A stretch of DNA of 64,000 nucleotides, taken from positions 1 through 64,000 of IMG/VR virus record IMGVR_UViG_3300050821_003047, one strand, 5' to 3'. The number at the start of each line of letters is the position of its first letter. Position 1 is the stretch's first letter. This document shows, piece after piece, positions 1 to 64,000 of the stretch. The DNA is from a virus. The position numbers and the translations under genes are program-made. The notes below the pieces were generated by a model. That model had not been told where the DNA came from. It saw only the letters and a program-made list of their open reading frames with translations, and made no database searches.

Positions 1-105
1 GGCGGCGTAGGCGGCGGCGTCGGCGGCGTAGGCGGCGGCGTCGGCGTAGGCGGCGTAGGCGGCGGAGGCGGCGGAGGCGGCGTAGGCGGCGGAGGCGGCG
101 TAGGC
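1..105. repeat. GGCGGN/GGCGTA hexamer-type tandem repeat
   Basis: About 105 nt built from GGCGGC, GGCGTA, GGCGGA and GGCGTC units, all multiples of three. On the minus strand this is in frame with the gene above and encodes Ala-Ala plus Tyr, Ser or Asp. The repeat reaches the window edge, so its full length is unknown. Such tracts change length easily by slippage. Confidence 0.9.
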
Positions 106-576
106 TCTTACTTTCTTCCAGTCGTTGATCTCAACATCCTCGCCGGATATCTTCCTTTCGTACAGAGCGGCGACATCGATAATCGCTTTTTTGGACCGTT
201 CGGTTTTGGCGAATTTAATCACCCCATCTGTCGGGTCAACCAATAACCAATGCAGAAACCGAGCGGTAACCATCGTGAGATCGGAACGGACCGAGATAGC
301 ATCTAGAAACTTACCCGGCCACTCCATCGCTTCCGCAATCGGCAGAGACTCAAACAAGCCGTCTTCGATTCGCGCCAGTGAGCGGGGAATTCCCAACTCC
401 GTCTCATACGCCGCATGCTCATACTTGTCGAGCGTACACCAAACGGCGCAGCCTTTACCGTTTTGGCCGGTTGCGCCGCGGACGAGTTGATCGGCTGCGC
501 GATGTGCGGCAATGCGAGCCAAGTATTTCGCCTTGATTGATGGGTCGCCGTGGAAGGCAATGAGGTTAGCGGGCAT
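1..576 (-). CDS. Phage hypothetical protein with Ala-Tyr-Ala repeat tail (partial)
   Basis: The frame opens with ATG at 574-576 and stays open to the left edge, so the C-terminus is missing. The first ~150 residues are a normal folded-looking protein, starting MPANLIAFHGDPSIKAKYLA. It then passes into a low-complexity stretch made of AAYAAS/AAYAD units encoded by the GC-rich hexamer repeat at 1-105. Proteins with this N-terminal sequence style followed by an Ala/Tyr/Asp repeat tail occur in other phages, with no function known to me. It overlaps the upstream P-loop gene by 11 nt, so the two are probably translationally coupled. Confidence 0.75.
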   Translation of the reverse strand, partial: MPANLIAFHGDPSIKAKYLARIAAHRAADQLVRGATGQNGKGCAVWCTLDKYEHAAYETELGIPRSLARIEDGLFESLPIAEAMEWPGKFLDAISVRSDLTMVTARFLHWLLVDPTDGVIKFAKTERSKKAIIDVAALYERKISGEDVEINDWKKVRAYAASAAYAASAASAAYAAYADAAAYAADAAAYAA

Positions 577-727
577 TGTCTTGCACCTCGATTACCCTGT
601 ATCGAATTCCCATGCGCTTGAGCACCTCGCGCACAGCGCGCGCAACCGTTGTCTTTCCGCAATCTTGAGGCCCAGATATGCGGATCTCAACGCGCTTTAA
701 GCGCACTTCTCCCGTCTCGTTTTTCAT
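566..727 (-). CDS. Small P-loop NTP-binding protein (53 aa)
   Basis: This 53-residue frame, starting ATG at 725-727, contains a classic Walker A in the order strand, loop, helix: ISGPQDCGKTTVARAVREVL at about residues 17-36. It then reads into a second strand (YRVIEV) and stops. That is only the first strand-loop-helix-strand unit of a kinase or ATPase; no Walker B follows. It ends inside the start of the next gene. It may be a mini nucleotide-binding protein or a decayed remnant of a nucleotide kinase. The match to the P-loop is clear; the role is unknown. Confidence 0.65.
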   Translation of the reverse strand: MKNETGEVRLKRVEIRISGPQDCGKTTVARAVREVLKRMGIRYRVIEVQDNAR

Positions 728-899
728 ACACGCTTCGCTTTCCGCTCCTTAAACAGCAGGGGAGCTCGGGCTGGTCGGCGCGGAAAGCAGATGCTCCCGG
801 CTCCCGCCCGCTGTTGACCTACGTCCAGTCGATCAAACCGAACGTTATGAAGTCTACATTACCGCTCAGGATAATGCAATAGGGAAATTACAGTACGGT

Positions 900-1406
900 T
901 TAAAATGCTAGGCCGTCGTCAGGAGGCTCGGTAGGGGCTGGACGCTGGTGTCCACTTCCCGTGTAATTCCTGATCTCAACATTTCCACCGTCGCCGTGGA
1001 GATTGTTCCACACATCGGCCGGGCTGCTCCGAAGCGGCGCGGACGGATCCACTGGCGCGTTAGTTGATGCCTTCTCGCGCAATTGTGCCGCACTAGCCGT
1101 CATCGTCCTTGAGACCCCTTGCATCTGTTGGACGCCTTCTGATTGGCTATCAACTCTTGACAGCACTTTGTGTATTGCTCCGCAAGACATAAGCACAATC
1201 TCACGCGAGGCCGTTGTCAACTCCGCGAACCCGTCGATAATCTCGTTTACGGTCATAAACACCCCAAAGTTTTCCGCCCAATATCCCCGGTAAATATTGG
1301 CCACATACCATGCCACCTCATCGCCATCCGAGGCGCGGAATTCTTCCACCACTTTCGAGATGGCCCTTTCTATCTCTTCTGGGAGCGGCGCGTCGGCACG
1401 GGTCAT
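900..1406 (-). CDS. Conserved-type hypothetical protein (168 aa)
   Basis: A helical N-terminal half (EEIERAISKVVEEFRAS onward) is followed by a Pro/Ser-rich, probably disordered C-terminal third. The start codon overlaps the stop of the Sak4-like gene, so it is co-translated with the recombination pair. I do not recognise a family. Its position directly after the Sak4-like ATPase suggests a recombination or ssDNA accessory, but nothing in the sequence proves it. A 172-nt stretch without a clear gene (728-899) follows it. Confidence 0.7.
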   Translation of the reverse strand: MTRADAPLPEEIERAISKVVEEFRASDGDEVAWYVANIYRGYWAENFGVFMTVNEIIDGFAELTTASREIVLMSCGAIHKVLSRVDSQSEGVQQMQGVSRTMTASAAQLREKASTNAPVDPSAPLRSSPADVWNNLHGDGGNVEIRNYTGSGHQRPAPTEPPDDGLAF

Positions 1407-2386
1407 TGAATCTCCTCCGCCGCAGTTTCCTGCACACTAGCCGCGTCAACACGCGCCGCCGTGGCCTTGTTTACCTCGTGATCAGCGGCAAGCGCCTTGC
1501 GTTCCTCTTTGCCAATGCGGCTCCAAAATTCCGAGTATGCAGCGATGCCGTCTTCGGCGGCCGTGCGGGCGCGTTGACGGAGTCGCTCGGAACCGTCGAT
1601 CACGGGTGCGTCTGCGTTCCATCGTTGGATAGCCTCGCCGTCGACAACTGTGATCATCTTGCGCCCAGGGAATAGTTTCACCAACTGACCCGGAACCTTG
1701 ATCGGTACCGCTTCATGCGTGCTCTCTTCCAGCATGAGCGATAGCAGCATTTCGAATTGAAACTTCTTTTCGCAGATCGGTTGCAGCCCTAGCTGTATCA
1801 CCATATTTTCCTTTGCAAGCGGCGCTTTTTGAGCAACATCGCCAGCACTAAATACAACGGGATCGCCCTTTTTTATCTGCGACACTTTGGGCTCGGCTCG
1901 CAAGCAGAAAATAATGTGCATGTTGCTGTTGAGCAGGTAATTAACGAAGCGGCGATGTCGTTTCTTTGGATCGGCCCATTTCCCGAACTTGCCCATCCTA
2001 TCTTCGAGCTTATCGGCCATCTCGGAAACTCCTCCGATCCCATCCCACTCATGAGATCCGTTGTCAACAACCGCAACGGCATAACCGGCATTCTCGGCAG
2101 CTTGCAGGTGCTCAGTGTAGCGCTCTGGGCTGAAGGGAGGGTCAAAACGAATGTAGCCATACATCCCATCCTCATGATGACGGTATGCCTCGACAATCAA
2201 TGGGTCCGTCGTCGGCGTTTCCCCTCGTCCGTTCTCCGTATCTATCATCGCCACCTTACCGCCGACGCCGGCGATGCCGCGGGCGAGCAGCAGCGCCGTG
2301 AACGTCTTGCCGCCACCGGTCACGCTCGCGATCGAGATCAGCATCGGCGCGGCTTTGCGTTGCGCCTTGCGGAATTCAAGAGGCAT
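1403..2386 (-). CDS. Sak4-like / RecA-fold phage ATPase
   Basis: A 327-residue P-loop ATPase. A Walker A-like loop (SVTGGGKT, residues 21-28) follows a short lead strand, and a Walker B-like strand AVAVVDNGSHEWDG lies near 103-116. The order and the D-x-x-S-H-x-W motif after Walker B resemble the Sak4 group of phage single-strand-annealing ATPases, a minimal RecA core. The gene sits two genes from a RecE-like nuclease, the usual partner in phage recombination. The C-terminal ~80 residues are helical and charged. Its start overlaps the upstream 74-aa gene. Alternative: another phage NTP-binding RecA-fold protein. Confidence 0.8.
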   Translation of the reverse strand: MPLEFRKAQRKAAPMLISIASVTGGGKTFTALLLARGIAGVGGKVAMIDTENGRGETPTTDPLIVEAYRHHEDGMYGYIRFDPPFSPERYTEHLQAAENAGYAVAVVDNGSHEWDGIGGVSEMADKLEDRMGKFGKWADPKKRHRRFVNYLLNSNMHIIFCLRAEPKVSQIKKGDPVVFSAGDVAQKAPLAKENMVIQLGLQPICEKKFQFEMLLSLMLEESTHEAVPIKVPGQLVKLFPGRKMITVVDGEAIQRWNADAPVIDGSERLRQRARTAAEDGIAAYSEFWSRIGKEERKALAADHEVNKATAARVDAASVQETAAEEIQ

Positions 2387-2600
2387 GAGTGCTCTCCGTT
2401 TCCCGCACTACCGGCGAACGCATCCATCGCCACACCCGGTAAAGCATCGCCAGTTGAATCCAGAACTTTTCCGGGATGAACCATAATTCCAGATTACGGA
2501 TGACAACATCGGAGGGCGCGTCGATCATGAAGATGGCGACATCTTGCTTGGACAACACGAGTTCCCCCTGGAAATCAAAATCACAGTTTTCTATTTTCAT
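2376..2600 (-). CDS. Small hypothetical protein (74 aa)
   Basis: Sits between the RecE-like nuclease and the Sak4-like ATPase, overlapping the latter by 11 nt and separated from the former by one base. N-terminal residues look like short beta strands (KIENCDFDFQGELVL); the C-terminus is Trp/Arg rich. No family recognised. The tight packing supports it being a real co-expressed gene. Confidence 0.6.
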   Translation of the reverse strand: MKIENCDFDFQGELVLSKQDVAIFMIDAPSDVVIRNLELWFIPEKFWIQLAMLYRVWRWMRSPVVRETESTHAS

Positions 2601-2601
2601 A

Positions 2602-3534
2602 TCAGTACATCACCCCCGGAATCTCCTCATCCTCGACCGGCGTCACTTGGCAGGCGTACCGCCAGGGTTTATCCACGCCGAAATGCTCCATACATTCCTT
2701 GTAAAGTCGCAGCAACGACCGGATCTCGATCACGCCGCGCTGCCACAGCAGGCTGTGCTGGCCGCGATGGAGCGATCGCAACCGCGTCTCGTGCGGGTTC
2801 TCGGACTGGACGAACGACAGAATGTAATCGCCCTTCCACTCCGGCCCCTTAAGGTTCGAATAAAACACGCCCTGCATGTAGTGCTTCTCGTAGAAAATGG
2901 CATCCGCTACGCTGCGGTCCACGGTGCGCCCGTGCTTGACCGAGAACGTCTTCGCATCTACAATCCAACCCGGCGTATCCCAATCGAGCAGGCCCTTCAA
3001 CCGCAGCCCGGTATCGCTGTCGGTGGCTTGCAAGCACTTCTCTGGCTCGCCTTCCTTCAGCAATCGCCGCAATTCCGGCTCATCGGCCAACGCCACGGCC
3101 ATGCCGGTCAATCGATGCCAGTCCTCGACTTTAAAACATTGCTTGCCAGCGTTAGCGGCCTCGTGACGCAATCGCAGCACGTCGAGGATGGGTGGAACCA
3201 CCCGCTGCATTTGCAGCCACGCGATTAGATCGTCCTTGCGCTTGTTGACTGCGGCAGGTACAACCAAGCCGGCTTCTCGGCAATAATGCCGCATGTCGTC
3301 CATTGTGACCAACGCGTCGGGCGGGGGATCGAGTTCGCAGTAATACCGCGCGTCGAACTCCTTTGGCTGGAGAACGGCGCAGTGTAGCGCGGTTCCGAGG
3401 TCCATCGCCGGGGTTGACTCGCGCTGCCGGTTCGGGCGCACGTGGTTGTACCAGGCGGTCAGCGGGGACACGGCTAGATCCTTGAGCAGGCTGTAATTTA
3501 CGGCGGGGATGGCATCGTACTCGGCGCGGGTCAT
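2602..3534 (-). CDS. RecE-like PD-(D/E)XK exonuclease
   Basis: A 310-residue protein with the RecE/PDDEXK layout: N-terminal Y-S-L-L-K-D segment, GTALHCAVLQP (48-58) with the conserved His, the acidic residue D184 in LKGLLDWD, then IVDAKT (191-196) giving the D-x-K catalytic pair, and a Q-x-x-x-Y helix (221-225). Enzymes of this type resect dsDNA 5' ends and leave 3' tails for an annealase; here the partner would be the Sak4-like protein just downstream. The start codon overlaps the upstream zinc-ribbon gene (ATGA). Confidence 0.87.
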   Translation of the reverse strand: MTRAEYDAIPAVNYSLLKDLAVSPLTAWYNHVRPNRQRESTPAMDLGTALHCAVLQPKEFDARYYCELDPPPDALVTMDDMRHYCREAGLVVPAAVNKRKDDLIAWLQMQRVVPPILDVLRLRHEAANAGKQCFKVEDWHRLTGMAVALADEPELRRLLKEGEPEKCLQATDSDTGLRLKGLLDWDTPGWIVDAKTFSVKHGRTVDRSVADAIFYEKHYMQGVFYSNLKGPEWKGDYILSFVQSENPHETRLRSLHRGQHSLLWQRGVIEIRSLLRLYKECMEHFGVDKPWRYACQVTPVEDEEIPGVMY

Positions 3535-3707
3535 CGGAAGTCTGCCTCGCTAAGTCCAAGATTGGCTAACGTATCGCGCTCCTGGGGCGGCTCATCCCCG
3601 TATTCGCAGCCTTCGCACAGCCGCCCACAGCCGGATTCAACCCAAATCTTGCAACCGCAAACTTCGCATGAGGCGTACGAGCCATTTTCGTCAGACCAAT
3701 CAGACAT
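3531..3707 (-). CDS. Small Cys-rich zinc-ribbon-like protein (58 aa)
   Basis: ATG at 3705-3707, stop overlapping the RecE-like start. It has two knuckle-like cysteine groups, CEVCGC and CGRLCEGC, in 58 residues, typical of a tiny zinc-binding protein. The overlaps on both sides (8 nt upstream, 4 nt downstream) strongly suggest it is translated. Role unknown; could be a DNA- or RNA-binding accessory. Confidence 0.7.
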   Translation of the reverse strand: MSDWSDENGSYASCEVCGCKIWVESGCGRLCEGCEYGDEPPQERDTLANLGLSEADFR

Positions 3708-3951
3708 TGTTTCCCCTCAACATTTCCAAAACCATGCGCCGCGTCTCAGCAGACGGTGGCGTCTTGCGCTTGTAGCCAGCGGCTTGGGAGTAACGCAGCC
3801 ATCCGTCCTCGGGCAACCAGCCGGCCCGCTCGGGCGTCACGCCATCCGCCCGCATCATGTCCGCGATGGCAGAGGCTTTCTTCTCGCGTCCGAGGATCTC
3901 GAACTGGTTGGCCGCTTCGGGGCCGGTGAGGTTGCGCACGGGCTTTACCAT
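3700..3951 (-). CDS. Hypothetical protein (83 aa)
   Basis: Starts ATG at 3949-3951, two bases after the stop of the small membrane protein gene, and overlaps the zinc-ribbon gene at its end. Residues include LPEDGWLRYSQAAGYKRKTPPS and a helical end. No family recognised. Operon position between two small genes supports coding status. Confidence 0.65.
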   Translation of the reverse strand: MVKPVRNLTGPEAANQFEILGREKKASAIADMMRADGVTPERAGWLPEDGWLRYSQAAGYKRKTPPSAETRRMVLEMLRGNNV

Positions 3952-4091
3952 TCCAGTCCTCCGGTGTTAACCGAGTCCGTCCCACGGGGGCGGTTAACGT
4001 CCCCCACCCAGCGGATGGCGCGCTCAAAGGCGAATACGAGCGCGACCCACAACAGCGCGCTGAATAATAGTGAAATGGCTAGATTACGCAT
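3945..4091 (-). CDS. Small single-span membrane protein (48 aa)
   Basis: ATG at 4089-4091. The N-terminal ~25 residues (LAISLLFSALLWVALVFAF) form one clear transmembrane helix, followed by a short polar tail. It overlaps the HNH gene upstream by 8 nt and the next gene by 7 nt. Such mini membrane proteins are common in phage early operons; function unknown. Confidence 0.65.
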   Translation of the reverse strand: MRNLAISLLFSALLWVALVFAFERAIRWVGDVNRPRGTDSVNTGGLEW

Positions 4092-4653
4092 CAATGTTTC
4101 CTTTCAATACCGCCCCTGCGTAAAAATGCTTCAAATTCTCAAACATCAGGGCAGCCGAATGCCTGCCTTTCAGGCAATTAAGTCCATAGCACGTGAGAAC
4201 CACGTTGTCCAAATCGTAGCCACGAGAAGAGTCCACCCGATCTACGGACATCGCGCGCGGGTTGTTTTTGATGCCTCCCATCAATTCCATATCAACTCCC
4301 GTGTAGAAGCACTTGCCTTCCTGTTTCTTGTACAAATCCCGGATATCGGCGGATCTTATACTAGATCCGGCCTTGGTCAAATGGCTCAGGAGTTGCTGGA
4401 TTCTGCCGGTCAATGGATTCCTCCATCGTCCCTTGCGGGTTCTCCATTCGGCAACGCTGGAGACGCGGCAACTATTGCACCAAGAGCTGATTTTGGTTTT
4501 GGATGATGACTTTCTCCCAAATCCCGTCAGTAGGCCCTTCCATTCATCGCATTTGGGGCAGAATTTCTCAGCCGATAACCCCTCTCCGCGAATCAGAGCG
4601 GCCCTTCTTCCGTGTTCGTAGTGGTACTTCACGGCTAATCGAATCCTCGGCAA
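4084..4653 (-). CDS. HNH-type endonuclease
   Basis: A 189-residue protein with two CxxC pairs (C32/C35 and C59/C62) and a C-terminal region reading CFYTG (115-119) then SVDRVDSSRGYDLDNVVLTC (136-155). The S-x-D-R-x-D-x-x-x-G-Y-x-x-x-N-V block is the hallmark of phage HNH/recombination-endonuclease-like proteins. It would cut or resolve DNA, or be a free-standing homing nuclease. It lies inside the early operon with short overlaps on both sides, which suits a resident gene more than a recent insertion. Confidence 0.78.
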   Translation of the reverse strand: MPRIRLAVKYHYEHGRRAALIRGEGLSAEKFCPKCDEWKGLLTGFGRKSSSKTKISSWCNSCRVSSVAEWRTRKGRWRNPLTGRIQQLLSHLTKAGSSIRSADIRDLYKKQEGKCFYTGVDMELMGGIKNNPRAMSVDRVDSSRGYDLDNVVLTCYGLNCLKGRHSAALMFENLKHFYAGAVLKGNIDA

Positions 4654-4928
4654 CCACAGTAATATCTGTCGAACTCAGCCGGCCCGCGAGGCGTGAAATC
4701 CGTGCAGGTCAGCCGATTGTTGCGCGCCATTACCTCAGGCGTGTGCGCCGGGACGGTGTATCCGCACTTGCAGCCTTCCGTCGCATGGCGCGATCCTTCG
4801 CCGCAGAACTCGAAGAACGCCAATGCCGTGGAGCTTGGCTCCGTGTTCTTGCAATACGAGCAGCGGGCGCGGCGGCCGGCGAGTTCGGGATTGTTCGGTT
4901 TTGTCGCCTCTTTTACTAATTCAGTCAT
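4635..4928 (-). CDS. Cys-rich hypothetical protein (97 aa)
   Basis: I place the start at ATG 4926-4928 because GAGGGGAA lies just upstream; a longer frame to 4970 exists. It has many cysteines, including CSYC, CKC and YYCGC, suggesting zinc binding. Stop overlaps the HNH start by 19 nt. No family recognised. Confidence 0.65.
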   Translation of the reverse strand: MTELVKEATKPNNPELAGRRARCSYCKNTEPSSTALAFFEFCGEGSRHATEGCKCGYTVPAHTPEVMARNNRLTCTDFTPRGPAEFDRYYCGCRGFD

Positions 4929-5113
4929 TTCCCCTCCTCTAGTCGAACGATGTGAAGATTTCCAATCCACGAACTATGCGACGGCTTGGCGCTTTCTATC
5001 TGGTCTAGGGAATTGCGCTGTTGATCGGCAGTTTTCCAATCTAACCCGCTAGCCACGATTGTTTCCACCGTCTTGCCCGTTTCGCGATTGGTGCGAATTA
5101 TCGAATAGGTCAT
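4925..5113 (-). CDS. Hypothetical protein (62 aa)
   Basis: Starts MTYSIIRTNRETGKTVETIV and ends in an ATGA overlap with the next gene. Looks like a short alpha/beta protein: two strands with a T-G turn, then a helix. No family recognised. Arrangement in the operon supports it. Confidence 0.65.
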   Translation of the reverse strand: MTYSIIRTNRETGKTVETIVASGLDWKTADQQRNSLDQIESAKPSHSSWIGNLHIVRLEEGK

Positions 5114-5175
5114 TTCGCGCCTGCGGTTTCAGATTCGCGAATAGCTTCCTCGCAAATCGAGACGCACTTAGCCAC
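5110..5175 (-). CDS. Possible 21-aa peptide
   Basis: A GTG at 5173-5175 preceded by GGAG opens 21 codons that end in an ATGA overlap with the next start. It is in the same frame as, and downstream of, the 36-aa membrane peptide stop, so it could be a separate tiny gene or chance. Reported only because the junction pattern matches the rest of the operon. Confidence 0.25.
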   Translation of the reverse strand: MAKCVSICEEAIRESETAGAK

Positions 5176-5196
5176 AGATGCTCCTGCCGGGTATAC

Positions 5197-5307
5197 TCAA
5201 CGGCTCCAATCCGTAGGGTCGATGTAAACGACTGAACCGACCATCGCCACGGCCAGCAGGGCAAGCAGCAGGCAGTGGAGGGCGGCGAGGGTGAGTTTGC
5301 GGGGCAT
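5197..5307 (-). CDS. Mini membrane protein (36 aa)
   Basis: ATG at 5305-5307; residues ~5-28 are a strongly hydrophobic helix (LALHC-LLLALLAVAMVGSVV style), then a short acidic tail. One transmembrane span. Fits the series of tiny membrane proteins in this operon. Function unknown. Confidence 0.55.
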   Translation of the reverse strand: MPRKLTLAALHCLLLALLAVAMVGSVVYIDPTDWSR

Positions 5308-5323
5308 CAGCGCCGGACCTCAA

Positions 5324-5530
5324 TCATCTCTGATCCCCATCACACCAAATCGTGGACATTGGCCCGAACTGTTCAATCGCGATCACCTTTTGCTCCTTTG
5401 GCTCCGGGTGCTTGCCATCCGCGTCGAGATGGAAGTTATCGACGCAGAGCACCGTTTCGCCGACTTCCGGAAGGGGAGAACCGAGCTTAACCTTCCATCC
5501 TGCGAGCGTTTTGGCCGTGACTGTTTTCAT
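5324..5530 (-). CDS. Hypothetical protein (68 aa)
   Basis: The start at ATG 5528-5530 is preferred over an upstream one at 5611 because GGAG precedes it at a suitable distance and the upstream residues are basic filler. The protein reads like a small beta-rich domain (KVKLGSPLPEVGETVLCVDN). No family recognised. Confidence 0.6.
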   Translation of the reverse strand: MKTVTAKTLAGWKVKLGSPLPEVGETVLCVDNFHLDADGKHPEPKEQKVIAIEQFGPMSTIWCDGDQR

Positions 5531-5580
5531 TTTTGCTGACTCCAATTTCAGCCCCCTTCGCAAAGGGGAAGAGGCGAGTT

Positions 5581-5799
5581 TTATTCTGCGTTCTTCGGCA
5601 TCGTACGGCACGCGTCATCTTCGTCACGCTCGGCAGACAATGCGGCTTCACGCGCAAGGCTATTCGCGTCGGCGTGCTCAGGATTTGCGAAATATTCCCA
5701 GTTCTTCGCCGCTAAACGCTCCGACTCTGAGCCGCTAAACCATTCTCTGTCGCCGTCGCGGTAAATGGTTCCGTAGGGGGTCTTTGTCTCGATTGTCAT
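5581..5799 (-). CDS. Hypothetical protein (72 aa)
   Basis: A small acidic protein with an N-terminal beta hairpin (TPYGTIYRDGDREWF) and an Ala/Glu-rich helix. Its start overlaps the stop of the next upstream gene (ATGA). No family recognised. Confidence 0.6.
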   Translation of the reverse strand: MTIETKTPYGTIYRDGDREWFSGSESERLAAKNWEYFANPEHADANSLAREAALSAERDEDDACRTMPKNAE

Positions 5800-6035
5800 C
5801 TTCTCTTCTCCTGCCGGATGGCTTCCGGCCAGCTGGTCCTAACCGTATCGTAAGTATAATTGCAGGAGTCAAACTGCTCTGGATGATCCCGGAGCAGGGC
5901 CTCCAAATAACGTACGGCACCTTGCAACTTGTGCAGAGCGGATCCTTTTGCGCAGTGGCTTCCGAGTGTAAAACCGTTCTCGCGGATGCGCGCATCCAGA
6001 ATATCAATCGCGTCGAGGATGTCTTGTTCGTCCAT
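5796..6035 (-). CDS. Helical hypothetical protein (79 aa)
   Basis: Begins MDEQDILDAIDILDARIREN and is almost entirely helical, with a middle LQGAVRYLEALLRDHP helix. Ends in an ATGA overlap. Looks like a small regulator or subunit; no family recognised. Confidence 0.6.
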   Translation of the reverse strand: MDEQDILDAIDILDARIRENGFTLGSHCAKGSALHKLQGAVRYLEALLRDHPEQFDSCNYTYDTVRTSWPEAIRQEKRR

Positions 6036-6096
6036 GAGTCCATCATCTGCCTATATACACTGCCATACAAGACCGCCGATGAGGGGATTTACGATG

Positions 6097-6720
6097 CTAC
6101 TTTGCGGGTATTGCGGTCTGGTACGGTACTACTACTCGCCGCGCCGTCCCGACGCTCACCACCGGCCCATCGACCCCGCGCACCCGCAACGCCCAACTCC
6201 AGAAATGCAGGTGATACCGCCGCGCCGCACAGTCCTCCATGCTCTCGAACATGCGGTATACCGACTGCGCCACCTCGGTGGTCACGATGTCGGGTAACTT
6301 ACGCGCTAGGCGGCGGGCGGCCCCCTCGCGGCCGGGGGGCAGGGGATCCGATACGGGCGAATAGTGAACGTGGGCGGTTTCGGCGATGGACGGCTTGCCA
6401 AGCTCCTTAGCCATCTGCAACGCGGCGGCCTCGTGCAAGGTGCCCGAATACGAAAGGCACGGGCTGTCTCCACCAAACATGCTAGGCTCATAGGCTTTCC
6501 ACCCCACGCATATCCCGGCCTTCAATGCATCCAGGCTCGCAATGCCGGCCGCTAAAGCCGCGGCGCGAATACCTGACCACCCCTTGCCGGCCAGCTGCCA
6601 CCAGGCGATAACCTCTCCGTCACGAGGCACGTACCGCTCCGTCACCGGCCGCGGGTGGTATCCTGGCTTAGCGGCGGTCCGAACGATGGCCATGATAGGC
6701 GGATGGTTGCGTGGCTTCAT
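6097..6720 (-). CDS. Hypothetical protein (207 aa)
   Basis: A mixed alpha/beta protein with Trp-rich and Gly-rich segments (EVIAWWQLAGKGWSG). No catalytic motif I can name. It directly abuts the RHH-like gene upstream (stop at 6721, start at 6720). Separated from the downstream 79-aa gene by ~60 nt. Role unknown. Confidence 0.65.
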   Translation of the reverse strand: MKPRNHPPIMAIVRTAAKPGYHPRPVTERYVPRDGEVIAWWQLAGKGWSGIRAAALAAGIASLDALKAGICVGWKAYEPSMFGGDSPCLSYSGTLHEAAALQMAKELGKPSIAETAHVHYSPVSDPLPPGREGAARRLARKLPDIVTTEVAQSVYRMFESMEDCAARRYHLHFWSWALRVRGVDGPVVSVGTARRVVVPYQTAIPAK

Positions 6721-7095
6721 TTAGCTGACCTCCAACGCCGCCGGCTTAAACACTGGCTTCCGCTCGCCGTGCCGCTGTACCATGGGATCACCTGGCATCT
6801 TGATAGCAACGTGCCATTCGCAGTCGTTATTCACAACAGCCACAATCTCTCCCAGAAGGAAAAACGTCGTGCACATCCCGTCTGAGATATGCTCGTCGGC
6901 CATGAAATAACTCGCCCACTTGTTGTTTTTCCATAGGGCCACCGGCATCGCTTGCAGGTGCGGATCTTCAATCTTCCGCAGTTCCCTCAACGCCATCATT
7001 ACCGTGCCGCTTAAGTTCACAAAGGTCCGCTCCTTGCGTTGCAGCATCCATTCGTTAAATTCTTCCGTAATGTTCACCTTGATACTACGCTCCAT
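6721..7095 (-). CDS. Ribbon-helix-helix-like N-terminus protein (124 aa)
   Basis: The first ~42 residues (RSIKVNITEEFNEWM then a helix NLSGTVMMALRELRK) follow the strand-helix-turn-helix pattern of ribbon-helix-helix DNA-binding proteins. The remaining ~80 residues form a separate, uncharacterised domain. It lies just after another RHH-like gene and near the divergent control region, so a regulatory role is plausible. Confidence in the fold is moderate. Confidence 0.6.
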   Translation of the reverse strand: MERSIKVNITEEFNEWMLQRKERTFVNLSGTVMMALRELRKIEDPHLQAMPVALWKNNKWASYFMADEHISDGMCTTFFLLGEIVAVVNNDCEWHVAIKMPGDPMVQRHGERKPVFKPAALEVS

Positions 7096-7101
7096 GCTTT
7101 T

Positions 7102-7293
7102 CTACCCCTTCGCTGCGATGTCGGGGCCGAGCATTCGCTCTTCTGAAATTCGCTGCGCGTCTTCTACTGCAATTGAAGCTACTCCGGAAATACTCGACCG
7201 GATACGCACGGATTCCTCTTCCAGCCATTCAAATGACTCTTTAGAGATCCATATCACTACTCTCTTTCGTCCTTCACGGAAACTTTGTCTCAT
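7102..7293 (-). CDS. Ribbon-helix-helix-like small regulator (63 aa)
   Basis: A 63-residue basic-start protein: RKRVVIWISKESFEWLEEES then a second helix ISGVASIAVEDAQR. This is the strand-helix-helix layout of CopG/Arc-type repressors, which bind operators as dimers through the N-terminal strand. It is the first gene of the run after a 167-nt gap (7294-7460) that is AT-rich and may hold its promoter. Confidence 0.6.
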   Translation of the reverse strand: MRQSFREGRKRVVIWISKESFEWLEEESVRIRSSISGVASIAVEDAQRISEERMLGPDIAAKG

Positions 7294-7460
7294 GCTTTAA
7301 GAGTCTGCCATGTTGTTCCATTATTGTCAATAACTTTTATTCACGAGGCGCTTGCGTGCCCTTAATGCGCCAATTATATGGCAGTTACGATGCCGTTAGT
7401 TGGCCAATTGGTTCCATAAAGATTCACGCAAGCTGGCGTGATAAAAAATGCCTCTGAGGA
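7294..7460. promoter_or_regulatory. AT-rich gap, likely early minus-strand promoter region
   Basis: 167 nt between two minus-strand genes, clearly richer in A/T than the coding DNA around it (for example around 7310-7345 and 7375-7395). No gene seen. It is the only sizeable gap in the left minus operon, so it probably carries a promoter for the RHH genes and the recombination operon. No confident -35/-10 pair assigned. Confidence 0.4.
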
Positions 7461-7811
7461 CTACGGAGTCTCCGTTTCGACCGCCCGCGCCGTCCGCTTA
7501 ACCCACGCTATATGCGCTGCCAGCGCATCCCTGCCAGGATTTAGTATCCTCCACGTTTTCACTATCATACGGCCAAACCTAGTTGGCACCGCGCTGTCGT
7601 CTCGATCCGTGCTGTAGATGTACGCCAATTGCTCCATCCGCCGCGCCACCTGGCCCATAGAGGCCACAGAAACGATCAATCCGGCCATTCCCATCATGTA
7701 CTCGACCAATTCCCCCACGGTCGCTCCATCTTCAGCCTCAACTACACAGCACAGAAACGCAAACTCGAATGAACTCAATGGTATACCGTCAATGGAACTC
7801 TTGATACGCAT
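7461..7811 (-). CDS. Putative winged-helix-type regulator (116 aa)
   Basis: A 116-residue, mostly helical protein. It contains FEFAFLCCVVEAEDGATVGELVEYM, a helix plus turn plus helix arrangement, then QVARRMEQLAYIYSTDRDDSAVPTRF, which resembles a recognition helix followed by a wing hairpin. GGAGGTTAACGAGGC gives a good ribosome site. Being the first minus gene at the divergent symmetric region, it is the best candidate for the protein that controls that region. Assignment is by pattern and position only. Confidence 0.5.
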   Translation of the reverse strand: MRIKSSIDGIPLSSFEFAFLCCVVEAEDGATVGELVEYMMGMAGLIVSVASMGQVARRMEQLAYIYSTDRDDSAVPTRFGRMIVKTWRILNPGRDALAAHIAWVKRTARAVETETP

Positions 7812-7839
7812 GCCTCGTTAACCTCCATTGCCACTATAC

Positions 7840-7861
7840 CACTGTTTCATACAAGATCTTC
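7840..7861. repeat. Outer inverted repeat, left arm
   Basis: Left arm, pairing with 7945-7966 (20 of 22 bases complementary). The first 13 bases are perfect. Confidence 0.85.
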
Positions 7862-7883
7862 CTTTTTATAGTGTACTAGGAAC

Positions 7884-7922
7884 TTAACCTATAATTATAT
7901 CGTAAGTATATTTATAGGCTAA
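7884..7922. repeat. Inner inverted repeat
   Basis: Arms TTAACCTATAA (7884-7894) and TTATAGGCTAA (7912-7922) are inverted copies with one mismatch and 17 nt between them. They share the dyad centre of the outer repeat. Confidence 0.75.
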
Positions 7923-7944
7923 CTATGGAGGATATACTATTTTC

Positions 7945-7966
7945 GAAGATATCGTATGAAACAGTG
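7945..7966. repeat. Outer inverted repeat, right arm
   Basis: Right arm of the repeat above. It ends on the first base of the GTG start of the small-terminase-like gene, so anything bound here could also block translation initiation or early elongation. Confidence 0.85.
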
Positions 7967-8556
7967 TGCGCGTCAAGTCTGCCACGTTCACGCCCCCAGC
8001 AACAATCTGCTACACTGCGAACGTGCCAAGCCTCGCGCAGCCGGTCGAAGGGATAATCAATCTGCCGCCGCAGGACCAATTGTTTTGCGCTCTCGTGGCC
8101 AGTGGATGGAACTACTCACAGGCAGCCGAAAAGGCAGGATGGGAAAAGACTTACGGATGGAATAAAATACAGGTCCCGGCAATCAGGGAATTCATAAAGG
8201 AACTTTCCTTGGCCGCTCCAGAAGAGGCCATTCGCATTGAACTTGGCGCAGACCTGACGATGATCCGCCGACGATTGATGCATGGCGACATCGACAGTGA
8301 GGAGCGCGCGTGTATCGACCTACGTATCAAAGCCGTCATGGCGTCGGCAAAGTTTCACGGGCTCATTGTCGATCGTAAGTCAGTAGACAAGCGTTCGCTC
8401 GATCTAACGGCAGTGACAGTGGAGATGCTGAGGCAGGAGTTAGGAAGGACGATTGACGCGCTTGACCCAGGATCGCGTGGAGCGATTGAGGAACGCGTCA
8501 AAGCCGTTGCCAGCAGGAGCCGGAAGGCTGTCGAGACAGTTACGGTTGAGGGTTAG
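7966..8556 (+). CDS. Putative small terminase subunit / HTH DNA-binding protein
   Basis: A 196-residue protein, first of the plus-strand block. Residues ~38-75 (QDQLFCALVASGWNYSQAAEKAGW and following VPAIREFI) fit the helix-turn-helix at the N-terminus of phage small terminases, where the helix reads as a repeat of 'new residues, A-A-x-x-A-G'. The rest is helical and could be the oligomerisation part. TerL is 6 kb downstream, farther than usual. The start is uncertain: GTG 7966 or GTG 8023. A 44-codon frame from ATG 7925 overlaps in another frame and is probably not a gene. Alternative: a late-gene regulator. Confidence 0.55.
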   Translation: MRVKSATFTPPATICYTANVPSLAQPVEGIINLPPQDQLFCALVASGWNYSQAAEKAGWEKTYGWNKIQVPAIREFIKELSLAAPEEAIRIELGADLTMIRRRLMHGDIDSEERACIDLRIKAVMASAKFHGLIVDRKSVDKRSLDLTAVTVEMLRQELGRTIDALDPGSRGAIEERVKAVASRSRKAVETVTVEG

Positions 8557-8828
8557 GCTTGCGCCGCCCTCGCCCGCATGTTAGTAAGTCTGGTAACCGC
8601 CTCACTCGCCAGTAAGTCAATCTTAGACTTGAGATACCGAGCGCTGGCAGATACAGTTATCCGTTGATTGAGACATAACTCATTGGCGTGAGTTATGGGT
8701 GAGTCGATAGACGTGAGTGTCCAGCCTTCCCAGCGTCCGTCATCACGGCGGATGACAAGGCCGAACGGAGACGAGTAGTGCTCAGGCAGCTCGTCGTTCT
8801 CGGGATAGTGGGTCCATGGGATGGTCAT
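8553..8828 (-). CDS. Hypothetical protein (91 aa)
   Basis: Minus-strand protein convergent with the preceding gene (4-nt overlap of the ends). Its start overlaps the upstream zinc-knuckle gene (ATGA). Trp/Asp-rich N-terminus and a helical C-terminus. No family recognised. Confidence 0.6.
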   Translation of the reverse strand: MTIPWTHYPENDELPEHYSSPFGLVIRRDDGRWEGWTLTSIDSPITHANELCLNQRITVSASARYLKSKIDLLASEAVTRLTNMRARAAQA

Positions 8829-9145
8829 TCGCCTGGCCTGTTATAGTCAAAGCGATTGCGCACGCAATCCTCCCAGAGTCCATCATCCTTCATCTGCTGG
8901 ATACGCGCCGCCGCCACATGCGCAGCCCCCTTGGCGCGCTCCATCTCCTCCCGTCCTGGCCGGCACCAGTCGTCATCCCACGTGACCGGGAAGTCGCGCT
9001 CGCTGCGACTGGTGACATCGATGTCGAGGACCGATGTGCCGGCCCGCGGCGCGTTGAAGCGGCAATAGCCGATGCTATCGCTTGATGTAGCGCGCAACGG
9101 CGCATCGTCCCAATAGGGGCAGTCCTTGCAGGTGAGGCCAGGCAT
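8825..9145 (-). CDS. Cys-containing hypothetical protein (106 aa)
   Basis: AAGGAGACAAC precedes the ATG. The N-terminus CKDCPYWD and a later C in GYCRF give three to four cysteines spaced like a small metal-binding domain, as in other short phage proteins that start with C-x-x-C-x-Y/F-W. C-terminus helical. Forms a two-gene minus-strand island with the gene after it. Confidence 0.65.
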   Translation of the reverse strand: MPGLTCKDCPYWDDAPLRATSSDSIGYCRFNAPRAGTSVLDIDVTSRSERDFPVTWDDDWCRPGREEMERAKGAAHVAAARIQQMKDDGLWEDCVRNRFDYNRPGE

Positions 9146-9389
9146 GTTGTCTCCTTAAGCGGCCTCGCCACTGTTTCCGCTGCTCCTGCGACGGGCGCTC
9201 CACCTTCCCAGTGGAAGCGTTTATCAGGGCTGGCGTGTGTAGGGCCGTATCTCAGTGTGGACCCGAACGCCGCGCCGGCGCAATACCCGCCGATGCGGGT
9301 ATCCTTTGCAATGCAAACCTCTTTGCGTTTAGCTTCCGATAACGGCCATTATGTAAACTATTACGATGCGTTTGGCGTTGGGTTGAGCG
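9146..9389. other. Gene-free stretch with hairpin
   Basis: 244 nt between divergent genes. I see no convincing gene. It contains a perfect 8-bp stem, 4-base loop hairpin at 9283-9302 and an AT-rich patch at 9345-9365 that may hold a plus-strand promoter. Confidence 0.5.
9283..9302. terminator. Hairpin ATACCCGC-CGAT-GCGGGTAT
   Basis: Perfect 8-bp stem with a CGAT loop. On the plus strand it is followed by CCTTTGC, a weak T-run; on the minus strand there is none. It could be a weak terminator or an mRNA structural element. Confidence 0.35.
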
Positions 9390-9623
9390 ATGTCTAAGCG
9401 TCAAGTGCAAGCAGGTGAACGATACACACATACGAAGTGTATATGGTTGGTGGCCAGCATGGTTTGGTCAGACGGCGACTCCGCGCGGGTGACGGGGACT
9501 CCGCAAGGCCCCCGTACCCCTCTTTTGAAAACGATAGCGGCGTCAGAGATCCCGGTAACGCCTCAACAATTCGGCCCAAAAAATTGGGGGCGAGTACGCC
9601 GGGGTTGGGGAGGAGGTGTGTAG
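9390..9623 (+). CDS. Doubtful small protein (77 aa)
   Basis: ATG at 9390 with only a poor ribosome site. The first ~35 residues read plausibly (MSKRQVQAGERYTHTKCIWL) but the C-terminus is Gly/Arg/Pro rich filler. Competing frames in both strands are no better. If false, 9146-9646 is a 500-nt region without a gene. Confidence 0.3.
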   Translation: MSKRQVQAGERYTHTKCIWLVASMVWSDGDSARVTGTPQGPRTPLLKTIAASEIPVTPQQFGPKNWGRVRRGWGGGV

Positions 9624-9646
9624 TGCTGGCTGGGTATACGGCCAGG

Positions 9647-9985
9647 TTAGCGAGCGCCACGGGTGCGGCGGCTGGTAAATGGCGTCATGAGTTCTGCGGT
9701 GACCCGTCCCAGCCGTTCGCAGTCGGAGCAGTGGAGGTGGCGGCCACTGCGGGCATGTTTCAGGAGGTATTCGAGCTGTTCGACGAGGACCTCATCGGCC
9801 GGCGCGGCTGGGATGGTTTCAGGGTTGGCCGCGGTTGGCGGACCGTAAGGCACATCGTCCGGGATGCCGAGGATGGCGCGTACCTTGTCGAGGAAATCAG
9901 GAGAGGGGTTGCGTCCGTGCCTGAAGATATTCGCGGCGACAATTTCTAGGTCAGTGTCAATGGTAGGGTCTGGGTTGCGCGCCAT
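9647..9985 (-). CDS. Hypothetical protein (112 aa)
   Basis: Start chosen at ATG 9983-9985 (MARNPDPTIDTDLEIVAANI); a longer frame to 10120 exists but its extra 45 residues are Arg/Pro-rich. The body has a helix pair and a C-terminal CSDCERLGRVTAEL segment with a CxxC. Divergent from the next plus gene. No family recognised. Confidence 0.6.
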   Translation of the reverse strand: MARNPDPTIDTDLEIVAANIFRHGRNPSPDFLDKVRAILGIPDDVPYGPPTAANPETIPAAPADEVLVEQLEYLLKHARSGRHLHCSDCERLGRVTAELMTPFTSRRTRGAR

Positions 9986-10155
9986 GCCCGTAATATGGAC
10001 CCATTCTCGGCGGTTGTAAATGGGCTGTTTACCTGAGATTGCACGGGGCGGCCTGCGTTGGGCGCGACTCAACGGCATCCCCCGGCATACCCCTAGAGGC
10101 ATAGTACTATAGATTTCCATAAGAAATTAGGTACTATTGTTAGCGAGGAGGAAGC
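9986..10155. promoter_or_regulatory. Divergent intergenic region
   Basis: 170 nt between divergent starts. The last 60 nt are AT-rich (around 10099-10145) with TAGTACTATAGA-type sequence, a plausible plus-strand -10 region, followed by GAGGAGG just before the 10156 start. Confidence 0.4.
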
Positions 10156-10350
10156 ATGGCGCGTAAGGAGCGAGGCGAGAGGTATGTAGACGACGCACCG
10201 ACGGTTAGTGGCGGCATGTTCGTAGACGACGATGCGCCGACGCAGGAGATGCCGGCGGTACCAGAGGGCGATGCGGCGGGCGAGTCGGCAGACGACGATG
10301 GTGGCTCGGGCGATAACCCGCCGACGATACCACCGGACACGGGAGAGTAA
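10156..10350 (+). CDS. Acidic Asp/Pro/Gly-rich small protein (64 aa)
   Basis: GCGAGGAGGAAGC gives a near-perfect ribosome site. The protein is strongly acidic with two VDDAPT/VDDDAPT copies and a disordered Asp/Gly/Pro-rich end. No fold predicted by eye; possibly a DNA-mimic-like or decoy protein but that is speculation. Confidence 0.6.
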   Translation: MARKERGERYVDDAPTVSGGMFVDDDAPTQEMPAVPEGDAAGESADDDGGSGDNPPTIPPDTGE

Positions 10351-10385
10351 TGCGCGACGTTGGCCGCAAAGGCAGGTGATGCGAA

Positions 10386-10490
10386 GTGTACCCACAGACA
10401 ACGGTTCAATACCCTGGCAATATTATCGTCCAGCCGAATCTAGTCGAGGGTCCAGCGCCCCGGCGTGGCAAGGTAAAGCTGGATAGATAA
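10386..10490 (+). CDS. Small protein (34 aa)
   Basis: GTG at 10386 after AGGTGATG; reads VYPQTTVQYPGNIIVQPN then a basic end. It fills the gap between two plus genes. A competing frame (ATG 10379) looks less protein-like. Short, so only moderate support. Confidence 0.35.
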   Translation: MYPQTTVQYPGNIIVQPNLVEGPAPRRGKVKLDR

Positions 10491-10506
10491 GTCCACGTAA
10501 AAACAC

Positions 10507-10833
10507 ATGGCTGAGCACACCCCGGAAGCACAAAACTGGATAGCGGCTGCGGTTGCTGGCGCTTTCGGGGTTCTTGCCAATGTGGTGCAGTATTTTTTTC
10601 ACCGCGGGCGATCGGAGGATGACGACCGGGACGGGATCAGCGATCAGATTAAGGCGCTCGACGCCGCCTCGCGCCACGCTCAAGACCGGATGGAAACGCT
10701 ACATGATGAGATCAGTCGGCTGCGACGGGACTTTGAGAATTTCAGAACCGATGAGTTGAGGTGGCAGAGTAGTGTGGACGAGCGGATATTGCGTATTTGG
10801 CGCAGGATTCCAGCCGGGAGCGATGGAGACTGA
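10507..10833 (+). CDS. Single-span membrane protein with coiled coil (108 aa)
   Basis: Residues ~10-31 (WIAAAVAGAFGVLANVVQYFF) form a transmembrane helix. Residues ~50-90 form a charged coiled coil (ASRHAQDRMETLHDEISRLR). This layout is typical of small phage membrane proteins linked to lysis (spanin- or holin-accessory-like). Its last 92 nt overlap the convergent minus gene. No lysozyme gene is adjacent; the endolysin is 12 kb away. Confidence 0.65.
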   Translation: MAEHTPEAQNWIAAAVAGAFGVLANVVQYFFHRGRSEDDDRDGISDQIKALDAASRHAQDRMETLHDEISRLRRDFENFRTDELRWQSSVDERILRIWRRIPAGSDGD

Positions 10834-11410
10834 GGTACAGCCATGCGCAACAGCAGGCGATGCAGGTTAGGCGGAATGCCGCTTGTGCGGCGTACCATGC
10901 AGTCGCCGGCATGAGCGAGATTACGACGTGGGCCAGGAGGACGGAGAATAGCAGGCCGGCGTTCCACCAGAACGGCTTCGGCCGTATTTGACTCCAACAG
11001 AAAACCGCGACCACTGCGATGCTCGCCGCCATCGCTATCCAGATTCCAGAACGGAAATAAGTTGTGATGTCGGGCCATTTGCCGAGGCCGACTAGGAGCG
11101 TAAGGGATACTCCAGTGGCTACGGCGCGCGCGGCGGTTCGTTTGCCCAGCGGGAGGCGGCCGGTGATGACGTGGCACGTTTCGATGCAGGCTGCGCATAA
11201 CGCCAGGCAGAGGACGACGCGCGACGGCCACCAGACGTTGGATACCCAGGCATGGTCGGTTGGATCTCCGGTGAGCATCAAGATGGACTGGGCGCATTGG
11301 ACAAACGCGGCGATTGAGAAGAGCGGGAACGGCCGGCGGTGGGTACGCAACGAGACGGCGAACAGGGCGGCCCAGCCGGATATGTAGAGTACTTGGAGGG
11401 CGCTAGTCAT
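10742..11410 (-). CDS. Multi-span membrane protein (222 aa)
   Basis: Starts MTSALQVLYISGWAALFAVS at 11410 (an upstream ATG at 11461 would overlap its neighbour more). I count about seven hydrophobic helices spread evenly through residues 5-205. No transporter signature recognised. It overlaps the upstream 64-aa gene by 8 nt and the convergent plus gene by 92 nt at its C-terminus. Confidence 0.6.
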   Translation of the reverse strand: MTSALQVLYISGWAALFAVSLRTHRRPFPLFSIAAFVQCAQSILMLTGDPTDHAWVSNVWWPSRVVLCLALCAACIETCHVITGRLPLGKRTAARAVATGVSLTLLVGLGKWPDITTYFRSGIWIAMAASIAVVAVFCWSQIRPKPFWWNAGLLFSVLLAHVVISLMPATAWYAAQAAFRLTCIACCCAWLYLSLHRSRLESCAKYAISARPHYSATSTHRF

Positions 11411-11597
11411 GTTCGTAGTCCGCACCAAGATAATACCGGTCGTTGCGCTCGTTGCGGGCAAGCTTACGTTCTAGTTCCTCGCACACTGCGTCTTCGTCTG
11501 ACTCGCGCGTGATAATTTTTACCAGCATCGGCTTTATGCGCGCCAGTATGGGACCGTAATCCATACTCCGCATTGTACGCCAGTTCTGCACTTGCAT
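11403..11597 (-). CDS. Hypothetical protein (64 aa)
   Basis: Begins at ATG 11595-11597 and ends in YEHD inside the membrane protein start. Helical, charged centre (ESDEDAVCEELERKLARNERND). Looks co-translated with the membrane protein. No family recognised. Confidence 0.55.
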   Translation of the reverse strand: MQVQNWRTMRSMDYGPILARIKPMLVKIITRESDEDAVCEELERKLARNERNDRYYLGADYEHD

Positions 11598-11637
11598 CCT
11601 ATGTGCGGCGGAGTACGTATCGGTTAAAGTAGTGCCT

Positions 11638-11928
11638 ATGGAGTCTTTGCCGCCGAATACAACCGCTCAACAGGACTTGACAACCGCAGGGCAGCGACGC
11701 GTGAATCTGATTTGGGAGTACACCCAAGCGCTCATTGCTGTCGCGGTTGTCATCTCGACCATGTGGGCCAGCATGTGGATGGTTTTCACTAAAGACACGA
11801 GCCAGATACCGACGATTTTTAGTTTTGCGTTCGGGACTATTGTGGGTTTCTACTTTAGTAGGACTAATCACGCGGCCATCGGTGGCGTGGGGCAGAAACC
11901 ACCGCAGGAGCCCTACATCGGGCGGTAG
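11638..11928 (+). CDS. Two-span membrane protein, holin-like (96 aa)
   Basis: Two hydrophobic helices (ALIAVAVVISTMWASMWMV and IFSFAFGTIVGFYF) with a short loop and polar ends, the size and topology of a class II holin or similar. No ribosome site is visible before ATG 11638 (or GTG 11632), while a -10-like TACGTAT lies at 11615-11621, so the transcript could be almost leaderless. Related in style to the 87-aa protein at 13786. Confidence 0.55.
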   Translation: MESLPPNTTAQQDLTTAGQRRVNLIWEYTQALIAVAVVISTMWASMWMVFTKDTSQIPTIFSFAFGTIVGFYFSRTNHAAIGGVGQKPPQEPYIGR

Positions 11929-12006
11929 CCGACGCGGCGGTAATTCTGCACTTGCATAAGTACTGGGAACGTGGTACCGTGACCCCGTAAGGAGATCCTA
12001 AAAATT

Positions 12007-12672
12007 ATGGCATTAGACCCAGCAGACCTCGATCAGGTCAAAAATCTCATTCAGAACTCGGTGACGGCGGCGATAGCGGCGGCCTGCCCGCGACCGGCCC
12101 AGGTAGCGCCTGTCTCGCGTAGCGCCGCCGAAGTGGGCAGCCCGGAATTCGCAGAAGACCGGACCCAAATCAATTCACTCAACAACAAGTGGATTTTCGA
12201 ATCCGCGATGGATCGATATTGGTCGCGTTCGGCTCGTAGCGACGATCATTATGCCGATTTGCAATCGCGCAGCTTGGCTTCGCTCGACAACCTCCTGGAG
12301 ATTGGCAAGAAGGTTTCGCAGAAGTTCTTCTCCAGCATTGACCTCAATGAGCGATCGCGGATGGGATTCGACTATACCACCACCTACGATCTTTCGAATC
12401 CTAACACGCTTGGGACTTCGGACGTAGTCCGTGGCGCAGTGGATCCGCAAAACCGGGCCATCGACAATGCTACCGCATCCCTGAGCAACATTCCTTCGAT
12501 GGTACAGAGCGCCGTGGCGCAGGCATTCACCGACAATACCGTGTTCTCGGATGCGGTCAAGGGAGCCGTGGCCGATGCTATGAATGGCACGGTTCCCACT
12601 CTGGAAGCGGCCATCGGTGCGGCGGTCGCTGCGGCGCTGGCGAACACGCCGGTAAAACCTACGGCGGCCTAA
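12007..12672 (+). CDS. Hypothetical protein (221 aa)
   Basis: AAGGAG sits 10 nt before ATG. The middle (residues ~60-120) contains WIFESAMDRYWSRSARSDDH and looks helical; the ends are Ala/Val-rich. I do not recognise it. It begins the run of small plus genes leading to terminase. Confidence 0.65.
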   Translation: MALDPADLDQVKNLIQNSVTAAIAAACPRPAQVAPVSRSAAEVGSPEFAEDRTQINSLNNKWIFESAMDRYWSRSARSDDHYADLQSRSLASLDNLLEIGKKVSQKFFSSIDLNERSRMGFDYTTTYDLSNPNTLGTSDVVRGAVDPQNRAIDNATASLSNIPSMVQSAVAQAFTDNTVFSDAVKGAVADAMNGTVPTLEAAIGAAVAAALANTPVKPTAA

Positions 12673-12698
12673 CGCCGCGCATCGACAAAGGAGAACGC

Positions 12699-13034
12699 AT
12701 GTCATTCCTTTCCGTTCTGAAGTCCATCGGCCACGTCGTGAAAACCGGCGTGGCCGATACGGCGCCTTTCGAGGGGATCATCGGCGCGATCCCGGTGGCC
12801 GGTCCCGCCATCACCACCGTTCTCGGGGCTATCACTGCCGTAGAGGGACTTGTGCCGCAAGCCGGAACCGGTCCGGCGAAGAAGGCCGCAGTTACGACCG
12901 TGGTTAACGCAGCGAATCCCGGCATCGATCCGGCTGCGTTGAGTGCGGCCATCGACGCTATCGTGGCGGCGTTCAATCAGATCGCCACGGCGAGCGCAAC
13001 GTTGAAACCAACTACTCCAGTGCCGGCTGCGTGA
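12699..13034 (+). CDS. Hydrophobic Ala/Gly-rich protein (111 aa)
   Basis: AAAGGAGAAC precedes ATG. The protein is rich in A, V, G and I with a hydrophobic centre (FEGIIGAIPVAGPAITTVLGAI). It may be membrane-inserting, or a small virion component. No homology recognised. Confidence 0.6.
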   Translation: MSFLSVLKSIGHVVKTGVADTAPFEGIIGAIPVAGPAITTVLGAITAVEGLVPQAGTGPAKKAAVTTVVNAANPGIDPAALSAAIDAIVAAFNQIATASATLKPTTPVPAA

Positions 13035-13092
13035 GGTAGGCTGGTAGTCTGGTGTGTGGATGTTGAATCGAATCAGAATACTGGAGGAACAG

Positions 13093-13281
13093 ATGAGCGC
13101 AGTTTCAACGGAAATCTCAAATATCAAGGCAGCACTCGACAAGGTAGTGGCCGCTGTGGCCGCATTGCAAGCGGCCGCCGCTACCGATAACCTTTCACCG
13201 GCTACGCAGTCCGCTCTCGACGCGCTGCAAACGGAAACAGACACTTTGGCGACATCAGTCGCGCCGCCGGCTACGACTTAA
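13093..13281 (+). CDS. Short coiled-coil protein (62 aa)
   Basis: Start chosen at ATG 13093 after CTGGAGGAACAG; the frame is open upstream to 13054. Heptad-like pattern STEISNIKAALDKVVAAVAAL and later DALQTETDTLA indicate a coiled coil. Could be a small structural or accessory protein. Confidence 0.55.
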   Translation: MSAVSTEISNIKAALDKVVAAVAALQAAAATDNLSPATQSALDALQTETDTLATSVAPPATT

Positions 13282-13359
13282 AAGCCAGTTGTTTTGGAGA
13301 GGCCGGCCACCCGCGCCCGTGAGCATCGACATGGAGCGTGTGGCGGTCGGCCTATTTTT

Positions 13360-13509
13360 ATGATCATCACCAAGATCCTCAAGCCGGAGAAGTTCAACGC
13401 CGAGACTTTTGCGCATCTCTGCTGGCCGGATTCGCCGCCGAGTCCGTTTATGATCGATGCGATGCAGAGAATTCTTGACGGATTGCTGGCAGAAGGCGTG
13501 ATTGAGTGA
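13360..13509 (+). CDS. Small protein (49 aa)
   Basis: ATG at 13360; the frame is open further upstream but those residues are Arg-rich. Contains FNAETFAHLCWPDSPPSPF then a helix MQRILDGLLAEGVIE. Ends in a GTGA overlap with the next gene. Unknown. Confidence 0.45.
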   Translation: MIITKILKPEKFNAETFAHLCWPDSPPSPFMIDAMQRILDGLLAEGVIE

Positions 13510-13715
13510 AGCGAGCCCGTCCAGCGTTCCCATCGGAAGGCTATCCAGTTAAGAAAACTCCGGCTACGAAGCAGGTCCGGTGGAAAACGGAAACGTCGTC
13601 CATGCCGACTGAGATTTTAAACCGGGCATTGATTTGGGGATTACAGCAGGATCCGCCGATCCGGGGGAAGACGGAAGTGGTCATTGCGTTGATTGAAAGG
13701 GGATTGAAAGCATGA
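13506..13715 (+). CDS. Basic small protein (69 aa)
   Basis: GTG start in a GTGA overlap. Basic N-terminus and a C-terminal helix (GKTEVVIALIERGLKA). The C-terminal half resembles the strand-helix-helix of RHH-type proteins but weakly (MPTEILNRALIWGLQQ). Unknown. Confidence 0.45.
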   Translation: MKRARPAFPSEGYPVKKTPATKQVRWKTETSSMPTEILNRALIWGLQQDPPIRGKTEVVIALIERGLKA

Positions 13716-13768
13716 TCGATCTTTTATTGGCCGTGTTGTCTTTCGTCGTCGGCGGCACAAACGATTGA
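13712..13768 (+). CDS. Possible 18-aa hydrophobic peptide
   Basis: ATGA overlap with the preceding stop, 18 codons, hydrophobic (IDLLLAVLSFVVGG). Tiny and possibly accidental, but in line with the local gene packing. Confidence 0.25.
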   Translation: MIDLLLAVLSFVVGGTND

Positions 13769-13785
13769 TGTGATATTCTGCACGC

Positions 13786-14049
13786 ATGGGAATCGATAAA
13801 CTAGATCCGACGTTGAAGTTGCTATTCGTTGGAATGGTGTTCTTCACTGCGATTCTGATATTTATCGAGTTTCGATTTCGTACCGATGCCCAAGTATTCC
13901 AGGTTGTGGCGAGCCTTGTGGCCGGTTTCTCTGGGGCGTTTTTCGGACGCATAAACCCGCATAATACGGCTACGCCAGGGACTACGGAAACCACGCTGAC
14001 GACAACCAGAATACCGCCCGATCCTCCGCCCACTGTGCCGGGTAAATGA
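13786..14049 (+). CDS. Two-span membrane protein, holin-like (87 aa)
   Basis: Two hydrophobic segments (LLFVGMVFFTAILIFIEF and VVASLVAGFSGAFFG) and a Thr/Pro-rich tail. Same topology as the protein at 11638. Two holin-like proteins in one cluster may be holin/antiholin or unrelated. No ribosome site of note; TGATATTCTGCACGC precedes the ATG. Confidence 0.5.
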   Translation: MGIDKLDPTLKLLFVGMVFFTAILIFIEFRFRTDAQVFQVVASLVAGFSGAFFGRINPHNTATPGTTETTLTTTRIPPDPPPTVPGK

Positions 14050-14050
14050 C

Positions 14051-14242
14051 ATGCCCTACACTCAGCAGCAAGTCCGATTATTCATGAGCGATGCGAGCCC
14101 GCTGAATGCTGTCGAGAAGGAGAAGGTTCGCGGGGAACTGCATGCTGACCCAAGCATGGGACACAAGAAGCCGGGACCCGAGGCGAACGACGAGAGCCGC
14201 AAGTTGTACGCGCGATACAAGAGCAGCCGCAAGGGATCGTAG
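14051..14242 (+). CDS. Charged small protein (63 aa)
   Basis: Starts 1 nt after the stop of the previous gene. Helical N-terminal (TQQQVRLFMSDASPLNAVEKEKV) and a basic end. Unknown. Confidence 0.55.
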   Translation: MPYTQQQVRLFMSDASPLNAVEKEKVRGELHADPSMGHKKPGPEANDESRKLYARYKSSRKGS

Positions 14243-14256
14243 TATAGTTTATTCCA

Positions 14257-14787
14257 GTGGCCGACTCGCCTCATGAACACTCCAGCACTCAGGTGCAGTT
14301 GCCGGACGACATCGCGGCGGCAATCAAGCGATTCCATATAAAGCCAGAACACCTAGGAGAAGAAGGCCGCGAGAAAGATCCCCATGTCACTGTGCGATAC
14401 GGTCTGCACGCCGACGATCCGGATGTCGTTCGGGATAAATTAAAGGACGAGACGCGCGGAGAGGCTAGGCTTGGAAAAACCTCTCTTTTTCAAAACGATG
14501 ACGCAGATGTTCTGAAGGTGGATGTAAATTCTCCGGATCTCCATCGGCTTCATGAAAAACTTGGTTCGCTACCACATACAGACACGCATCCGGATTATCA
14601 TCCGCACGCGACCATCGCGTATCTGAGGCCTGGAACGGGACGCCATTACGAGGGCAAGGAAGTACCCGGCGCAACCGGAGAAACCGCGCCGATCCACTCC
14701 GTTAGGTTCTCATCCAAACACGGGGATAAGGCCGATATTCACCTGAGTCCAGCGGGCCGCTATCGTAGCTATAGAGCGGCGAAATAA
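14257..14787 (+). CDS. 2H phosphoesterase-family protein
   Basis: A 176-residue protein with two HxTx motifs: PHVTVRYG (H43, T45) and PHATIAYL (H117, T119), 74 residues apart. That is the signature and spacing of the 2H superfamily (LigT/2'-5' RNA ligase, cyclic phosphodiesterases and phage Acb1). It would act on 2',3'-cyclic or 2'-5' phosphodiester bonds in the cytoplasm. It lies directly before TerL and starts at GTG without a visible ribosome site. Members of this family can counter host cyclic-nucleotide defence (CBASS), but that role is inference. Confidence 0.75.
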   Translation: MADSPHEHSSTQVQLPDDIAAAIKRFHIKPEHLGEEGREKDPHVTVRYGLHADDPDVVRDKLKDETRGEARLGKTSLFQNDDADVLKVDVNSPDLHRLHEKLGSLPHTDTHPDYHPHATIAYLRPGTGRHYEGKEVPGATGETAPIHSVRFSSKHGDKADIHLSPAGRYRSYRAAK

Positions 14788-14789
14788 AA

Positions 14790-17189
14790 ATGCCCAAGCG
14801 CCCCCCCAGTAAATTCTCATCCGCCGAGGCCCTACGCGCCGCTGAGCAAATCACCCGCGCACTGGAGCTCAAGGCCGATGCGGAATACTGCGAACAAGAC
14901 CTAAAATTCTTCCTCGAATGCGCATGGCCTTTTATCCAGCCAGGCGTACCGTTCCAAGACAACTGGCACATCTCCTGTCTTTGCGACCATTTGGAAGCTC
15001 TGACGCGCCGCGAAATTCGCCGGATGATTATCAACGTCCCGCCGCGGTCCTTAAAGTCCACCATCATCTCCGTGGCCTTCCCTGCGTGGCGATGGCTGAC
15101 GGCACCACAGGAAAAATTCCTCGCTGCATCATATGGCCTGACGGTCGCACGCCGCGACTCCCGCCGTTGCCGAAACCTCATCGCATCGCAGTGGTTCCAA
15201 GCGCGATGGGGAAGCCGCTTCCAGCTTGCTGGCGATCAAAACGAAAAAGGCAGATTCGAGAACGATAAGGGCGGATTCCGCATTATCGCTTCGGTCGAAG
15301 GCGGCGTCTTGGGCGAGGGGGGAAGCGTCGTCCTGATTGACGATCCGAACGATTTGGAAAAGATGAACAAAGAGCCGGAAACGTACCCACAGTCCGTGCG
15401 TGAGTGGTATTCCGGTTCGATGTCGAGTCGCAATATTGACCCCAAAACTGACGTGCGATTGTGCGTCCAGCAGCGCGCATCGTATGGCGGAGATCTCACG
15501 GAATATCTGCTCGAACTTGGAGGATGGGAACAGGTCGTTATCCCGAACGAATGGGAAGGCGCGAAGACGATCGGGCCGCTAGGTTATGCGGACCCGCGGA
15601 CAAAGCACGGCGAGCTCATGTTTCCCGCTCGACTGGGGCCAGAGGAAACGGATTTAATCAAGCGCGAACAGAAAACCCACTACGCCGGCCAGTATCAGCA
15701 AAAACCGACCGTGGGCGGCAAAAACGGGCTGCGCCGCGAGTGGTTCCGTTTCTACAATCCGCCAGGCATGGGCGTGACGGACATGGACGGTAAGGCCGTT
15801 CCTATACGCATGTCGCTTGGCGACGGGACGTTCGCCAACATAACCCCGGTCGAGTTACCGCCCGCATTCGAGCAGGTGGTGCAGAGTTGGGATATGACGT
15901 TTAAGGCCGCGGACGAGAACGACTTTGTGGCTGGCCATGCGTGGGGACGAATCGGAAGCAACAGTTATTTGTTGGAGCGTGACACTGAGCATCGAACGTT
16001 CGTTGAAACGCTGGCCGCTATGCGCCGCATGGCAGAGCGCGTTCCGTGTCCCGAAAAATTGGTCGAGGACAAGGCGAACGGCCCTGCTGTGATCGACACG
16101 CTAAAGAACGAGATCCCTGGCCTGATACCCGTCACACCATCCGGCGGTAAATGGTCCCGTGTTGCCGCGATCTCAGGCTACGTCGAGGCCGGGAACGTCC
16201 ATCTTCCCAATCCAGACCTGTTTCCGTGGGTCTGGGATTTGCTGGCCGAGTTCGCCGCAGGGCAGGCCGCGAAGCACGATGACGATACCGACGCCATGTC
16301 TCAGGCCCTGAAGCGCCTCTACGATGCTAGTGCCCGCGCCGGCGTCCCTGAGTTCCGCATCGCGCCGCGGCTGGGAGAGCCGCAGAACGCGGTGCATATC
16401 AGCCGCGATCGTGTGCCTGTCGATTGCCGCCGCTTCGTTGCCGCGATTCCTGGCCGCGCCGCTATTTGGGTTGCGGAGTTGCGCTCGGGTGCCTTGCGCG
16501 TCACCGCGGAGTTAAATTTGGAGAAACTGGATGCGCTAGTCGCCGGCCGCGAGATCGCGCGCCGCATCCTGCCGGATATTTTGGCGCGGGTGGTTCCGAT
16601 AACCGGCCGACGCCCAGGCTATGAGATTTTTCTGCCGAAGCGCGCCTTCGCCCCGATGGAGGCCGTCGGGTCATGGGCGGAAATGATGGAGATGGCGCTT
16701 TTGGCGTTCGAGCCTGAGGAAGGAGACTGGGATGGTCGCAACCGCAGCCGCGCCGCTCTCCAGTCGTCCCGCATTCGCACGGATATGGTCGAGGAAGAGG
16801 AAGGGGCAGCCCTGGACCGGCTCCGCGGGCTGCTAGCATTCCAACCGCCTGATTTCCGGTCACTGCCATACGATCGAGAGAAAGCGTTGAGGCTAGCAGA
16901 AGAGGACCTCGGAGAATATCACCGCTACTTGGGAATGGTCGAGGGCCGTGTCGTCGGCGAGTGGCCGAAAATCAAGATCCATCCGTCATGTACTGGCCTG
17001 ATAGCGGATCTCGGAGCTTTTCGTAAGGACGTGCCCCCCGCGCCGTTCGTGGAGGCCCTATTGCTGGCCGTTTGCGCGCCCAGGACCGTTCCAGATGCGC
17101 CGGATATCCGCGAGACCGCATGGCCGCAGACAGGGCGTACTGCGGCGCGCGGTGCTACACTGTTGGCGAGGAAGTTCGCGAGGCGATGA
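14790..17189 (+). CDS. terL: Terminase large subunit with extra C-terminal region
   Basis: Packaging motor. Residues 83-91 VPPRSLKST are the TerL-type Walker A (R-x-x-K-S/T) and 180-186 VVLIDDP the Walker B. The nuclease domain shows WDMTF (D368), EDKANG (D427) and DDDTDA (around 497-502), the three acidic clusters that bind metal. This ends near residue 515, a normal TerL length. About 280 further residues follow; they hold alpha/beta segments (RFVAAIPGRAAIWVAEL; LPYDREKALRLAEEDL) I cannot assign. Its stop overlaps the next small gene (ATGA). Confidence 0.92.
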   Translation: MPKRPPSKFSSAEALRAAEQITRALELKADAEYCEQDLKFFLECAWPFIQPGVPFQDNWHISCLCDHLEALTRREIRRMIINVPPRSLKSTIISVAFPAWRWLTAPQEKFLAASYGLTVARRDSRRCRNLIASQWFQARWGSRFQLAGDQNEKGRFENDKGGFRIIASVEGGVLGEGGSVVLIDDPNDLEKMNKEPETYPQSVREWYSGSMSSRNIDPKTDVRLCVQQRASYGGDLTEYLLELGGWEQVVIPNEWEGAKTIGPLGYADPRTKHGELMFPARLGPEETDLIKREQKTHYAGQYQQKPTVGGKNGLRREWFRFYNPPGMGVTDMDGKAVPIRMSLGDGTFANITPVELPPAFEQVVQSWDMTFKAADENDFVAGHAWGRIGSNSYLLERDTEHRTFVETLAAMRRMAERVPCPEKLVEDKANGPAVIDTLKNEIPGLIPVTPSGGKWSRVAAISGYVEAGNVHLPNPDLFPWVWDLLAEFAAGQAAKHDDDTDAMSQALKRLYDASARAGVPEFRIAPRLGEPQNAVHISRDRVPVDCRRFVAAIPGRAAIWVAELRSGALRVTAELNLEKLDALVAGREIARRILPDILARVVPITGRRPGYEIFLPKRAFAPMEAVGSWAEMMEMALLAFEPEEGDWDGRNRSRAALQSSRIRTDMVEEEEGAALDRLRGLLAFQPPDFRSLPYDREKALRLAEEDLGEYHRYLGMVEGRVVGEWPKIKIHPSCTGLIADLGAFRKDVPPAPFVEALLLAVCAPRTVPDAPDIRETAWPQTGRTAARGATLLARKFARR

Positions 17190-17338
17190 GCATATTATTG
17201 GACCCACAGGTAATTGAGATGCTTCAGCGGCGCGTGGCGGATAAACTCGTGAAATCCATCGAGGCTGTTACGCAACTCGTGCGGGTTGCCTGCGATGGCA
17301 AGAAAAATATCCATGGCCACGATGCGAATGCCGTTTGA
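17186..17338 (+). CDS. Small helical protein (50 aa)
   Basis: ATGA overlap with the TerL stop. Long helix (QVIEMLQRRVADKLVKSIEAV) and a short polar end. Unknown; likely co-translated with TerL. Confidence 0.55.
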   Translation: MSILLDPQVIEMLQRRVADKLVKSIEAVTQLVRVACDGKKNIHGHDANAV

Positions 17339-17348
17339 GGTGAAATAG

Positions 17349-17810
17349 ATGGGTTCTCCCTCATATTGGGGTAAGTTAGTAAATTTCGAAGCGGCCCTAC
17401 GCAAGCCTGGGATGGTTGCATTTGGGCTATTCAACCCGGCCGACAACCTCAATTTCATCGCCACGTTTCCCACCGGACCCACTCAGTTTTCTCAATCAAC
17501 AGTGTCGTTCTCTTCTTCTGCGGTCATAGACACATCGACTGCGGACGTGATTACGATTCTCCTCACGGCCCCCGTCACCAGCATGGTGTTGAATTACGGT
17601 GGCGGATCTCTCATACCAACTGGGCAGCGGTTTTGGTTGCGGATCGTGGAGGATTCGACCGGCGGATGGTCGTGTGCTTTGCCATCGAATCTAAACGTTG
17701 ACCAGTCCTATGCAATCGACATTGGCGCGAACCGGATAAATATCCTGCCGATGCGATGGAACTCTGTCAACTGGGAATTTTTCGAGGAACCGTTCTCGAT
17801 TCGGGTTTAG
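17349..17810 (+). CDS. Tail-fibre-like beta-rich protein (153 aa)
   Basis: TGAGGTGAAATAG precedes the ATG. Beta-rich throughout. Its end, INILPMRWNSVNWEF, resembles the common phage fibre end 'strand, turn, W-N-G/x-x-x-W'. The minus gene that meets it tail-to-tail ends in a similar way (SISLRWDGAGWLVL), so both may carry the same small C-terminal beta domain. Probably a receptor- or virion-decorating protein. Confidence 0.6.
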   Translation: MGSPSYWGKLVNFEAALRKPGMVAFGLFNPADNLNFIATFPTGPTQFSQSTVSFSSSAVIDTSTADVITILLTAPVTSMVLNYGGGSLIPTGQRFWLRIVEDSTGGWSCALPSNLNVDQSYAIDIGANRINILPMRWNSVNWEFFEEPFSIRV

Positions 17811-19534
17811 AGCACCAGCCATCCGGCTCCATCCCAACGAAGCGAAATAGAAGCGTTTTGTACCGCAGCCTTGGCGGTGTAAATGTTCCCGCCGGTAGTG
17901 ACACCGCCAGGGCTTCCATTTGTGAATTGCAGTATGATAACGCGACCCGTCCAACCGCCAAGTATCGTGGCAATAGCTGTCGTGCCCGTCACAGTGTAGT
18001 ACGGGTAGTAGCTCAGGGAAATCGAGGTCGCCGCGACTATAGTTTCAGGTACGTTATCCACGCCGTCGTTATTTAGCATGGTAACGAGCGACCATCCAGA
18101 CGGGATGATGGAGGAATTCATCGCGGCCGTTTCGTTCTGGGTGAAATCGTTCCCGCTTATCACCGAATTGGCTAAGGCTCCAAGGGCAGAAACGGCATAT
18201 TTTTGATGGCCCCCTCCTAAAGTGTTCCCCACCACAGATCCCACAAGGTGAAACCCGCTCGTTCCATTCGCTAATTTTATGCCCGCTAGGCCCGCACTGT
18301 TGCTTCGGTTCCCGTCCGAAACGCTACATCCATTAAAATTAAGATTTTTCATAACAGCGCCTGGGTTCAAGACCTGCACGTTCTCTACTGCCGATCCGGC
18401 GATCAACATGCCGGTAAATGAAATCTCATCTATCGCCGTCGCCGTAGGATCAAAATAAACCGCGGGTCCCAAGCCGATCGTGCTCCCGTCCGATTGGTTG
18501 TGAATATGGCCGCCCGTAAAACGCACATTGTTTATAGGGAAGGCTGCGCCGGTGAACACGACTCCCAGATCGCGGACCGTATCAACCTGAATACCATTGA
18601 CTTTAACGTTTGCAATGTAATTTCCGGACGGGCTGAAGGAAATCCCGGAATCAGCAGAAACGTTAGTGTTATCAATAAACAATCCATCTACCGAAAGGAT
18701 GCGTATGCCATTCAACATCACGTTCGGGTTACTCGTAGGCGCCCCCACAAACTGACTATTCGAAACGAAAATGTTGTCGCATAAATTTTCCAAGGAGAGT
18801 CCCGCTGCGGCCTTAAACGTCATGTCGGTGTTGACACAGGAAACGTCGTTTAGGCTGCTACTCACCGCCCCTACGAGGCGCACGCCGAATTGTCCGTTGA
18901 AAATGGCGACGTGATCCATTGAAATCTGGCCTGGGCCGATATAGACTCCAGCACCGGACGTTGTGCCGCCCGTGCTTTGCGATATCCCTAGATTTTGCAT
19001 AGTCCAGGAAGCTCCCGCATCGTTGTGGAACAGATCCCCGCTAATATAATCCGTTGCCCTAGAAACCAGCAGCGTAACGTTTCCCAGCCCGGTAAACGTG
19101 GTCCGGTCCGAACTTGAACTGGCATAAATCCCTTGGTGGAATTGGACTGCAGCCATGAATTGTACGATGCCTTTATTGCCCGCCGTCACAACAGCTTGGT
19201 GTGCCTCGGCCCCGCCGCCGGTTGCCGATTCCAGCTTCCATCCCGCGCTGTGGTTGTTGGCTGGGGTAAATGTGAGTGTTCCTGATATTCCGCCGGCTAC
19301 GGCAGTTCCGCCTGAAATGAGTATTGCTTCGGCCGCGCCGCTTCCGGCTGGAATGTAGAGATAATGGCTTACGTCGTTTCCATTAACGCCAAGAGGGCAC
19401 GGCATCGACGGAGAAAAAGTAATGGTCGCCAAGACCCCGCCGGTCAATGTACCGCCAGGCGAAATAGCCGGGAAATCATATTGCCGAGTATCCAGTAGGG
19501 GCTTATCGCGAATTTCAGAAACCCAATCGATCAT
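17807..19534 (-). CDS. Right-handed beta-helix tail spike-like protein
   Basis: 575 residues from ATG 19532-19534 (a longer frame to 19714 is Arg-rich and unlikely). The centre is a chain of short N/D/G-rich strands with turns at near-regular intervals (VSNSQFVGAP, NVRFTGGHIH, LNFNGCSVSDG), the pattern of pectate-lyase-like beta helices in tail spikes that bind or cleave surface polysaccharide. The C-terminus ends in LRWDGAGWLVL. It is on the minus strand among plus genes; its stop overlaps by 4 nt the stop of the 153-aa fibre-like gene. No signal peptide. Confidence 0.8.
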   Translation of the reverse strand: MIDWVSEIRDKPLLDTRQYDFPAISPGGTLTGGVLATITFSPSMPCPLGVNGNDVSHYLYIPAGSGAAEAILISGGTAVAGGISGTLTFTPANNHSAGWKLESATGGGAEAHQAVVTAGNKGIVQFMAAVQFHQGIYASSSSDRTTFTGLGNVTLLVSRATDYISGDLFHNDAGASWTMQNLGISQSTGGTTSGAGVYIGPGQISMDHVAIFNGQFGVRLVGAVSSSLNDVSCVNTDMTFKAAAGLSLENLCDNIFVSNSQFVGAPTSNPNVMLNGIRILSVDGLFIDNTNVSADSGISFSPSGNYIANVKVNGIQVDTVRDLGVVFTGAAFPINNVRFTGGHIHNQSDGSTIGLGPAVYFDPTATAIDEISFTGMLIAGSAVENVQVLNPGAVMKNLNFNGCSVSDGNRSNSAGLAGIKLANGTSGFHLVGSVVGNTLGGGHQKYAVSALGALANSVISGNDFTQNETAAMNSSIIPSGWSLVTMLNNDGVDNVPETIVAATSISLSYYPYYTVTGTTAIATILGGWTGRVIILQFTNGSPGGVTTGGNIYTAKAAVQNASISLRWDGAGWLVL

Positions 19535-19600
19535 TTTTGGTATATACCTTGGACTGATTTTAACGGAAAATGCTAAGATTAGCGCACGGGAGGGTATGCC

Positions 19601-19951
19601 GTGGCAAAAATGCCGCCGCCTGGCGGGGATGGACATGGGGTGGCGATTATCATCGGAGCGCCGAAGGACGGCAGCGGCGGCAAGATGCCTCCGCCAGGAT
19701 CGGATGCGCCGCAATCGGGCGGGAAGGCCAGTTTAGAGGAGGCCCATGTTATTCCTGCCGATAAGCACTGCATCGATTGCGAAAATTACTCGCCGGATAC
19801 GGGAGATTGTTCGAAAGTGGTCGGCACGCATGATCCAGATGACGCGTGTTATGACTTCTTCGAGCCCGTGGCGGATGACGAGTCGTCTGAGCAGCCCGAT
19901 GCGGACGATCAGCCTCCGATGGCGCAGGGTGCCGGCAACGGCGGTCAATGA
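19601..19951 (+). CDS. HiPIP-like Cys motif protein (116 aa)
   Basis: GTG start with GGGAGGG upstream. Gly/Pro-rich first half, then HCIDCENYSPDTGDCSKV followed by PDDACYDFF (residues ~56-88): four cysteines spaced C-x2-C-x8-9-C-x13-C. Small phage proteins with this layout (often next to portal) resemble the cysteine frame of high-potential iron-sulfur proteins; metal or cluster binding is likely but unproven. Acidic C-terminus. Confidence 0.6.
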   Translation: MAKMPPPGGDGHGVAIIIGAPKDGSGGKMPPPGSDAPQSGGKASLEEAHVIPADKHCIDCENYSPDTGDCSKVVGTHDPDDACYDFFEPVADDESSEQPDADDQPPMAQGAGNGGQ

Positions 19952-20436
19952 ACCTCTGGCGATGGCTCCGACAATCCGACCGTATCGACGCCTTGACGGA
20001 GGCGATAGAAATCCAGGTTCGCGAATCGCAAGAACGTGACCGCGAACGCGAGCAACTGGAGTCTGACTTGAGCCGTGAGCGCGCGGGTCGCATCTCTGCC
20101 GAAACGCTATCGGTCGAGCGCCGCGCCGAAGTCGAACGTCTGATAGATGAATTGAAAGGCGTTCGTTCGGAGTTAAACGGGATCGTGACGGAACGACTAA
20201 AAAGTCTCGACTCGCTCAACGTCAAGCTAATGGCCGAACGCGCAGAGGAAAAACCGCCCGACATGGCGCAGTACAAGAAATCCTTGGAGGACATGGGCAT
20301 AAACGCCGTGCGCCAGATGCGGAAGATCCACCATGGAATGGACGCGGCGATTTTGACCAAGATGCATCCTCGCTTCGCCAAAGCCGCAGGTGCGCCGATG
20401 AACGAGTCGATGGCGGAGCACGCGGCGGCAGACTAA
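19948..20436 (+). CDS. Coiled-coil protein upstream of portal (162 aa)
   Basis: ATGA overlap with the previous gene. Residues ~12-95 form a long charged coiled coil (ESQERDREREQLESDLSRER). A short C-terminal segment with MHPRFAKAAGAPMNE follows. It ends 3 nt before the portal start; could be a portal accessory or scaffold-type factor. Confidence 0.65.
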   Translation: MNLWRWLRQSDRIDALTEAIEIQVRESQERDREREQLESDLSRERAGRISAETLSVERRAEVERLIDELKGVRSELNGIVTERLKSLDSLNVKLMAERAEEKPPDMAQYKKSLEDMGINAVRQMRKIHHGMDAAILTKMHPRFAKAAGAPMNESMAEHAAAD

Positions 20437-20439
20437 CCC

Positions 20440-22821
20440 ATGGAGATCCTCGGTCCTACTGCGCCCGCGCCGTCCAAGCAAGAGCTAATCGCCAAGCTCT
20501 CCAAGCCCATCGCCCGCGTGATCTCTTCGGAGATGGCCGATGAGTGTGACGTGGATAGAATTTGGATCCTGCGCAAAATCCACAAGAACCTGCTTTACTA
20601 CCGGGATCTCGCCTACTTCGCGCCAGCGCTCTACCAAGGGCTCATCGATGCCACGGGCGTAGACGGATCCGTGCTGCCCGATTCCTCTTGGCAGGGAAAC
20701 GGCGTTTACGACTATACACAAAATATTTATCGCGGCTATTGTCGCAAACTTGAGGCCGTCCTCGGCACGCGCATCCCGAACGCGATAGCCGTACCGAACG
20801 ATCCGAGTGACGAGAAAGACATTCAGGCCGCCCGAGCCGCGAACAACGCCGCTTTGTACATCCGCGAGCAGTGCGACCTTCAAGTGCAGGTTCTCTGGCT
20901 AGTTTTCTCGCTCTACAATTTCGGCACTTCGTTCTGGTCGATTGAATGGGTTGAGGATGGTGATAAATATGGCTGGAAGGACGTTCCGCAGTTAGCCGAG
21001 GAACAGACCGCTATCGGCGGCGGCACAGCTTGCCCGCAGTGTGGCGCTACGGGTGATGGGGACTCTTGCCCTGAGTGCGGTGGGGATCTATCTCAAGGAT
21101 CATATCAGCCGGCGGCCGATGTCAGCGTGCCGGGGGACTTGCCGCCCAAGCGGATGCCGAAGGGGAACCTTGAGATCGACATTCTCGACGCTAGCGAGGT
21201 TAGCGTTCCGCTCGATGCCGACGGGCGCAAGGGCGTCAACGATTGCCTCTGGATTCGGCGCGAGTTCGAGCAGCCGAAGGCGAAACTGCTTCAGAAATAC
21301 GGCGATGCGCTCCGAAATGCGATCAAAGATGGCGATAACGCCTTCGAAGATCAGTCTGCTTCGTTGCAGTATGGCGAAAGCGTCCGCAGCGCGATGGCAT
21401 CGCCGATCGGCGTCGTTCGTCCCAAGCGGGAAAACCGATGGGGCGTGATTACCGAGGATTGGACGACGGCGCAATATGAACTGCTCGACGACAAGCAAAT
21501 ACGCCAACTCGCGGCGGAGAATTTCCCTGACGGCGTACGCATAACGGCCATCAAAGGCCACGTCATGGATCTTGAGGCCCGCAAGCCGATAGATCACTGG
21601 CAGGAGTGCCAGCCTGAACCCACAAAGCGCATCATGTGCGAGCCTCTCGGAGACGACTGGGTTATTACGCAGGATATTCTCAACAATATCCTCAACCAGT
21701 GCAACGAGACTATCGAGCGGTCGAACGATCCCCGATTTGCCGATCCGACGCGCGTTGACCTCGATGCGTGGCAGAGGCGCCGCGACAATCCGGGAGATTT
21801 GATTCCCGCAGTACGGCCGCCTGGCGGAACGCTGAACGATTTAATTTCGGCGCAAACGACCGTCACATTTTCCGAGCAGATTCCTCCGTTCCGCCAGCAA
21901 GTTGAGGAAACCAGCCGCGAGACGTCCGGCTTGCTCGATATTATTTGGGGCGGCGATACGACGGACCCGACGGCGCGGCAGAGCGAGTTAAAAACTAACG
22001 CCGCCATCCGCCAGTTGTCTGTGATATGGGTTTGCATCGGAAAATCGCTGGAGCGCGTGTATGAGAAAGGCTGCAAGCTTTTAAGCGAGAACCAAGACGG
22101 TGTGCTTCAATTCTCGAAGCAAAAGGCTAACGAGTACGGGAAATTCGATTCTGTCACGGTCGCCATCGAGGATCTCAAGGGCGGAAACTTCCACTTCGAA
22201 GCAGACGAAGCGATCCCCATGACGTGGGGTCAGCAACGCGACTTGCTGATGTGGATGCTCGACAAGCCGGCAGAAATCCTGAAGGCGTGGGGATTGGATG
22301 ATCCGTTAAATATTCACGAGTTTAAGGAACTGCTTGGCATGCCCGGCATGAAGGTTCCGCATCTCGATGCTCGTGACAAGGGCATGGATATCATCGGAAA
22401 GTTGCTTAAGGATAAGCCGCAACCTGGGCCGGTGGACCCGCAGAGTGGGCAGCCAGGGCCACCACAGTCCAGCATTCAACCCGACTGGGAAGACGACAAC
22501 AAATTCATGTCGGATCTGGTGAAGTCCTACCTGACGACAAATTTCGAGTTGAAGGACGTTAATCCAGACGGATACGATAATCTGCAACTTTACGGGAAGG
22601 CGCAAGAGAAACTCGCCAACGTCCCGCCGCCGAAGCCGCCAGTCAAGGCCAGCGTTGCGGTATCGCTGAAGGGTAGTGATCTAGGGGATAATGCGGTTAC
22701 GCAGGCGCTTCAGAACACAGGTATTGAACCGCCAGGCGTTCAAGCGGCGGCGCAGGCTCCGTTGCCGAAGCCGGGGCAGATGCCGCCGCCAGTTATGCCG
22801 CAAGCGCCGGGAGTACAATAA
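20440..22821 (+). CDS. Portal protein with zinc-ribbon insert
   Basis: 793 residues, the size of podoviral (P22-like) portals, in the normal position after TerL and before scaffold and capsid. It has a helix-rich core (residues 100-200 and 430-640), a Pro/Gln-rich, probably disordered, C-terminus from ~650. An unusual insert at 196-217 carries CPQCGATGDGDSCPECG: cysteines 198, 201, 210 and 213 make a treble zinc ribbon. It forms the dodecameric DNA gate at the head vertex. Family assignment rests on size, position and helix pattern. Confidence 0.82.
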   Translation: MEILGPTAPAPSKQELIAKLSKPIARVISSEMADECDVDRIWILRKIHKNLLYYRDLAYFAPALYQGLIDATGVDGSVLPDSSWQGNGVYDYTQNIYRGYCRKLEAVLGTRIPNAIAVPNDPSDEKDIQAARAANNAALYIREQCDLQVQVLWLVFSLYNFGTSFWSIEWVEDGDKYGWKDVPQLAEEQTAIGGGTACPQCGATGDGDSCPECGGDLSQGSYQPAADVSVPGDLPPKRMPKGNLEIDILDASEVSVPLDADGRKGVNDCLWIRREFEQPKAKLLQKYGDALRNAIKDGDNAFEDQSASLQYGESVRSAMASPIGVVRPKRENRWGVITEDWTTAQYELLDDKQIRQLAAENFPDGVRITAIKGHVMDLEARKPIDHWQECQPEPTKRIMCEPLGDDWVITQDILNNILNQCNETIERSNDPRFADPTRVDLDAWQRRRDNPGDLIPAVRPPGGTLNDLISAQTTVTFSEQIPPFRQQVEETSRETSGLLDIIWGGDTTDPTARQSELKTNAAIRQLSVIWVCIGKSLERVYEKGCKLLSENQDGVLQFSKQKANEYGKFDSVTVAIEDLKGGNFHFEADEAIPMTWGQQRDLLMWMLDKPAEILKAWGLDDPLNIHEFKELLGMPGMKVPHLDARDKGMDIIGKLLKDKPQPGPVDPQSGQPGPPQSSIQPDWEDDNKFMSDLVKSYLTTNFELKDVNPDGYDNLQLYGKAQEKLANVPPPKPPVKASVAVSLKGSDLGDNAVTQALQNTGIEPPGVQAAAQAPLPKPGQMPPPVMPQAPGVQ

Positions 22822-22826
22822 TCGGC

Positions 22827-23009
22827 ATGATACTCCCCGCTGAAAAATTCTGGAAAGCCGTAAAGCTGGGCCAAAAATGGCTGGAAGATCCAAAGACGGA
22901 GGTCTTGTACGCGCACGAGAACGGGGCCGTTATTCGCCGTGATGGCGTCACGCTTTCGGTTCGCAAAGATCCGCCAATGGCTGAGATTAAATTCGATGCG
23001 CCTGCTTAA
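22827..23009 (+). CDS. Small beta-rich protein (60 aa)
   Basis: Starts 6 nt after the portal gene. Mixed helix and hairpin (KTEVLYAHENGAVIRRDGVTL). Its stop is inside the next gene. Unknown; a head or connector accessory by position. Confidence 0.6.
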   Translation: MILPAEKFWKAVKLGQKWLEDPKTEVLYAHENGAVIRRDGVTLSVRKDPPMAEIKFDAPA

Positions 23010-23304
23010 AACCATCGCCGCGAAAATCCTCTTCGCCCTAGCGTCTAACCCGGCGCTTGGCGGCGCATCGACGGACCCGGAGCGCGTGCTGCCGTCGATG
23101 GTGCATGATACCGGCGATACGTTCCTCGCCGAGATGGGTGTCACGGAGGCCGCAGCGCATCGGCCCGAATATCACGCGCGCTACGCTGGCCCGCGGATGG
23201 AAATGTCGGAGCAGTTAAAGGCGATGACGGGGCGCAAGTTGGCTAACGGATGCCTCACGGCGCGGGCGGAGACGGAACGGTTTATTGCTCAGCGGACGCG
23301 ATGA
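22996..23304 (+). CDS. Hypothetical protein (102 aa)
   Basis: ATG 22996 lies inside the previous gene (14-nt overlap). Short hydrophobic start (LLKTIAAKILFALA) then a soluble, His/Arg/Ala-rich body. It ends inside the convergent endolysin gene (23-nt overlap). Unknown. Confidence 0.55.
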   Translation: MRLLKTIAAKILFALASNPALGGASTDPERVLPSMVHDTGDTFLAEMGVTEAAAHRPEYHARYAGPRMEMSEQLKAMTGRKLANGCLTARAETERFIAQRTR

Positions 23305-23686
23305 GCAACTCCTCCAACCGACGCCGATTAACCAATCCGGATAAAGTGTTACCCTTGGCGTCCGTCGCGTGCCGAGGATTATTAATCGTATCCATCCCGC
23401 TCAGCACCTTCTGAAGCGCTCCGGCCCCACAGTTGTATCCAAATGACACATAGGCCGTGGCGGAAAGCAGCGGCATACCGGCTACCATCGTGAACAGGTG
23501 CGCGGAATCCTCAGCGAACCATTGCTGCGCCTGATCGATGGTGCAGGTCATGCCCTCGGTGACGCCCTTCGTGTGGCCTATGCCGATGGTCCAAATGCCT
23601 CCTGAGTCGCGGTAGGCGGTGAGCCGACACCCCTCAGCGAGGGCGATAATCGATGGCGCAAGTTCCTGAACGGTGACGTCGGGCAT
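23282..23686 (-). CDS. Endolysin, glycoside hydrolase 24-type lysozyme
   Basis: 134 residues from ATG 23684-23686, with TGGAG before it. Motif LAEGCRLTAYRDSGGIWTIG gives E18, D27 and T33, with the spacing E-x8-D-x5-T of T4/P22-type lysozymes, followed by IGHTKGV and a C-terminal helix (NRRRLEELLI). It cleaves the glycan backbone of peptidoglycan. No signal peptide or anchor is visible, so a holin is needed. It is on the minus strand between portal and scaffold genes, away from the holin-like genes. Confidence 0.85.
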   Translation of the reverse strand: MPDVTVQELAPSIIALAEGCRLTAYRDSGGIWTIGIGHTKGVTEGMTCTIDQAQQWFAEDSAHLFTMVAGMPLLSATAYVSFGYNCGAGALQKVLSGMDTINNPRHATDAKGNTLSGLVNRRRLEELLIASAEQ

Positions 23687-23734
23687 TTCTCCATTGTTGC
23701 ATTTTCCACAAATACGTAATATCATCCCAATCAG

Positions 23735-25099
23735 ATGGCAGGAGTATCCGTAGGACTAGGCGATGTAGGAGCAGGCGCATCGGGTGCGCCTCCGCTCGGC
23801 GGCGCAGATGCCGAGATGGGCGCACTTCTAGGCGAGGGCTTTGACCTCGCTGGAGGAGATGCGCCCGATACGGGCGACGAAGCCGCGCCCGCTGGCGAGG
23901 CCGGAAACGACTCTGCGCCGCCTTACGAAGCGCCAGCCGAGACACCGGGCGGTGAAGCGCCCGTAGCCACTGCGCCCGGTTCCGAGGCTCCCGCTCCCGA
24001 CGTCCCGTGGAAGCTCGCTCCCGATGGGCAGTCGTACCTGATGCCCAAGGGGGATCTTGCGCGCGTTCAGGCCGCGCAGAAATTCCACGAATCCGTAGGC
24101 CAAATTTTCGCCAATCCGATGGAAGCCCAGAACGCCGCCGTTCAGGCGAGCGACATGCGGCAGATGTTCAATGATTGGCAATTCGGGCAACCGGAAGCAC
24201 TGCGTAGCGTGATGGCCCACTTGGCTGGCACGAACCATACGGACCCGACAACGCGCGCTGCCTATCAGCGCTCGTTCACGCAAATGGCGCAGATGGCTCC
24301 GGATATGCTGCGGCAGATTAACCCGCAGGCGTATACGCAGTTGGTTTCCTCGATGGGTAAGTCGTTGACTGCGCAGATGTACGAAAAAGCGGCGCAGACG
24401 CAAAACCCTCAGGATTTGATGGACGCTCAATCGATGGATTGGGCTCTTACGGGGCAGTATCAGAAGGAATTGCCGAAGGCGGACCCAGCGGCACGCGAAC
24501 GCGCGGAGTTCGAGCGGCAACGAAACGAGTTTAACGAGCGACAAAAAGCAGCCATTAATCGGGAAGTTGACGATTTCAGCCATAATCCTCAGCACGGGTT
24601 TGAGATTGGCCCGAATGGAAAAGTTGGCAAACTTGACCAGCGAGTGGACGCCGCATTCGCGAGTACTACCGGCGGAGATCTCGCCAAGTTCAAGGCCAAA
24701 TATGGCGATGTCGCTTATGCGGACATGAAGGACGGAATCAAACGGGAGGTTGCTACGGCTCTGCGCCAGACCGACTGGTGGACTGAGCATACGCAAACGT
24801 ATCAGCAACTACTGGCCGATTATCGTCTAATGCGCAGCCAAAATATGCCGGTGCATACTTTGCAGCCCCGCGTCCAATCCTACATCAACGATTTTCTTTC
24901 GCGCGCATCCCGCGTGCTGCCCGCCATTGCGCAAAAGCGCATCAACGCCACCACTCAGGCCCGTCTTGGCCGTTCCGCTTCCGCGCCTAAACCCGCCGCA
25001 GAGAACCGCCCAGCGCCAGCCCCGAATAATGGCCAGCCGCCAGCCCGCTTGACGAGCGATCAATGGGACAAAAGGCTTGCGGAGGCAATGCGAGTTTGA
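23735..25099 (+). CDS. Scaffold-like head protein (454 aa)
   Basis: Sits between portal and capsid genes, the standard place for scaffold. N-terminal ~100 residues are Ala/Gly/Pro-rich and likely disordered; the rest is helical with charged coiled-coil segments (QRNEFNERQKAAINREVDDF). Low aromatic content, no catalytic motif. Such proteins fill the procapsid and are lost or cleaved on maturation. Assignment is by position and composition. Confidence 0.7.
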   Translation: MAGVSVGLGDVGAGASGAPPLGGADAEMGALLGEGFDLAGGDAPDTGDEAAPAGEAGNDSAPPYEAPAETPGGEAPVATAPGSEAPAPDVPWKLAPDGQSYLMPKGDLARVQAAQKFHESVGQIFANPMEAQNAAVQASDMRQMFNDWQFGQPEALRSVMAHLAGTNHTDPTTRAAYQRSFTQMAQMAPDMLRQINPQAYTQLVSSMGKSLTAQMYEKAAQTQNPQDLMDAQSMDWALTGQYQKELPKADPAARERAEFERQRNEFNERQKAAINREVDDFSHNPQHGFEIGPNGKVGKLDQRVDAAFASTTGGDLAKFKAKYGDVAYADMKDGIKREVATALRQTDWWTEHTQTYQQLLADYRLMRSQNMPVHTLQPRVQSYINDFLSRASRVLPAIAQKRINATTQARLGRSASAPKPAAENRPAPAPNNGQPPARLTSDQWDKRLAEAMRV

Positions 25100-25192
25100 T
25101 TCGTTGACGGTGATTCCTTCCCATCGACGTGCTACCCGCTAGGCCCATCCAAGCTCTAGTCCACCCTTAAATCTAACCCTGAAGGGGGACTC

Positions 25193-26566
25193 ATGAGCAT
25201 TACTGCTCAGACAGCGAACGTAATTCCAGCGATGTTGGAGCAGGTTCGCCCGAAACTCAGTTATTTTCTCGCGCAGAAGCAGTCCAAGTTCGCCAATCTT
25301 TTCAATAAGCAGGCGGAAAAGCATCAGGTCTCCGCGTTCACCGATGCGGCGTCTGGCGGATCTCCGACGTACACCGCCGGCGGTCCCGTCCTCGCTTGGC
25401 GCGTTCCCGTCCTCCTGAACATCGGCGGCGACTACCAAGCGATCTCACTGGACGGCGGCGATCTCGGAACCGGCAGCATGATGAACTCGGCCTTCATGGC
25501 CTTCGGGACGTTCGAAAACGATCTCGGGTTCAACCTGCCTTTGCGCGCTATTTACGGCAGCAAGGACGCGAAGCAGGCCATCACCAACGCTCTCCAATTC
25601 ACGCTCGGCAAGGCGATCTCGGAAATGGCGCTCTACAACGAGATTGGCCTCTTCCAGGATTCGACCGGAACGCTTGCCCAAGCGAATGGGACCGGATCCC
25701 CCGTTATCTCGGGTGGCAAGGTTACCTACAACCTGGAGTCCACTTTTGCCTATAACCGTATCCGCGGCAATAACCAGCTTGTAGACATCTACGACACGAA
25801 CAACCTGCTTCAGTTCGTTGGCGCGCGTGTCAGTAACATCAATTTCGCGTCGAATACGATCACGCTATCCGGCGTCTCGACGTACACGCCGGCGAATACG
25901 GATCAGATCATGTTTCCCAACATGGGACTCGGCGCGGCGCGTACCACTTACACTGCGGCCGCCGGATCATGGCGGAACGGGATCTATACGTTCAACACGT
26001 CCTCGACGTCTGGCTCTCTCGGCGGACTGTCCTATTCCACGGCGTATGAAATGGCCACGCCGGCCGTCAACGGGCAATCAGGCTTTTATACCCCGTCGCT
26101 GCTTTACAGCGGCAAGAGCCAACTCATCCAGCGGCGCGACGAGGAAGCCTACATGGGCGTAATCGGCGTCTGCCATCCCGCGCAGCGCGTCTCCTGGTAC
26201 CTCCAAGGAATCACGATCTCCAATTGGTTCCGCGGCCCATCGGACAAGATGATCGACATCGCTCCGAAGGGAACAGACTACGGCGATACCTTCATGGCCG
26301 GCGACGTGACCCACTACGTCAGCCGTTACGCGGGGAAGGCGCGCGTTGACTGGCTCGGGCCTTCGAATTTCGGATGGACGCAACTTGCGGACATCGATTT
26401 CGTGCAAACCCCCGAAGGACAGCGTATCTTCATGGGCCGATCGGCCAGCACCGGAAATCCACAGGCCGGCTTCCAGTTCTATATCGTCAACACGCGCCAA
26501 CTTTACAGCGTAGACCCCGGATGCGCGGTGATCTACTACTCGCTCGTGATCCCAACGGGGCAATAG
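25193..26566 (+). CDS. Major capsid protein
   Basis: 457 residues, Ala/Gly/Thr/Asn-rich and lacking Cys-rich or repeat regions, with GAAGGGGGACTC as ribosome site. It follows the scaffold gene and precedes a decoration-like protein. Features such as YLQGITISNWFRGPSD, GDTFMAGDVTHYVSRYAGKA and RQLYSVDPGCAVIYYSL fit a capsid fold (HK97 family). Identification is by position, size and composition, since no single motif proves it. Confidence 0.78.
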   Translation: MSITAQTANVIPAMLEQVRPKLSYFLAQKQSKFANLFNKQAEKHQVSAFTDAASGGSPTYTAGGPVLAWRVPVLLNIGGDYQAISLDGGDLGTGSMMNSAFMAFGTFENDLGFNLPLRAIYGSKDAKQAITNALQFTLGKAISEMALYNEIGLFQDSTGTLAQANGTGSPVISGGKVTYNLESTFAYNRIRGNNQLVDIYDTNNLLQFVGARVSNINFASNTITLSGVSTYTPANTDQIMFPNMGLGAARTTYTAAAGSWRNGIYTFNTSSTSGSLGGLSYSTAYEMATPAVNGQSGFYTPSLLYSGKSQLIQRRDEEAYMGVIGVCHPAQRVSWYLQGITISNWFRGPSDKMIDIAPKGTDYGDTFMAGDVTHYVSRYAGKARVDWLGPSNFGWTQLADIDFVQTPEGQRIFMGRSASTGNPQAGFQFYIVNTRQLYSVDPGCAVIYYSLVIPTGQ

Positions 26567-26576
26567 GAGGAGAAAA

Positions 26577-26948
26577 ATGCAAAGAGTATTCGCAACGACT
26601 GTACCTCTTGCCGCATCGGCGGTTCTTACCGGACCGTGGACGTCTCTCGCCACCTTCTCTGTTGCTCAACCTTTACCTATGGCTGCGTCTGGAGGGGGTG
26701 GAGTGGGCGGCCAGCCGACGCTTTCCGGTTCGGTATTTTCTAACCAAGCGGGGAGCGTAGTCCTGCAACAGACGGACAATCCCAACAACACAAACCTAAC
26801 CAAAGTCTTGAGCACGACTGCGGTTGTCGCCAGCACATTGCTGACGATTACGCCCGTTAACCCCACTGCGCTTTACTGGCGCGTCGTGTATACGAACGGG
26901 AGCACGATTCAGACGACATTCGAGTTGTATATCGACTTGATAACGTAG
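26577..26948 (+). CDS. Capsid decoration-like protein (123 aa)
   Basis: Ten nt after the capsid gene, with AGGAGGAGAA as ribosome site. Beta-rich (VVLQQTDNPNNTNLTKV, LYWRVVYTNGSTIQTTFEL). The C-terminal 'R-V-V-Y-x-N-G-x-x-Q-T' is seen at the end of small head proteins near capsid genes. Likely outer head decoration or fibre. Confidence 0.6.
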   Translation: MQRVFATTVPLAASAVLTGPWTSLATFSVAQPLPMAASGGGGVGGQPTLSGSVFSNQAGSVVLQQTDNPNNTNLTKVLSTTAVVASTLLTITPVNPTALYWRVVYTNGSTIQTTFELYIDLIT

Positions 26949-26952
26949 GAAC

Positions 26953-26981
26953 ACGCGGGGCCGCCATAAACGGCCCCGCGT
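26953..26981 (+). terminator. Strong hairpin after head genes
   Basis: Stem ACGCGGGGCCG / CGGCCCCGCGT, 11 perfect base pairs with a CCATAAA loop. It is GC-rich, followed by TATACTCTG, so the U-run is poor, but position (between two plus-strand genes) supports transcription termination or attenuation. TTATACT right after could be the -10 of a promoter for the next gene. Confidence 0.6.
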
Positions 26982-26995
26982 TATACTCTGACAAG

Positions 26996-27547
26996 ATGCT
27001 GAAATTAGTCATACTCGCTCTGCTGGCCGGGCCGATGTTCGGCCAAAACGGTCAGATGGTCAATCAGGTCAGCGGCTCCCCGCCGAATTCCGTCGTTCAG
27101 CAGTTGCAGTATTCCGGATCGACGCTGGAGGCGGTTTGTTATGGGCCAGCGCTCAACCCGCTTACGACATTCTATAAATCCAGCAGCACCCTGACGAATA
27201 TCGCCGTATCCACCGGCACTGCCACAATCACGTTCTCCAGCACCTCATACCTCTGGCAAGGGGCTCAAATTACGGTAGCCGGGTCGGCGACGACGGCGCT
27301 CAACGGTTCGTACCGGGTGACGGCTGTTTCCGGATCGACCGCCACGTTTACCACGGCGGCGGTAGACGGAACGTATACCGATGCTGGACTGACCGTATCC
27401 ACTACCGCTCCGCTCCTGAACGCCAAAGTGTGGGCGATCCAAATTCTCGTCTACAGTGGGGCGAATTTGATTAACACGTATTGGGCCGGGGTGCCATCGG
27501 TCACGCCCGCCAATGGGTTGATTTGTTCGAATTGGGCGAGTTACTGA
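26996..27547 (+). CDS. Secreted-type beta protein with signal peptide (183 aa)
   Basis: The N-terminus MLKLVILALLAGPMFGQ has the positive start, hydrophobic core and small residues before a likely cleavage after Gly-16 or Gln-17. The rest is Ser/Thr/Gly-rich beta, including the segment ITVAGSATTALNGSYRVTAV, an 'x-V-x-G-x-x-x-x-x-N-G-x-Y-x-V' small domain repeated elsewhere in this phage. It starts the run of signal-peptide proteins. Function unknown; surface exposure of the product is implied by the signal. Confidence 0.6.
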   Translation: MLKLVILALLAGPMFGQNGQMVNQVSGSPPNSVVQQLQYSGSTLEAVCYGPALNPLTTFYKSSSTLTNIAVSTGTATITFSSTSYLWQGAQITVAGSATTALNGSYRVTAVSGSTATFTTAAVDGTYTDAGLTVSTTAPLLNAKVWAIQILVYSGANLINTYWAGVPSVTPANGLICSNWASY

Positions 27548-27834
27548 TGAAGGCATCGATTGTCCGACTCCTGCTCCGCGTGCTCAATAGCCAGTGGCTG
27601 AATCCCTCTCCGTGCCAATACGGATTCATCGGCAACGTTGATGCATTCAGTTATTCCAGCCTAGCCAGCGAAGAGAAACAAAAACCTGGCATTACGGTTA
27701 AGGAAGTTCTCCATCAAGCCGATCTGTTTCGTTCATGCCCGATTGGCAGAGGAGTTCAGGTACTCGAAAACGAGGAATGGAGAGACGCGAACGTTTGGGA
27801 TCTCCACGAGTTGAAAAACATGGGTAACCGATAA
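27547..27834 (+). CDS. Hypothetical protein (95 aa)
   Basis: Starts in an ATGA-type overlap with the previous gene. Helical N-terminus (KASIVRLLLRVLNSQWL) and an Asp/Glu/Trp-rich C-terminus (ENEEWRDANVWDLHEL). Unknown; a connector accessory by position. Confidence 0.55.
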   Translation: MKASIVRLLLRVLNSQWLNPSPCQYGFIGNVDAFSYSSLASEEKQKPGITVKEVLHQADLFRSCPIGRGVQVLENEEWRDANVWDLHELKNMGNR

Positions 27835-28524
27835 ATGGATACCCTGTTGCTCCACAACCTAAACCAACTCCTTGGCCGCGAACTGGGGCGCCACGGGGAT
27901 CGATCCATTTTCGCGTGGAAACATTCGGACGAGTTATTCTGGCCTGCTTTCCAGGCCGGCGAGACGACGCGGGAAAAGCGGGAACTCAAGATCCCCATCA
28001 TCGGCGGTGGCGAAGAGACATGTGTCGAGGAACTCGTTGTTCCCGTCTACCGCAAAGACCGGCAAGTCCGCAACTCGGCGTGGTACGTCACGAAGCTCCT
28101 GACGCCAACGGAGCTTATCTGGGGATGGATCGGGAAGCACGGCGATCCAGTGCCGGATGGCCGCGCGCCGCGCGATGAAGAACTCATCGGCATTTGGAAT
28201 GCGCGATTCCCTGGCGCAGATTTCCCATCTCGCGGATGGCGCGTGCCGACCGACGCCTGCTTGCCGCGATTCGAGGGCGGCCCGCGAGAGCCAAATTTGG
28301 CCGATACCGAGGACTTCATCGCCTGCATTCGCGAGCAAACGCGGCTATCATTCTCGCTGCGGCTGGATGACATGCTCCAGTACGAGGACAGGAAGTCAGA
28401 TGAGCAACGGCGCGAGATCGAGGCCGCCGTGCGGGATTCGTTCCCCGCATTTCTCAACCCGGCCATCGGCAAGCGCAGCAATTTTGTTTCGTTTCCGTGG
28501 AGTAGGAAGGACAGGTTAAACTAA
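27835..28524 (+). CDS. Hypothetical protein (229 aa)
   Basis: Directly follows the previous gene. A mixed alpha/beta protein, acidic, with many Trp/Arg/Asp residues (LIWGWIGKHGDPVPDGRAP). No membrane or Cys motif. Sits in the region where head-completion and connector genes are expected. No family recognised. Confidence 0.6.
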   Translation: MDTLLLHNLNQLLGRELGRHGDRSIFAWKHSDELFWPAFQAGETTREKRELKIPIIGGGEETCVEELVVPVYRKDRQVRNSAWYVTKLLTPTELIWGWIGKHGDPVPDGRAPRDEELIGIWNARFPGADFPSRGWRVPTDACLPRFEGGPREPNLADTEDFIACIREQTRLSFSLRLDDMLQYEDRKSDEQRREIEAAVRDSFPAFLNPAIGKRSNFVSFPWSRKDRLN

Positions 28525-28529
28525 GCCGT

Positions 28530-28874
28530 ATGATGCAAGCAAACCAGCAGATCAACGAACCGACCCTAACAGGTGCGGTTCAGCAGATTCACGATCACAT
28601 CGCACTTGCGGAGCAACGATTAGCGATACTGCGCGGTCATTTTTGGGGCGAAGGGGAAAGCGGAAGCAATCGCCCTATGCCTACAACCCTCCGTGGCATG
28701 ATCGATGACATCGGCACTCGGCTAGCGTCTCTGTGCGGTGATCTGGCAACGATAAATCAGCGTGTCGGATGCACGCCGGAGCCGAATATGTCATTGCCTA
28801 CGTCACTTGGACTCGCGCAAGGAATTGTCAGCGGCTCCTCTAACGCAACGCAGAACTGGCAACCCCAGAGGTAA
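28530..28874 (+). CDS. Hypothetical protein (114 aa)
   Basis: N-terminal helix (GAVQQIHDHIALAEQRLAILRG) followed by a second helix and a polar tail. Looks like a small assembly factor. Unknown. Confidence 0.6.
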   Translation: MMQANQQINEPTLTGAVQQIHDHIALAEQRLAILRGHFWGEGESGSNRPMPTTLRGMIDDIGTRLASLCGDLATINQRVGCTPEPNMSLPTSLGLAQGIVSGSSNATQNWQPQR

Positions 28875-28876
28875 CC

Positions 28877-29605
28877 ATGGCTCAATACATCCCCGACGTC
28901 AGATTCATCGCCTCGATCTACCCCGGCGTCCTGCCGACGATTCGCCGTCACTACGGCCCCAGCCGCCAGAGCGAGGGCGTTGGCGCGCAGCGATCGACGG
29001 CGTTCACCCTCCAGCCCGTCGCGCGCGGCAAGAAGCCGTTCGTGCTGCCGCTCTACGACTCGTTCGAGAACGTGCTCGATATCGTTTCGCTATCCAGCAT
29101 GGGAAACAAGGCAGAAAAGCCGCGCCTGCCCAAGCCCGTGCCGGTGGAAACCATCGTGGCCGATCTGCTGAAGGAGTGGACGGGTGGATTGTTCAACGTG
29201 CCACAGGGTGCCATGCCGGGAGTCATTGAGATTCGACCCATGAAGGTCGAACTGGAAAAGTGGGAAAAATCCGGCACGCTTCCCGGCGCTACGGTGTCCG
29301 AACTTGACCAGATGGAGACGCAGCAGACTTTGTATTTCGAGTACCTGTTCACCGAAGGCGAGCGACTGCACAAGCAGAACAACTGGAAGGAAATAACCGA
29401 CACGATGCGGACGGCCGCAGAGTGGCTGGGCCATGAGCGAGAATGGAGCCATCGCGCCATCGCGCGTGACAGTGGCCCATGCCCGTGGTGCCAAGCCATC
29501 GTTCCCAATATCGCCATCGTCTGCAATACGTGTGGCCGCCAGGTGCGCGAGACGCCGCCGCATTTGGCGCACCTTGAGAAGCCCAGTGCGGCGCTAAGGC
29601 CATAA
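28877..29605 (+). CDS. Zinc-ribbon hypothetical protein (242 aa)
   Basis: An alpha/beta body followed, near residue 200, by GPCPWCQAIVPNIAIVC then NTCGRQV: two CxxC pairs, a zinc ribbon. It precedes another zinc-ribbon gene. Possible role in head or connector assembly; not recognised. Confidence 0.6.
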   Translation: MAQYIPDVRFIASIYPGVLPTIRRHYGPSRQSEGVGAQRSTAFTLQPVARGKKPFVLPLYDSFENVLDIVSLSSMGNKAEKPRLPKPVPVETIVADLLKEWTGGLFNVPQGAMPGVIEIRPMKVELEKWEKSGTLPGATVSELDQMETQQTLYFEYLFTEGERLHKQNNWKEITDTMRTAAEWLGHEREWSHRAIARDSGPCPWCQAIVPNIAIVCNTCGRQVRETPPHLAHLEKPSAALRP

Positions 29606-29606
29606 C

Positions 29607-29936
29607 ATGCTCTGTCCAAACTGCGATGGAATGCTGAACGCGACGGGATGCCAAGCTTGCGGCTGGAAGTTCGGAGATCCGCACGTGCGGGATGAACGGG
29701 TATTCCCGTTCAACGCGCGGGCGCAATACCCGGAGGGGGTTGCCAAGGGTATCGTCCGGTTTGCCAATCGGGCGGATACTCCAGACGTCCCGCACGAGGA
29801 GGCCAGGGAGGCTGCTACCGTTCCCGTCGTATCTGCGGCTCCGGACCCGGCCTTAAGCGCGCCAGACCCAACGGCGGGTGTTCCTGCCACCGCCAAGCCA
29901 AAACCACGTAGCAAGGGCGACGTGACAATCCAGTGA
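29607..29936 (+). CDS. Zinc-ribbon protein with disordered tail (109 aa)
   Basis: Starts 2 nt after the previous stop. N-terminal CPNCDGMLNATGCQACGW is a four-cysteine ribbon, followed by a Pro/Ala-rich, disordered C-terminal half. Reads like a small adaptor. Unknown. Confidence 0.6.
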   Translation: MLCPNCDGMLNATGCQACGWKFGDPHVRDERVFPFNARAQYPEGVAKGIVRFANRADTPDVPHEEAREAATVPVVSAAPDPALSAPDPTAGVPATAKPKPRSKGDVTIQ

Positions 29937-29949
29937 ACCGTTAAATGAC

Positions 29950-30936
29950 ATGGCCGAATGTACAGTCTCCAATGTCTTCGATGACGTTCGGTCCCTGCTT
30001 TCTGACACCCAGATAGCAGGCGGGGAAATTTTCACCAATAATTACCTGCTGACTGGGTATGCAACTGGCGGCGTCATCGGCAGTGGTTCTCTTCTCGGGG
30101 AACCCTACCGCACGATGTACAGCAAGCTGACCGGCGGCAGCAAGCGCGTCCAGCCCACGGCCTACGTCGTTCTGCCGCCGAACACCACCGTCCTGATCCC
30201 GACCACGTACAATATCGTGGATTTCTCCGAACCGGAAATGATTGAGGAATGCGCCGCGACGTCCTCAATCCCGATCGCCACCACGGACACGTCCACGCCC
30301 ATTAATGTGACCACCGTGGCTCCGCATGGCCTTGGCGCGACTGGCAGCATGAATGAGGGCCAGGTGTCTGGCGTGGCGAATACGGCGGCTCCGTGGGGGA
30401 ATTGGTTTGCTACCGTCACGAGTCCTACGACTTTCTCTTTGAACGGCAGCGCTTCAGACGGGATCGCAGGCACCGGAGGCGCTTTTTACCCGGCCAGTAA
30501 CCAGCCGTTCACGGAGGTTTTCCCATGCGACTTCGCGGCCGCCTTGGATGGATTCCCGCAGTCCACGCTGGGGAATTACCTCTGGGCCAATGGCCGTCTG
30601 ACTTTCCGCGGTGCCACCGGACCAGTTCTGCTACGGCTGACGTATTACGCTTCCGGAACGGCCCCGACGAATCCCAACTATGTAATTTGGATCGACAATG
30701 CGCGGGACTTTCTGGCGCACGCCACGGCGTGCAATGCGGCGCGTTCGAAGCAGTGGTGGAGCATGTTCGAGCGACTCCGAGACAAGGCTTACGGAGATCC
30801 ATCGCACCCGGAAGAATTGAGCCTGCTGGATTTGTTCTGGCAGAGTCAGGTAATGGCAGATCAACGCGGGCCATCGAGACGGCAAAGACCATTCAGGGAT
30901 CGGAGATATAAATGGGGAAGCTATTTACTGGGCTGA
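29950..30936 (+). CDS. Putative head-tail adaptor protein (328 aa)
   Basis: The ends read like a phage head-tail adaptor: a helical N-terminus (NVFDDVRSLLSDTQ), and a helix plus basic C-terminus (RRYKWGSYLLG). In the middle (~110-180) it holds a small beta domain with APHGLGATGSM then SPTTFSLNGS and GIAGTGG, of the recurring 'HGL..V..V...TF.L.G..G.Y..GG' type. Its C-terminal codons overlap the signal peptide of the next gene by 25 nt. Assignment is inference. Confidence 0.55.
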   Translation: MAECTVSNVFDDVRSLLSDTQIAGGEIFTNNYLLTGYATGGVIGSGSLLGEPYRTMYSKLTGGSKRVQPTAYVVLPPNTTVLIPTTYNIVDFSEPEMIEECAATSSIPIATTDTSTPINVTTVAPHGLGATGSMNEGQVSGVANTAAPWGNWFATVTSPTTFSLNGSASDGIAGTGGAFYPASNQPFTEVFPCDFAAALDGFPQSTLGNYLWANGRLTFRGATGPVLLRLTYYASGTAPTNPNYVIWIDNARDFLAHATACNAARSKQWWSMFERLRDKAYGDPSHPEELSLLDLFWQSQVMADQRGPSRRQRPFRDRRYKWGSYLLG

Positions 30937-33269
30937 TATTTTCGCTCTTAACCGTGGCCAGCGCCGGGGCGCAGTGTACCCCTGGATTTGATCCTCTTCT
31001 CGGCAAGATCACCTGCCCGCCGGCCGGGGCTCGCGTCTCCAATGCATTCGCAAGCTCGACGGCCGCAGTCACGACGCTGACGGTGGCCGTGAGTCCGCCC
31101 GCCGCATCACTTGCGGCAATCACAACCGCTTGCTTCACGGGAACTACCACACTCACCCCATTCACGGCTTACACGATCGATTCCGCCAGCACAACATCAA
31201 GCGTTATTTTTGACTTCGCCTCCACTGCAAATATCCGATGTACGGTAAATGCGACGGGAGCAGGCCCAGCCGGAACGCCTGGCTCAGCCGGACCACAGGG
31301 TCCAGCCGGTCCCGGCCTCGTAATCGACATGGCCAGCCAGGCTGGAATAGACAGCACGGGAGCCACGGACTCCGCGGCCGGCGCGCGCGCGGTGGTGGCT
31401 GGGCTCGGCTCTACCCCTGCGCAATTGTATTGGCGCACTGGAACCTACAAGTTCTCAACCTGTGGAGCCACGACAGAATCAGCAGTACGCATAAGTTCCG
31501 CATTAAGCATGCGCGGCGACGGGCCAGCGAACACCATTTTTACGGACGTAACGTCTCCGACCTGTGGCGCCCTGTTCGGGTTCTTCTGGAATCCAGGGAC
31601 GGCACCGGTCGACGATTATTCGTGGGAGCAAAACACGGGCTATGCGCTTACGGCCTCGACGCTCGCTATCGGCGCGTCATCCATCACGCTGAGCACGCCG
31701 TCGCAGGCTTCCAATTTCCCCACGGTTGGAGCGTTCGTCTATGTCCGAGGATCGAGCATCGGAACGGGGATGTATCACGGCGAACTAAACAAAGTCGCCA
31801 TTGCGGGAAACACCGGCACGGGCGTGGTGGGGCTGCTGTGGCCGTTATCGTCTGATTTCACGGGCGACACCAGCCCGCAGTTGAATGTTGTGACGAACGC
31901 CGAAGTTGTCCAGAATATCTCGATTCAGGGCATAGGGTGGCAGCATCACGGGAGCTCTTTCGTGATGGCGCAGCAGTTGAATATCGACATTTTCAACAAC
32001 AATTTCACGTTTGTAGGCACGGGTTGCTCAATCGAGACGGCGCAGACCAACTCGATGCGTGGCGTCCACTATCACGACAACGTAGTTGTGAACCCATGCC
32101 AAACGGGCGTCGATGCAGCCCGTAATCCAACAGCGTGGCTAATCGAGAAGAACACTATTACGGCGCAGGTAAATGTTGCCGAGGCGGGAGCGGACGTGGG
32201 CGTTGTGGATAATGACGTGGCGTGCATTATCAATTTGCCGTGCATCCAAACCACGATCACAGGTACGCGGATCGCACTAAACAAGGTGCGCTACACCTAC
32301 ACTGGCAGTGGGGTGGCGTTCGCGATTGGCGATAACAATGGCGGCGGGGCCGGGGCAATCAACACCACGGTGACCGGCAACACGATCACGGCGGCCAATG
32401 CTCCAGGTGGAAGCGTCAACGTGCCGGGCATCCTCCTTACCCAGCCTACGACCGTTGCGCACGACAACAACATCAACTCGGATTCGACCTGCATTGTCGT
32501 AGACGGCTTCGGTATGCAGGTGGCTCAAAATCTATGCAACCTCACCAACAATCTCGGTTTCGGCGGCATGTTGGTCGAGAGCCCCGGTTCACATGCGGTC
32601 CTCATTAACGGGTTCACGATGACGGCCTCGGCGGGCGTGACGCCGCCATCCTGCATTTGGATCGCGAATAATGGCGCGCAGACGGCCGGCACGCAGGCGT
32701 CTTTTGACCACGTAAAATGCGTTGCGTCCTCGAACGGGTTTAATATCATCAACGGCACGAACGATAAGCCAATCATCGGGCCTTCGGTATTCACGGGCAG
32801 CACGCAAATTCAGCCCACGGCTGTTACTGCGACCGTGAATGGTGCGGTGACGGCTCCCGGTTCGCCTGTGGGTAATTGCTATAAAGACAATTTCACATGG
32901 GGGCCGTGCGGGAGCGGAGGTAGCGGCAACGCAAGTGCCTATAGTGGTTCATTTTCGAGTTGCACTTCCTGTTCTATCACTCATAATCTAGGCACGCTTT
33001 ACCCGCAATGCACCATATACGACTCTAACGGATGTGGAATTGGATCGACCGGTACGGGACCGGGAGTTGGCGGTAGCTGCGTGGCCACTACGTTGACAAG
33101 CTTTCAAGGACTCACGACGAGCGTTTGGAATTTCCTCTTATCCTCGGCCACAAGCGGCCATGTGACGTGTAGCGCGGTATCGGCGGGCAGTGCGCTGTCT
33201 TGGGCGGCCCTAACCAACAGCCAATGGACGGGTTTAACAAACGGTCAATGGACCGGAATGACGAATTGA
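30912..33269 (+). CDS. Signal-peptide beta-helix spike with collagen-like segment (785 aa)
   Basis: N-terminus MGKLFTGLIFSLLTVASAGAQ is a good Sec signal peptide. Around residues 115-135 a collagen-like run of G-P-A-G-T-P-G-S-A-G-P-Q-G type. From ~140 to 620 strands of the pectate-lyase-like beta-helix type (VNISIQG-like turns, IDIFNNNFTF, VTGNTITAAN). The C-terminus has three SxWTGLTN-like copies. This is a tail spike/depolymerase in form but it has a signal peptide, which normal virion proteins lack. It begins inside the preceding gene. Confidence 0.7.
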   Translation: MGKLFTGLIFSLLTVASAGAQCTPGFDPLLGKITCPPAGARVSNAFASSTAAVTTLTVAVSPPAASLAAITTACFTGTTTLTPFTAYTIDSASTTSSVIFDFASTANIRCTVNATGAGPAGTPGSAGPQGPAGPGLVIDMASQAGIDSTGATDSAAGARAVVAGLGSTPAQLYWRTGTYKFSTCGATTESAVRISSALSMRGDGPANTIFTDVTSPTCGALFGFFWNPGTAPVDDYSWEQNTGYALTASTLAIGASSITLSTPSQASNFPTVGAFVYVRGSSIGTGMYHGELNKVAIAGNTGTGVVGLLWPLSSDFTGDTSPQLNVVTNAEVVQNISIQGIGWQHHGSSFVMAQQLNIDIFNNNFTFVGTGCSIETAQTNSMRGVHYHDNVVVNPCQTGVDAARNPTAWLIEKNTITAQVNVAEAGADVGVVDNDVACIINLPCIQTTITGTRIALNKVRYTYTGSGVAFAIGDNNGGGAGAINTTVTGNTITAANAPGGSVNVPGILLTQPTTVAHDNNINSDSTCIVVDGFGMQVAQNLCNLTNNLGFGGMLVESPGSHAVLINGFTMTASAGVTPPSCIWIANNGAQTAGTQASFDHVKCVASSNGFNIINGTNDKPIIGPSVFTGSTQIQPTAVTATVNGAVTAPGSPVGNCYKDNFTWGPCGSGGSGNASAYSGSFSSCTSCSITHNLGTLYPQCTIYDSNGCGIGSTGTGPGVGGSCVATTLTSFQGLTTSVWNFLLSSATSGHVTCSAVSAGSALSWAALTNSQWTGLTNGQWTGMTN

Positions 33270-33276
33270 GGATTAC

Positions 33277-34194
33277 ATGAAAAGACTACTTTTACTCGTA
33301 CTGCTGTCGTCTATACCGGCCTTTGGTCAGTGTATAGGTTCGGCATGGACCACATCAGCAAGCGGCTCAACTACAGCGCAAGGTGAAATCAACCAGAAAC
33401 CCGCGTTCCAATCCTGCCCAGGAACACCCGCGTCCAATTCTCTGGCCTGCACTGTGGGACACGATATAGGAATCAATTCCTCGAACGGGGACTTTTACAC
33501 CTGCTCAGTAACGGGAACTCCAGGGACATGGGTAAAGATCGGTCCCGGCGCGGGTGGATCGGGATGCGTACCGTCTGGGTCGGCGGGTGACCTTCTCGTT
33601 GACAGCGGTTCAGGAACTTGTAACTCGTCAGCGGATTTTGTTTACACCACGCATACGATAGCCGGAGGTGCATCGGGCATCTTGGACCTACACCTAATGG
33701 GAACGAGTGCGTTCAAGGTTCCTGGGGGATTCACGACTGGCGTGTTGCACGTTACAACCTCGACCGGCGCAACGGCTGGTGGCCTAGTTAGCCTCACTGC
33801 GGACGTTACAGGTGTGCTACCAGCGGCCAATGTCGCAGCGGCATTATCGAGCACCACGAGCGTTAACGGAACGACTATTCCGTCCAGTGCCACTCTTGCC
33901 CAGGCAGTAGCTAGTGGTTCTTCCACATTGGGCACGAGCGCCATTTCTTCTGGTGCCTGTGCGACTGTAGTAACGACAACAGCAACAGGTGCAGCAACAA
34001 GTGGTCTTGGTAGTAGGATCACGGCTACTCCTAGTGTTGACCCAACTGGAGTAACGGGCTACGGCCCATCCGCTTCAGGATCTCTATACGTTTGGGTTTA
34101 TCCCACAGCCAACAATGTGAACTTTAAGGTCTGCAACAACACATCAGGGTCCATCACGCCGTCAGCCTTGACCATGAACTGGATCGTCCAATGA
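33277..34194 (+). CDS. Signal-peptide fibre-like protein (305 aa)
   Basis: MKRLLLLVLLSSIPAFGQ is a textbook signal peptide. A low-complexity Gly/Ser/Thr/Ala middle with one cysteine pair, then an end SLYVWVYPTANNVNF...GSITPSALTMNWIVQ, typical of the beta ends of phage fibres. Likely to be a trimeric fibre. Its stop overlaps the next ATG by 4 nt. Confidence 0.65.
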   Translation: MKRLLLLVLLSSIPAFGQCIGSAWTTSASGSTTAQGEINQKPAFQSCPGTPASNSLACTVGHDIGINSSNGDFYTCSVTGTPGTWVKIGPGAGGSGCVPSGSAGDLLVDSGSGTCNSSADFVYTTHTIAGGASGILDLHLMGTSAFKVPGGFTTGVLHVTTSTGATAGGLVSLTADVTGVLPAANVAAALSSTTSVNGTTIPSSATLAQAVASGSSTLGTSAISSGACATVVTTTATGAATSGLGSRITATPSVDPTGVTGYGPSASGSLYVWVYPTANNVNFKVCNNTSGSITPSALTMNWIVQ

Positions 34195-34949
34195 AGATGC
34201 TATTTTTTATAGCCGCTCTCACTATAAATGCTAGTGCTCAGATACCAGTTGGGGGCGTCACTGCGGCGGGAGGCATTATAAACCCCTTCATTGTTTCCAG
34301 CACGGCGAACGCCGCATCAACCGCTCCAGCGGTGACAACCGGAATGAATACCACTGGAGCAACACTTCTAACCTTAGCTATTTCAAGTTTTTCAAATGAC
34401 CCAGATGGAAGCGCCAGCATTGTAGATGCTGTAGGCGGGAACGCAGCTTGTAATAATGTTGGTGGTGGACCGCCAGCCTGGACGCCATTTGGTACTAGTT
34501 ACGCAAGCGGATCTAACGTAATAACAAATTTGTTCTATTGCACCCCTGCTCACACGGGTGCGGGTCATACCGTCACGGTAACTGGGCTACAGTTTCCAGC
34601 GGTTGTGTTCACAGCCTGGAACATAAAAACAACTCTGGATGTGGTTAATGGGGCAGGAAGCTCAGGCAGCGTCACGACGCTATCATCCGGCAGTAGCGGC
34701 TCTCCCGCAGGGTCGGGAGAGCTATTTATCACCGGCTACGGTTCCAACGGCACATCCACAGGCGCGCTGAGCGTTAATTCTGGTTGGACGATTCCGACTA
34801 ATGGCACAATCTTTAACGGAGCCAACGGGAACACCAGTTTGAACACCGGGATAGCTTGGCAGATTGGCGGCGCGGGCGCTCTTACCGGGACTTGGACTGA
34901 CACGGGCAACAGCACCACGATGACCGCCTTTGTGGTGGCATTTAAATAA
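34191..34949 (+). CDS. Signal-peptide beta protein (252 aa)
   Basis: MKMLFFIAALTINASAQ is a short signal peptide. The rest is Gly/Ser/Thr/Asn-rich with repeated beta strands, e.g. VTVTGLQFPAVVFTAWN, and ends in WTDTGNSTTMTAFVVAFK. Reads as a secreted or fibre-type beta sandwich. The DNA here is visibly more A/T-rich than the head genes. Unknown partner. Confidence 0.6.
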   Translation: MKMLFFIAALTINASAQIPVGGVTAAGGIINPFIVSSTANAASTAPAVTTGMNTTGATLLTLAISSFSNDPDGSASIVDAVGGNAACNNVGGGPPAWTPFGTSYASGSNVITNLFYCTPAHTGAGHTVTVTGLQFPAVVFTAWNIKTTLDVVNGAGSSGSVTTLSSGSSGSPAGSGELFITGYGSNGTSTGALSVNSGWTIPTNGTIFNGANGNTSLNTGIAWQIGGAGALTGTWTDTGNSTTMTAFVVAFK

Positions 34950-34951
34950 CT

Positions 34952-37900
34952 ATGCGAACTCTATCTCTACTACTGATCCTTGCTGGCGCGGCGCAGGCAC
35001 AATTGACGGTCACTCGCGTTTACTGGGAATCGGGAACCAACCCAAGCCCCGACTTCAACCAGTGGACGAATATGAGTTTTGACCCGTTCATTGGCAAAAC
35101 AATCCTGCATACAAACAACGAAGTCGTACAGAGCGGCTTCCCACAAAACATCTTCTCTGATTCACTGTTTACTTGGGACGGCGGGACGCACGGCACCATC
35201 CCTGATGTATCTGCTCTAGTGATAAAGAGCTTTCTTGGTGGCGCTGACCAACCATGTGGTTCAGTGATAAACAATTACCCCCGCCGCCACCATCCCGAAA
35301 TTACCCAAATGGTTGACACCAAGCGGCATCTATTTATAGATGGTCCCGGCCCTTGCACCAGCACCTCTGGAAGCTGGAGCGGCCTGCCAATTAATGGCTG
35401 GTGGTGGACTGACACCTCTACATTGACGACGTGGGGGCAGTTATCGGAGACTGCCTCTTCAACTCCAGTTACACTGCCTCTATCTGCCGGAAATCAATCC
35501 TTTACCGTTGCCAGTTGCGGACCAGCCCAGGTAGGAGGAATCACCGGAGCGCAATCAGTCTCGACCGGAGCATGGATAACCGGGAACCTCACCTCTTGTT
35601 CCGGAACCACCCTAATAATCAATGTGCTGTTCAGCGGCGGTACTGGCACATTCTCTGATTGGAATATCACCTTAAGTAATGACTGGAGTCAATCTGCCAC
35701 TTATGACAGCACCGATGACGCCATATTTTCCACCGACCGCGAAGGCAACACAGTCTCAGTAACTCGCGTTTACTGTACTACGATGCCGGTCGGCGGCGGA
35801 ACTCCAAGCGGTGTCCTTTCTGCTCAACAAACCGCACGGGGAGTTTGCACAGTCCCTGACCAATGGGTAATTCTTAATACCAATACCCCCCCGGACGGAA
35901 TGGCTCTGGCTGCTTTTCGGTACGATGCGACCACTGACTTGCTTGTATTCTACGGTGGGTTCAGTAGCCAAAATCCCAGTGGAGAAATGACTGAAACATG
36001 GGTGCTTTCTCCGTCCTCATGTGCAACGACCTGTAACTGGGTTAAGCCAGCGACCGCTAACTCTCCGGCGACTCAGCCTAGCACTCAATGCTGGCAACCG
36101 CCTAGCGCATCCTGTACCCCTGCTGGTCTAATTGGATTCGCGGGTGATGTCGCGAATGGAACATTTTATTACTTCCGGCCCGACGTAACGTCAGAACTGT
36201 GGGCCTTGAATCTCACAACCCTAACCTGGACTAAGATGAGTTTAACTGGCTACAATGCGCCAAATCCAATCTATATGGCGTATGACTCACTCCACCAAAA
36301 GCTAATCTCGTACGGTAACTGGGGTAGTCCGGCTCTCGACCTTGTAGAGATTCAGCTACCGACGACCGCTTCGGGCCAGTTTAGAACTCTTGGGACATGG
36401 GACGGGACGAACATAAAGTGGCTGGAGGTAGCTGGCGAAATCTCGTCACTGAGCGCGGGTGCGACCGGAACGGTGACGCTCACGGGTCCAGGAATCAGCA
36501 TACCCATCAGCGTGCAGGAGGCGATCTATCCCGGAGGGCCGACTGCGGGGATCGCGAGAACGAATGAACCGTTCCGTCAGGGAATCCCGATTCCGTTATC
36601 GGCGGGGTTGACCAGTACGAGCGGACTTAGTCTGAGCAACACTAACGTAGTCTCGAATTCCAACATGGCCGTGGATAACGGCACCAACATCACCGTGGCG
36701 ACCGGCGCTTGCACGTTCACGTTGGTTAAGGCCCATCACAACGGCCTGGATACCGTGGTATGCGGATCGACCACCGTGGTCTCCACCGGCACCGCAGTAG
36801 GCTTTGCGCTGACCGGCCCGCTCCCCACGGCTACCTACCCCGGCAATGCGACGTGCTCGCCGCAGTCGGGCGGATCGACCTGTGCTACTCTCTACACAAG
36901 CGCTCACGACCCTAATTCTACGTGCTCCATCGAGGTCAACGGGCCGCTCTATGCAGACATTCTCTGCACGGGCGTTCACGGCGACGGCTCGGGACACACT
37001 TATATGGGATGGACGGCCCGCTATTATTTCTGGGCCGGGGAAAGCTACGTAAAGGTCACGCAGAGCCTGCGCAATGCCTTTTACGACGGCACGAATAACG
37101 ATTTCACTACCGCATTCAAAGGGTTCAAAAGCTTCGAATTTCGCACAACCCCGGCAATCTCAGGCACTCTGAGCTATCAAGTAGCCGTGGATTCGGCGTC
37201 CTGCACTAGCGGCGTGTGCTCCGGAACCATGACCACGAGCGACACCGTGACCGTTTACCAAGCGCAAAACACGTCCTCTATATCCCAGTGGGGCGACTGC
37301 TCGACCGCGTGCCTAAACCTCTACACGCCTGACGTAGGGTATGCCGCAAAAAAGAACGGCACCACGCTGGCGTCTGATACCACCGGGAATGTCTTCGTTG
37401 GCGGTTGGGCAGACATCGCCAACGGATCGGGTGTGGGTGTCCAGATCGGCGTGTATCAGGGGGCGGGATATTTCCCCAAGTCCTGGGAGTTCGACAGTGG
37501 AACTGACGTTCGCATTGGGTTGTGGCCCTCGGAGAGTAGCCAGAACTACTACCTTGGATACCCACAGTACGACACGCAGGACATCTACCTGAACTTTCAC
37601 ACGTCGGCACTGTCCAATCCCACGCAGAGCTTCCAGAAGCTACAGACTTACCTACTCGCCCGCGCTCCTATCTCACAGTACAACACTGCTGGCGTCTTCC
37701 CCTACCCTCTCGTTCCGGCCGCAACCCAAGACATCTACTACAATACTGTAGGGCCAGCCTCGAATCCAACAATCGCGGCCACTCAGTTCTGTCTAAATGT
37801 CTCTACTGGCTGCATTGCGGACTACGCTCCATTTGCCTACCGTAATTACGGTTGGGCTGGTGGAACTGGAACCAATCAAGTAGAGTTCCGCTGGAGCGAT

Positions 37901-39394
37901 CTCCAAAACTTCTTGATTCGCGGTTATACGGGACGCTGGCTTAACTCATCACACTTTTACCGAATGGAGCAGGAAAAAACATGGCCTAGGGCAGATGGTA
38001 CAGCGCTCGGCGGTCCAAGTAACTTTACTTGGCGCTCAGAACCTATTGGAAGTATGAACACGGTTGATCCAGCAGGCGGTACGCCAAACGGGTTCATTTC
38101 GGACAATAGTACTTTATTTTTTACCAACTACTTCCAACAAGATGGCCAGCACACTCACTTGTGGGGCATCAACGACTACTATATGATGACCGGCGATGAG
38201 ACGATGCATGATGCGATCCTTGACGGTTACTTAAACGTATTCCTGGACACGCGGACTTATATTTCGGGTACGACATACACTAGTGGATTCTCGAATACCC
38301 AAAGTTCCCGATCGATCGGCAGCACGATGACGGCTGGAACAGCCCTATACCAACTGCTAGCCGACACAGGCAACTCCAACTCCTCATCCGTGTTGAGCTA
38401 CCTCGACACGCTTTACACCAACACCGTCCTACCGACATTCTGCACTACCGCTCTATGTAATATAAACGTTCCGCCCAGTGTCGGTATAAGTCTCCAGAGA
38501 GGATTCCCGTGGGGCGGTAGCGGACTTGATAATCAATGTACGGGAGGATCTCAACTACCGGCGCAACACTTCTTTTTCCCGACTACCCTAGCAGAGGGCG
38601 TCTGGCGATACCGCGCAGCGAAAGGATCTTCGTGGAGTGGCTACACTACCGCTCTCGATTACATCGATGGCATAACCAACTTCCAGCTTCATGAATTCGT
38701 AATTAATGACGGTTCAGGAATCTGGAGCAATGGTTCATTAGGGTTCCAGTTCCCGACTAATGGGTGGCGTTACGACATACAACTTACGGTCCCTAATAAC
38801 TGTGGCAGTGGCGAGTACAATCCGAATCCCGGCCTAGAGGGGATGTGGAATACTTGGTACTACCACTCGCAGATTTATGGAGCACTACCCACAGTCCAAC
38901 TCCAGAATGTAGCTTATGCATTTGATCAAAACCAGAGCGGTGGAGTTCCAACTAACCCCGGCGGCGGCACGTCAGATTGGGGTATGTATCAAGCGGCTAA
39001 CGTGATAAATCTGATAGAGAATCCGCCAGTTGGCACCCTTCAGGATCTAACGATCACTAGTTTCGTAGATCACGGGGGAGGTTCCTACACCATCGGCTGG
39101 ACAACACCCACAAGCACAACCGCGCTCAGAGCTAAATGGGGTCTGACTCAAATCGTAGATTGGATTGGATTCGATAATTTCAATGGCGTATACATTGGCA
39201 ACCCGACGACAACCCAAAACTGGTTCGCCTCAACCGAAGTGCCAAGTATGCCGTCTCCATCTGCCGGATCGCAGACGGTGACTGTTTCGACTGGACAGAC
39301 AGGCCTGACCGCACCGAATTTTATGGTACGGGCAATGACTTCAGGCTCTCTTCCTCCGAGTACGGGGATCAAGATGCCTACGGCGATTAGATAG
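34952..39394 (+). CDS. Large secreted depolymerase-like protein (1480 aa)
   Basis: Signal peptide MRTLSLLLILAGAAQAQ. The N-terminal ~450 residues have kelch-like repeats (LLVFYGGFS, TWVLSP, LISYGNWG). Then a domain with RYYFWAGESYVKVTQSLRNA near 690-710, the type of strand seen in RIFT-barrel lyases (PcRGLX/YetA-like), and a large helical part with Trp/Tyr (YRMEQEKTWPRAD, FPTTLAEGVWRYR) that could be an (alpha/alpha) barrel catalytic domain. A C-terminal Fn3-like segment follows. It may cut a surface glycan. Composition changes along the gene: 36.4-37.6 kb is more GC-rich than the flanks, suggesting mosaic origin. Confidence 0.6.
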   Translation: MRTLSLLLILAGAAQAQLTVTRVYWESGTNPSPDFNQWTNMSFDPFIGKTILHTNNEVVQSGFPQNIFSDSLFTWDGGTHGTIPDVSALVIKSFLGGADQPCGSVINNYPRRHHPEITQMVDTKRHLFIDGPGPCTSTSGSWSGLPINGWWWTDTSTLTTWGQLSETASSTPVTLPLSAGNQSFTVASCGPAQVGGITGAQSVSTGAWITGNLTSCSGTTLIINVLFSGGTGTFSDWNITLSNDWSQSATYDSTDDAIFSTDREGNTVSVTRVYCTTMPVGGGTPSGVLSAQQTARGVCTVPDQWVILNTNTPPDGMALAAFRYDATTDLLVFYGGFSSQNPSGEMTETWVLSPSSCATTCNWVKPATANSPATQPSTQCWQPPSASCTPAGLIGFAGDVANGTFYYFRPDVTSELWALNLTTLTWTKMSLTGYNAPNPIYMAYDSLHQKLISYGNWGSPALDLVEIQLPTTASGQFRTLGTWDGTNIKWLEVAGEISSLSAGATGTVTLTGPGISIPISVQEAIYPGGPTAGIARTNEPFRQGIPIPLSAGLTSTSGLSLSNTNVVSNSNMAVDNGTNITVATGACTFTLVKAHHNGLDTVVCGSTTVVSTGTAVGFALTGPLPTATYPGNATCSPQSGGSTCATLYTSAHDPNSTCSIEVNGPLYADILCTGVHGDGSGHTYMGWTARYYFWAGESYVKVTQSLRNAFYDGTNNDFTTAFKGFKSFEFRTTPAISGTLSYQVAVDSASCTSGVCSGTMTTSDTVTVYQAQNTSSISQWGDCSTACLNLYTPDVGYAAKKNGTTLASDTTGNVFVGGWADIANGSGVGVQIGVYQGAGYFPKSWEFDSGTDVRIGLWPSESSQNYYLGYPQYDTQDIYLNFHTSALSNPTQSFQKLQTYLLARAPISQYNTAGVFPYPLVPAATQDIYYNTVGPASNPTIAATQFCLNVSTGCIADYAPFAYRNYGWAGGTGTNQVEFRWSDLQNFLIRGYTGRWLNSSHFYRMEQEKTWPRADGTALGGPSNFTWRSEPIGSMNTVDPAGGTPNGFISDNSTLFFTNYFQQDGQHTHLWGINDYYMMTGDETMHDAILDGYLNVFLDTRTYISGTTYTSGFSNTQSSRSIGSTMTAGTALYQLLADTGNSNSSSVLSYLDTLYTNTVLPTFCTTALCNINVPPSVGISLQRGFPWGGSGLDNQCTGGSQLPAQHFFFPTTLAEGVWRYRAAKGSSWSGYTTALDYIDGITNFQLHEFVINDGSGIWSNGSLGFQFPTNGWRYDIQLTVPNNCGSGEYNPNPGLEGMWNTWYYHSQIYGALPTVQLQNVAYAFDQNQSGGVPTNPGGGTSDWGMYQAANVINLIENPPVGTLQDLTITSFVDHGGGSYTIGWTTPTSTTALRAKWGLTQIVDWIGFDNFNGVYIGNPTTTQNWFASTEVPSMPSPSAGSQTVTVSTGQTGLTAPNFMVRAMTSGSLPPSTGIKMPTAIR

Positions 39395-39410
39395 GTCGAA
39401 CAATCCACTA

Positions 39411-41630
39411 ATGGCTTACTTTCCAGGCGACGTAAACGAATTCGAAATCCAGCAATTCCAGGGGTCTGCTCAAGCCAGCGACCCATATTCTCTCGACCAG
39501 AATCATGGCCTTTATTCTCAAAACATTGACTTCATAGTGAGCCCTAGCGGACTCGTTCAGGCCACCCCGCGGCGCGGAACCTCGCAGATAGTCCAGATCC
39601 CGAGTGGAGATCACGCGGTCACGAGTCTTGCGCCGTGGTATTTCAACAACGGAGGCGTTCAGGACTGCTACGCGGTGTATTATGCTCCTTCGGTTGGAGC
39701 GAAAGCGTGGAGCCAGCAAGCAGCCAACTTCGTCTCTTTGGTGCCGGTGACCGGAGCCAAATCCCTGTCTTTCGTCCCTGACGGCGTCCGCGGATATTTC
39801 GCGTTCTGCGATGCGTCCGGCCGCGTGGGGACTACGAGCGGATACGTCTACGGCCTATCATATGCGGCCGCCGATCAATTGTTCGGCCCTCCGGTGCAGT
39901 CCACCGTGGTGACTATTGTCGTAGATACCACGCACGGTAGCGGAGTCGTCACCGCCGGCAATCACCGGCTGGGCATCGTGTTCACAACACGCTCGGGATA
40001 CACGGGGGCTTTGAGTTTGGTAGATTCCAATGGCGTATTTGCGCCGATCACGGCAATGGCTCCGGATGGGGTTCACGAATGGGGCATCCTCGTGACCTTC
40101 GTATCAGTGCCAGCCTACCTCAGCGGAGGGACATTCCAGATTGTCCTGACGAGCAGTTCGAATCCGGCTGAATATTATTTGGTGCCAGGCGCAATCGGAA
40201 ACGTGCCAGCCTCGCCCAGTTTTGTGGAGGTCATCGTCAGCATCACCGATGGGGATCTGGTTACCGGGACAAACGTAACGGAAAACCAAAATCTGCTTAC
40301 GGCTTCGCAGTCTGGGGCGCCTCCGTTTCTCCCGTCCGCCATTTTTGCCTATTCCTCAAGGCTCGGGTACGTCGCGATCGATTCCGCTGGCTTCCCGGTG
40401 GTCTACATCTCAGACCAGAACGACTATCAGTATTTGACGGCTGGATTCCACGCGATCTATCTGGAGGGCCGCCAGATCCCTATCCAGGGCGTTTCCATCG
40501 ACACCACGCTATTTATTGCCACGCTTTCGGGTCTGTATTCCTGTTCCGACAACGGCGGCCAGCCGGTCACGTGGACGCCTCCGGGGCGCGTTGACGGGTC
40601 CGTCGGAGTGCTTGCGCCATCGTGCATTTTGTCGAATAACGGAAGGATCCTGCTGGCCTCTGAGAAGGGGTTGTTTTCCTATACAAATGGGAATTTCCCA
40701 ACAATCCCCCTCTCGTATTGGCAGGCTCCTGATTGGAACCGCATTAACTGGAATGCGCCCACGCAGGTTCAGGTGGTTGACGATGCGCTGGACCGCATCA
40801 TTCGCGTTATTGCGCCGCTCAAGGTTTTGGTCACGTCGGCGAGCAATACTAACCCCATAACGGTAATAACAGGCGTGCTGGTGAACGGGCAGGTTGTGGC
40901 GGAACCGCATTTCCTGACGACTGGCATGAGCGTGACCATCGTTGGCGTTGGTGGCAACACGGCGGCAAACACCGCGGCAGTGGTGACGGTTACCGGACCG
41001 AGCACGTTCACGATCCCGGTGGCGGGCAATGGAGCATACACCAGCGGAGGCGTCGTGACGCCAAATGAGCCCACGGCCGAGATGGCGTGGAATTATTCCG
41101 ACGGGGAAACGCCAGGGATGCCGTATTCGATAAACGGCTTCTCAGCGTTCAGAAGGACGGCGGTAGGGGTGATCCGCAATATCGCCACTGGATACGATGA
41201 GGTATGGTACGGGCCGGGTGCGAGTAATCCTGGCGGCATCGTGCGGCGGGTTTTGCCTACGGACGCGCTGATCCATCGCGACGTGGATATGTCGGGCAAC
41301 CCCACGGCTATCGTGTCTTTGTTGGAGACGGGCATCTGTCCGGGGGCCGCGGACTTAAACGCCACGCTTCATGACTACGCAGGCGCGCATTTCCGCGTTT
41401 ATGGGTCCGGGGCGTTGGTGCTGACGGCGTTCGGGCTAGACCATGCGGTGAGCGTGACACCGGCTGCTTCGCCACTGACGTTGGCCAGTAAGCCGGGAAC
41501 GGAGGTTTTAGTTAAGTGGAGTTTACGGTCGGAGCAGCAGACTATTTTGCTGGCGATGAGCACCGTGGACGCTTTTTATATACTGTCGTTAATCAGGGAG
41601 TACTGGTCGGATTCGCTGGGGATACGGTAG
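39411..41630 (+). CDS. Beta-propeller-like tail tube protein (739 aa)
   Basis: Begins MAYFPGDVNEFEIQQFQG and continues with repeated strands (HAVTSLAPWYFNNGG, GYFAFCDASGRVG, ILLASEKGLFSYTNG) typical of the tube or stabilisation proteins of podoviruses (T7 gp12/P22 gp10 type), which form the distal tube and ring of adhesins. Around 470-550 it has a small domain PHFLTTGMSVTIVGVGGN ... FTIPVAGNGAYTSGG of the recurring type. It ends at TAG 41628-41630, after which the frame stays open for 33 more codons. Confidence 0.72.
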   Translation: MAYFPGDVNEFEIQQFQGSAQASDPYSLDQNHGLYSQNIDFIVSPSGLVQATPRRGTSQIVQIPSGDHAVTSLAPWYFNNGGVQDCYAVYYAPSVGAKAWSQQAANFVSLVPVTGAKSLSFVPDGVRGYFAFCDASGRVGTTSGYVYGLSYAAADQLFGPPVQSTVVTIVVDTTHGSGVVTAGNHRLGIVFTTRSGYTGALSLVDSNGVFAPITAMAPDGVHEWGILVTFVSVPAYLSGGTFQIVLTSSSNPAEYYLVPGAIGNVPASPSFVEVIVSITDGDLVTGTNVTENQNLLTASQSGAPPFLPSAIFAYSSRLGYVAIDSAGFPVVYISDQNDYQYLTAGFHAIYLEGRQIPIQGVSIDTTLFIATLSGLYSCSDNGGQPVTWTPPGRVDGSVGVLAPSCILSNNGRILLASEKGLFSYTNGNFPTIPLSYWQAPDWNRINWNAPTQVQVVDDALDRIIRVIAPLKVLVTSASNTNPITVITGVLVNGQVVAEPHFLTTGMSVTIVGVGGNTAANTAAVVTVTGPSTFTIPVAGNGAYTSGGVVTPNEPTAEMAWNYSDGETPGMPYSINGFSAFRRTAVGVIRNIATGYDEVWYGPGASNPGGIVRRVLPTDALIHRDVDMSGNPTAIVSLLETGICPGAADLNATLHDYAGAHFRVYGSGALVLTAFGLDHAVSVTPAASPLTLASKPGTEVLVKWSLRSEQQTILLAMSTVDAFYILSLIREYWSDSLGIR

Positions 41631-41732
41631 GTGGCGGCGTTTTCTGGGCAAGTCCCCTCAGATTACTCCCAGATGCTTCCGATTCGGTTCGGACTCCGCG
41701 CATTCACGCTGAACGCCGCCACCTTCATTTGA
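41631..41732 (+). other. In-frame extension after the tail tube stop
   Basis: Directly after TAG the same frame runs 33 codons to TGA at 41730-41732, reading VAAFSGQVPSDYSQ then MLPIRFGLRAFTL and ending AATFI. This looks protein-like. Options: amber readthrough, a nonsense mutation in the gene, a separate small gene starting GTG 41631, or chance. Confidence 0.35.
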
Positions 41733-41733
41733 G

Positions 41734-41744
41734 AGTATAATCCA
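41734..41744 (+). promoter_or_regulatory. AGTATAATCCA promoter-like box
   Basis: TATAAT at 41736-41741 within the 11-mer AGTATAATCCA, which recurs at 44756-44766. Each copy is ~20-35 nt before a plus-strand gene start. No good -35 in either case, so a phage-type or activator-dependent promoter is possible. Confidence 0.35.
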
Positions 41745-41774
41745 TTTTCGCTGGGAATACGGTAGGATGGATTT

Positions 41775-42032
41775 ATGCAAATGCAGTTTTTCTGCTTAGA
41801 TCGAGAGTTGGCAGAAAAGGCCAGGATAAGGATAAACCCCATGCAATCCCTAGAAGACTACGAGCGCGAGCGCGAAGCCGCGCAGCTGCCAGTAATAACC
41901 AACACAACCGGAATCTCCTGCCCAGAGTGCGGCGAGGAACTGGTCAGCGAGCCTGTGTTGTTCACTCGTATCCCTCCCATGCAACGCGTCACCTGTCCGG
42001 TGTGCGGGTTCTCCAAGGTGGTGCGGGCGTGA
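41775..42032 (+). CDS. Zinc-ribbon small protein (85 aa)
   Basis: Helical N-terminus followed by ISCPECGEELVSEP and VTCPVCGFSKVV: two C-P-x-C pairs, a zinc ribbon. Directly follows the promoter-like box. Unknown role; a fifth small zinc-binding protein in the plus block. Confidence 0.65.
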   Translation: MQMQFFCLDRELAEKARIRINPMQSLEDYEREREAAQLPVITNTTGISCPECGEELVSEPVLFTRIPPMQRVTCPVCGFSKVVRA

Positions 42033-42193
42033 GCATTGCGGTAGGGCTGCGTTCGATATTTCGGGCGTCCCTGAAAGATCGTAACTACATCGCAAAACGC
42101 ATACTGCGAAAAAATCCAACGGCGCATGTTGCGTTTCTGAGAAACACGCGCCGGGTCCGAAAGATCCTTACTGCTGTCGGGGCCGATTACTAG
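42029..42193 (+). CDS. Small basic protein (54 aa)
   Basis: GTG start in a GTGA overlap with the zinc-ribbon gene. Very basic (ASLKDRNYIAKRILRKN), ends ILTAVGADY. Might bind nucleic acid. Ends 4 nt before the next gene. Confidence 0.55.
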   Translation: MSIAVGLRSIFRASLKDRNYIAKRILRKNPTAHVAFLRNTRRVRKILTAVGADY

Positions 42194-42196
42194 TCG

Positions 42197-43843
42197 ATGC
42201 CCATCTCCTCCCCCTCCTCGCCCACAATAATTCCCGCAGGCCAATCCTCTGCCGGGACCGTCAAATTAGCCGCAACGAAGCTTACCAAGGGCGGTGGCGA
42301 AGATGCGGAACTGTGGTCAACGGCAGGCGGGGCCGTTGCCAACCTGCAACGCCAACTTGACGCCGTAACGCGCGCCCTTCAGCAACCGGTTCCAATCCCT
42401 AACCCTCTCCAGATAACTGCGCCTGATGGCTCTCTCATTGCCCAGATTGGATCCATCGTTGACCCCACCACGAACACCGGATATTCCGGCATCTGGGGGA
42501 ATAACCTGTACGTTGGTGGCCTCGGGCCTTCCACAAGCCCGTTCTTCGCGACGAACGCCGGTCAGGTAGTAGTCGGCCAAAACGGACAGGTTGACATTCT
42601 CGACCCCTACGGCAACGTTGGCGCGTGGCTGGGGACGCAGGTTGAGGCGCCGCGCAATATTACGGGCGCAGTTGCGGACGGCAGTGGGCAGGTCAAACTG
42701 ACGGTGACGGCCCATCCCTACCGTAACGGCGATTGGGTCAACGTGCCTACCGCTCCCGGAGGCGTGACGGGCGCAGTGGGCCAGTGGGTCATTGGCTCTG
42801 TGGCGGCGAATGTTTTTTCGTTACTGGGATCGACTTTTGGCGGAACATACACCAGCGGCGGGACCGTGGTACGGTTTTTCCCAGGCGGGGCATTCTCCAC
42901 GATCGCAGTTGCGGCGGGACAGCGAATAACGAACGTTGTAGACAACGGGCTGGGTGTTTGCCGCGTGACCATCACGGGTCACAGGTACTCGACCGGATTT
43001 GATGTCACCACAACCAACGTTGTGGGCGTACCCGGCGCGAACGGAACGTTTCTCATCACCGTGATTGACGCCAACACGTTTGATCTTATCGGGTCAAAAT
43101 TCTCCGGCGCATACGTTTCTGGCGGCATCTCGATCAACTGGCCCACGGCTAAACTGCTGGCACAGGGCGACGGGTCGCTGTTAATCACCGATGCCACCAT
43201 ATCCCTGACGGGTACGGGTGGTTCCATCGTCATCGATCCTTCTGGTCCGTCCATAATTCTTACCGATACAAGCACCGGGAGTACCCTCTCGCTGGATGCG
43301 ATCGGGCCAAAAATTACTGCGACGGATGCAACGAACGGTGACACCATCATTCTCGACGCCTCAGTTCCATCCTTCGTCGCTACGGATGCCGTTAGCGGGG
43401 ATTTCGCTAGCTTGGGTCCGGGACAGGTTGCCGTCGTATCTCCAGGGTTCGGCTCAAATGTGGTTGGAACGACCGGGTTTGATGTCATTAATTCGACCAC
43501 TCTCGGAAGCGTCTTGGTTGGGCAGTTTGGCCTCGATTCTTCCGTCACGGGGAACGGGTTTTTAAATGTTAAATCGTCAGCAGGAACGGCCAGCGTTGTA
43601 GTGAACGCAGGGATAACGAATATCCTGACGGTGACAGGTGGCGATGTCAACGTGGCAACGCCTAACGTATACCGCCGCGGCGGAGTGGCCGGATTGACCG
43701 TGAGCCGCTTTATGGTGGCAAGCGTGACGTCGGTATCCAATGGGGTGGTAGGAACGCCAGGTGTCGGTCAGTCAAACGCGACCGTCGTTACCGGCGTCAC
43801 CCTCACGGCATCCGGGTTCAGCGGCGGCATCCTGACGTCGTAG
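42197..43843 (+). CDS. Tail fibre-like protein (548 aa)
   Basis: Ser/Gly/Thr/Val-rich with repeated strands: LSLDAIGPKITATDATNGDTI (three-fold style) typical of trimeric fibres. Two copies of the recurring small domain lie at ~165-225 (TAHPYRNGDWVNV, SLLGSTFGGTYTSGG) and ~255-315 (TGHRYSTGFDV, DLIGSKFSGAYVSGG). A fibre with embedded Ig-like or carbohydrate-binding units. No signal peptide. Confidence 0.65.
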   Translation: MPISSPSSPTIIPAGQSSAGTVKLAATKLTKGGGEDAELWSTAGGAVANLQRQLDAVTRALQQPVPIPNPLQITAPDGSLIAQIGSIVDPTTNTGYSGIWGNNLYVGGLGPSTSPFFATNAGQVVVGQNGQVDILDPYGNVGAWLGTQVEAPRNITGAVADGSGQVKLTVTAHPYRNGDWVNVPTAPGGVTGAVGQWVIGSVAANVFSLLGSTFGGTYTSGGTVVRFFPGGAFSTIAVAAGQRITNVVDNGLGVCRVTITGHRYSTGFDVTTTNVVGVPGANGTFLITVIDANTFDLIGSKFSGAYVSGGISINWPTAKLLAQGDGSLLITDATISLTGTGGSIVIDPSGPSIILTDTSTGSTLSLDAIGPKITATDATNGDTIILDASVPSFVATDAVSGDFASLGPGQVAVVSPGFGSNVVGTTGFDVINSTTLGSVLVGQFGLDSSVTGNGFLNVKSSAGTASVVVNAGITNILTVTGGDVNVATPNVYRRGGVAGLTVSRFMVASVTSVSNGVVGTPGVGQSNATVVTGVTLTASGFSGGILTS

Positions 43844-43851
43844 AATTAATC

Positions 43852-44163
43852 ATGAGCCGTCCAAAGCGGCCAGTAGTACTGGACGATCTCGACAGTTTTA
43901 TATTCGACAAGCATACGACGCGCGTTTGGTGTGCCATATGGCAGCGCAGAATAAGCCGTGATCCAGAGCCAAAATCGTTAATCCCGTCTTCGTGGCCGAT
44001 CCTGGAAGAGTGGATGACGATTCACTGTCCACTGACGCCACGCAGGCTCAGCGATCAGGCTAGGGCCGCAGCCAGTGCCACGATGCGAGAAACCAACCTG
44101 CGCCGATGGTCGAAGCGCATAATTGACTTAATGGCAGAGCAGGCGCAAACTGGGAGCGTATGA
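43852..44163 (+). CDS. Basic helical protein (103 aa)
   Basis: Follows the fibre gene by 8 nt. Mixed, basic; C-terminal helix with RRWSKRIIDLMAEQ. Unknown; its stop overlaps the next start (4 nt). Confidence 0.55.
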   Translation: MSRPKRPVVLDDLDSFIFDKHTTRVWCAIWQRRISRDPEPKSLIPSSWPILEEWMTIHCPLTPRRLSDQARAAASATMRETNLRRWSKRIIDLMAEQAQTGSV

Positions 44164-44363
44164 CGCAACCGTTAATCTCGCTTCTGATCGCGATATTGAT
44201 CTTCGGCACGATCGCTTGGGTGATGTGGATCATATGCGTTAAGTTCTTCCCGGAGTTCCCGCCGGCGCGGTGGATTTGCGGCGTTGTTCTCCTGATCATT
44301 TTGCTGCTCTATATCAGCGGACAGCTTGGCAGTGGGCCGGCGTTAGGGCCGTTACATCGGTGA
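44160..44363 (+). CDS. Two-span membrane protein (67 aa)
   Basis: Two hydrophobic helices (LISLLIAILIFGTIAWVMWI and ICGVVLLIILLLYI), short loop. Size and topology of a small holin. Lysis genes in phages often lie after tail fibre genes, so this may be the true holin, although the endolysin is elsewhere. Confidence 0.6.
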   Translation: MTQPLISLLIAILIFGTIAWVMWIICVKFFPEFPPARWICGVVLLIILLLYISGQLGSGPALGPLHR

Positions 44364-44374
44364 CAATAAATATT

Positions 44375-44488
44375 ATGGAAGACTGGTGGATTATTGCTCT
44401 GATCGGCCTTGTGTTGGTGATCGCGGCGGTGTATGCCGGGGTTTTGGGAGGGAGATGGGCCACGGGTCAAAAACTATGGAGAAAATAG
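44375..44488 (+). CDS. Single-span membrane protein (37 aa)
   Basis: ATG 44375; one transmembrane helix (WWIIALIGLVLVIAAVYAGVL) and a basic tail. It overlaps the next gene by 13 nt. Pairs with the 67-aa protein; a holin/antiholin or spanin-type pair is possible. Confidence 0.5.
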   Translation: MEDWWIIALIGLVLVIAAVYAGVLGGRWATGQKLWRK

Positions 44489-44691
44489 CGCTCGACCCCG
44501 AAGGCGGCATTGAACTCCAGGTTTTCCTCGCGACGTGTGACGGGTATGTTGCGGGGATGAAGGCCGGCATCGAGGCTGCAAAGCAGATCCGCATTGACCA
44601 GATCGTTAAGGCGCATCGGGCGAAGTCTACCGTGGTAGAAACTCCCACGGTAGAACCCGGAGACGCTCCCGGACTCGAACCGGGGACCTGA
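44476..44691 (+). CDS. Hypothetical protein (71 aa)
   Basis: Starts in the end of the previous gene (ATGGAGAAAATAG overlap). Acidic helix-rich body, with a Pro-rich tail (VEPGDAPGLEPGT). Its last 33 nt overlap the antisense tRNA-like element, so the tail codons are constrained by that element or vice versa. Confidence 0.45.
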   Translation: MEKIALDPEGGIELQVFLATCDGYVAGMKAGIEAAKQIRIDQIVKAHRAKSTVVETPTVEPGDAPGLEPGT

Positions 44692-44749
44692 TGACCGCGT
44701 GCGCTTTCCCTGCGACCAACCGCTCTAGCCAGCTGAGCTACGCGTCTCC
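44659..44749 (-). tRNA. tRNA-like element, anticodon uncertain
   Basis: Reading the minus strand: GGAGACGCG, then TA, GCTC and GAGC (a D-arm with AGCTGGCTA loop), and at the other end CCCGG-TTCGAGT-CCGGG, a perfect T-arm with the canonical T-loop, then AGCGTCTCC, which pairs with the 5' end over eight base pairs. These are strong tRNA features. The middle is 14 nt longer than in a normal tRNA and no 7-nt anticodon loop with U33 can be formed; a stem UGGUCGC/GCGGUCA with a 13-nt loop is the best. It has no encoded CCA. Real tRNA, degenerate tRNA, or tRNA mimic. Confidence 0.55.
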
Positions 44750-44755
44750 ATCCAT

Positions 44756-44766
44756 AGTATAATCCA
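44756..44766 (+). promoter_or_regulatory. AGTATAATCCA promoter-like box
   Basis: Second copy of the 11-mer, 20 nt before ATG 44786, with AGGAGGAAATACG between. The -10-like TATAAT is at 44758-44763. A leader of only ~10-15 nt would result. Confidence 0.35.
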
Positions 44767-44785
44767 CCCAGGAGGAAATACGTTT

Positions 44786-45175
44786 ATGGCTCCAGGAATG
44801 CCGCCCGGAGGTCAACCACCCCAAGGTGTAATGTCTCCAATGCAGTCTCAAATGGCGCGCTATCGGCGCGGCGGAGGCGGAATGCCGCCACAGGGGGCGA
44901 TGCCGCCCGGAGGCCCGCAGATGGCAGGTGGCCCGCAGATGCCCAGTGGAGGACCGGTAGGGATGGCAGGACCGCAACCCGGCGCGCCGCAGAATAACAT
45001 GCAGCCGCGCATGCCTCCGCCGTGGCAACAGCAACCACAGGGACAGCCTCCGGGTGGAATGCCGCAACCGGGTGGCGCACCCAGTCCCGCGCAACGTCAA
45101 CAGATGGCGGGGCCGCAGAGGCCGACGGGAGCGGCTTCGATGCAACCGCAACAGCCGGGGCAGAGCGCGTACTGA
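44786..45175 (+). CDS. Pro/Gly/Met/Gln-rich low-complexity protein (129 aa)
   Basis: AGGAGG is a perfect ribosome site. The protein is built of PGGPQM, GMPP, QPGAPQ repeats and is disordered over its whole length. It precedes the set of putative internal virion proteins, whose composition it shares. Possibly a packaged or ejected component. Confidence 0.6.
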   Translation: MAPGMPPGGQPPQGVMSPMQSQMARYRRGGGGMPPQGAMPPGGPQMAGGPQMPSGGPVGMAGPQPGAPQNNMQPRMPPPWQQQPQGQPPGGMPQPGGAPSPAQRQQMAGPQRPTGAASMQPQQPGQSAY

Positions 45176-45185
45176 GGATAATTTT

Positions 45186-45647
45186 ATGAAGTTTTTCGCC
45201 GACAATTCAGATTATCGTTTAAATCGCCGCGCGTCTCTCATTGCGATGGCATCTGCCGTCACGGCCACTTCTGCGGCTGCGGGAGTTCCAGCTACGCGGG
45301 AAACGGTTACGCCTCCAGTTTCCAGAATGTGCCAACTGGGGCTGCATTGGGGACCTGACAGCGATAACGTGATTGGGTCATTCGATGCGCAACACTGGGC
45401 TGCTGCATTCTTGGACACATTGCGCAAGAACCCGGATATCATCATTGACCACGAACTGATGCATGTTTGGTTCGCCAATGCCCTGATGCGTGGTTATGAT
45501 GAGCACGCTGGAATGCAGCAAAGGAAGAGGCCGCGGCCAACAATCGAGGAATTGGAAAAAATCCTCAGCGAGCCAGACAAAGAAATAGTCGTTCTCGGTA
45601 ATGGGGAAGTGCGTGCCGCAATCCCTCCGATCAAAACGGGTGCGTAA
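45186..45647 (+). CDS. Hypothetical protein (153 aa)
   Basis: ATG 45186, no obvious strong ribosome site (GAGGATAATTTT). Basic start followed by an Ala/Thr segment and a helical body (DHELMHVWFANALMRGYDEH). Within the putative internal-virion module. Unknown. Confidence 0.6.
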   Translation: MKFFADNSDYRLNRRASLIAMASAVTATSAAAGVPATRETVTPPVSRMCQLGLHWGPDSDNVIGSFDAQHWAAAFLDTLRKNPDIIIDHELMHVWFANALMRGYDEHAGMQQRKRPRPTIEELEKILSEPDKEIVVLGNGEVRAAIPPIKTGA

Positions 45648-47315
45648 ATGGGCGGCTACGTCTCTCCCCTCCCCACACAAGTCTCGCAAGACCCGAACAA
45701 CCCGAGCGCTATTAATCCGTACGCAACTTACGGGTACCCTGGTGCGTACGGTGGATTTCTCCCCAGTGACAATCAGTATGGTGGGGAGCCGATGCAAGAC
45801 ATCTACACCGGTAACGCCAACCAAATATCGGACACGGGCTCGGCAATCGCGGCGCAAGGGGCGAACGAACTAAACTACTACGGGCCGCTTCAACAGCAAT
45901 ACACCGGGGCCGAAGACCAAGCGCTCAACAACCTCCAGCAGACTCCCGGCTTTACGCCCGATCAGGCATCGCAGATCAACACCGATTACTCGCAGTACAA
46001 CACCACTCCCGACCAATATTCCCAGGAAGCAGGCGACCCGAACGCTCCCGTAAACACCCTCAACGCAGGCGTCTCCGATGAAGGCGCGATGCTCAATCAG
46101 TATCAGGCCAATCTCGGCGGAGAGGTTGGGCAATACGGTCAGGATCTCAGTGGTGCTGTGTCGCAATTTGGGACTGGAGCGGACGCGGCCCTGTCTGGGG
46201 CCGGAACGGGCGTAGGTGGCGCGGTGTCTGGTTTGCAGTCTGGACTCGCGTCGGCGCAGGGTGCGTTTGACCCGCTCAATACCGCCGTCAATAACAAGGC
46301 GCTCGGATTCGATCCCAACAGCACTGAGCAGCAACTCACACCTCAACAGCAACAGGCGATGGTCACCGCAGCCGGGACGACAGTAGGCAATCAGTTCCAG
46401 ACAGCGGAGGATACCTTAGAGCGCCAAGCGGCCGCGCAGGGCAACACATCGCCCGCCGCACTTGCTGCACTTCGTCAGCAACTTGTCACGCAAGAGGCGG
46501 CAACGGCCGGCGACACGATGACACAGGCCAGCATCGCAGCGGAACAGGCTGGATTCCAGCAGGCATCATCGATAGAGCAGCAGCGCGAGGGTGCCGTTCA
46601 AGCGCAGACCGGATTGCAGGCCACGGCAGCTACCACGGAGGAAGCCGCAGCGCAGGCTGCCGCCGGCCTTGGCGGTCAAGCGGCTATCGGCGCGCAGCAG
46701 ACTCTCGGACAGGAAGGCATCGGGGTAGCCGAGAACGTCGGCCAGCAGCAGATTACGGCAGCGAATAACGTCGGGCAAGCGAACATAAATGCCGCCAACA
46801 CGTACGGCCAGTTCTCGACCGGCGAAGAGAACACGATGGCAAATCAGCAGTACGGGGCGCAGGCCACGGCGGAACAGGAAGCCGCAGCCCGCGCCGCGCA
46901 GATCGCCCAACAACAGTATGGCCAGGGAACCGGTTCAGCGCAGTTGACATCACAGGGAGCGCAGACCGTTGGCGCGGCGCAACAGGCTGGGGAGGCCGCA
47001 TATCGCTCTGGCGTAGCAGGGCAGGAGTCTCAGGCGCAGCAGGGCGGACAGTCGGCACAGCAGACGGAGCTCGGGGCGTATGGAACGCAGACATCAGGCA
47101 TCAACTCGGCGGCCAGCAGCCAAGGCAATTTCTCTATCGGGAAACCGTCTCTCGGGGATCAACTGGGCAAGAGTGTCGCAGGATTGTTTGCAGAAGGTGG
47201 TGTTGCGTTTGAGCCACAGATTGCAAGGCTCGGGGAGAGTGGCCCGGAAGCAGTAATTCCGATAGGTCCGCCGCACCAGTATCCGCGGTATAAGAGTTTC
47301 AGGAAGGCGGCGTAA
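45648..47315 (+). CDS. Putative internal virion/ejected protein A (555 aa)
   Basis: Extremely rich in Gln, Ala, Gly and Thr, with long helical, heptad-like stretches (AATTEEAAAQAAAGLGGQAA), a composition like ejected proteins of podoviruses. The C-terminal FAEGGVAFEPQIARLGESGP is the GGV...P..A.(I/L)GE.GPEA(V/I)(V/I)P(I/L) motif common near the C-terminus of tape-measure and internal virion proteins, then PRYKSFRKAA. The gene 47649 repeats both motifs. It may be a short-tail ruler or DNA channel component. Confidence 0.55.
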   Translation: MGGYVSPLPTQVSQDPNNPSAINPYATYGYPGAYGGFLPSDNQYGGEPMQDIYTGNANQISDTGSAIAAQGANELNYYGPLQQQYTGAEDQALNNLQQTPGFTPDQASQINTDYSQYNTTPDQYSQEAGDPNAPVNTLNAGVSDEGAMLNQYQANLGGEVGQYGQDLSGAVSQFGTGADAALSGAGTGVGGAVSGLQSGLASAQGAFDPLNTAVNNKALGFDPNSTEQQLTPQQQQAMVTAAGTTVGNQFQTAEDTLERQAAAQGNTSPAALAALRQQLVTQEAATAGDTMTQASIAAEQAGFQQASSIEQQREGAVQAQTGLQATAATTEEAAAQAAAGLGGQAAIGAQQTLGQEGIGVAENVGQQQITAANNVGQANINAANTYGQFSTGEENTMANQQYGAQATAEQEAAARAAQIAQQQYGQGTGSAQLTSQGAQTVGAAQQAGEAAYRSGVAGQESQAQQGGQSAQQTELGAYGTQTSGINSAASSQGNFSIGKPSLGDQLGKSVAGLFAEGGVAFEPQIARLGESGPEAVIPIGPPHQYPRYKSFRKAA

Positions 47316-47318
47316 AAA

Positions 47319-47648
47319 ATGGGCATAGTGGAGATCGTTAGGCGCGGGCTGCAATCAAGCGCGGAGAAAGATACGTATTGGGTTGTAGGGAGGGAGGTGC
47401 AGTCGGAGTGGTTCTGCGCCGGCGTAATTGTGGCAAGCTTTCACATTCCGATGGACCGATGGAGTAGGCTATTTAGGGCTATATCGCGGGCGTGGGGAAG
47501 GCTCCGCTCCAAATTCGTACCTCGCGCAGATTTTATGATGGGAGGGAAACCGGCATTTGTCGTTCCATCGATGGGATCGCGGATGCTTCTCGTTCGACGA
47601 TCCGATAAATATGTTCTGTTTGAGGCGGATGTCAGGAAGGTAGCATAA
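47319..47648 (+). CDS. Hypothetical protein (109 aa)
   Basis: Begins MGIVEIVRRGLQSSAEK four nt after the previous stop and is basic with Arg/Trp-rich helices. The C-terminus MMGGKPAFVVPSMGSRML resembles a degenerate version of the GPEAVVP motif of its neighbours. Unknown. Confidence 0.55.
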   Translation: MGIVEIVRRGLQSSAEKDTYWVVGREVQSEWFCAGVIVASFHIPMDRWSRLFRAISRAWGRLRSKFVPRADFMMGGKPAFVVPSMGSRMLLVRRSDKYVLFEADVRKVA

Positions 47649-48257
47649 ATGTCACCCTCCGTTCCCGATCCCAGCGATCCTCCGCAGCCATCGCAGCCCG
47701 GTTTTATGCAGCGCATGGGCCAGGGGTACTTACAGGGGATGGCACAGCGCAGCCCGTTGGGTAACGCCGTTTACAATGCCTTCAAGGAGCCATCGGCACC
47801 AGCTGCGGGGCCATATGCGCGCTATCAGTCACCGTCCGCGCCGCCCGGTGCTACGACTCCTATGGCTCCGCCCGTACCGCCCGCTCCAGATACGTCCGGT
47901 GGAACGGCCGGCGGTTCGCAGTGGGGTGCTTCGGCTCCTAAGAGTGGGCTAATCGGGCAGGTTATGCAAGGCGGTGGCAGCGGAGCGACCGGTGACGGTG
48001 CTGCGGATGCTGAGGCTGGTATCGGCGGGGATGTGGCTGAGGCGGCATTGCTCGCCGGCGGAGGGGTCATCACTCAGCCGACACTGGCGCGTATCGGCGA
48101 ACGCGGTCCGGAAGCCGTGGTCCCATTGACGCCCCGACCGGGAAATAAAATGCAGCCGGATCTACTGGAGGGCCACGGGGCCGCGCCGCATGTGCCGGGG
48201 GTGAAGTACTCGCGGTATAAGTCGTTTAATCGGTTCGGGAGTGGCGGAGCCGCATAG
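47649..48257 (+). CDS. GPEAVVP-motif protein (202 aa)
   Basis: Pro/Gly/Ala/Ser-rich start, then GGGVITQPTLARIGERGPEAVVPL and an end SRYKSFNRFGSGG. These two motifs match the C-terminus of the 555-aa protein, so the two genes share a C-terminal module and probably bind the same partner. Low complexity elsewhere. Stop overlaps the next start by one base. Confidence 0.6.
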   Translation: MSPSVPDPSDPPQPSQPGFMQRMGQGYLQGMAQRSPLGNAVYNAFKEPSAPAAGPYARYQSPSAPPGATTPMAPPVPPAPDTSGGTAGGSQWGASAPKSGLIGQVMQGGGSGATGDGAADAEAGIGGDVAEAALLAGGGVITQPTLARIGERGPEAVVPLTPRPGNKMQPDLLEGHGAAPHVPGVKYSRYKSFNRFGSGGAA

Positions 48258-50095
48258 TGTTTCCTGACCCCAACGCCGCTGCGCCGCAAGACTGGCAGGA
48301 CCCCTACGCACTACCGCCGCGCCCGCTGTCTCCCGGTGTCCCTCCCGCAGGCTTTCCTGGCTCTAGTCAGTTCGGAGGGTTTCAGCCCGGTCAAGACAAT
48401 TACTCCGGCGCTGACTGGTGGCGCAACCCTCTCGACCCTTCCGCGTTCAGCCCGCAACTGACGGCATCGGGTTCCGCTGGCATGGGGAATACGGCGCAAC
48501 CGGAGGCGAATACCGGAGGCGCAGGCCCAAGTGCTGCGGCGGGTCAGTTACTCGGTGGCGGAAAGCAGCCCCCTCCGCCCGTACCGGCAGGACTGGCTAG
48601 CGCACCCGCTCCGCAACCGCAAGGACCGCCATCCTTGCCCGCTGCTATGCCACCTCCGGGCCACCAGGCCGCGCCAGCCGAGGCGCAGCCACCATCCGCT
48701 ACCCAGCAGGCCATCGACCGCGATACGGCGCTCCTGTCACAGCCAGCGCCATCGCCTGGCGGACATTGGTATCAACGCCTCGGGATGGCGATGCTGGCGG
48801 CTACGAAACTCGCGCCCTATGCGCAGCAGATCGTGCATCCGGTTTGGTCTGAACAGATGGCCGCGCGTGAGGCGGCAGGGAAGGAACTGGGCGAATTATC
48901 TACCGCACAGGAAACGCAGCAACGCGGAGCGTACTACCAACAGCAGGCCGATGAGAGCAAGGGCCGTTACATCAAAGTCGGAACCGGCGTATTTGACCAA
49001 CAGGAAGGCAAGTGGGCAGAACAGCCCATGGACAAGTCTAACCTCGTAGCCATCGATCCATCCGTAGCCAAAGAACGAGGGTTAGCGCCTCTCGCGGACG
49101 GAACGTACATGGTTCCGGCTACTGTCGCCGCTCAATTCGTCAAGCCGGGCAAAGATCCGGGCGGCATGTATGTCACGAAAGAAGTAGGCGAGCGGCTCGG
49201 CATCCAGCCCGAAAACGGACAGTATTATCTGCCGCCGCAAGGCATCGGGCCTCACGTAACATCGACGGAAAAACCGCCGACATCCCCAACTGCCGAGAGC
49301 CAGAAAATAGCCTACCAGAACGTGCTGGCAAAACTCCACGCAGCGGGCCAGTTGCCTGTTAATGCCGCCACGGACTCCACAGCCCTGCTGAAGGCGATCA
49401 ATAAATCCCAAGCCCTGACGCAACCAGAAAAGGATGCTGCCGCGTCGTTCCTCGCTGCTAACCCCACGCCGTCAACTGCTGGCACTCAGGCCCAAATCCG
49501 CGTCGAAGGTATGCAGGGCGCGCGGGAAAATCCCGTCATCAACAAGCAAACCGGAGAACTGGAGCTTAGGGATTCCGCATGGGTAAACTCCCATCCAGGA
49601 ATGTACATGCCTGCCGGTCAAGGCGCTACTGCGATGGGCAAAGAAGCCGTCTTCCAGGATTTGCATTACAACATCCAGACGGCCCGCAATGCGATTAACG
49701 CTCTGGATTCCCTGGATACTCCGACGCGCGCCGCCTTGTCGTTCGCCTTGCGCGACACGGACCCGCGGAGCGCGATGCAGACATTCCTCGGCGGCGCTTT
49801 GGGGACCACGCTCACGCCCCAACAGCAGGAAGCGGTACAGGCGATCGCGCTACTCAATGAGAACGCCATGGCACTCCGCGGCGTTTCTGGCATGGGACAG
49901 GGATCGGATGAACTTCGCGGCGCGATCCGCGCCACGTTGCCAGGCGGCAAAAGCCCGTCGAAGGGATATGCCCTAGGTCAGCTCCAGAAATTCGAGAGCG
50001 TAGTTAATCGGCTGGAAAAAGGTGTGCCGGGAACGGGACGCGCCCAGCAACAGACCGGCGCGCGCCCGTCGCTCGATGACATTTTCAAGAAATGA
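48257..50095 (+). CDS. Putative internal virion protein B (612 aa)
   Basis: GTG start (TAGTG overlap). N-terminal ~150 residues are Pro/Gly/Gln-rich and disordered, then a mostly helical protein with amphipathic stretches (ATKLAPYAQQIVHPVWSEQM, QPEKDAAASFLAANPTPS). No catalytic motif. Its stop lies inside the next start (ATGA). Probably a virion or ejection component by position. Confidence 0.5.
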   Translation: MFPDPNAAAPQDWQDPYALPPRPLSPGVPPAGFPGSSQFGGFQPGQDNYSGADWWRNPLDPSAFSPQLTASGSAGMGNTAQPEANTGGAGPSAAAGQLLGGGKQPPPPVPAGLASAPAPQPQGPPSLPAAMPPPGHQAAPAEAQPPSATQQAIDRDTALLSQPAPSPGGHWYQRLGMAMLAATKLAPYAQQIVHPVWSEQMAAREAAGKELGELSTAQETQQRGAYYQQQADESKGRYIKVGTGVFDQQEGKWAEQPMDKSNLVAIDPSVAKERGLAPLADGTYMVPATVAAQFVKPGKDPGGMYVTKEVGERLGIQPENGQYYLPPQGIGPHVTSTEKPPTSPTAESQKIAYQNVLAKLHAAGQLPVNAATDSTALLKAINKSQALTQPEKDAAASFLAANPTPSTAGTQAQIRVEGMQGARENPVINKQTGELELRDSAWVNSHPGMYMPAGQGATAMGKEAVFQDLHYNIQTARNAINALDSLDTPTRAALSFALRDTDPRSAMQTFLGGALGTTLTPQQQEAVQAIALLNENAMALRGVSGMGQGSDELRGAIRATLPGGKSPSKGYALGQLQKFESVVNRLEKGVPGTGRAQQQTGARPSLDDIFKK

Positions 50096-51954
50096 ACCCA
50101 TCTCCAGATCTCGCAAGTCAGATCTCTCAAGGAAGGGCTGTAGGCTATTCCGATGACGAGATGCTGTCGTTTCTGTCGAAACGTCCAGAATTAGCGCCGA
50201 AAATATCTACGGCGCAGAAGGCGGGATACGGAGCGGGCGAAATTCTTGATTATCTCGCTCCGAATCCGCAAGCTAAACCCAGCGGTCCATTCACCTATCC
50301 CAATTCGGTTTCTGTCCCAATGTACTCGAATGCCTCGGGGACGAAACAGCCAATCGTTCCGGTCGATAAGCCGTTGAGTGGAACGGAACAAGCTGGCATG
50401 GCTCCGCTGGACGTGATCGGCGGAGGGATGCAGCAATTTGGCCAGGGAACGCATGAGATTGGCGCGGCCAAATCCGGCGATGACGTGGCGCAGGGCGTTT
50501 CTGACATGGCGCGAGGCGCGGGGACTGTTGCGCTGCCCTTCGTCGCCCCGGAACTCGCTACGGGTCCAGGAATTGTCGGAGCGGCCGCTGGAATGGGGGT
50601 TGGATACGGAGCGGAGCAAGGGCTTAAGGCGGCAGGCGCATCGCCGGGGTATTCTGCGCTCGCAGGAACAGTAGCAGGTGGAGTGGCCGGGTCCGGCGCG
50701 GCGCGCGGCACCCAAGCGGCTTTTAAGATAAACCCGCAAGTTGCCGCCGAGCGCGCATGGCGCCCCACGCCAGCGGACTCAGACTTCCCAGCAGTGACGC
50801 CCAACGCTGGCCGCGACGTCAAGACGTACGGCAACCCTGGCGTGAGGACGAACGCCGATACAGTCCCAGCGGCAACGCAGGCCGTCAATGTTCTTCAGCA
50901 GGGGTTGGAGTCTTACATTAACCGGGCCGAACAGTCGGGTGTTCAGATACCCGGCGATATTTTGGTTCAGGCCACGCAGCGAGCCATTCCGGATCTCATG
51001 TGGACGCAAGATCCAGCCGCAGCGCAATCGCTGGTAAATAGCGCGCATCAGGCTTTCGGGGGGAAGTATTTCGACGTCGGACGATGGCGTGATTGGCTCA
51101 AGACCGAGAACGCCAGCCTGTCGAAGTTCTACAGTCAAGCCGGAGCGAAGCAGTCGGCTGGGATAACTGGCGGGACCCCTCCGGGAATCGAGTCCGCGCA
51201 AGCGGCCGCGATGCGAGAGGCTCTGTATCAATACTTGTCGCCAGAGGACTCCGGAGCGGGTCCGCGGGAAATCCAGGAGCGCACGGGCAACATTATCAAC
51301 CTCCGCAATAATGCTGACCGCGCCAGCAATCGTGTCATGGCAGAGCACGCTCTTAGCCCTGCGGAAGGGTTTGGAAAGGCCGCTACGGGGGCCGCGCGCC
51401 TCATTGGAGCTCCATTCCAGCACGGGGACGTGCCGGGTGCTTACCGGCAGATGACTAACCCCATGCAGGGGCCTACAGATGCGCTCGTAGGACAATTTTA
51501 CGACGCATTGCCGCATGCGGACCCGATCCCACAGCCACAGTCACCACAGCATCCATGGGGAGCGGGCGGCATGGCCCAGCGGGCATTGCCCGCGCCGTAC
51601 CGGATGCCCGCTGGACCAGATACTAGCTTTGTTGCCGGGCAACCGGGCATGTACCCAACCGGGCCTAACCCGCAGCGGGCACTTCCGGCTCCGGATATAA
51701 CGACGCCTCCGCCAGCCGATACCAGCTCAGTTCGTGGATATCCGGCGATGCGTGCTGATCCGACGACGCGGGCATTGCCTCCAGCGCGGACGTTTATAAC
51801 GCCTCCGGCCGATGCGGTTGGGCCGCACCCTTCCACGTCATCCAGCCCCCTGGTATCGCCGAGCGGACCAACGCGCGGAGTAACGCCGCAGAGTCTCGCA
51901 ACGCAACTTGGCAAAACGGTTCGTCAGTTTTTGGGTGATCCGACGGTAAAGTAA
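50092..51954 (+). CDS. Putative internal virion protein C (620 aa)
   Basis: Residues ~80-215 include hydrophobic Gly/Ala-rich helices (GIVGAAAGMGVGYGAEQGLK, GTVAGGVAGSGAA) that could insert into a membrane, the expected property of ejected channel proteins. The middle is helical with a charged patch, the C-terminal ~170 residues are Pro-rich with copies of QRALPAP (YRMPAGPD, PNPQRALPAPD). Ends FLGDPTVK. Confidence 0.5.
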   Translation: MNPSPDLASQISQGRAVGYSDDEMLSFLSKRPELAPKISTAQKAGYGAGEILDYLAPNPQAKPSGPFTYPNSVSVPMYSNASGTKQPIVPVDKPLSGTEQAGMAPLDVIGGGMQQFGQGTHEIGAAKSGDDVAQGVSDMARGAGTVALPFVAPELATGPGIVGAAAGMGVGYGAEQGLKAAGASPGYSALAGTVAGGVAGSGAARGTQAAFKINPQVAAERAWRPTPADSDFPAVTPNAGRDVKTYGNPGVRTNADTVPAATQAVNVLQQGLESYINRAEQSGVQIPGDILVQATQRAIPDLMWTQDPAAAQSLVNSAHQAFGGKYFDVGRWRDWLKTENASLSKFYSQAGAKQSAGITGGTPPGIESAQAAAMREALYQYLSPEDSGAGPREIQERTGNIINLRNNADRASNRVMAEHALSPAEGFGKAATGAARLIGAPFQHGDVPGAYRQMTNPMQGPTDALVGQFYDALPHADPIPQPQSPQHPWGAGGMAQRALPAPYRMPAGPDTSFVAGQPGMYPTGPNPQRALPAPDITTPPPADTSSVRGYPAMRADPTTRALPPARTFITPPADAVGPHPSTSSSPLVSPSGPTRGVTPQSLATQLGKTVRQFLGDPTVK

Positions 51955-51957
51955 TTT

Positions 51958-53148
51958 ATGGCCAAAGGAAAAACAGTAACGGAGCGCCGACTCGCCAGAT
52001 TGGCGCGCGTCAGATCCACTCAGCAATCTTTGCCGGGAGCCTATGACGCCGGCAGTTTGCCCCCAGAGTCCATACCGCACGAGGCTTTGACGCCTCCCCC
52101 GATGCCGGGACCGAGTACCGACATGGCGGCCGGCGGCCTGCCTTTGGTGCGTGGGAACTCAAGCGCGCAGCCGATGTCGCCGCAGGGACACGCTACGGCC
52201 CAGCACGTAGGGCGGCAGCTGGCCGCGATGGGCGGACCCGATCAGATCGTCCCATCCACGTCAGCACGGGCTATGGAAACCGCGCAAGACGTCAGCGGCG
52301 CCACGGGCGCTCCTGTATCGCCTCCGGTGCCGGGACTCGAAAGCCGCGCCCTTGGGCAATTGGAGGGCGAGCACAAGACGCCAGAGGTTAAGAGTTTCCT
52401 CCGATCGACAATCCGCAACCTGCCGAATTACAAGATACATGGCCAAGGGGCGATGTCTAACAAGCCGGGGGAGAGTTTCAACGAGTTTAAGCAGCGGGCG
52501 ATTACGGCTCTCCGCGGACTCATGCAACGGCTGGCCTCCGCGCCGCAGTCGCGCATCATTGTCCCGACTTCCAGCCAGGTAATCCGGCTGGCCAAGGCTT
52601 GGTGCGATGCCGGATGCCCGGATGATTTTTCCGTTGACGTAAATACGATGGGGAAAGACGATGACGGGAAACCGGGGGAAATTGAGCGTCTATTTCCGGA
52701 GCCGTCGGGGCAGTGGGGCGTTACGCCGTTCTCGCCAAAATCGTCTAAAGAGTTCGCGCCGGGGATTTACTTGATGCGCCACGGGGAGACGGACGCGGTA
52801 CAGGCGCAAGGGGCATCCGCAGGACAGAAGGCCCGCGCGCAGATTATTGCCCACGTTCGAGCGGGGAATTATGCGGGCGCGCGCAAGGCTGGGCAGGACG
52901 CGACAACTGCGGGGCATATGACGGATGACGACGTGTCTTCCGCGGTGGACGAGGCTTTGCCGGATGGGGCGAGCGCAGGGCAGTTACCTCCAGAGCAATT
53001 GCTCGCCGCGGCTAGCGCCGCTAGTCCGACTAAGCGGGCTGAGTTGATGCCGGCACTTCAGCAGAAGTTTGCGGACCTGTCGGGGGTTGAGCCGCAAGGG
53101 CAGCACCATTTGCGGTCGCATCTGGGGAGGTTGGGGATGCGGGCTTAG
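51958..53148 (+). CDS. Histidine-phosphatase-like protein, possibly circularly permuted (396 aa)
   Basis: From ~residue 74 it reads like a histidine phosphatase: SPQGHATAQ (74-82), STSARAMETAQ (100-110), LGQLEGE (132-138), GESFNEFKQR (171-180), IIVPTSSQVIRLAKAW (200-215). The catalytic R-H-G motif is not at the start (residues 61-69 read LPLVRGNSS) but appears at 269-279 as GIYLMRHGETD, after the domain. The second catalytic His position, normally after the V-T strand, reads PTSS. So either the domain is permuted, with RHGET last, or a second, truncated copy follows a dead one. It ends the plus block; GC-rich, coupled to the previous gene. Confidence 0.7.
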   Translation: MAKGKTVTERRLARLARVRSTQQSLPGAYDAGSLPPESIPHEALTPPPMPGPSTDMAAGGLPLVRGNSSAQPMSPQGHATAQHVGRQLAAMGGPDQIVPSTSARAMETAQDVSGATGAPVSPPVPGLESRALGQLEGEHKTPEVKSFLRSTIRNLPNYKIHGQGAMSNKPGESFNEFKQRAITALRGLMQRLASAPQSRIIVPTSSQVIRLAKAWCDAGCPDDFSVDVNTMGKDDDGKPGEIERLFPEPSGQWGVTPFSPKSSKEFAPGIYLMRHGETDAVQAQGASAGQKARAQIIAHVRAGNYAGARKAGQDATTAGHMTDDDVSSAVDEALPDGASAGQLPPEQLLAAASAASPTKRAELMPALQQKFADLSGVEPQGQHHLRSHLGRLGMRA

Positions 53149-53303
53149 CCTTCCATTGCCCGTCGTACCGCCGCTAGAGCTTCTTCCGCCGATTTGATAT
53201 ACTCCGCGTCTTCGGAATTATCCGTGGGCAGATAAGAACATCGTCTCGTTTCCAACTCGTCGGCGATGAATGCTTCTGCTTTTCTCAGGTCTTCAGTAAT
53301 CAC
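53145..53303 (-). CDS. Small helical protein (52 aa)
   Basis: GTG start at 53301-53303 with GGGGAAG before it. Helical (ITEDLRKAEAFIADELETRR). Overlaps the convergent 396-aa gene by 4 nt at its end and the upstream gene by 11 nt. Unknown. Confidence 0.55.
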   Translation of the reverse strand: MITEDLRKAEAFIADELETRRCSYLPTDNSEDAEYIKSAEEALAAVRRAMEG

Positions 53304-53526
53304 GCTTCCCCTCCTCGCACGCCAGCCGCATTTCCCAAGCATAATCCGTCATGCCCAACAGGTCGAAGGCGATGTCGGGCTTGGGCCACTCCCCCGTCAG
53401 CCCGTGCCCCATCAAACGCCATCGGCACGCGAGCCACACGGGGGCGAGACGGATTAGAAACTCGCGCTCAAACTGGCGAACAGTGTCCCCTGTTGCGCCT
53501 CTTCCGCCGACGTCAAGTTTTTCCAT
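53293..53526 (-). CDS. Hypothetical protein (77 aa)
   Basis: ATG 53524-53526 gives a 77-residue protein whose first 24 codons overlap the C-terminal end of the helicase-methyltransferase gene (73 nt). Later in-frame starts lack support. Trp-rich body and acidic end (MTDYAWEMRLACEEGKRDY). Unknown. Confidence 0.45.
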   Translation of the reverse strand: MEKLDVGGRGATGDTVRQFEREFLIRLAPVWLACRWRLMGHGLTGEWPKPDIAFDLLGMTDYAWEMRLACEEGKRDY

Positions 53527-55742
53527 GCTTGCTCCCAATACGAACGCTTTAACTCGATCCCGATAAAGCGCCGCCCTTGCTGAAGTGCGACGTAACCCTC
53601 CGAGCCAATCCCCATAAACGGACTCAGCACAATATCGCCGGGATTTGTCCACAACTCCACGCACCGCTCGATGACTTGCAGCTGCAATGGGCAGATGTGG
53701 CGTTCGTCCTTTTCTTCCCGCGCCGATTCCCGCTGAAGCGTATCGCTCGGGTTGATGTCCATCCAGACCGGCGATGCGTAGCGCTGCCAAACCTCATGCG
53801 AGAATTTATTCTCGCGTGCCGCGTCCGATTTCTCCCGCCGCGGCGCGGCATCTTCGCCAATGTAGCGCTCGAATCCGCGCGGCTTGTGCTCCACCGCCTC
53901 GGGGTTGATCCCCGGCGTGCGCATGGTCACCAGATAGTCAGGTATCCCCATCCGGCACATTGCTGCATCCTTCACAATCTGCTTGTGGGCTAACCCAAGG
54001 GCGTGCGTGCGGCTGGCGGCCACGAGCGGATCTTTCCAGATGACAACCTCAGAGTGGAAGATAAATCCATGCGATTCGAATAGCCGGATCAGATCCCCCC
54101 GGAAGTCCTTGATGCCGATGTAACCATCGCGTTCCTTCGACGTCGGCAGGTTCATACAGTGAAAGGAAACCAGTCTCCCCGGCATTACCACGCGCGCCAA
54201 CTCCCTGACCGCAAAACCAAAGTGCGTCATGAACTGCTGACCGTCTGAGTTTCCCATATCGCGATCGGAGGCTGAGTACGTGTACAATGCCGCGAATGGC
54301 GGGCTGAAAATCGAGTAGTGGGCGCTGGCGTCGGGCATCTTGCGCAGTTCCTCGACGCAATCGCCCAGTCTAGCTTCCCATCGATCACCAACCTTGACAT
54401 CGTTCTCAAAAACGTTTGACGTCACCGTCGCGCCGCGAATTTCCCGATCCATCTCTTCCCGCATATGCTCCGCCATCCCTTCATTCAAGTCATCAAATTC
54501 CCGCTCCTTGCGCTCAATGTTGCGAACGACCGCGCCCTCCAATTCGCTGGTTACGATATACGCTTCGCAGTCGCGGGTTTGGCCGAAACGCCAGCATCGC
54601 CGATCGGCTTGATACATCTGCTCGAAGCTGTCCGAAATACCAACGTGGAACCATCGCGCGCAGTTCTGAAGATTGCTCCCAAAGCCCCAGATAGGGATCT
54701 TAGTGACAATCACACGTATAGCGCCACTTTTGAAAAGGCGCATCGCGGAGATTTTGTGCTCACGGCTATCGGAACCAGTGACCTGCACGGCACCCAATAT
54801 CGAAGCCGTCAACGCTTCTGATTCATCATTGAGCCCACACCAAATAATCCACTGGTCATAACTCGCGTTAACGATCTTTGCGCAGGCATTCACTCTCGGC
54901 CAAATTGTCACCCGGCGCGCCGCCCGGCGCTCCGTCAGCGTTTGCGCCTCGACCGCGAATAACTGGCCCTCGTTGGGCTCCTCCGCGGGAATGGTAATCT
55001 GCACTCGCTTCATTGGTCGCAACTCATACCCATCATCCGGGTAGCCGATATCGGACGGCCTGCGTATGACAACCGCCCAAGAGCATAACCACTTCAGGAA
55101 CTCTTTTTCTGCGTGTCCCTTCAGCCGCCACTGGCCCGTATCGCCGCCGTCATGAACGAAAAACATGGACAGCATTTCCACGCGAGTCATCACGCCCAAA
55201 AACTCGGCGTGGTTACCGAGTTCCATGTAATCATTCGGCGCGGGCGTGGCCGTACAGCACAGGCGATAGGGAGTGCCCTTGAACATGTCGATGAGCGTGG
55301 CCTTGGTGGCGCCGTCCATCGACTTCAGGATACTAGACTCATCCAAAATCACGCCCGAGAATTTGGACGGATCGAAGTGCTCCACCATCTCGTAGTTCGT
55401 GATATTGATGCCAGCCTTCACGTCGGCCTGAGTGCGGCAGAGAGTCGATCGCAGGCCGAATTTGGGAAATTCTTCAAGGTGCGTTTGTTCCGCAACGGTG
55501 AGCGGCGCCACGAGCAGGATATCGCCGAATGTGTGCTCTGCGACCTCGCGGCCCCATTCTCCCTGCTGGAAAGTCTTGCCGCATCCGCAACCCTCAAAAA
55601 ACGCGCAGCGGCCTTTGCGTAGGCCCCATTTGACAACTTCGCGCTGCCAGGGGAGCAACCGGGAGTTAAGGTTCCGTGGAGTGAATCCAACGGACGCAAA
55701 TCGTTTGGCCTTGGAAGCGAGGAAGGCGGCATAGTCTGTCAC
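53454..55742 (-). CDS. Helicase-DNA methyltransferase fusion (762 aa)
   Basis: The N-terminal ~440 residues are an SNF2-like SF2 helicase: FEGCGCGKTFQQ (Walker A, 51-57), ILDESS (132-137), CTATPAPND (163-171), and a late motif QADRRCWRFGQTRD. The C-terminal ~280 residues are a DNA methyltransferase of the beta-class order: SPPF (motif IV, in HYSIFSPPFAALYTYS) first, then SPFMGIGSEGY (motif I) near the end. It would open and methylate phage DNA, or protect it from host restriction. The two domains are in one frame without a stop. Its start overlaps the next upstream gene. Confidence 0.88.
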   Translation of the reverse strand: MTDYAAFLASKAKRFASVGFTPRNLNSRLLPWQREVVKWGLRKGRCAFFEGCGCGKTFQQGEWGREVAEHTFGDILLVAPLTVAEQTHLEEFPKFGLRSTLCRTQADVKAGINITNYEMVEHFDPSKFSGVILDESSILKSMDGATKATLIDMFKGTPYRLCCTATPAPNDYMELGNHAEFLGVMTRVEMLSMFFVHDGGDTGQWRLKGHAEKEFLKWLCSWAVVIRRPSDIGYPDDGYELRPMKRVQITIPAEEPNEGQLFAVEAQTLTERRAARRVTIWPRVNACAKIVNASYDQWIIWCGLNDESEALTASILGAVQVTGSDSREHKISAMRLFKSGAIRVIVTKIPIWGFGSNLQNCARWFHVGISDSFEQMYQADRRCWRFGQTRDCEAYIVTSELEGAVVRNIERKEREFDDLNEGMAEHMREEMDREIRGATVTSNVFENDVKVGDRWEARLGDCVEELRKMPDASAHYSIFSPPFAALYTYSASDRDMGNSDGQQFMTHFGFAVRELARVVMPGRLVSFHCMNLPTSKERDGYIGIKDFRGDLIRLFESHGFIFHSEVVIWKDPLVAASRTHALGLAHKQIVKDAAMCRMGIPDYLVTMRTPGINPEAVEHKPRGFERYIGEDAAPRREKSDAARENKFSHEVWQRYASPVWMDINPSDTLQRESAREEKDERHICPLQLQVIERCVELWTNPGDIVLSPFMGIGSEGYVALQQGRRFIGIELKRSYWEQAWKNLTSAEEAQQGTLFASLSASF

Positions 55743-55951
55743 GACGACCTCCGCAGAATCTTCTCCCGCTCATCAGCGCAGAAGTTGCACTCGCGCACTC
55801 CTTCCAGCGCTTCCTCTCCGGGCCTGACATGATACCCACAGTATGTAGGCATCCGCGTTCCTGCGGCAATCGATTTGTAAGCGCCGGGTCCAGTTAATTG
55901 GATCATCCCGGACTTGGAAATAACTTGGCTCTCGCCTTTAATGTCTGGCAT
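55739..55951 (-). CDS. Cys-containing hypothetical protein (70 aa)
   Basis: ATGA overlap with the helicase-methyltransferase. Contains TYCGYHVRP and ECNFCADERE, two Cys pairs that may bind zinc. Unknown. Confidence 0.6.
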   Translation of the reverse strand: MPDIKGESQVISKSGMIQLTGPGAYKSIAAGTRMPTYCGYHVRPGEEALEGVRECNFCADEREKILRRSS

Positions 55952-56156
55952 CTTTAATCCATTCTGGAGTTTTCTCCACTTGGGTGAAGTGCCCGTAAAT
56001 TTCCCCGATCCAGATCAACAAGAAAATCGTACCGGCTACGCCCCACACCCATCCCGGCGCGTGGATTCGATCAAGGCCAAGGGCACACGTTATCGTCGGC
56101 CAGAGCGGAAATCGCGCCGGCATATTCTTATTGCTGATAACTACTTTTGCTTCCAT
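55938..56156 (-). CDS. Single-span membrane protein (72 aa)
   Basis: Residues ~38-52 (VWGVAGTIFLLIWIGEI) form one membrane helix; both ends are polar. Overlaps the next gene by 14 nt. Unknown. Confidence 0.6.
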   Translation of the reverse strand: MEAKVVISNKNMPARFPLWPTITCALGLDRIHAPGWVWGVAGTIFLLIWIGEIYGHFTQVEKTPEWIKDARH

Positions 56157-56165
56157 AGAACCTTT

Positions 56166-57599
56166 TCACTCCTTCGCGTAATCCCCGTCTTCGTTCCGCA
56201 AATACCCAATCGCCCGCAAAATGCTGGCGACTCGCTCGCCTTCGCCGCCGCGCATCTGCGACGGCAGCAACCCGATGCAATGCTCCAAAACCTCATCAGG
56301 ATAGACCTGCCCGGAAGTGCTGGAAATAGCCGTCCCGACCGACCGCGGATATGGCGATTTGCACCACCGCGTTATCATCCTCGCCCACGGGTCCGTCAGT
56401 CTCCTTTGCCGCTGCGCATCTTGCGCTGCGCCGATCATATCCTCGCCCAGGTGCCAAGGCTCCCCTTTTTGGAAGTACTTATACGCCTCGGCCCAAAGTT
56501 GATCCCTGTCGCGCTCGAATGCCGCCAAGTCGATTTTCTCGACCGATATCGGCCAGAATCTCCGTGTTCCGTGCTCGCCCGTTATCCACTGCTGTTGATT
56601 AGTCGATCCAGCGAAAATGCTCTGCCGTGGAAACTCGGCAACGCGACGCCCGTAGGGTGGCCTGAATTTATCCTCGCGCCGATCTAGCCATCCGAGAATC
56701 TGAGTCCACTCGGAACGTCGGAACGAGGCCAACTCCTTCAACTCCACGATCCAATAACCCTGGATGTTTATAGCCGCCTCATGGCCGTTACCGATATCGG
56801 AAACGTCATCCGTGAACCACGGATCCCCCAGGACGCGCAATGCCGAACTCTTCCGGATGCCCTCGCTACCTTCCAGCACAAGCATGTAATCGGCTTGGCA
56901 AGCTGGCCGCATCACGCGGGCCACGCCGGATATCATCCACCGGACGCCGATTTCCCGTATCAGTTCCGTGTCGTCTGAGCCCGCGTATCGGTAGAGCCAA
57001 TTGCAAAGGCGCATTTTCCCGTCATGGCGGAGGCCATTCAGATAATCCCGCACAGGGTGATACGACCTTTCCATCGCTACGGCCTGCACTGCTTCAGCGG
57101 CGATATTCGTGGCGATGTGAAGCTCCTTCCGCTGGCACCACTCTGCCGCCTTCGTATCCTCGTGGTCCGTCCACTTCCCGGAGGGGCCACCCCACGGCGG
57201 TGCGGCGGTCAACTCTGGGCGGCACGAGAAAAGGTTATACCTCACGGGTAAGCTTTCCATCATCGTGATCGCATTTGCAACCACAGGGCGTAGCGTACCG
57301 TTCGTAGTCAGCAAATATTTCGACGGTATCGCCGCTCCCATTGCGCGCCTGGCATCGGCCACGTCAGCAAAGAAATTCGTCTTATTAAAATTCCGTCCCC
57401 ATTTTTCCTTGGCGCGGCGAGAAAACTCACGCGTCTCTGCGTTCGTGGCCAGCGCGGCCGCTTTAAGTAGTTCTGCGCCCTCCGCAGTATTCGGAAAGAC
57501 GTTCTCTACTGCGCCGCCGAGTGCTCGCGTAGAGCAGAACCTAAAGGCTGATGCTACTTCCTCTTGCGCGGCGGACAGGTAGGGGTTAAGGTCCGGCAT
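56166..57599 (-). CDS. VapE-like replication ATPase/helicase (477 aa)
   Basis: Start taken at ATG 57597-57599 (a TTG three codons upstream is possible). Residues 240-260 (LVLEGSEGIRKSSALRVLG) are the P-loop of the VapE group, with Arg before the Lys instead of Gly; 283-290 WIVELKEL is the typical Walker B-like strand. The pattern around (N-terminal ~200-residue domain, then the AAA-like core with STNQQQWITGEHGTRRFWP) fits VapE proteins, which act with a primase as replicative helicases in phages and islands. It sits 0.8 kb from the zinc-finger primase gene, a consistent pairing. Confidence 0.82.
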   Translation of the reverse strand: MPDLNPYLSAAQEEVASAFRFCSTRALGGAVENVFPNTAEGAELLKAAALATNAETREFSRRAKEKWGRNFNKTNFFADVADARRAMGAAIPSKYLLTTNGTLRPVVANAITMMESLPVRYNLFSCRPELTAAPPWGGPSGKWTDHEDTKAAEWCQRKELHIATNIAAEAVQAVAMERSYHPVRDYLNGLRHDGKMRLCNWLYRYAGSDDTELIREIGVRWMISGVARVMRPACQADYMLVLEGSEGIRKSSALRVLGDPWFTDDVSDIGNGHEAAINIQGYWIVELKELASFRRSEWTQILGWLDRREDKFRPPYGRRVAEFPRQSIFAGSTNQQQWITGEHGTRRFWPISVEKIDLAAFERDRDQLWAEAYKYFQKGEPWHLGEDMIGAAQDAQRQRRLTDPWARMITRWCKSPYPRSVGTAISSTSGQVYPDEVLEHCIGLLPSQMRGGEGERVASILRAIGYLRNEDGDYAKE

Positions 57600-57616
57600 C
57601 GAGGCCAATCAAAATC

Positions 57617-58021
57617 TTAAAACGGAGATGGCGCGTCTTCTTCATAACCATCTTCGGGGGCCTCGATCATAGTTGGCTCAACAAGTTTTATGACGGACAG
57701 TGGCCTGCGCGTTCCTGAACGGATGGCCTTCATCGCCATGGCTTCATCACACGGCAAGATGCGGTAAATGGATCCGCTTCCCACAAGCACGCTCACGGCT
57801 GGAACTGCAGCACGTCGGATAATGCTGCCCGGTCGGCAATATTGCTCGCCCACATATTCCGAGACGGTCAATTCCTCATCGCACTCCAGAAGAGCAGGAG
57901 AATCGATGCGGAAGAGAACGGCCTGCCCATATGCCTCTGTCGTGACATAGCCTACGTGGGATTGGTGGCCCATGACTTCAACCTTCGCCCATCCTTTAAA
58001 TTCACTTTGATTCTCGCTCAT
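57617..58021 (-). CDS. Conserved phage protein (134 aa)
   Basis: ATG 58019-58021 with GGAAAGGAAG before it. It starts with KGWAKVEVMGHQSHVGYVT, a pattern found in a family of small phage proteins of unknown function ('G-W-x-x-V-E-x-x-G-H-x'), and has a middle like GSIYRILPCDE. Acidic C-terminus. Between the VapE-like gene and small Cys-rich proteins. Confidence 0.65.
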   Translation of the reverse strand: MSENQSEFKGWAKVEVMGHQSHVGYVTTEAYGQAVLFRIDSPALLECDEELTVSEYVGEQYCRPGSIIRRAAVPAVSVLVGSGSIYRILPCDEAMAMKAIRSGTRRPLSVIKLVEPTMIEAPEDGYEEDAPSPF

Positions 58022-58149
58022 ACGGACTTCCTTTCCCATTCGCATATATGCTCTATCAAGCACTTAGGACATAAATACCTGCCGTGAATCGGCAGCATCG
58101 CACCGCGGTGGAGGATGATGCACCACATACGTCGGATACGTTTCAGCAT
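58018..58149 (-). CDS. Small CxxC protein (43 aa)
   Basis: ATG 58147-58149, ends in an ATGA overlap. Basic start, RYLCPKCLIEHICEWE in the C-terminal half: a C-P-x-C pair plus another Cys. Likely zinc-binding. Short but with both-side overlaps. Confidence 0.55.
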   Translation of the reverse strand: MLKRIRRMWCIILHRGAMLPIHGRYLCPKCLIEHICEWERKSV

Positions 58150-58391
58150 TGATCTTCCTCGTGATCCATGTCTTCAAGAAGTTGGCATCGGTCGCAAATT
58201 TCTATGATCCCGTTCCCGCCGCAGTTTTCACACATCTCCAACTCATCTAAATCGTCACAACGATGATTGCCAAGAAACCGGCCATTAAAATCTAGCCATA
58301 CGTTTCCTGATCCTCCGCAGTCTCCGCATGAAACGCAGCGGCACGGCTCAGCGGAAACTTTCTTCATCGCTTCCGTCATGCCGCCCTCCAC
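58143..58391 (-). CDS. DnaJ-type zinc finger protein (82 aa)
   Basis: Contains VSCGDCGGSGNV and CENCGGNGIIEICDRC: repeated C-x-x-C-x-G-x-G units like the central DnaJ/J-type zinc domain. No J domain. It could be a zinc chaperone-like or nucleic acid-binding protein. Overlaps the primase gene upstream by 16 nt. Confidence 0.7.
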   Translation of the reverse strand: MEGGMTEAMKKVSAEPCRCVSCGDCGGSGNVWLDFNGRFLGNHRCDDLDELEMCENCGGNGIIEICDRCQLLEDMDHEEDQC

Positions 58392-58981
58392 TCCTGTTTA
58401 CTCATCCCCAACCACGCCGCCTCAAAAGCCCGTTCCCATTCCCGGCTTTCTTCCCACTCACGCCGGTCTCTGACGGTCGCATTGGCTTGAAAAAACCTGT
58501 ATCTGTCTGTCAGCTTCATGCTTCGGAAGTGGGCCAATATTCGGCTTACCGTGCCAGCGAATCCATAACCCTCCTGATCAATAGCGCCGTCCATCGAGGC
58601 GTGCATCTGCGCCAACATGTCGGACTCAAATCGCTCCCACCAAAACTTACAAAAATCGGCCTCATGCGCAGCATACAGAGCCTGTGGGCGCGTTAGGTTG
58701 CCCAGATCTAAGTTGACGCCGAAGCGGGCGGCTACGGCCTCTGCCGCGCGGGGAAACGGCAAATGCTCTACGCGCATAATAAAGTCGATCGCGGAGCCAC
58801 GCGCGCTGCACCCGAAACAGTAGAAGTGGTCGGAGTAAACCGTAAAGGATGCCGTCCGCTCTTGGTGAAAAGGACATGATCCCGTGTAGCGATGGCCGGA
58901 TTTTTTGAGCGGTACGTAGTCGGCTACCAGCGTTGGTAGCGGCACGTTGCGCAACTGGGCGATGGAGTGGGGGGAGATCAT
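58376..58981 (-). CDS. CHC2 zinc-finger primase, N-terminal part only
   Basis: 201 residues from ATG 58979-58981 (a longer frame to 59245 is Arg-rich). Residues 36-58 give GSCPFHQERTASFTVYSDHF then YCFGCSARG: C36, H39, C55, C58, the CHC2 zinc-binding site of DnaG-type primases. It continues with IDFIMRVEHLPFPRAAEAVA, the normal next helix. The RNA-polymerising TOPRIM domain is absent: the last ~100 residues are helical and no E...DxD motif is seen. A template-binding subunit or a truncated primase whose catalytic part is elsewhere. Confidence 0.8.
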   Translation of the reverse strand: MISPHSIAQLRNVPLPTLVADYVPLKKSGHRYTGSCPFHQERTASFTVYSDHFYCFGCSARGSAIDFIMRVEHLPFPRAAEAVAARFGVNLDLGNLTRPQALYAAHEADFCKFWWERFESDMLAQMHASMDGAIDQEGYGFAGTVSRILAHFRSMKLTDRYRFFQANATVRDRREWEESREWERAFEAAWLGMSKQEWRAA

Positions 58982-59280
58982 GGCCTGATGAGGACCTCGC
59001 CCAGCGCTAGGAGCTTCTGTTCGGCGGAAGCGTGGACTGATCGCCACGCCAATCCTGGGGTCGGCTCGCCACGCAGTATTAGTAAGTATGGATAACGCTG
59101 TTCCTCCGAGAGCCGCGCTTCGACTTCGCGGAGGGAGTCGAGAGATGGAACGATAGCAACCGCGCGCAGTTCTTGGCTCAATGCATCGACTGGAACCCAT
59201 ACCCTCCACTTGCCCATCGGGGCTGACATATCTGGGTCCATCCACCCGGCTACGATTTCAGCGGCTTCGGGGAGTGTCAT
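58978..59280 (-). CDS. Hypothetical protein (100 aa)
   Basis: ATG 59278-59280 preceded by GAGGATGTT. An alpha/beta protein with KWRVWVPVDALSQELRAVAIV and YLLILRGEPTPGL strands. ATGA overlaps at both ends. Unknown, probably a replication accessory by position. Confidence 0.6.
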   Translation of the reverse strand: MTLPEAAEIVAGWMDPDMSAPMGKWRVWVPVDALSQELRAVAIVPSLDSLREVEARLSEEQRYPYLLILRGEPTPGLAWRSVHASAEQKLLALGEVLIRP

Positions 59281-59363
59281 AACATCCTCAGCAATGGCCA
59301 CACGAAAACTGCGCACAGCATCAGCACCAGAACGGCGTAAGTTACGCCTAACAGCGTTTTCAT
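59277..59363 (-). CDS. Mini membrane protein (28 aa)
   Basis: GGAGGAGA precedes the ATG at 59361-59363. Almost the whole peptide is one transmembrane helix (VTYAVLVLMLCAVFVWPLL). ATGA overlap with the gene after it. A toxin, membrane modulator or leader-type peptide are all possible. Confidence 0.5.
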   Translation of the reverse strand: MKTLLGVTYAVLVLMLCAVFVWPLLRML

Positions 59364-59632
59364 TCCGTCTCCTCCAGGGCTTCGCGCTCCCTTCGCTCAA
59401 TCTCTTCTTGCATATTAAACACCGAATCACCCAACTGGTGGGGATCGCACTTACAGTCGGCTATTGAATGATCTCCTCCGAATTGACATCTAATCCGCCT
59501 CGCTCGCTCCACCATCGTGGATGCGATACCTTTCCATAAAGGAACCTGCACACGAGCGCGGCGGTTCTCTTTAATTAATTGATCTCGCTCGGCCTCCAGT
59601 TCAGCGATGCGGTGTTTTAAGCGTTCAATCAT
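59360..59632 (-). CDS. Coiled-coil protein with Cys pair (90 aa)
   Basis: N-terminal coiled coil (ERLKHRIAELEAERDQLIKE) and, further on, RRIRCQFGGDHSIADCKC. Charged C-terminal helix. Starts in an ATGA-type overlap. Unknown. Confidence 0.6.
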   Translation of the reverse strand: MIERLKHRIAELEAERDQLIKENRRARVQVPLWKGIASTMVERARRIRCQFGGDHSIADCKCDPHQLGDSVFNMQEEIERREREALEETE

Positions 59633-59730
59633 TTTGTCTCCTTCAGGGCTTCACGCATGGCATCGATGCCGCAATTGCACAGCCGTTTTATGGGATCTTT
59701 GTCATCCCAACTAATAACCCATATCCCAAT
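59629..59730 (-). CDS. Possible small gene with non-standard start (33 aa)
   Basis: A frame with WDDKDPIKRLCNCGIDAMRE ends in the ATGA overlap used by its neighbours, but directly follows a TAG and has no ATG, GTG or TTG except a late ATG; an ATT codon at 59728-59730 would be needed. Protein-like residues, so noted with low confidence. It overlaps the end of the VRR-NUC gene. Confidence 0.25.
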   Translation of the reverse strand: MGIWVISWDDKDPIKRLCNCGIDAMREALKETK

Positions 59731-60050
59731 CTAGCCTTGACGCAAGCCAGGCACTCTTCCAGATCCCGCGCGACGATATAAACCCCGTTATTTTTCTCGA
59801 TCATGCGCTGGAAACTGATCTGCTCGGGTGACTGTTTATCGCGGCCAATTTTCACCTCGATCTCGATGCGTCGGCCATCTGGCAGTATCCCCGTGATATC
59901 GGCCTGCCCGTTGATCCCCGCCGATACCCGACGCATGTTTCCGCCTCGGCCTGCGGCCATTGCGTCGATACGGTTGTTGCGCCAGCAGACGCCTAGACCG
60001 CGCTCTGTGATGCCGGCTAGGATGGCGGTGGTTAGGGCGTTGGCGGTCAT
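59688..60050 (-). CDS. VRR-NUC type nuclease (120 aa)
   Basis: Contains RRVSAGINGQADITGILPD then RRIEIEVKIGRDKQSPEQI and YIVARD. This is the VRR-NUC layout: G-x-x-D-I, D-G-R-x-I-x-x-E-V-K (catalytic E-x-K) and Q-S-x-E-Q with a final Y-x-V-A strand. A stand-alone structure-specific nuclease, possibly for Holliday junctions or flaps. Ends in an ATGA overlap. Confidence 0.85.
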   Translation of the reverse strand: MTANALTTAILAGITERGLGVCWRNNRIDAMAAGRGGNMRRVSAGINGQADITGILPDGRRIEIEVKIGRDKQSPEQISFQRMIEKNNGVYIVARDLEECLACVKARLGYGLLVGMTKIP

Positions 60051-60235
60051 GACTTATCCGTGTCCCGTTCTTCTCGGATCTCGCTCGTAGACCATTGGGT
60101 AATTGTCTGCGAAAGGATGTGCATCAACTCCGCGTATGTCAATTGCTCCCGCTCAACAGCCCGCGTAACGTGTTCGCGGATGTAGATCCCGGCACGCGTG
60201 ACTTGATCGTGTCGCGGCCCCATGCTGATGCTCAT
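60047..60235 (-). CDS. Small helical protein (62 aa)
   Basis: ATG 60233-60235 inside the end of the helicase gene (ATGA). Helical (HVTRAVEREQLTYAELMHIL) and charged. Unknown. Confidence 0.55.
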   Translation of the reverse strand: MSISMGPRHDQVTRAGIYIREHVTRAVEREQLTYAELMHILSQTITQWSTSEIREERDTDKS

Positions 60236-61770
60236 AACTCCAACCCATCCCCCGTTATCGGCTCGACCGTCACGGGCGCTACAAACCCCGGTACCCACTC
60301 TCTGGGCGGCGCAACCCCGAACCGTTCCTTGAATATTTGTACCGCCCATGCGGTCTTATCATGGACGCGCGGCCGTTGTCGGGCATCATCGATCAAACTC
60401 TGGAAAACGCGCATACGGTGCATCGACGCAGATGTGCCAGTGCTGCCAGCATAAGTCACGTTCTCCAGCCGCTTGTATTCCTGGAGTTCGCCTTCCTCGA
60501 CCTCGACCTTGGCGACCTGCTTCACGAGTGGGATACCGCAATATGGACACATCGGAGGTCCAGCCTTGAACACGGCATAGCAGGGGTAACGTAGCGCTCC
60601 GTCCACCATCGCCGGAACCTTACAGGTAACGTAACGCTCCTGCTTTTCGGAAGGCCCACTGGCCACGGCCTCGCCGTCGAGAGACCACGGTATCGCGTCT
60701 TCGAAGCAGCCGTATGGTTCGTGGAATGCCGTGTTACCGCAGTGGTCAATGACGGTAAAGAACTTTTTCCCAGGATGGATTCTACTGCCACGACCCAGTT
60801 GTTGTTTCCACAACCTGAGGCTAGCGGTCTTGCGTAGTGCCACCACGCAACTAACGATGCTATGGTCCCATCCTACGCTCGTGCAGCCCACTGACACTAC
60901 GCCGCGGAGATCGCCGTAATCTAAATCTCTCCAAATGGCCGCGCGGGTACCTGGCTCTGGAGCCTTTGGATCTCCCAATGGAGTATCTGCATCAACATAG
61001 GCCCACGAAAAACCCGCCAAACGAAACTGCTCTCCAACGTGCTGGGCGTGGGCCTGATCGATAGCAAAAGTTACCGTTTTCCCTCCGCCGGAGTGCTTTT
61101 TCCAGTGCTCAACCACATCTCCGATAATTTTTGATTTGTCGCATACCTGTGCCATCTGTCGTATATCGAACTCACTAGCAGTTTTCTTGACTCGACCCAG
61201 ATCAGGCGGGGGAGGAGGGGCCAATACGTGAGAACCAACCAAATATCCGTCCTTTATGAGTTCCGCTTCGGTTGGTCCTAAAATCATCGCGTCGAATAGG
61301 CCGCCTGACTTCTTCCCCAGTCCCTTCCCGTCGAGACGGACCGGAGTAGCTGTCATTCCCACAATACGACCAGAATGCCTGGATAATGCTTTTTTCCATG
61401 TCGGAGAAACGGCCAAGTCGGCCTCGTCGATAATTGCCAAGTCAACCTGCGGAGGATCTTCCATTCGATGCAGCGTGTCGATGCTCGCCACCTGCACGGA
61501 ATGCCACCTCTCGCGCTTTTTACCGCCCAGGAGAACTCCGTGTTTTATGCCCAGCCTATCCACGCGCTGCGACATATCAACTACCAAGGATTTACCATAA
61601 ACCGCAAATAAAACACGCTTGCCGCGTTCCACAGCGCGATGAACCATGTAGGCTATGAGGCTTCCCTTTCCACTTCCACATGGAGCTACCAAAAGGGGAT
61701 CTAATCCACGACGAAGGCACTCACGTAGTTCGTGAATTTCTTTTTCTTGGTAGGGGCGCAAGGAGATCAT
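60232..61770 (-). CDS. SF2 DNA helicase (512 aa)
   Basis: Motifs: LRPYQEKE (Q-like), VAPCGSGKG (motif I, 28-36), AIIDEAD (112-118), MTATP (139-143), TSVGWDH and QLGRGSR (motif VI), in normal order. A four-cysteine CPYCGIPL follows near 415. An ATP-driven helicase for phage replication or recombination. Its first residues are matched by the start of the next gene upstream (see the GIY-YIG entry). Confidence 0.9.
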   Translation of the reverse strand: MISLRPYQEKEIHELRECLRRGLDPLLVAPCGSGKGSLIAYMVHRAVERGKRVLFAVYGKSLVVDMSQRVDRLGIKHGVLLGGKKRERWHSVQVASIDTLHRMEDPPQVDLAIIDEADLAVSPTWKKALSRHSGRIVGMTATPVRLDGKGLGKKSGGLFDAMILGPTEAELIKDGYLVGSHVLAPPPPPDLGRVKKTASEFDIRQMAQVCDKSKIIGDVVEHWKKHSGGGKTVTFAIDQAHAQHVGEQFRLAGFSWAYVDADTPLGDPKAPEPGTRAAIWRDLDYGDLRGVVSVGCTSVGWDHSIVSCVVALRKTASLRLWKQQLGRGSRIHPGKKFFTVIDHCGNTAFHEPYGCFEDAIPWSLDGEAVASGPSEKQERYVTCKVPAMVDGALRYPCYAVFKAGPPMCPYCGIPLVKQVAKVEVEEGELQEYKRLENVTYAGSTGTSASMHRMRVFQSLIDDARQRPRVHDKTAWAVQIFKERFGVAPPREWVPGFVAPVTVEPITGDGLEL

Positions 61771-62411
61771 TGGGCCGATTTCCTCCTGCGCGATCCTTCC
61801 CTAATCGCCGCCGCGATTCTTTCCACTACGTCCGGCGGCCGTTTCCTGCCTAAAAGAGCGGCGCTTCGTTTGGCGTTTGATTCCTCAGACCTGCCAACTA
61901 TTGCAAGTTGCTTGCGAGCGTTAGCGGCCGCCGCGATTATTGCCGGCGAAGTGCGCCCTTTCTTGGCGGCTGATATTTTGGCTTTCCATTCTGGAGTGAA
62001 TACTCGGCCCTTCATCTGCTGACGACGAAGCTGCTTAAGTTCATCGGACTGGACGAAACCGGGAGATCCCGATCCTCCATCGGCTACGTTAAAAGCCTCT
62101 TCCCGGTAATATTCGATCCACTTGCGCTCTGCCGACTCCCAGTCTGCGGAAGTAGATTCCAAAATCCTCAAAGACGGAACTATGGATGCATCCAGTAGAG
62201 ATTTTATCCACGCTCCTTTGAGAGTGTGAATATCTCTTCCTTTTCGAGCATAGCTAAGATGGCCATGCATTCTGCGAGCGGGATTGGCCGAGCACCCAAC
62301 ATAACGAACCAATCCATCCCGCGGATCGATGAGTGCGTAGACGTGGCGGATATGCTCACGCAGGGCGTTTAGGTCTTGGTCTTGATGCGGGCGCAGCGTG
62401 GGGAGGGTCAT
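61767..62411 (-). CDS. GIY-YIG endonuclease with helicase-like N-terminus (214 aa)
   Basis: After a 20-residue start (TLRPHQDQDLNALREHI) come HVYALIDPRDGLVRYVGCSA (23-42), with conserved Arg in PARRMHGHL, a Glu near WESAERKWIEYY, and the N-x-x-D-G-G-S-G ending. Two or more NUMOD3-like DNA-binding repeats (TPEWKAKISAAKKGR) form the C-terminus. A free-standing homing endonuclease. The start resembles the helicase start (SLRPYQEKEIHELRECL), and the stop overlaps that helicase's start codon, as expected if it inserted into the 5' part of the helicase gene. Confidence 0.87.
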   Translation of the reverse strand: MTLPTLRPHQDQDLNALREHIRHVYALIDPRDGLVRYVGCSANPARRMHGHLSYARKGRDIHTLKGAWIKSLLDASIVPSLRILESTSADWESAERKWIEYYREEAFNVADGGSGSPGFVQSDELKQLRRQQMKGRVFTPEWKAKISAAKKGRTSPAIIAAAANARKQLAIVGRSEESNAKRSAALLGRKRPPDVVERIAAAIREGSRRRKSAQ

Positions 62412-63205
62412 TTGTGATCGCCGTTGAGCAAGTACTGGGCGAACTTAATAACCGCCATCCCGCGATCAAAGTTGGAAATGTCCAGTGGAATATTGCCCTC
62501 TGCCGTGCTCCTAATAATGGCCCGCAACGCCTCGTTTTTATTCACTCGCGCATGTCCGTTTACCGCGCCGCTGACCACGGCCTTAACTGTGGCGGGCGTC
62601 ACGCTCTCAGACCTGCATGCCTCGGCTTGTTGCTCTCGCGACAACTTCGCGAGCATCTGCACCGCTGACGGCTTGACGCGCTTGTTCTTGACCGCTTCCT
62701 GAGATTCTGGTGTGAGGGATATTAAAGCCAGACGCTTCTTTACCCAACCAACATCGGGCGATCCATCGACGTGCCGCTGGCTATAAAACGCGGCGATCTC
62801 CTCATGCGTCATATTGTAGCGCTCAAGCTTGGCGATATTCTGAGCTTCACACATCGCCGTCGTGGATTTCCGTTCGATATTTTCCGCGATGACGGCCTTC
62901 AATTCATCGAGCGGGGTGCCTTTGAAGTATACGCACCGAAGTTTGAAATCCTTGGGCAACTTGCCGGATTTTATACCTTCGACCGCCGCCCGCCAACGGC
63001 GATGGCCGAATACTAAGTAAGGCTTGCCTCCATCGCTTCCAATATCCACCGGGGTAAGTTGACCCACAGCGACGAAGGAATCGATGAGATCCGCGACGTC
63101 GGTATGCTCATGCCGGCCGTTAAGTTCTGGCCGGATGGTGATGTCGCGCGGGCGCATGAGATACTCGCTTGTGCGCGAGTGTTCGACTTTGAAATCTACG
63201 GCCAT
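62408..63205 (-). CDS. ParB-like protein (265 aa)
   Basis: N-terminal ParB/Srx-like domain: RPRDITIRPELNGR, GQLTPVDIG, YLVFGHRRWRAAVEG (the G-x-R-R-x-x-A box) and AVIAENIERKS. It continues into a helical region (CEAQNIAKLERYNMTHEEIAAFYSQ and RLALISLTPESQ) resembling the HTH of ParB. In phages such proteins may bind DNA, act as CTPase-like clamps or nick DNA. Ends in an ATGA overlap. Confidence 0.82.
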   Translation of the reverse strand: MAVDFKVEHSRTSEYLMRPRDITIRPELNGRHEHTDVADLIDSFVAVGQLTPVDIGSDGGKPYLVFGHRRWRAAVEGIKSGKLPKDFKLRCVYFKGTPLDELKAVIAENIERKSTTAMCEAQNIAKLERYNMTHEEIAAFYSQRHVDGSPDVGWVKKRLALISLTPESQEAVKNKRVKPSAVQMLAKLSREQQAEACRSESVTPATVKAVVSGAVNGHARVNKNEALRAIIRSTAEGNIPLDISNFDRGMAVIKFAQYLLNGDHK

Positions 63206-63726
63206 TACCTTACCCCTAACTGATCAATCTGCTCGTACACGCTGTAGCACTTGCTCCAATCAAAAGGTCCATATGCGTCTTTTTCTTCGTCAAACGTACC
63301 CTCGTAGGGATCTGAGGTAACCGAAGTACACCACAACGCTACTGCTGGATACTGCGGCTCCATTTCGAAGAACTGGGCAATCAAGGGCCAATGGTTAGCG
63401 TGATTAGCCGATATTTTTGTCGAGTCAAGAAAGCTCCGGAGGTCAGCGGCAAATCGATGGTAGTCCTTTTTCTCGACGTAGAAATGGTCAAACGTAAACA
63501 TAAGAACTGCGCGATGGCCTTCTGGGATCGATGTATCTTTCCAGCATTTCCAAAGTTTGCAATCCGGCTTGCTGGCGTTGAATAGCCACCAATAAGGATC
63601 TTCGTGAAGATATCGGACGCAAAACTCTGTCCAGACTATCGGTGCCGTGCCATGCGAATTGGCAAACTCGCGCACGTTCTCATACTTTTCACCGGGCCAA
63701 ATTGCCTGTAGGGTTGAGTAGCTCAC
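63205..63726 (-). CDS. Hypothetical protein (173 aa)
   Basis: GTG start at 63724-63726 in a GTGA overlap (a longer frame to 63759 is possible). Aromatic-rich, with FCVRYLHEDPYWWLF and a Cys-rich CKLWKCWKD. Helical. Possibly a sequence-specific binding or host take-over protein; not recognised. Confidence 0.6.
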   Translation of the reverse strand: MSYSTLQAIWPGEKYENVREFANSHGTAPIVWTEFCVRYLHEDPYWWLFNASKPDCKLWKCWKDTSIPEGHRAVLMFTFDHFYVEKKDYHRFAADLRSFLDSTKISANHANHWPLIAQFFEMEPQYPAVALWCTSVTSDPYEGTFDEEKDAYGPFDWSKCYSVYEQIDQLGVR

Positions 63727-63908
63727 GGCTTTCCTCCCGCCGTTCCATCCACCACCCACATCGGACCCGGCTTCTCGGTGCCCTCATCCGAATCCGGCCA
63801 CGGTTCATGCGAGGCAATAGCTATGCTCACCACGCTCAACAGCTTACGAAGATCATCGATAGACAAATCGCAACACTCGCAAGAGTCGATTTGATACCGC
63901 CAACTCAC
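63723..63908 (-). CDS. Hypothetical protein (61 aa)
   Basis: Begins with GTG in a GTGA overlap with the upstream partial gene. Contains DSCECCDLSIDDLRKLLSVV, a C-x-C-C pair and helix. Unknown. Confidence 0.55.
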   Translation of the reverse strand: MSWRYQIDSCECCDLSIDDLRKLLSVVSIAIASHEPWPDSDEGTEKPGPMWVVDGTAGGKP

Positions 63909-64000
63909 AATTTACCCCTTTTGACGCTTCCATCAATCACAGTCAGCGCCTCCGGCTCCTTGTCGTAAGGAGAAACGCTCGCAAGGATAAATTGAATCCC
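63905..64000 (-). CDS. Partial protein at right edge
   Basis: The frame is open from the right edge to TGA at 63905-63907 (31 residues, ending KRGKL) and overlaps the next gene in GTGA style. Only the C-terminus is in the window: IQFILASVSPYDKEPEALTV and so on. Not enough for identification. Confidence 0.6.
   Translation of the reverse strand, partial: GIQFILASVSPYDKEPEALTVIDGSVKRGKL

Follow-up and report, generated by a model that had tools for sequence, protein, structure and literature searches.

Gene Content of the Locus

The window, a stretch of 64,000 nucleotides with a GC content of 57%, makes up most of a 65.5-kb IMG/VR virus record of a soil phage. TerL (14790) and the portal protein (20440) are recognized by PHROGs matches. 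Five further proteins, encoded close to the capsid and tail genes, carry predicted Sec signal peptides and have almost no matches in PHROGs and Pfam. Searches by tblastn with the major capsid protein, the nozzle-like protein, 34952, 33277, and the spike of a relative retrieved no cultured phage. The features of the locus are listed below (proteins are named by their first coordinate, and a slash marks the predicted cleavage site).

17807–19534, minus strand: spike homologue without a signal peptide, starting with MIDWVSEIRDKP, which is the mature N-terminus of its signal-bearing relatives (..GA/QQIDWISQVRNKP)
25193–26566, plus strand: major capsid protein, 457 aa, assigned by position and conservation; query for finding relatives
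26996–27547, plus strand: 183-aa signal-bearing protein; signal 26996–27043, MLKLVILALLAGPMFG/Q; beta domain like the stem domains of tailspikes; Cys48 and Cys177 conserved
29950–30936, plus strand: putative adaptor-like protein, 328 aa, from position and weak matches; upstream boundary of the signal-bearing run
30912–33269, plus strand: 785-aa signal-bearing spike; signal 30912–30971, MGKLFTGLIFSLLTVASAGA/Q; N-terminal CTPxFDPLLGxxTCPP followed by a probable right-handed beta-helix
33277–34194, plus strand: 305-aa signal-bearing protein; signal 33277–33327, MKRLLLLVLLSSIPAFG/Q; C-terminal domain (aa 88–303) common to an Acidobacteriota prophage protein
34191–34949, plus strand: 252-aa signal-bearing protein; signal 34191–34238, MKMLFFIAALTINASA/Q
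34952–39394, plus strand: 1480-aa signal-bearing protein, PcRGLX-like and polysaccharide-lyase-like; signal 34952–34999, MRTLSLLLILAGAAQA/Q
39411–41630, plus strand: virion structural protein, 739 aa, putatively nozzle-like from position and weak matches, without a signal; downstream boundary of the run

Signal Peptides and Start Codons

A preliminary description of this DNA had assigned signal peptides to the ORFs at 26996, 30912, 33277, 34191, and 34952. All five are present at these coordinates with ATG starts, and a home-made, rule-based scorer (not SignalP) that considers n-region charge, an uncharged 8-residue core, and the −3/−1 rule finds a signal at the first start codon of each, with scores of 4.84, 6.07, 5.92, 6.30, and 6.46, respectively. 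In eight Markov-1 shuffles of the window, the threshold was reached at the first start in 6 of 1327 ORFs and at any start in 13. The same scorer detected no convincing signal peptide in the other window genes; a weak pass at 26577 was rejected, the homologue in the related genome G002 having no hydrophobic core there.

The hallmarks of Sec/SPase I-type signals, namely (i) a positive n-region, (ii) a hydrophobic h-region, (iii) small residues at −3/−1, and (iv) a real start, are found in the set, with 26996 being the weakest of the five owing to a Met at −3. Cleavage had been placed near a glutamine, a position that holds, with the exact bond lying before the Q (..FG/Q, ..AGA/Q, ..FG/Q, ..ASA/Q, and ..AQA/Q in gene order). 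Gln thus occupies +1 in 5/5 of the window proteins.

Four of the genes form the continuous run that had been described, spanning 30912–39394 with tight coupling between neighbours: 33277 starts 7 nt after the preceding stop, 34191 overlaps the preceding gene by 4 nt (ATGA), and 34952 starts 2 nt after the preceding stop. Gene 30912 begins before 29950 has ended, with 25 nt in common, and the overlap is identical in G002 (10870/10894). These coupled and overlapping starts, together with the same overlap in G002, indicate that the starts are not an annotation artefact. As judged from sequence, the five proteins are very probably exported via Sec.

Features of the Individual Proteins

The best Foldseek match of 26996 is to the stem domains of endosialidase tailspikes (E = 4e-3, from a low-confidence model). 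A homologue is encoded near the major capsid gene in seven of nine relatives; the family shares 55–70% identity, and among three aligned homologues the leader differs yet stays hydrophobic, with an invariant Q. Protein 30912 gave weak Foldseek matches, again from a low-confidence model, to beta-helix lyases and tailspikes. On the predicted models, 30912 and its G002 homologue, which has a near-threshold collagen match, look like beta-helix spikes with the CTPxFDPLLGxxTCPP element conserved at the N-terminus; a scan for the motif FDPxxGxxTCP found G002 as the only real relative. Structure prediction, which had been proposed as a check, gave low-confidence models for both proteins, with weak or borderline Foldseek matches. 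With AlphaFold2 alignments of 4 and 2 sequences and pLDDT values of 57 and 34, these matches are no more than suggestive.

Protein 34952 combines weak Kelch matches at approximately aa 329–429 with a lyase-like part at aa 515–1476. The protein scores 16.9 bits against Pfam PF21345, below the curated cut-off of 23.5, and its Acidobacteriota homologues pass with 44.1 and 47.3 bits. The lyase-like part aligns to a signal-bearing PcRGLX-type protein encoded on an Acidobacteriota chromosome with 30% identity over 1068 columns (E = 4e-114). That homologue sits among glycosyltransferases and a polysaccharide flippase in an exopolysaccharide (EPS) cluster, as does a second homologue. By this homology and genomic setting, a host exopolysaccharide is a likely target of 34952. 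What sets the phage protein apart from the PcRGLX-like lyases of Acidobacteriota EPS clusters, which are homologous to aa 515–1476 and also signal-bearing, is that it is phage-encoded, carries the extra N-terminal part with the Kelch matches, and lies within a tail gene run.

Signal-Bearing Genes and Spikes in Relatives

Capsid and nozzle searches identified nine relatives. G001, G002, G003, G004–G008, and G009 carry signals either at the corresponding gene positions or in a run that has moved elsewhere. In G002, which has the closest arrangement, the capsid region is followed by a 184-aa signal-bearing protein at the corresponding position and the adaptor by others of 864, 550, and 1219 aa; G001 carries four signal-bearing genes in a run on the other side of the block, downstream of the capsid gene. 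The proposed comparison with related phages shows signals recurring at the same positions despite diverged sequences. A possible lipobox (IASC) is seen in the G002 protein at 13466.

Most relatives also encode a signal-bearing spike between the terminase and portal genes, on the opposite strand, with the mature N-terminus QQ[IV]DWxSQ[IV]RN(KP). The preliminary description had named starts inside the proposed signal as evidence that would count against it; the relatives keep their signals, with one exception, which is the window's own spike homologue at 17807–19534. This leaderless copy retains the N-terminal motif and has lost the second Cys of a pair that is kept in four signal-bearing copies. 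Leader and cysteine pair co-occur across the spike copies, with this single case of loss.

The genomes G005, G006, and G008 are ~99.8% identical over their aligned parts, and their spikes are alike only in the first ~43 residues, which comprise the signal and QQIDWISQVRNKP. The spike bodies cannot be aligned, and the flanks match again. The same arrangement of an anchor with an exchangeable body is seen in gp17 of the phages Tunturi_1 and Tunturi_2, which are ~98% identical: the signal and N-terminus are kept, approximately residues 50–395 differ, and the C-terminus agrees again. The cases in which this behaviour was observed, the G005/G006/G008 spike and Tunturi gp17, lie outside the window's own five proteins. 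Receptor-binding proteins attached to virions classically pair a constant N-terminus with a body that can be exchanged.

Recurrence in Other Acidobacteriota Phages

Tunturi_1 and Tunturi_2 are cultured podoviruses of Tunturiibacter (PMC11924767). Both genomes (PP887698, PP885685) carry five signal-bearing genes after the tail protein gp11, namely gp12, gp13, gp14, gp16, and gp17, of which gp14 is annotated as a tail spike or pectin lyase and gp17 as a virion structural protein. The predicted +1 residue is Gln in gp12, gp13, and gp17 and Thr in gp14. The likeness to the window is one of organization, a run of large Ser/Thr/Gly-rich, Cys-rich, signal-bearing tail-region proteins in a 63-kb podovirus; no homology is detectable between gp12–gp17 and the window's five proteins. 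In Tunturi_1, gp17 has a Pfam Beta_helix match below the cut-off, and no further large spike candidate was noticed among those structural genes whose annotation and length were inspected. The consulted passages of the source paper make no mention of the signals and name proteomics as future work (PMC11924767).

Among 396 Acidobacteriota genomes searched, a prophage-like 63-kb contig (G283) encodes a terminase, a portal, a nozzle-sized protein, and two signal-bearing genes. One of its products, a 1143-aa protein whose start codon is less certain, shares its C-terminal part with 33277 (E = 2e-8). On the same contig, a phage lysozyme gene adjoins pfkB, a sugar transporter, and GH92. In a second prophage-like contig (G083), a terminase-like gene and a portal gene are immediately preceded by a coupled trio of signal-bearing genes; the first product (1707 aa) ends in the domain common to 33277, with 49% identity in the genome search and an E value of 4e-31. 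The G083 gene at 46929–47933 in this run appears by eye to encode a secreted M28-type peptidase, which is not an obvious virion component.

No such signals were found on the tail fibres and spikes of Tunturi_3, crAss001, B124-14, and Cellulophaga phi38:1, nor in the scanned tail regions of Tunturi_4 and Tunturi_5, with the first 50 kb covered in the Tunturi_3, _4, _5, and phi38:1 controls. The fibres of Tunturi_3, _4, and _5 indicate that phages of this host genus can do without the trait, and the controls as a whole indicate that not all Acidobacteriota phages have it and that it is no general property of phages with Q-rule hosts.

Cysteine Content and Host Signal Style

Cysteine accounts for 2.05% of the window's mature signal-bearing proteins versus 0.69% of the other proteins tested (Fisher p = 1e-8). 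Across all records, 28 of 31 signal-bearing proteins have an even number of cysteines, as do 20 of 23 when each family is counted once (p = 2e-4), a pattern that full disulfide bonding in an oxidising compartment would give. Because even counts, zeros included, also occur among the 22 other proteins used for comparison, some of which come from relatives, parity is taken as no more than supporting evidence.

When bacterial genomes were searched with an alignment of the capsid protein, a single relative turned up. Its contig, which also holds a portal relative, is binned as Acidobacteriaceae palsa_421 (the binning may be wrong). In 522 kb of the palsa_421 MAG, the small-x-small-Gln pattern is present in 24 of 43 predicted signal peptides and in 66 of 417 genes overall. 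Gln is at +1 in 26 of the 31 signal-bearing phage proteins, and by this comparison of predicted signals the phage leaders are of the same style as those of the Acidobacteriota MAG. The Q-rule was called Bacteroidetes-specific by Bochtler et al. (PMC5837995), and given this claim an Acidobacteriota version is worth a check of its own.

Proposed Role and Alternative Explanations

The preliminary description had suggested that the phage may export fibre, spike, and depolymerase-like proteins as a set. This idea gains from the signals in relatives, their presence in other lineages including a cultured podovirus, the cysteine enrichment and parity, and the homology of 34952. Among the suggested roles, nothing found points specifically to coating of the cell or superinfection exclusion. 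From sequence comparison, the swapped spike bodies behind a constant signal and anchor favour receptor-binding spikes fitted after lysis, and the EPS-related lyase 34952 favours matrix degradation.

In the mechanism proposed here, an infected Acidobacteriota cell would export spikes, fibres, and a polysaccharide-lyase-like protein through Sec, and signal peptidase I would trim the leaders just before glutamine. The exported proteins would fold and form disulfides in the periplasm, with host surface or matrix polysaccharide and receptors as their targets. Lysis would then free the virions from the cytoplasm along with the spikes from the periplasm, and the spikes, or at least a part of them, would dock on tails via the conserved segment behind the cleavage site; the surplus would act as free depolymerase. 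In-vitro addition to particles works for the P22 tailspike and for T4 fibres, so docking after assembly is physically reasonable.

The sequences themselves give the signals and their conserved positions, Gln at +1, the cysteine pattern, the swapped spike bodies behind a constant signal and anchor, the recurrence in other Acidobacteriota phages, and the relation of 34952 to EPS-cluster proteins; actual export, a glycan target, and docking after lysis are inferred. That the signal-bearing proteins are directed at a glycan or receptor is probable. Their presence on virions, by way of the presumed docking, has about an even chance, and the odds are likewise balanced for the whole reading, in which spikes and depolymerases exported via Sec take up their fold in the periplasm and dock after lysis. 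Several observations sit uneasily with this reading: the spike gene, oriented against the late genes, looks like an independently expressed accessory gene; 34952 is no less like a secreted enzyme of host type than like a spike; the G083 run includes the peptidase-like protein; the structure models are of low confidence; and the fibres of Tunturi_3, _4, and _5 lack signals.

The main rival, a serious candidate at somewhat under even probability, holds that these are secreted non-virion effectors (lyases, adhesins, and peptidases on the envelope or in the matrix) that degrade exopolysaccharide, free progeny, or alter the surface of the infected or lysogenic cell, with host recognition left to another protein such as the nozzle. 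Effectors would account for the signals and cysteine pattern, for the relation of 34952 to signal-bearing proteins of EPS clusters, for the peptidase-like protein in a prophage run, and for the opposite orientation of the spike gene relative to the late genes, and a precedent exists in the Q-rule signal genes of Porphyromonas phages, whose function was not assigned (PMC10367356). They fit less well with window genes that lie between presumed adaptor and nozzle genes, with tail-type domains and collagen-like repeats, with the constant N-terminus and replaceable body typical of virion-attached receptor binders, or with Tunturi_1, where the signal-bearing genes are the only large spike candidates noticed.

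It is very unlikely that the hydrophobic N-termini stay uncleaved as membrane-interacting or hydrophobic assembly segments of virion proteins assembled in the cytoplasm. Cytoplasmic assembly is the norm for virion proteins, and the window's leaderless spike implies that production of the body needs no leader; nevertheless, leader sequences vary while the charge, core, small −1 residue, and Gln at +1 stay, and the leaders resemble those of the Acidobacteriota MAG. Cysteine enrichment and parity also speak against uncleaved segments. That the genes are lysogenic-conversion morons, expressed from prophages and irrelevant to lytic growth, is highly unlikely: two prophage-like regions do carry such runs, but the genes alternate with late structural genes of the same strand, the window proteins searched included no integrase, and the Tunturi paper reports a predicted integrase or recombinase only for Tunturi_3 to _5, not Tunturi_1/_2 (PMC11924767). 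A start-codon or chance artefact, with true starts downstream and leaders untranslated or coincidental, is strongly disfavoured and hardly credible, since the weak ribosome-binding sites before several starts and low codon scores in parts of the run are outweighed by the coupled starts, the 25-nt overlap conserved in G002, conservation in relatives, and independent recurrence in Tunturi_1.

Relation to Known Systems

Virion proteins of tailed phages are taken to be assembled in the cytoplasm, and the podovirus tailspikes P22 gp9 and the K1F and phi92 endosialidases are made and assembled there without signal peptides. The proteins described here share with these tailspikes proximity to tail genes, a putative glycan target, and, in the G005/G006/G008 spike and Tunturi gp17, a conserved N-terminus with a replaceable body; their bodies are predicted to be beta-rich and may be beta-helical as well. 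What sets them apart is their Sec signals and their numerous cysteines, mostly even in count.

Signal peptides of host style that leave Gln at +1 are also encoded by the Q-rule genes of Porphyromonas phages (Nixviridae), which have a Bacteroidota host and no assigned function (PMC10367356), whereas those described here are spike-, fibre-, or lyase-like, lie beside tail genes, and belong to Acidobacteriota phages. Use of host Sec by phage proteins before lysis is classical for Sec-exported endolysins (fOg44 Lys44) and SAR endolysins (PMC6116005); those are murein hydrolases of the lysis system, unlike the spike-like proteins of this locus. No report of Sec signals on tailspikes was found in the full-text literature searched, which mostly excludes subscription papers. 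The module had been put forward as possibly new, and it has no precedent within the literature searched, to which its newness is limited.

In contrast to textbook tailed phages, the findings suggest that the cytoplasm is not where all of the infection apparatus is made, and docking after export, if it holds, would be categorically new. A class of Acidobacteriota tailed phages may complete its virions across two compartments, with heads and tails assembled in the cytoplasm and Sec-exported, disulfide-bonded spikes docked at lysis, a proposal that falls just short of an even chance. If spikes are made in the periplasm, there are consequences for virion assembly, disulfide folding, timing, and the evolution of host range, and an infected cell may already influence what surrounds it before it lyses. 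With Tunturi_1/2, a cultured pair is available in which this can be tested. Gln +1 signals of host style next to tail genes offer a signature for candidate spikes in poorly annotated soil phages and also hint at the host phylum.

Spike Variants

Among the near-identical phages G005, G006, and G008 (L029, L030, and L033), relatives of the window phage, the spike body is cleanly swapped, and the replaced segment is bounded by the constant spike N-terminus on one side and the downstream flank on the other. The window itself encodes a further spike variant:

17807-19534, minus strand, spike homologue without a predicted signal peptide

This homologue has lost the signal and one Cys of the conserved pair and retains the mature N-terminal motif; set against its signal-bearing homologues, it provides a natural contrast between a cytoplasmic and an exported version of the spike.

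Signal Peptides in Acidobacteriota

Gln directly behind the predicted cleavage site is very frequent in the Acidobacteriaceae MAG, where small-x-small-Gln occurs in 24 of the 43 predicted signals (contigs L051-L110). The Q-rule is given in the literature as Bacteroidetes-specific (PMC5837995).

The signal-bearing run of an Acidobacteriota prophage (contig G083:C5), located immediately upstream of the terminase-like gene, includes a product that by eye resembles an M28-type peptidase:

L166:1929-2933 (G083:C5 46929-47933), signal-bearing putative M28-type peptidase

Other Genes in the Window

51958-53148, protein with a histidine phosphatase superfamily domain (PF00300)
61767-63205, minus strand, homing-endonuclease-like and ParB-like genes, adjoining a helicase

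The PF00300 protein is encoded where the late gene block ends, an odd location for a histidine phosphatase-type enzyme. Two presumed structural proteins (39411-41630 and 42197-43843) each contain a weak match to an E1_FCCH-like domain.
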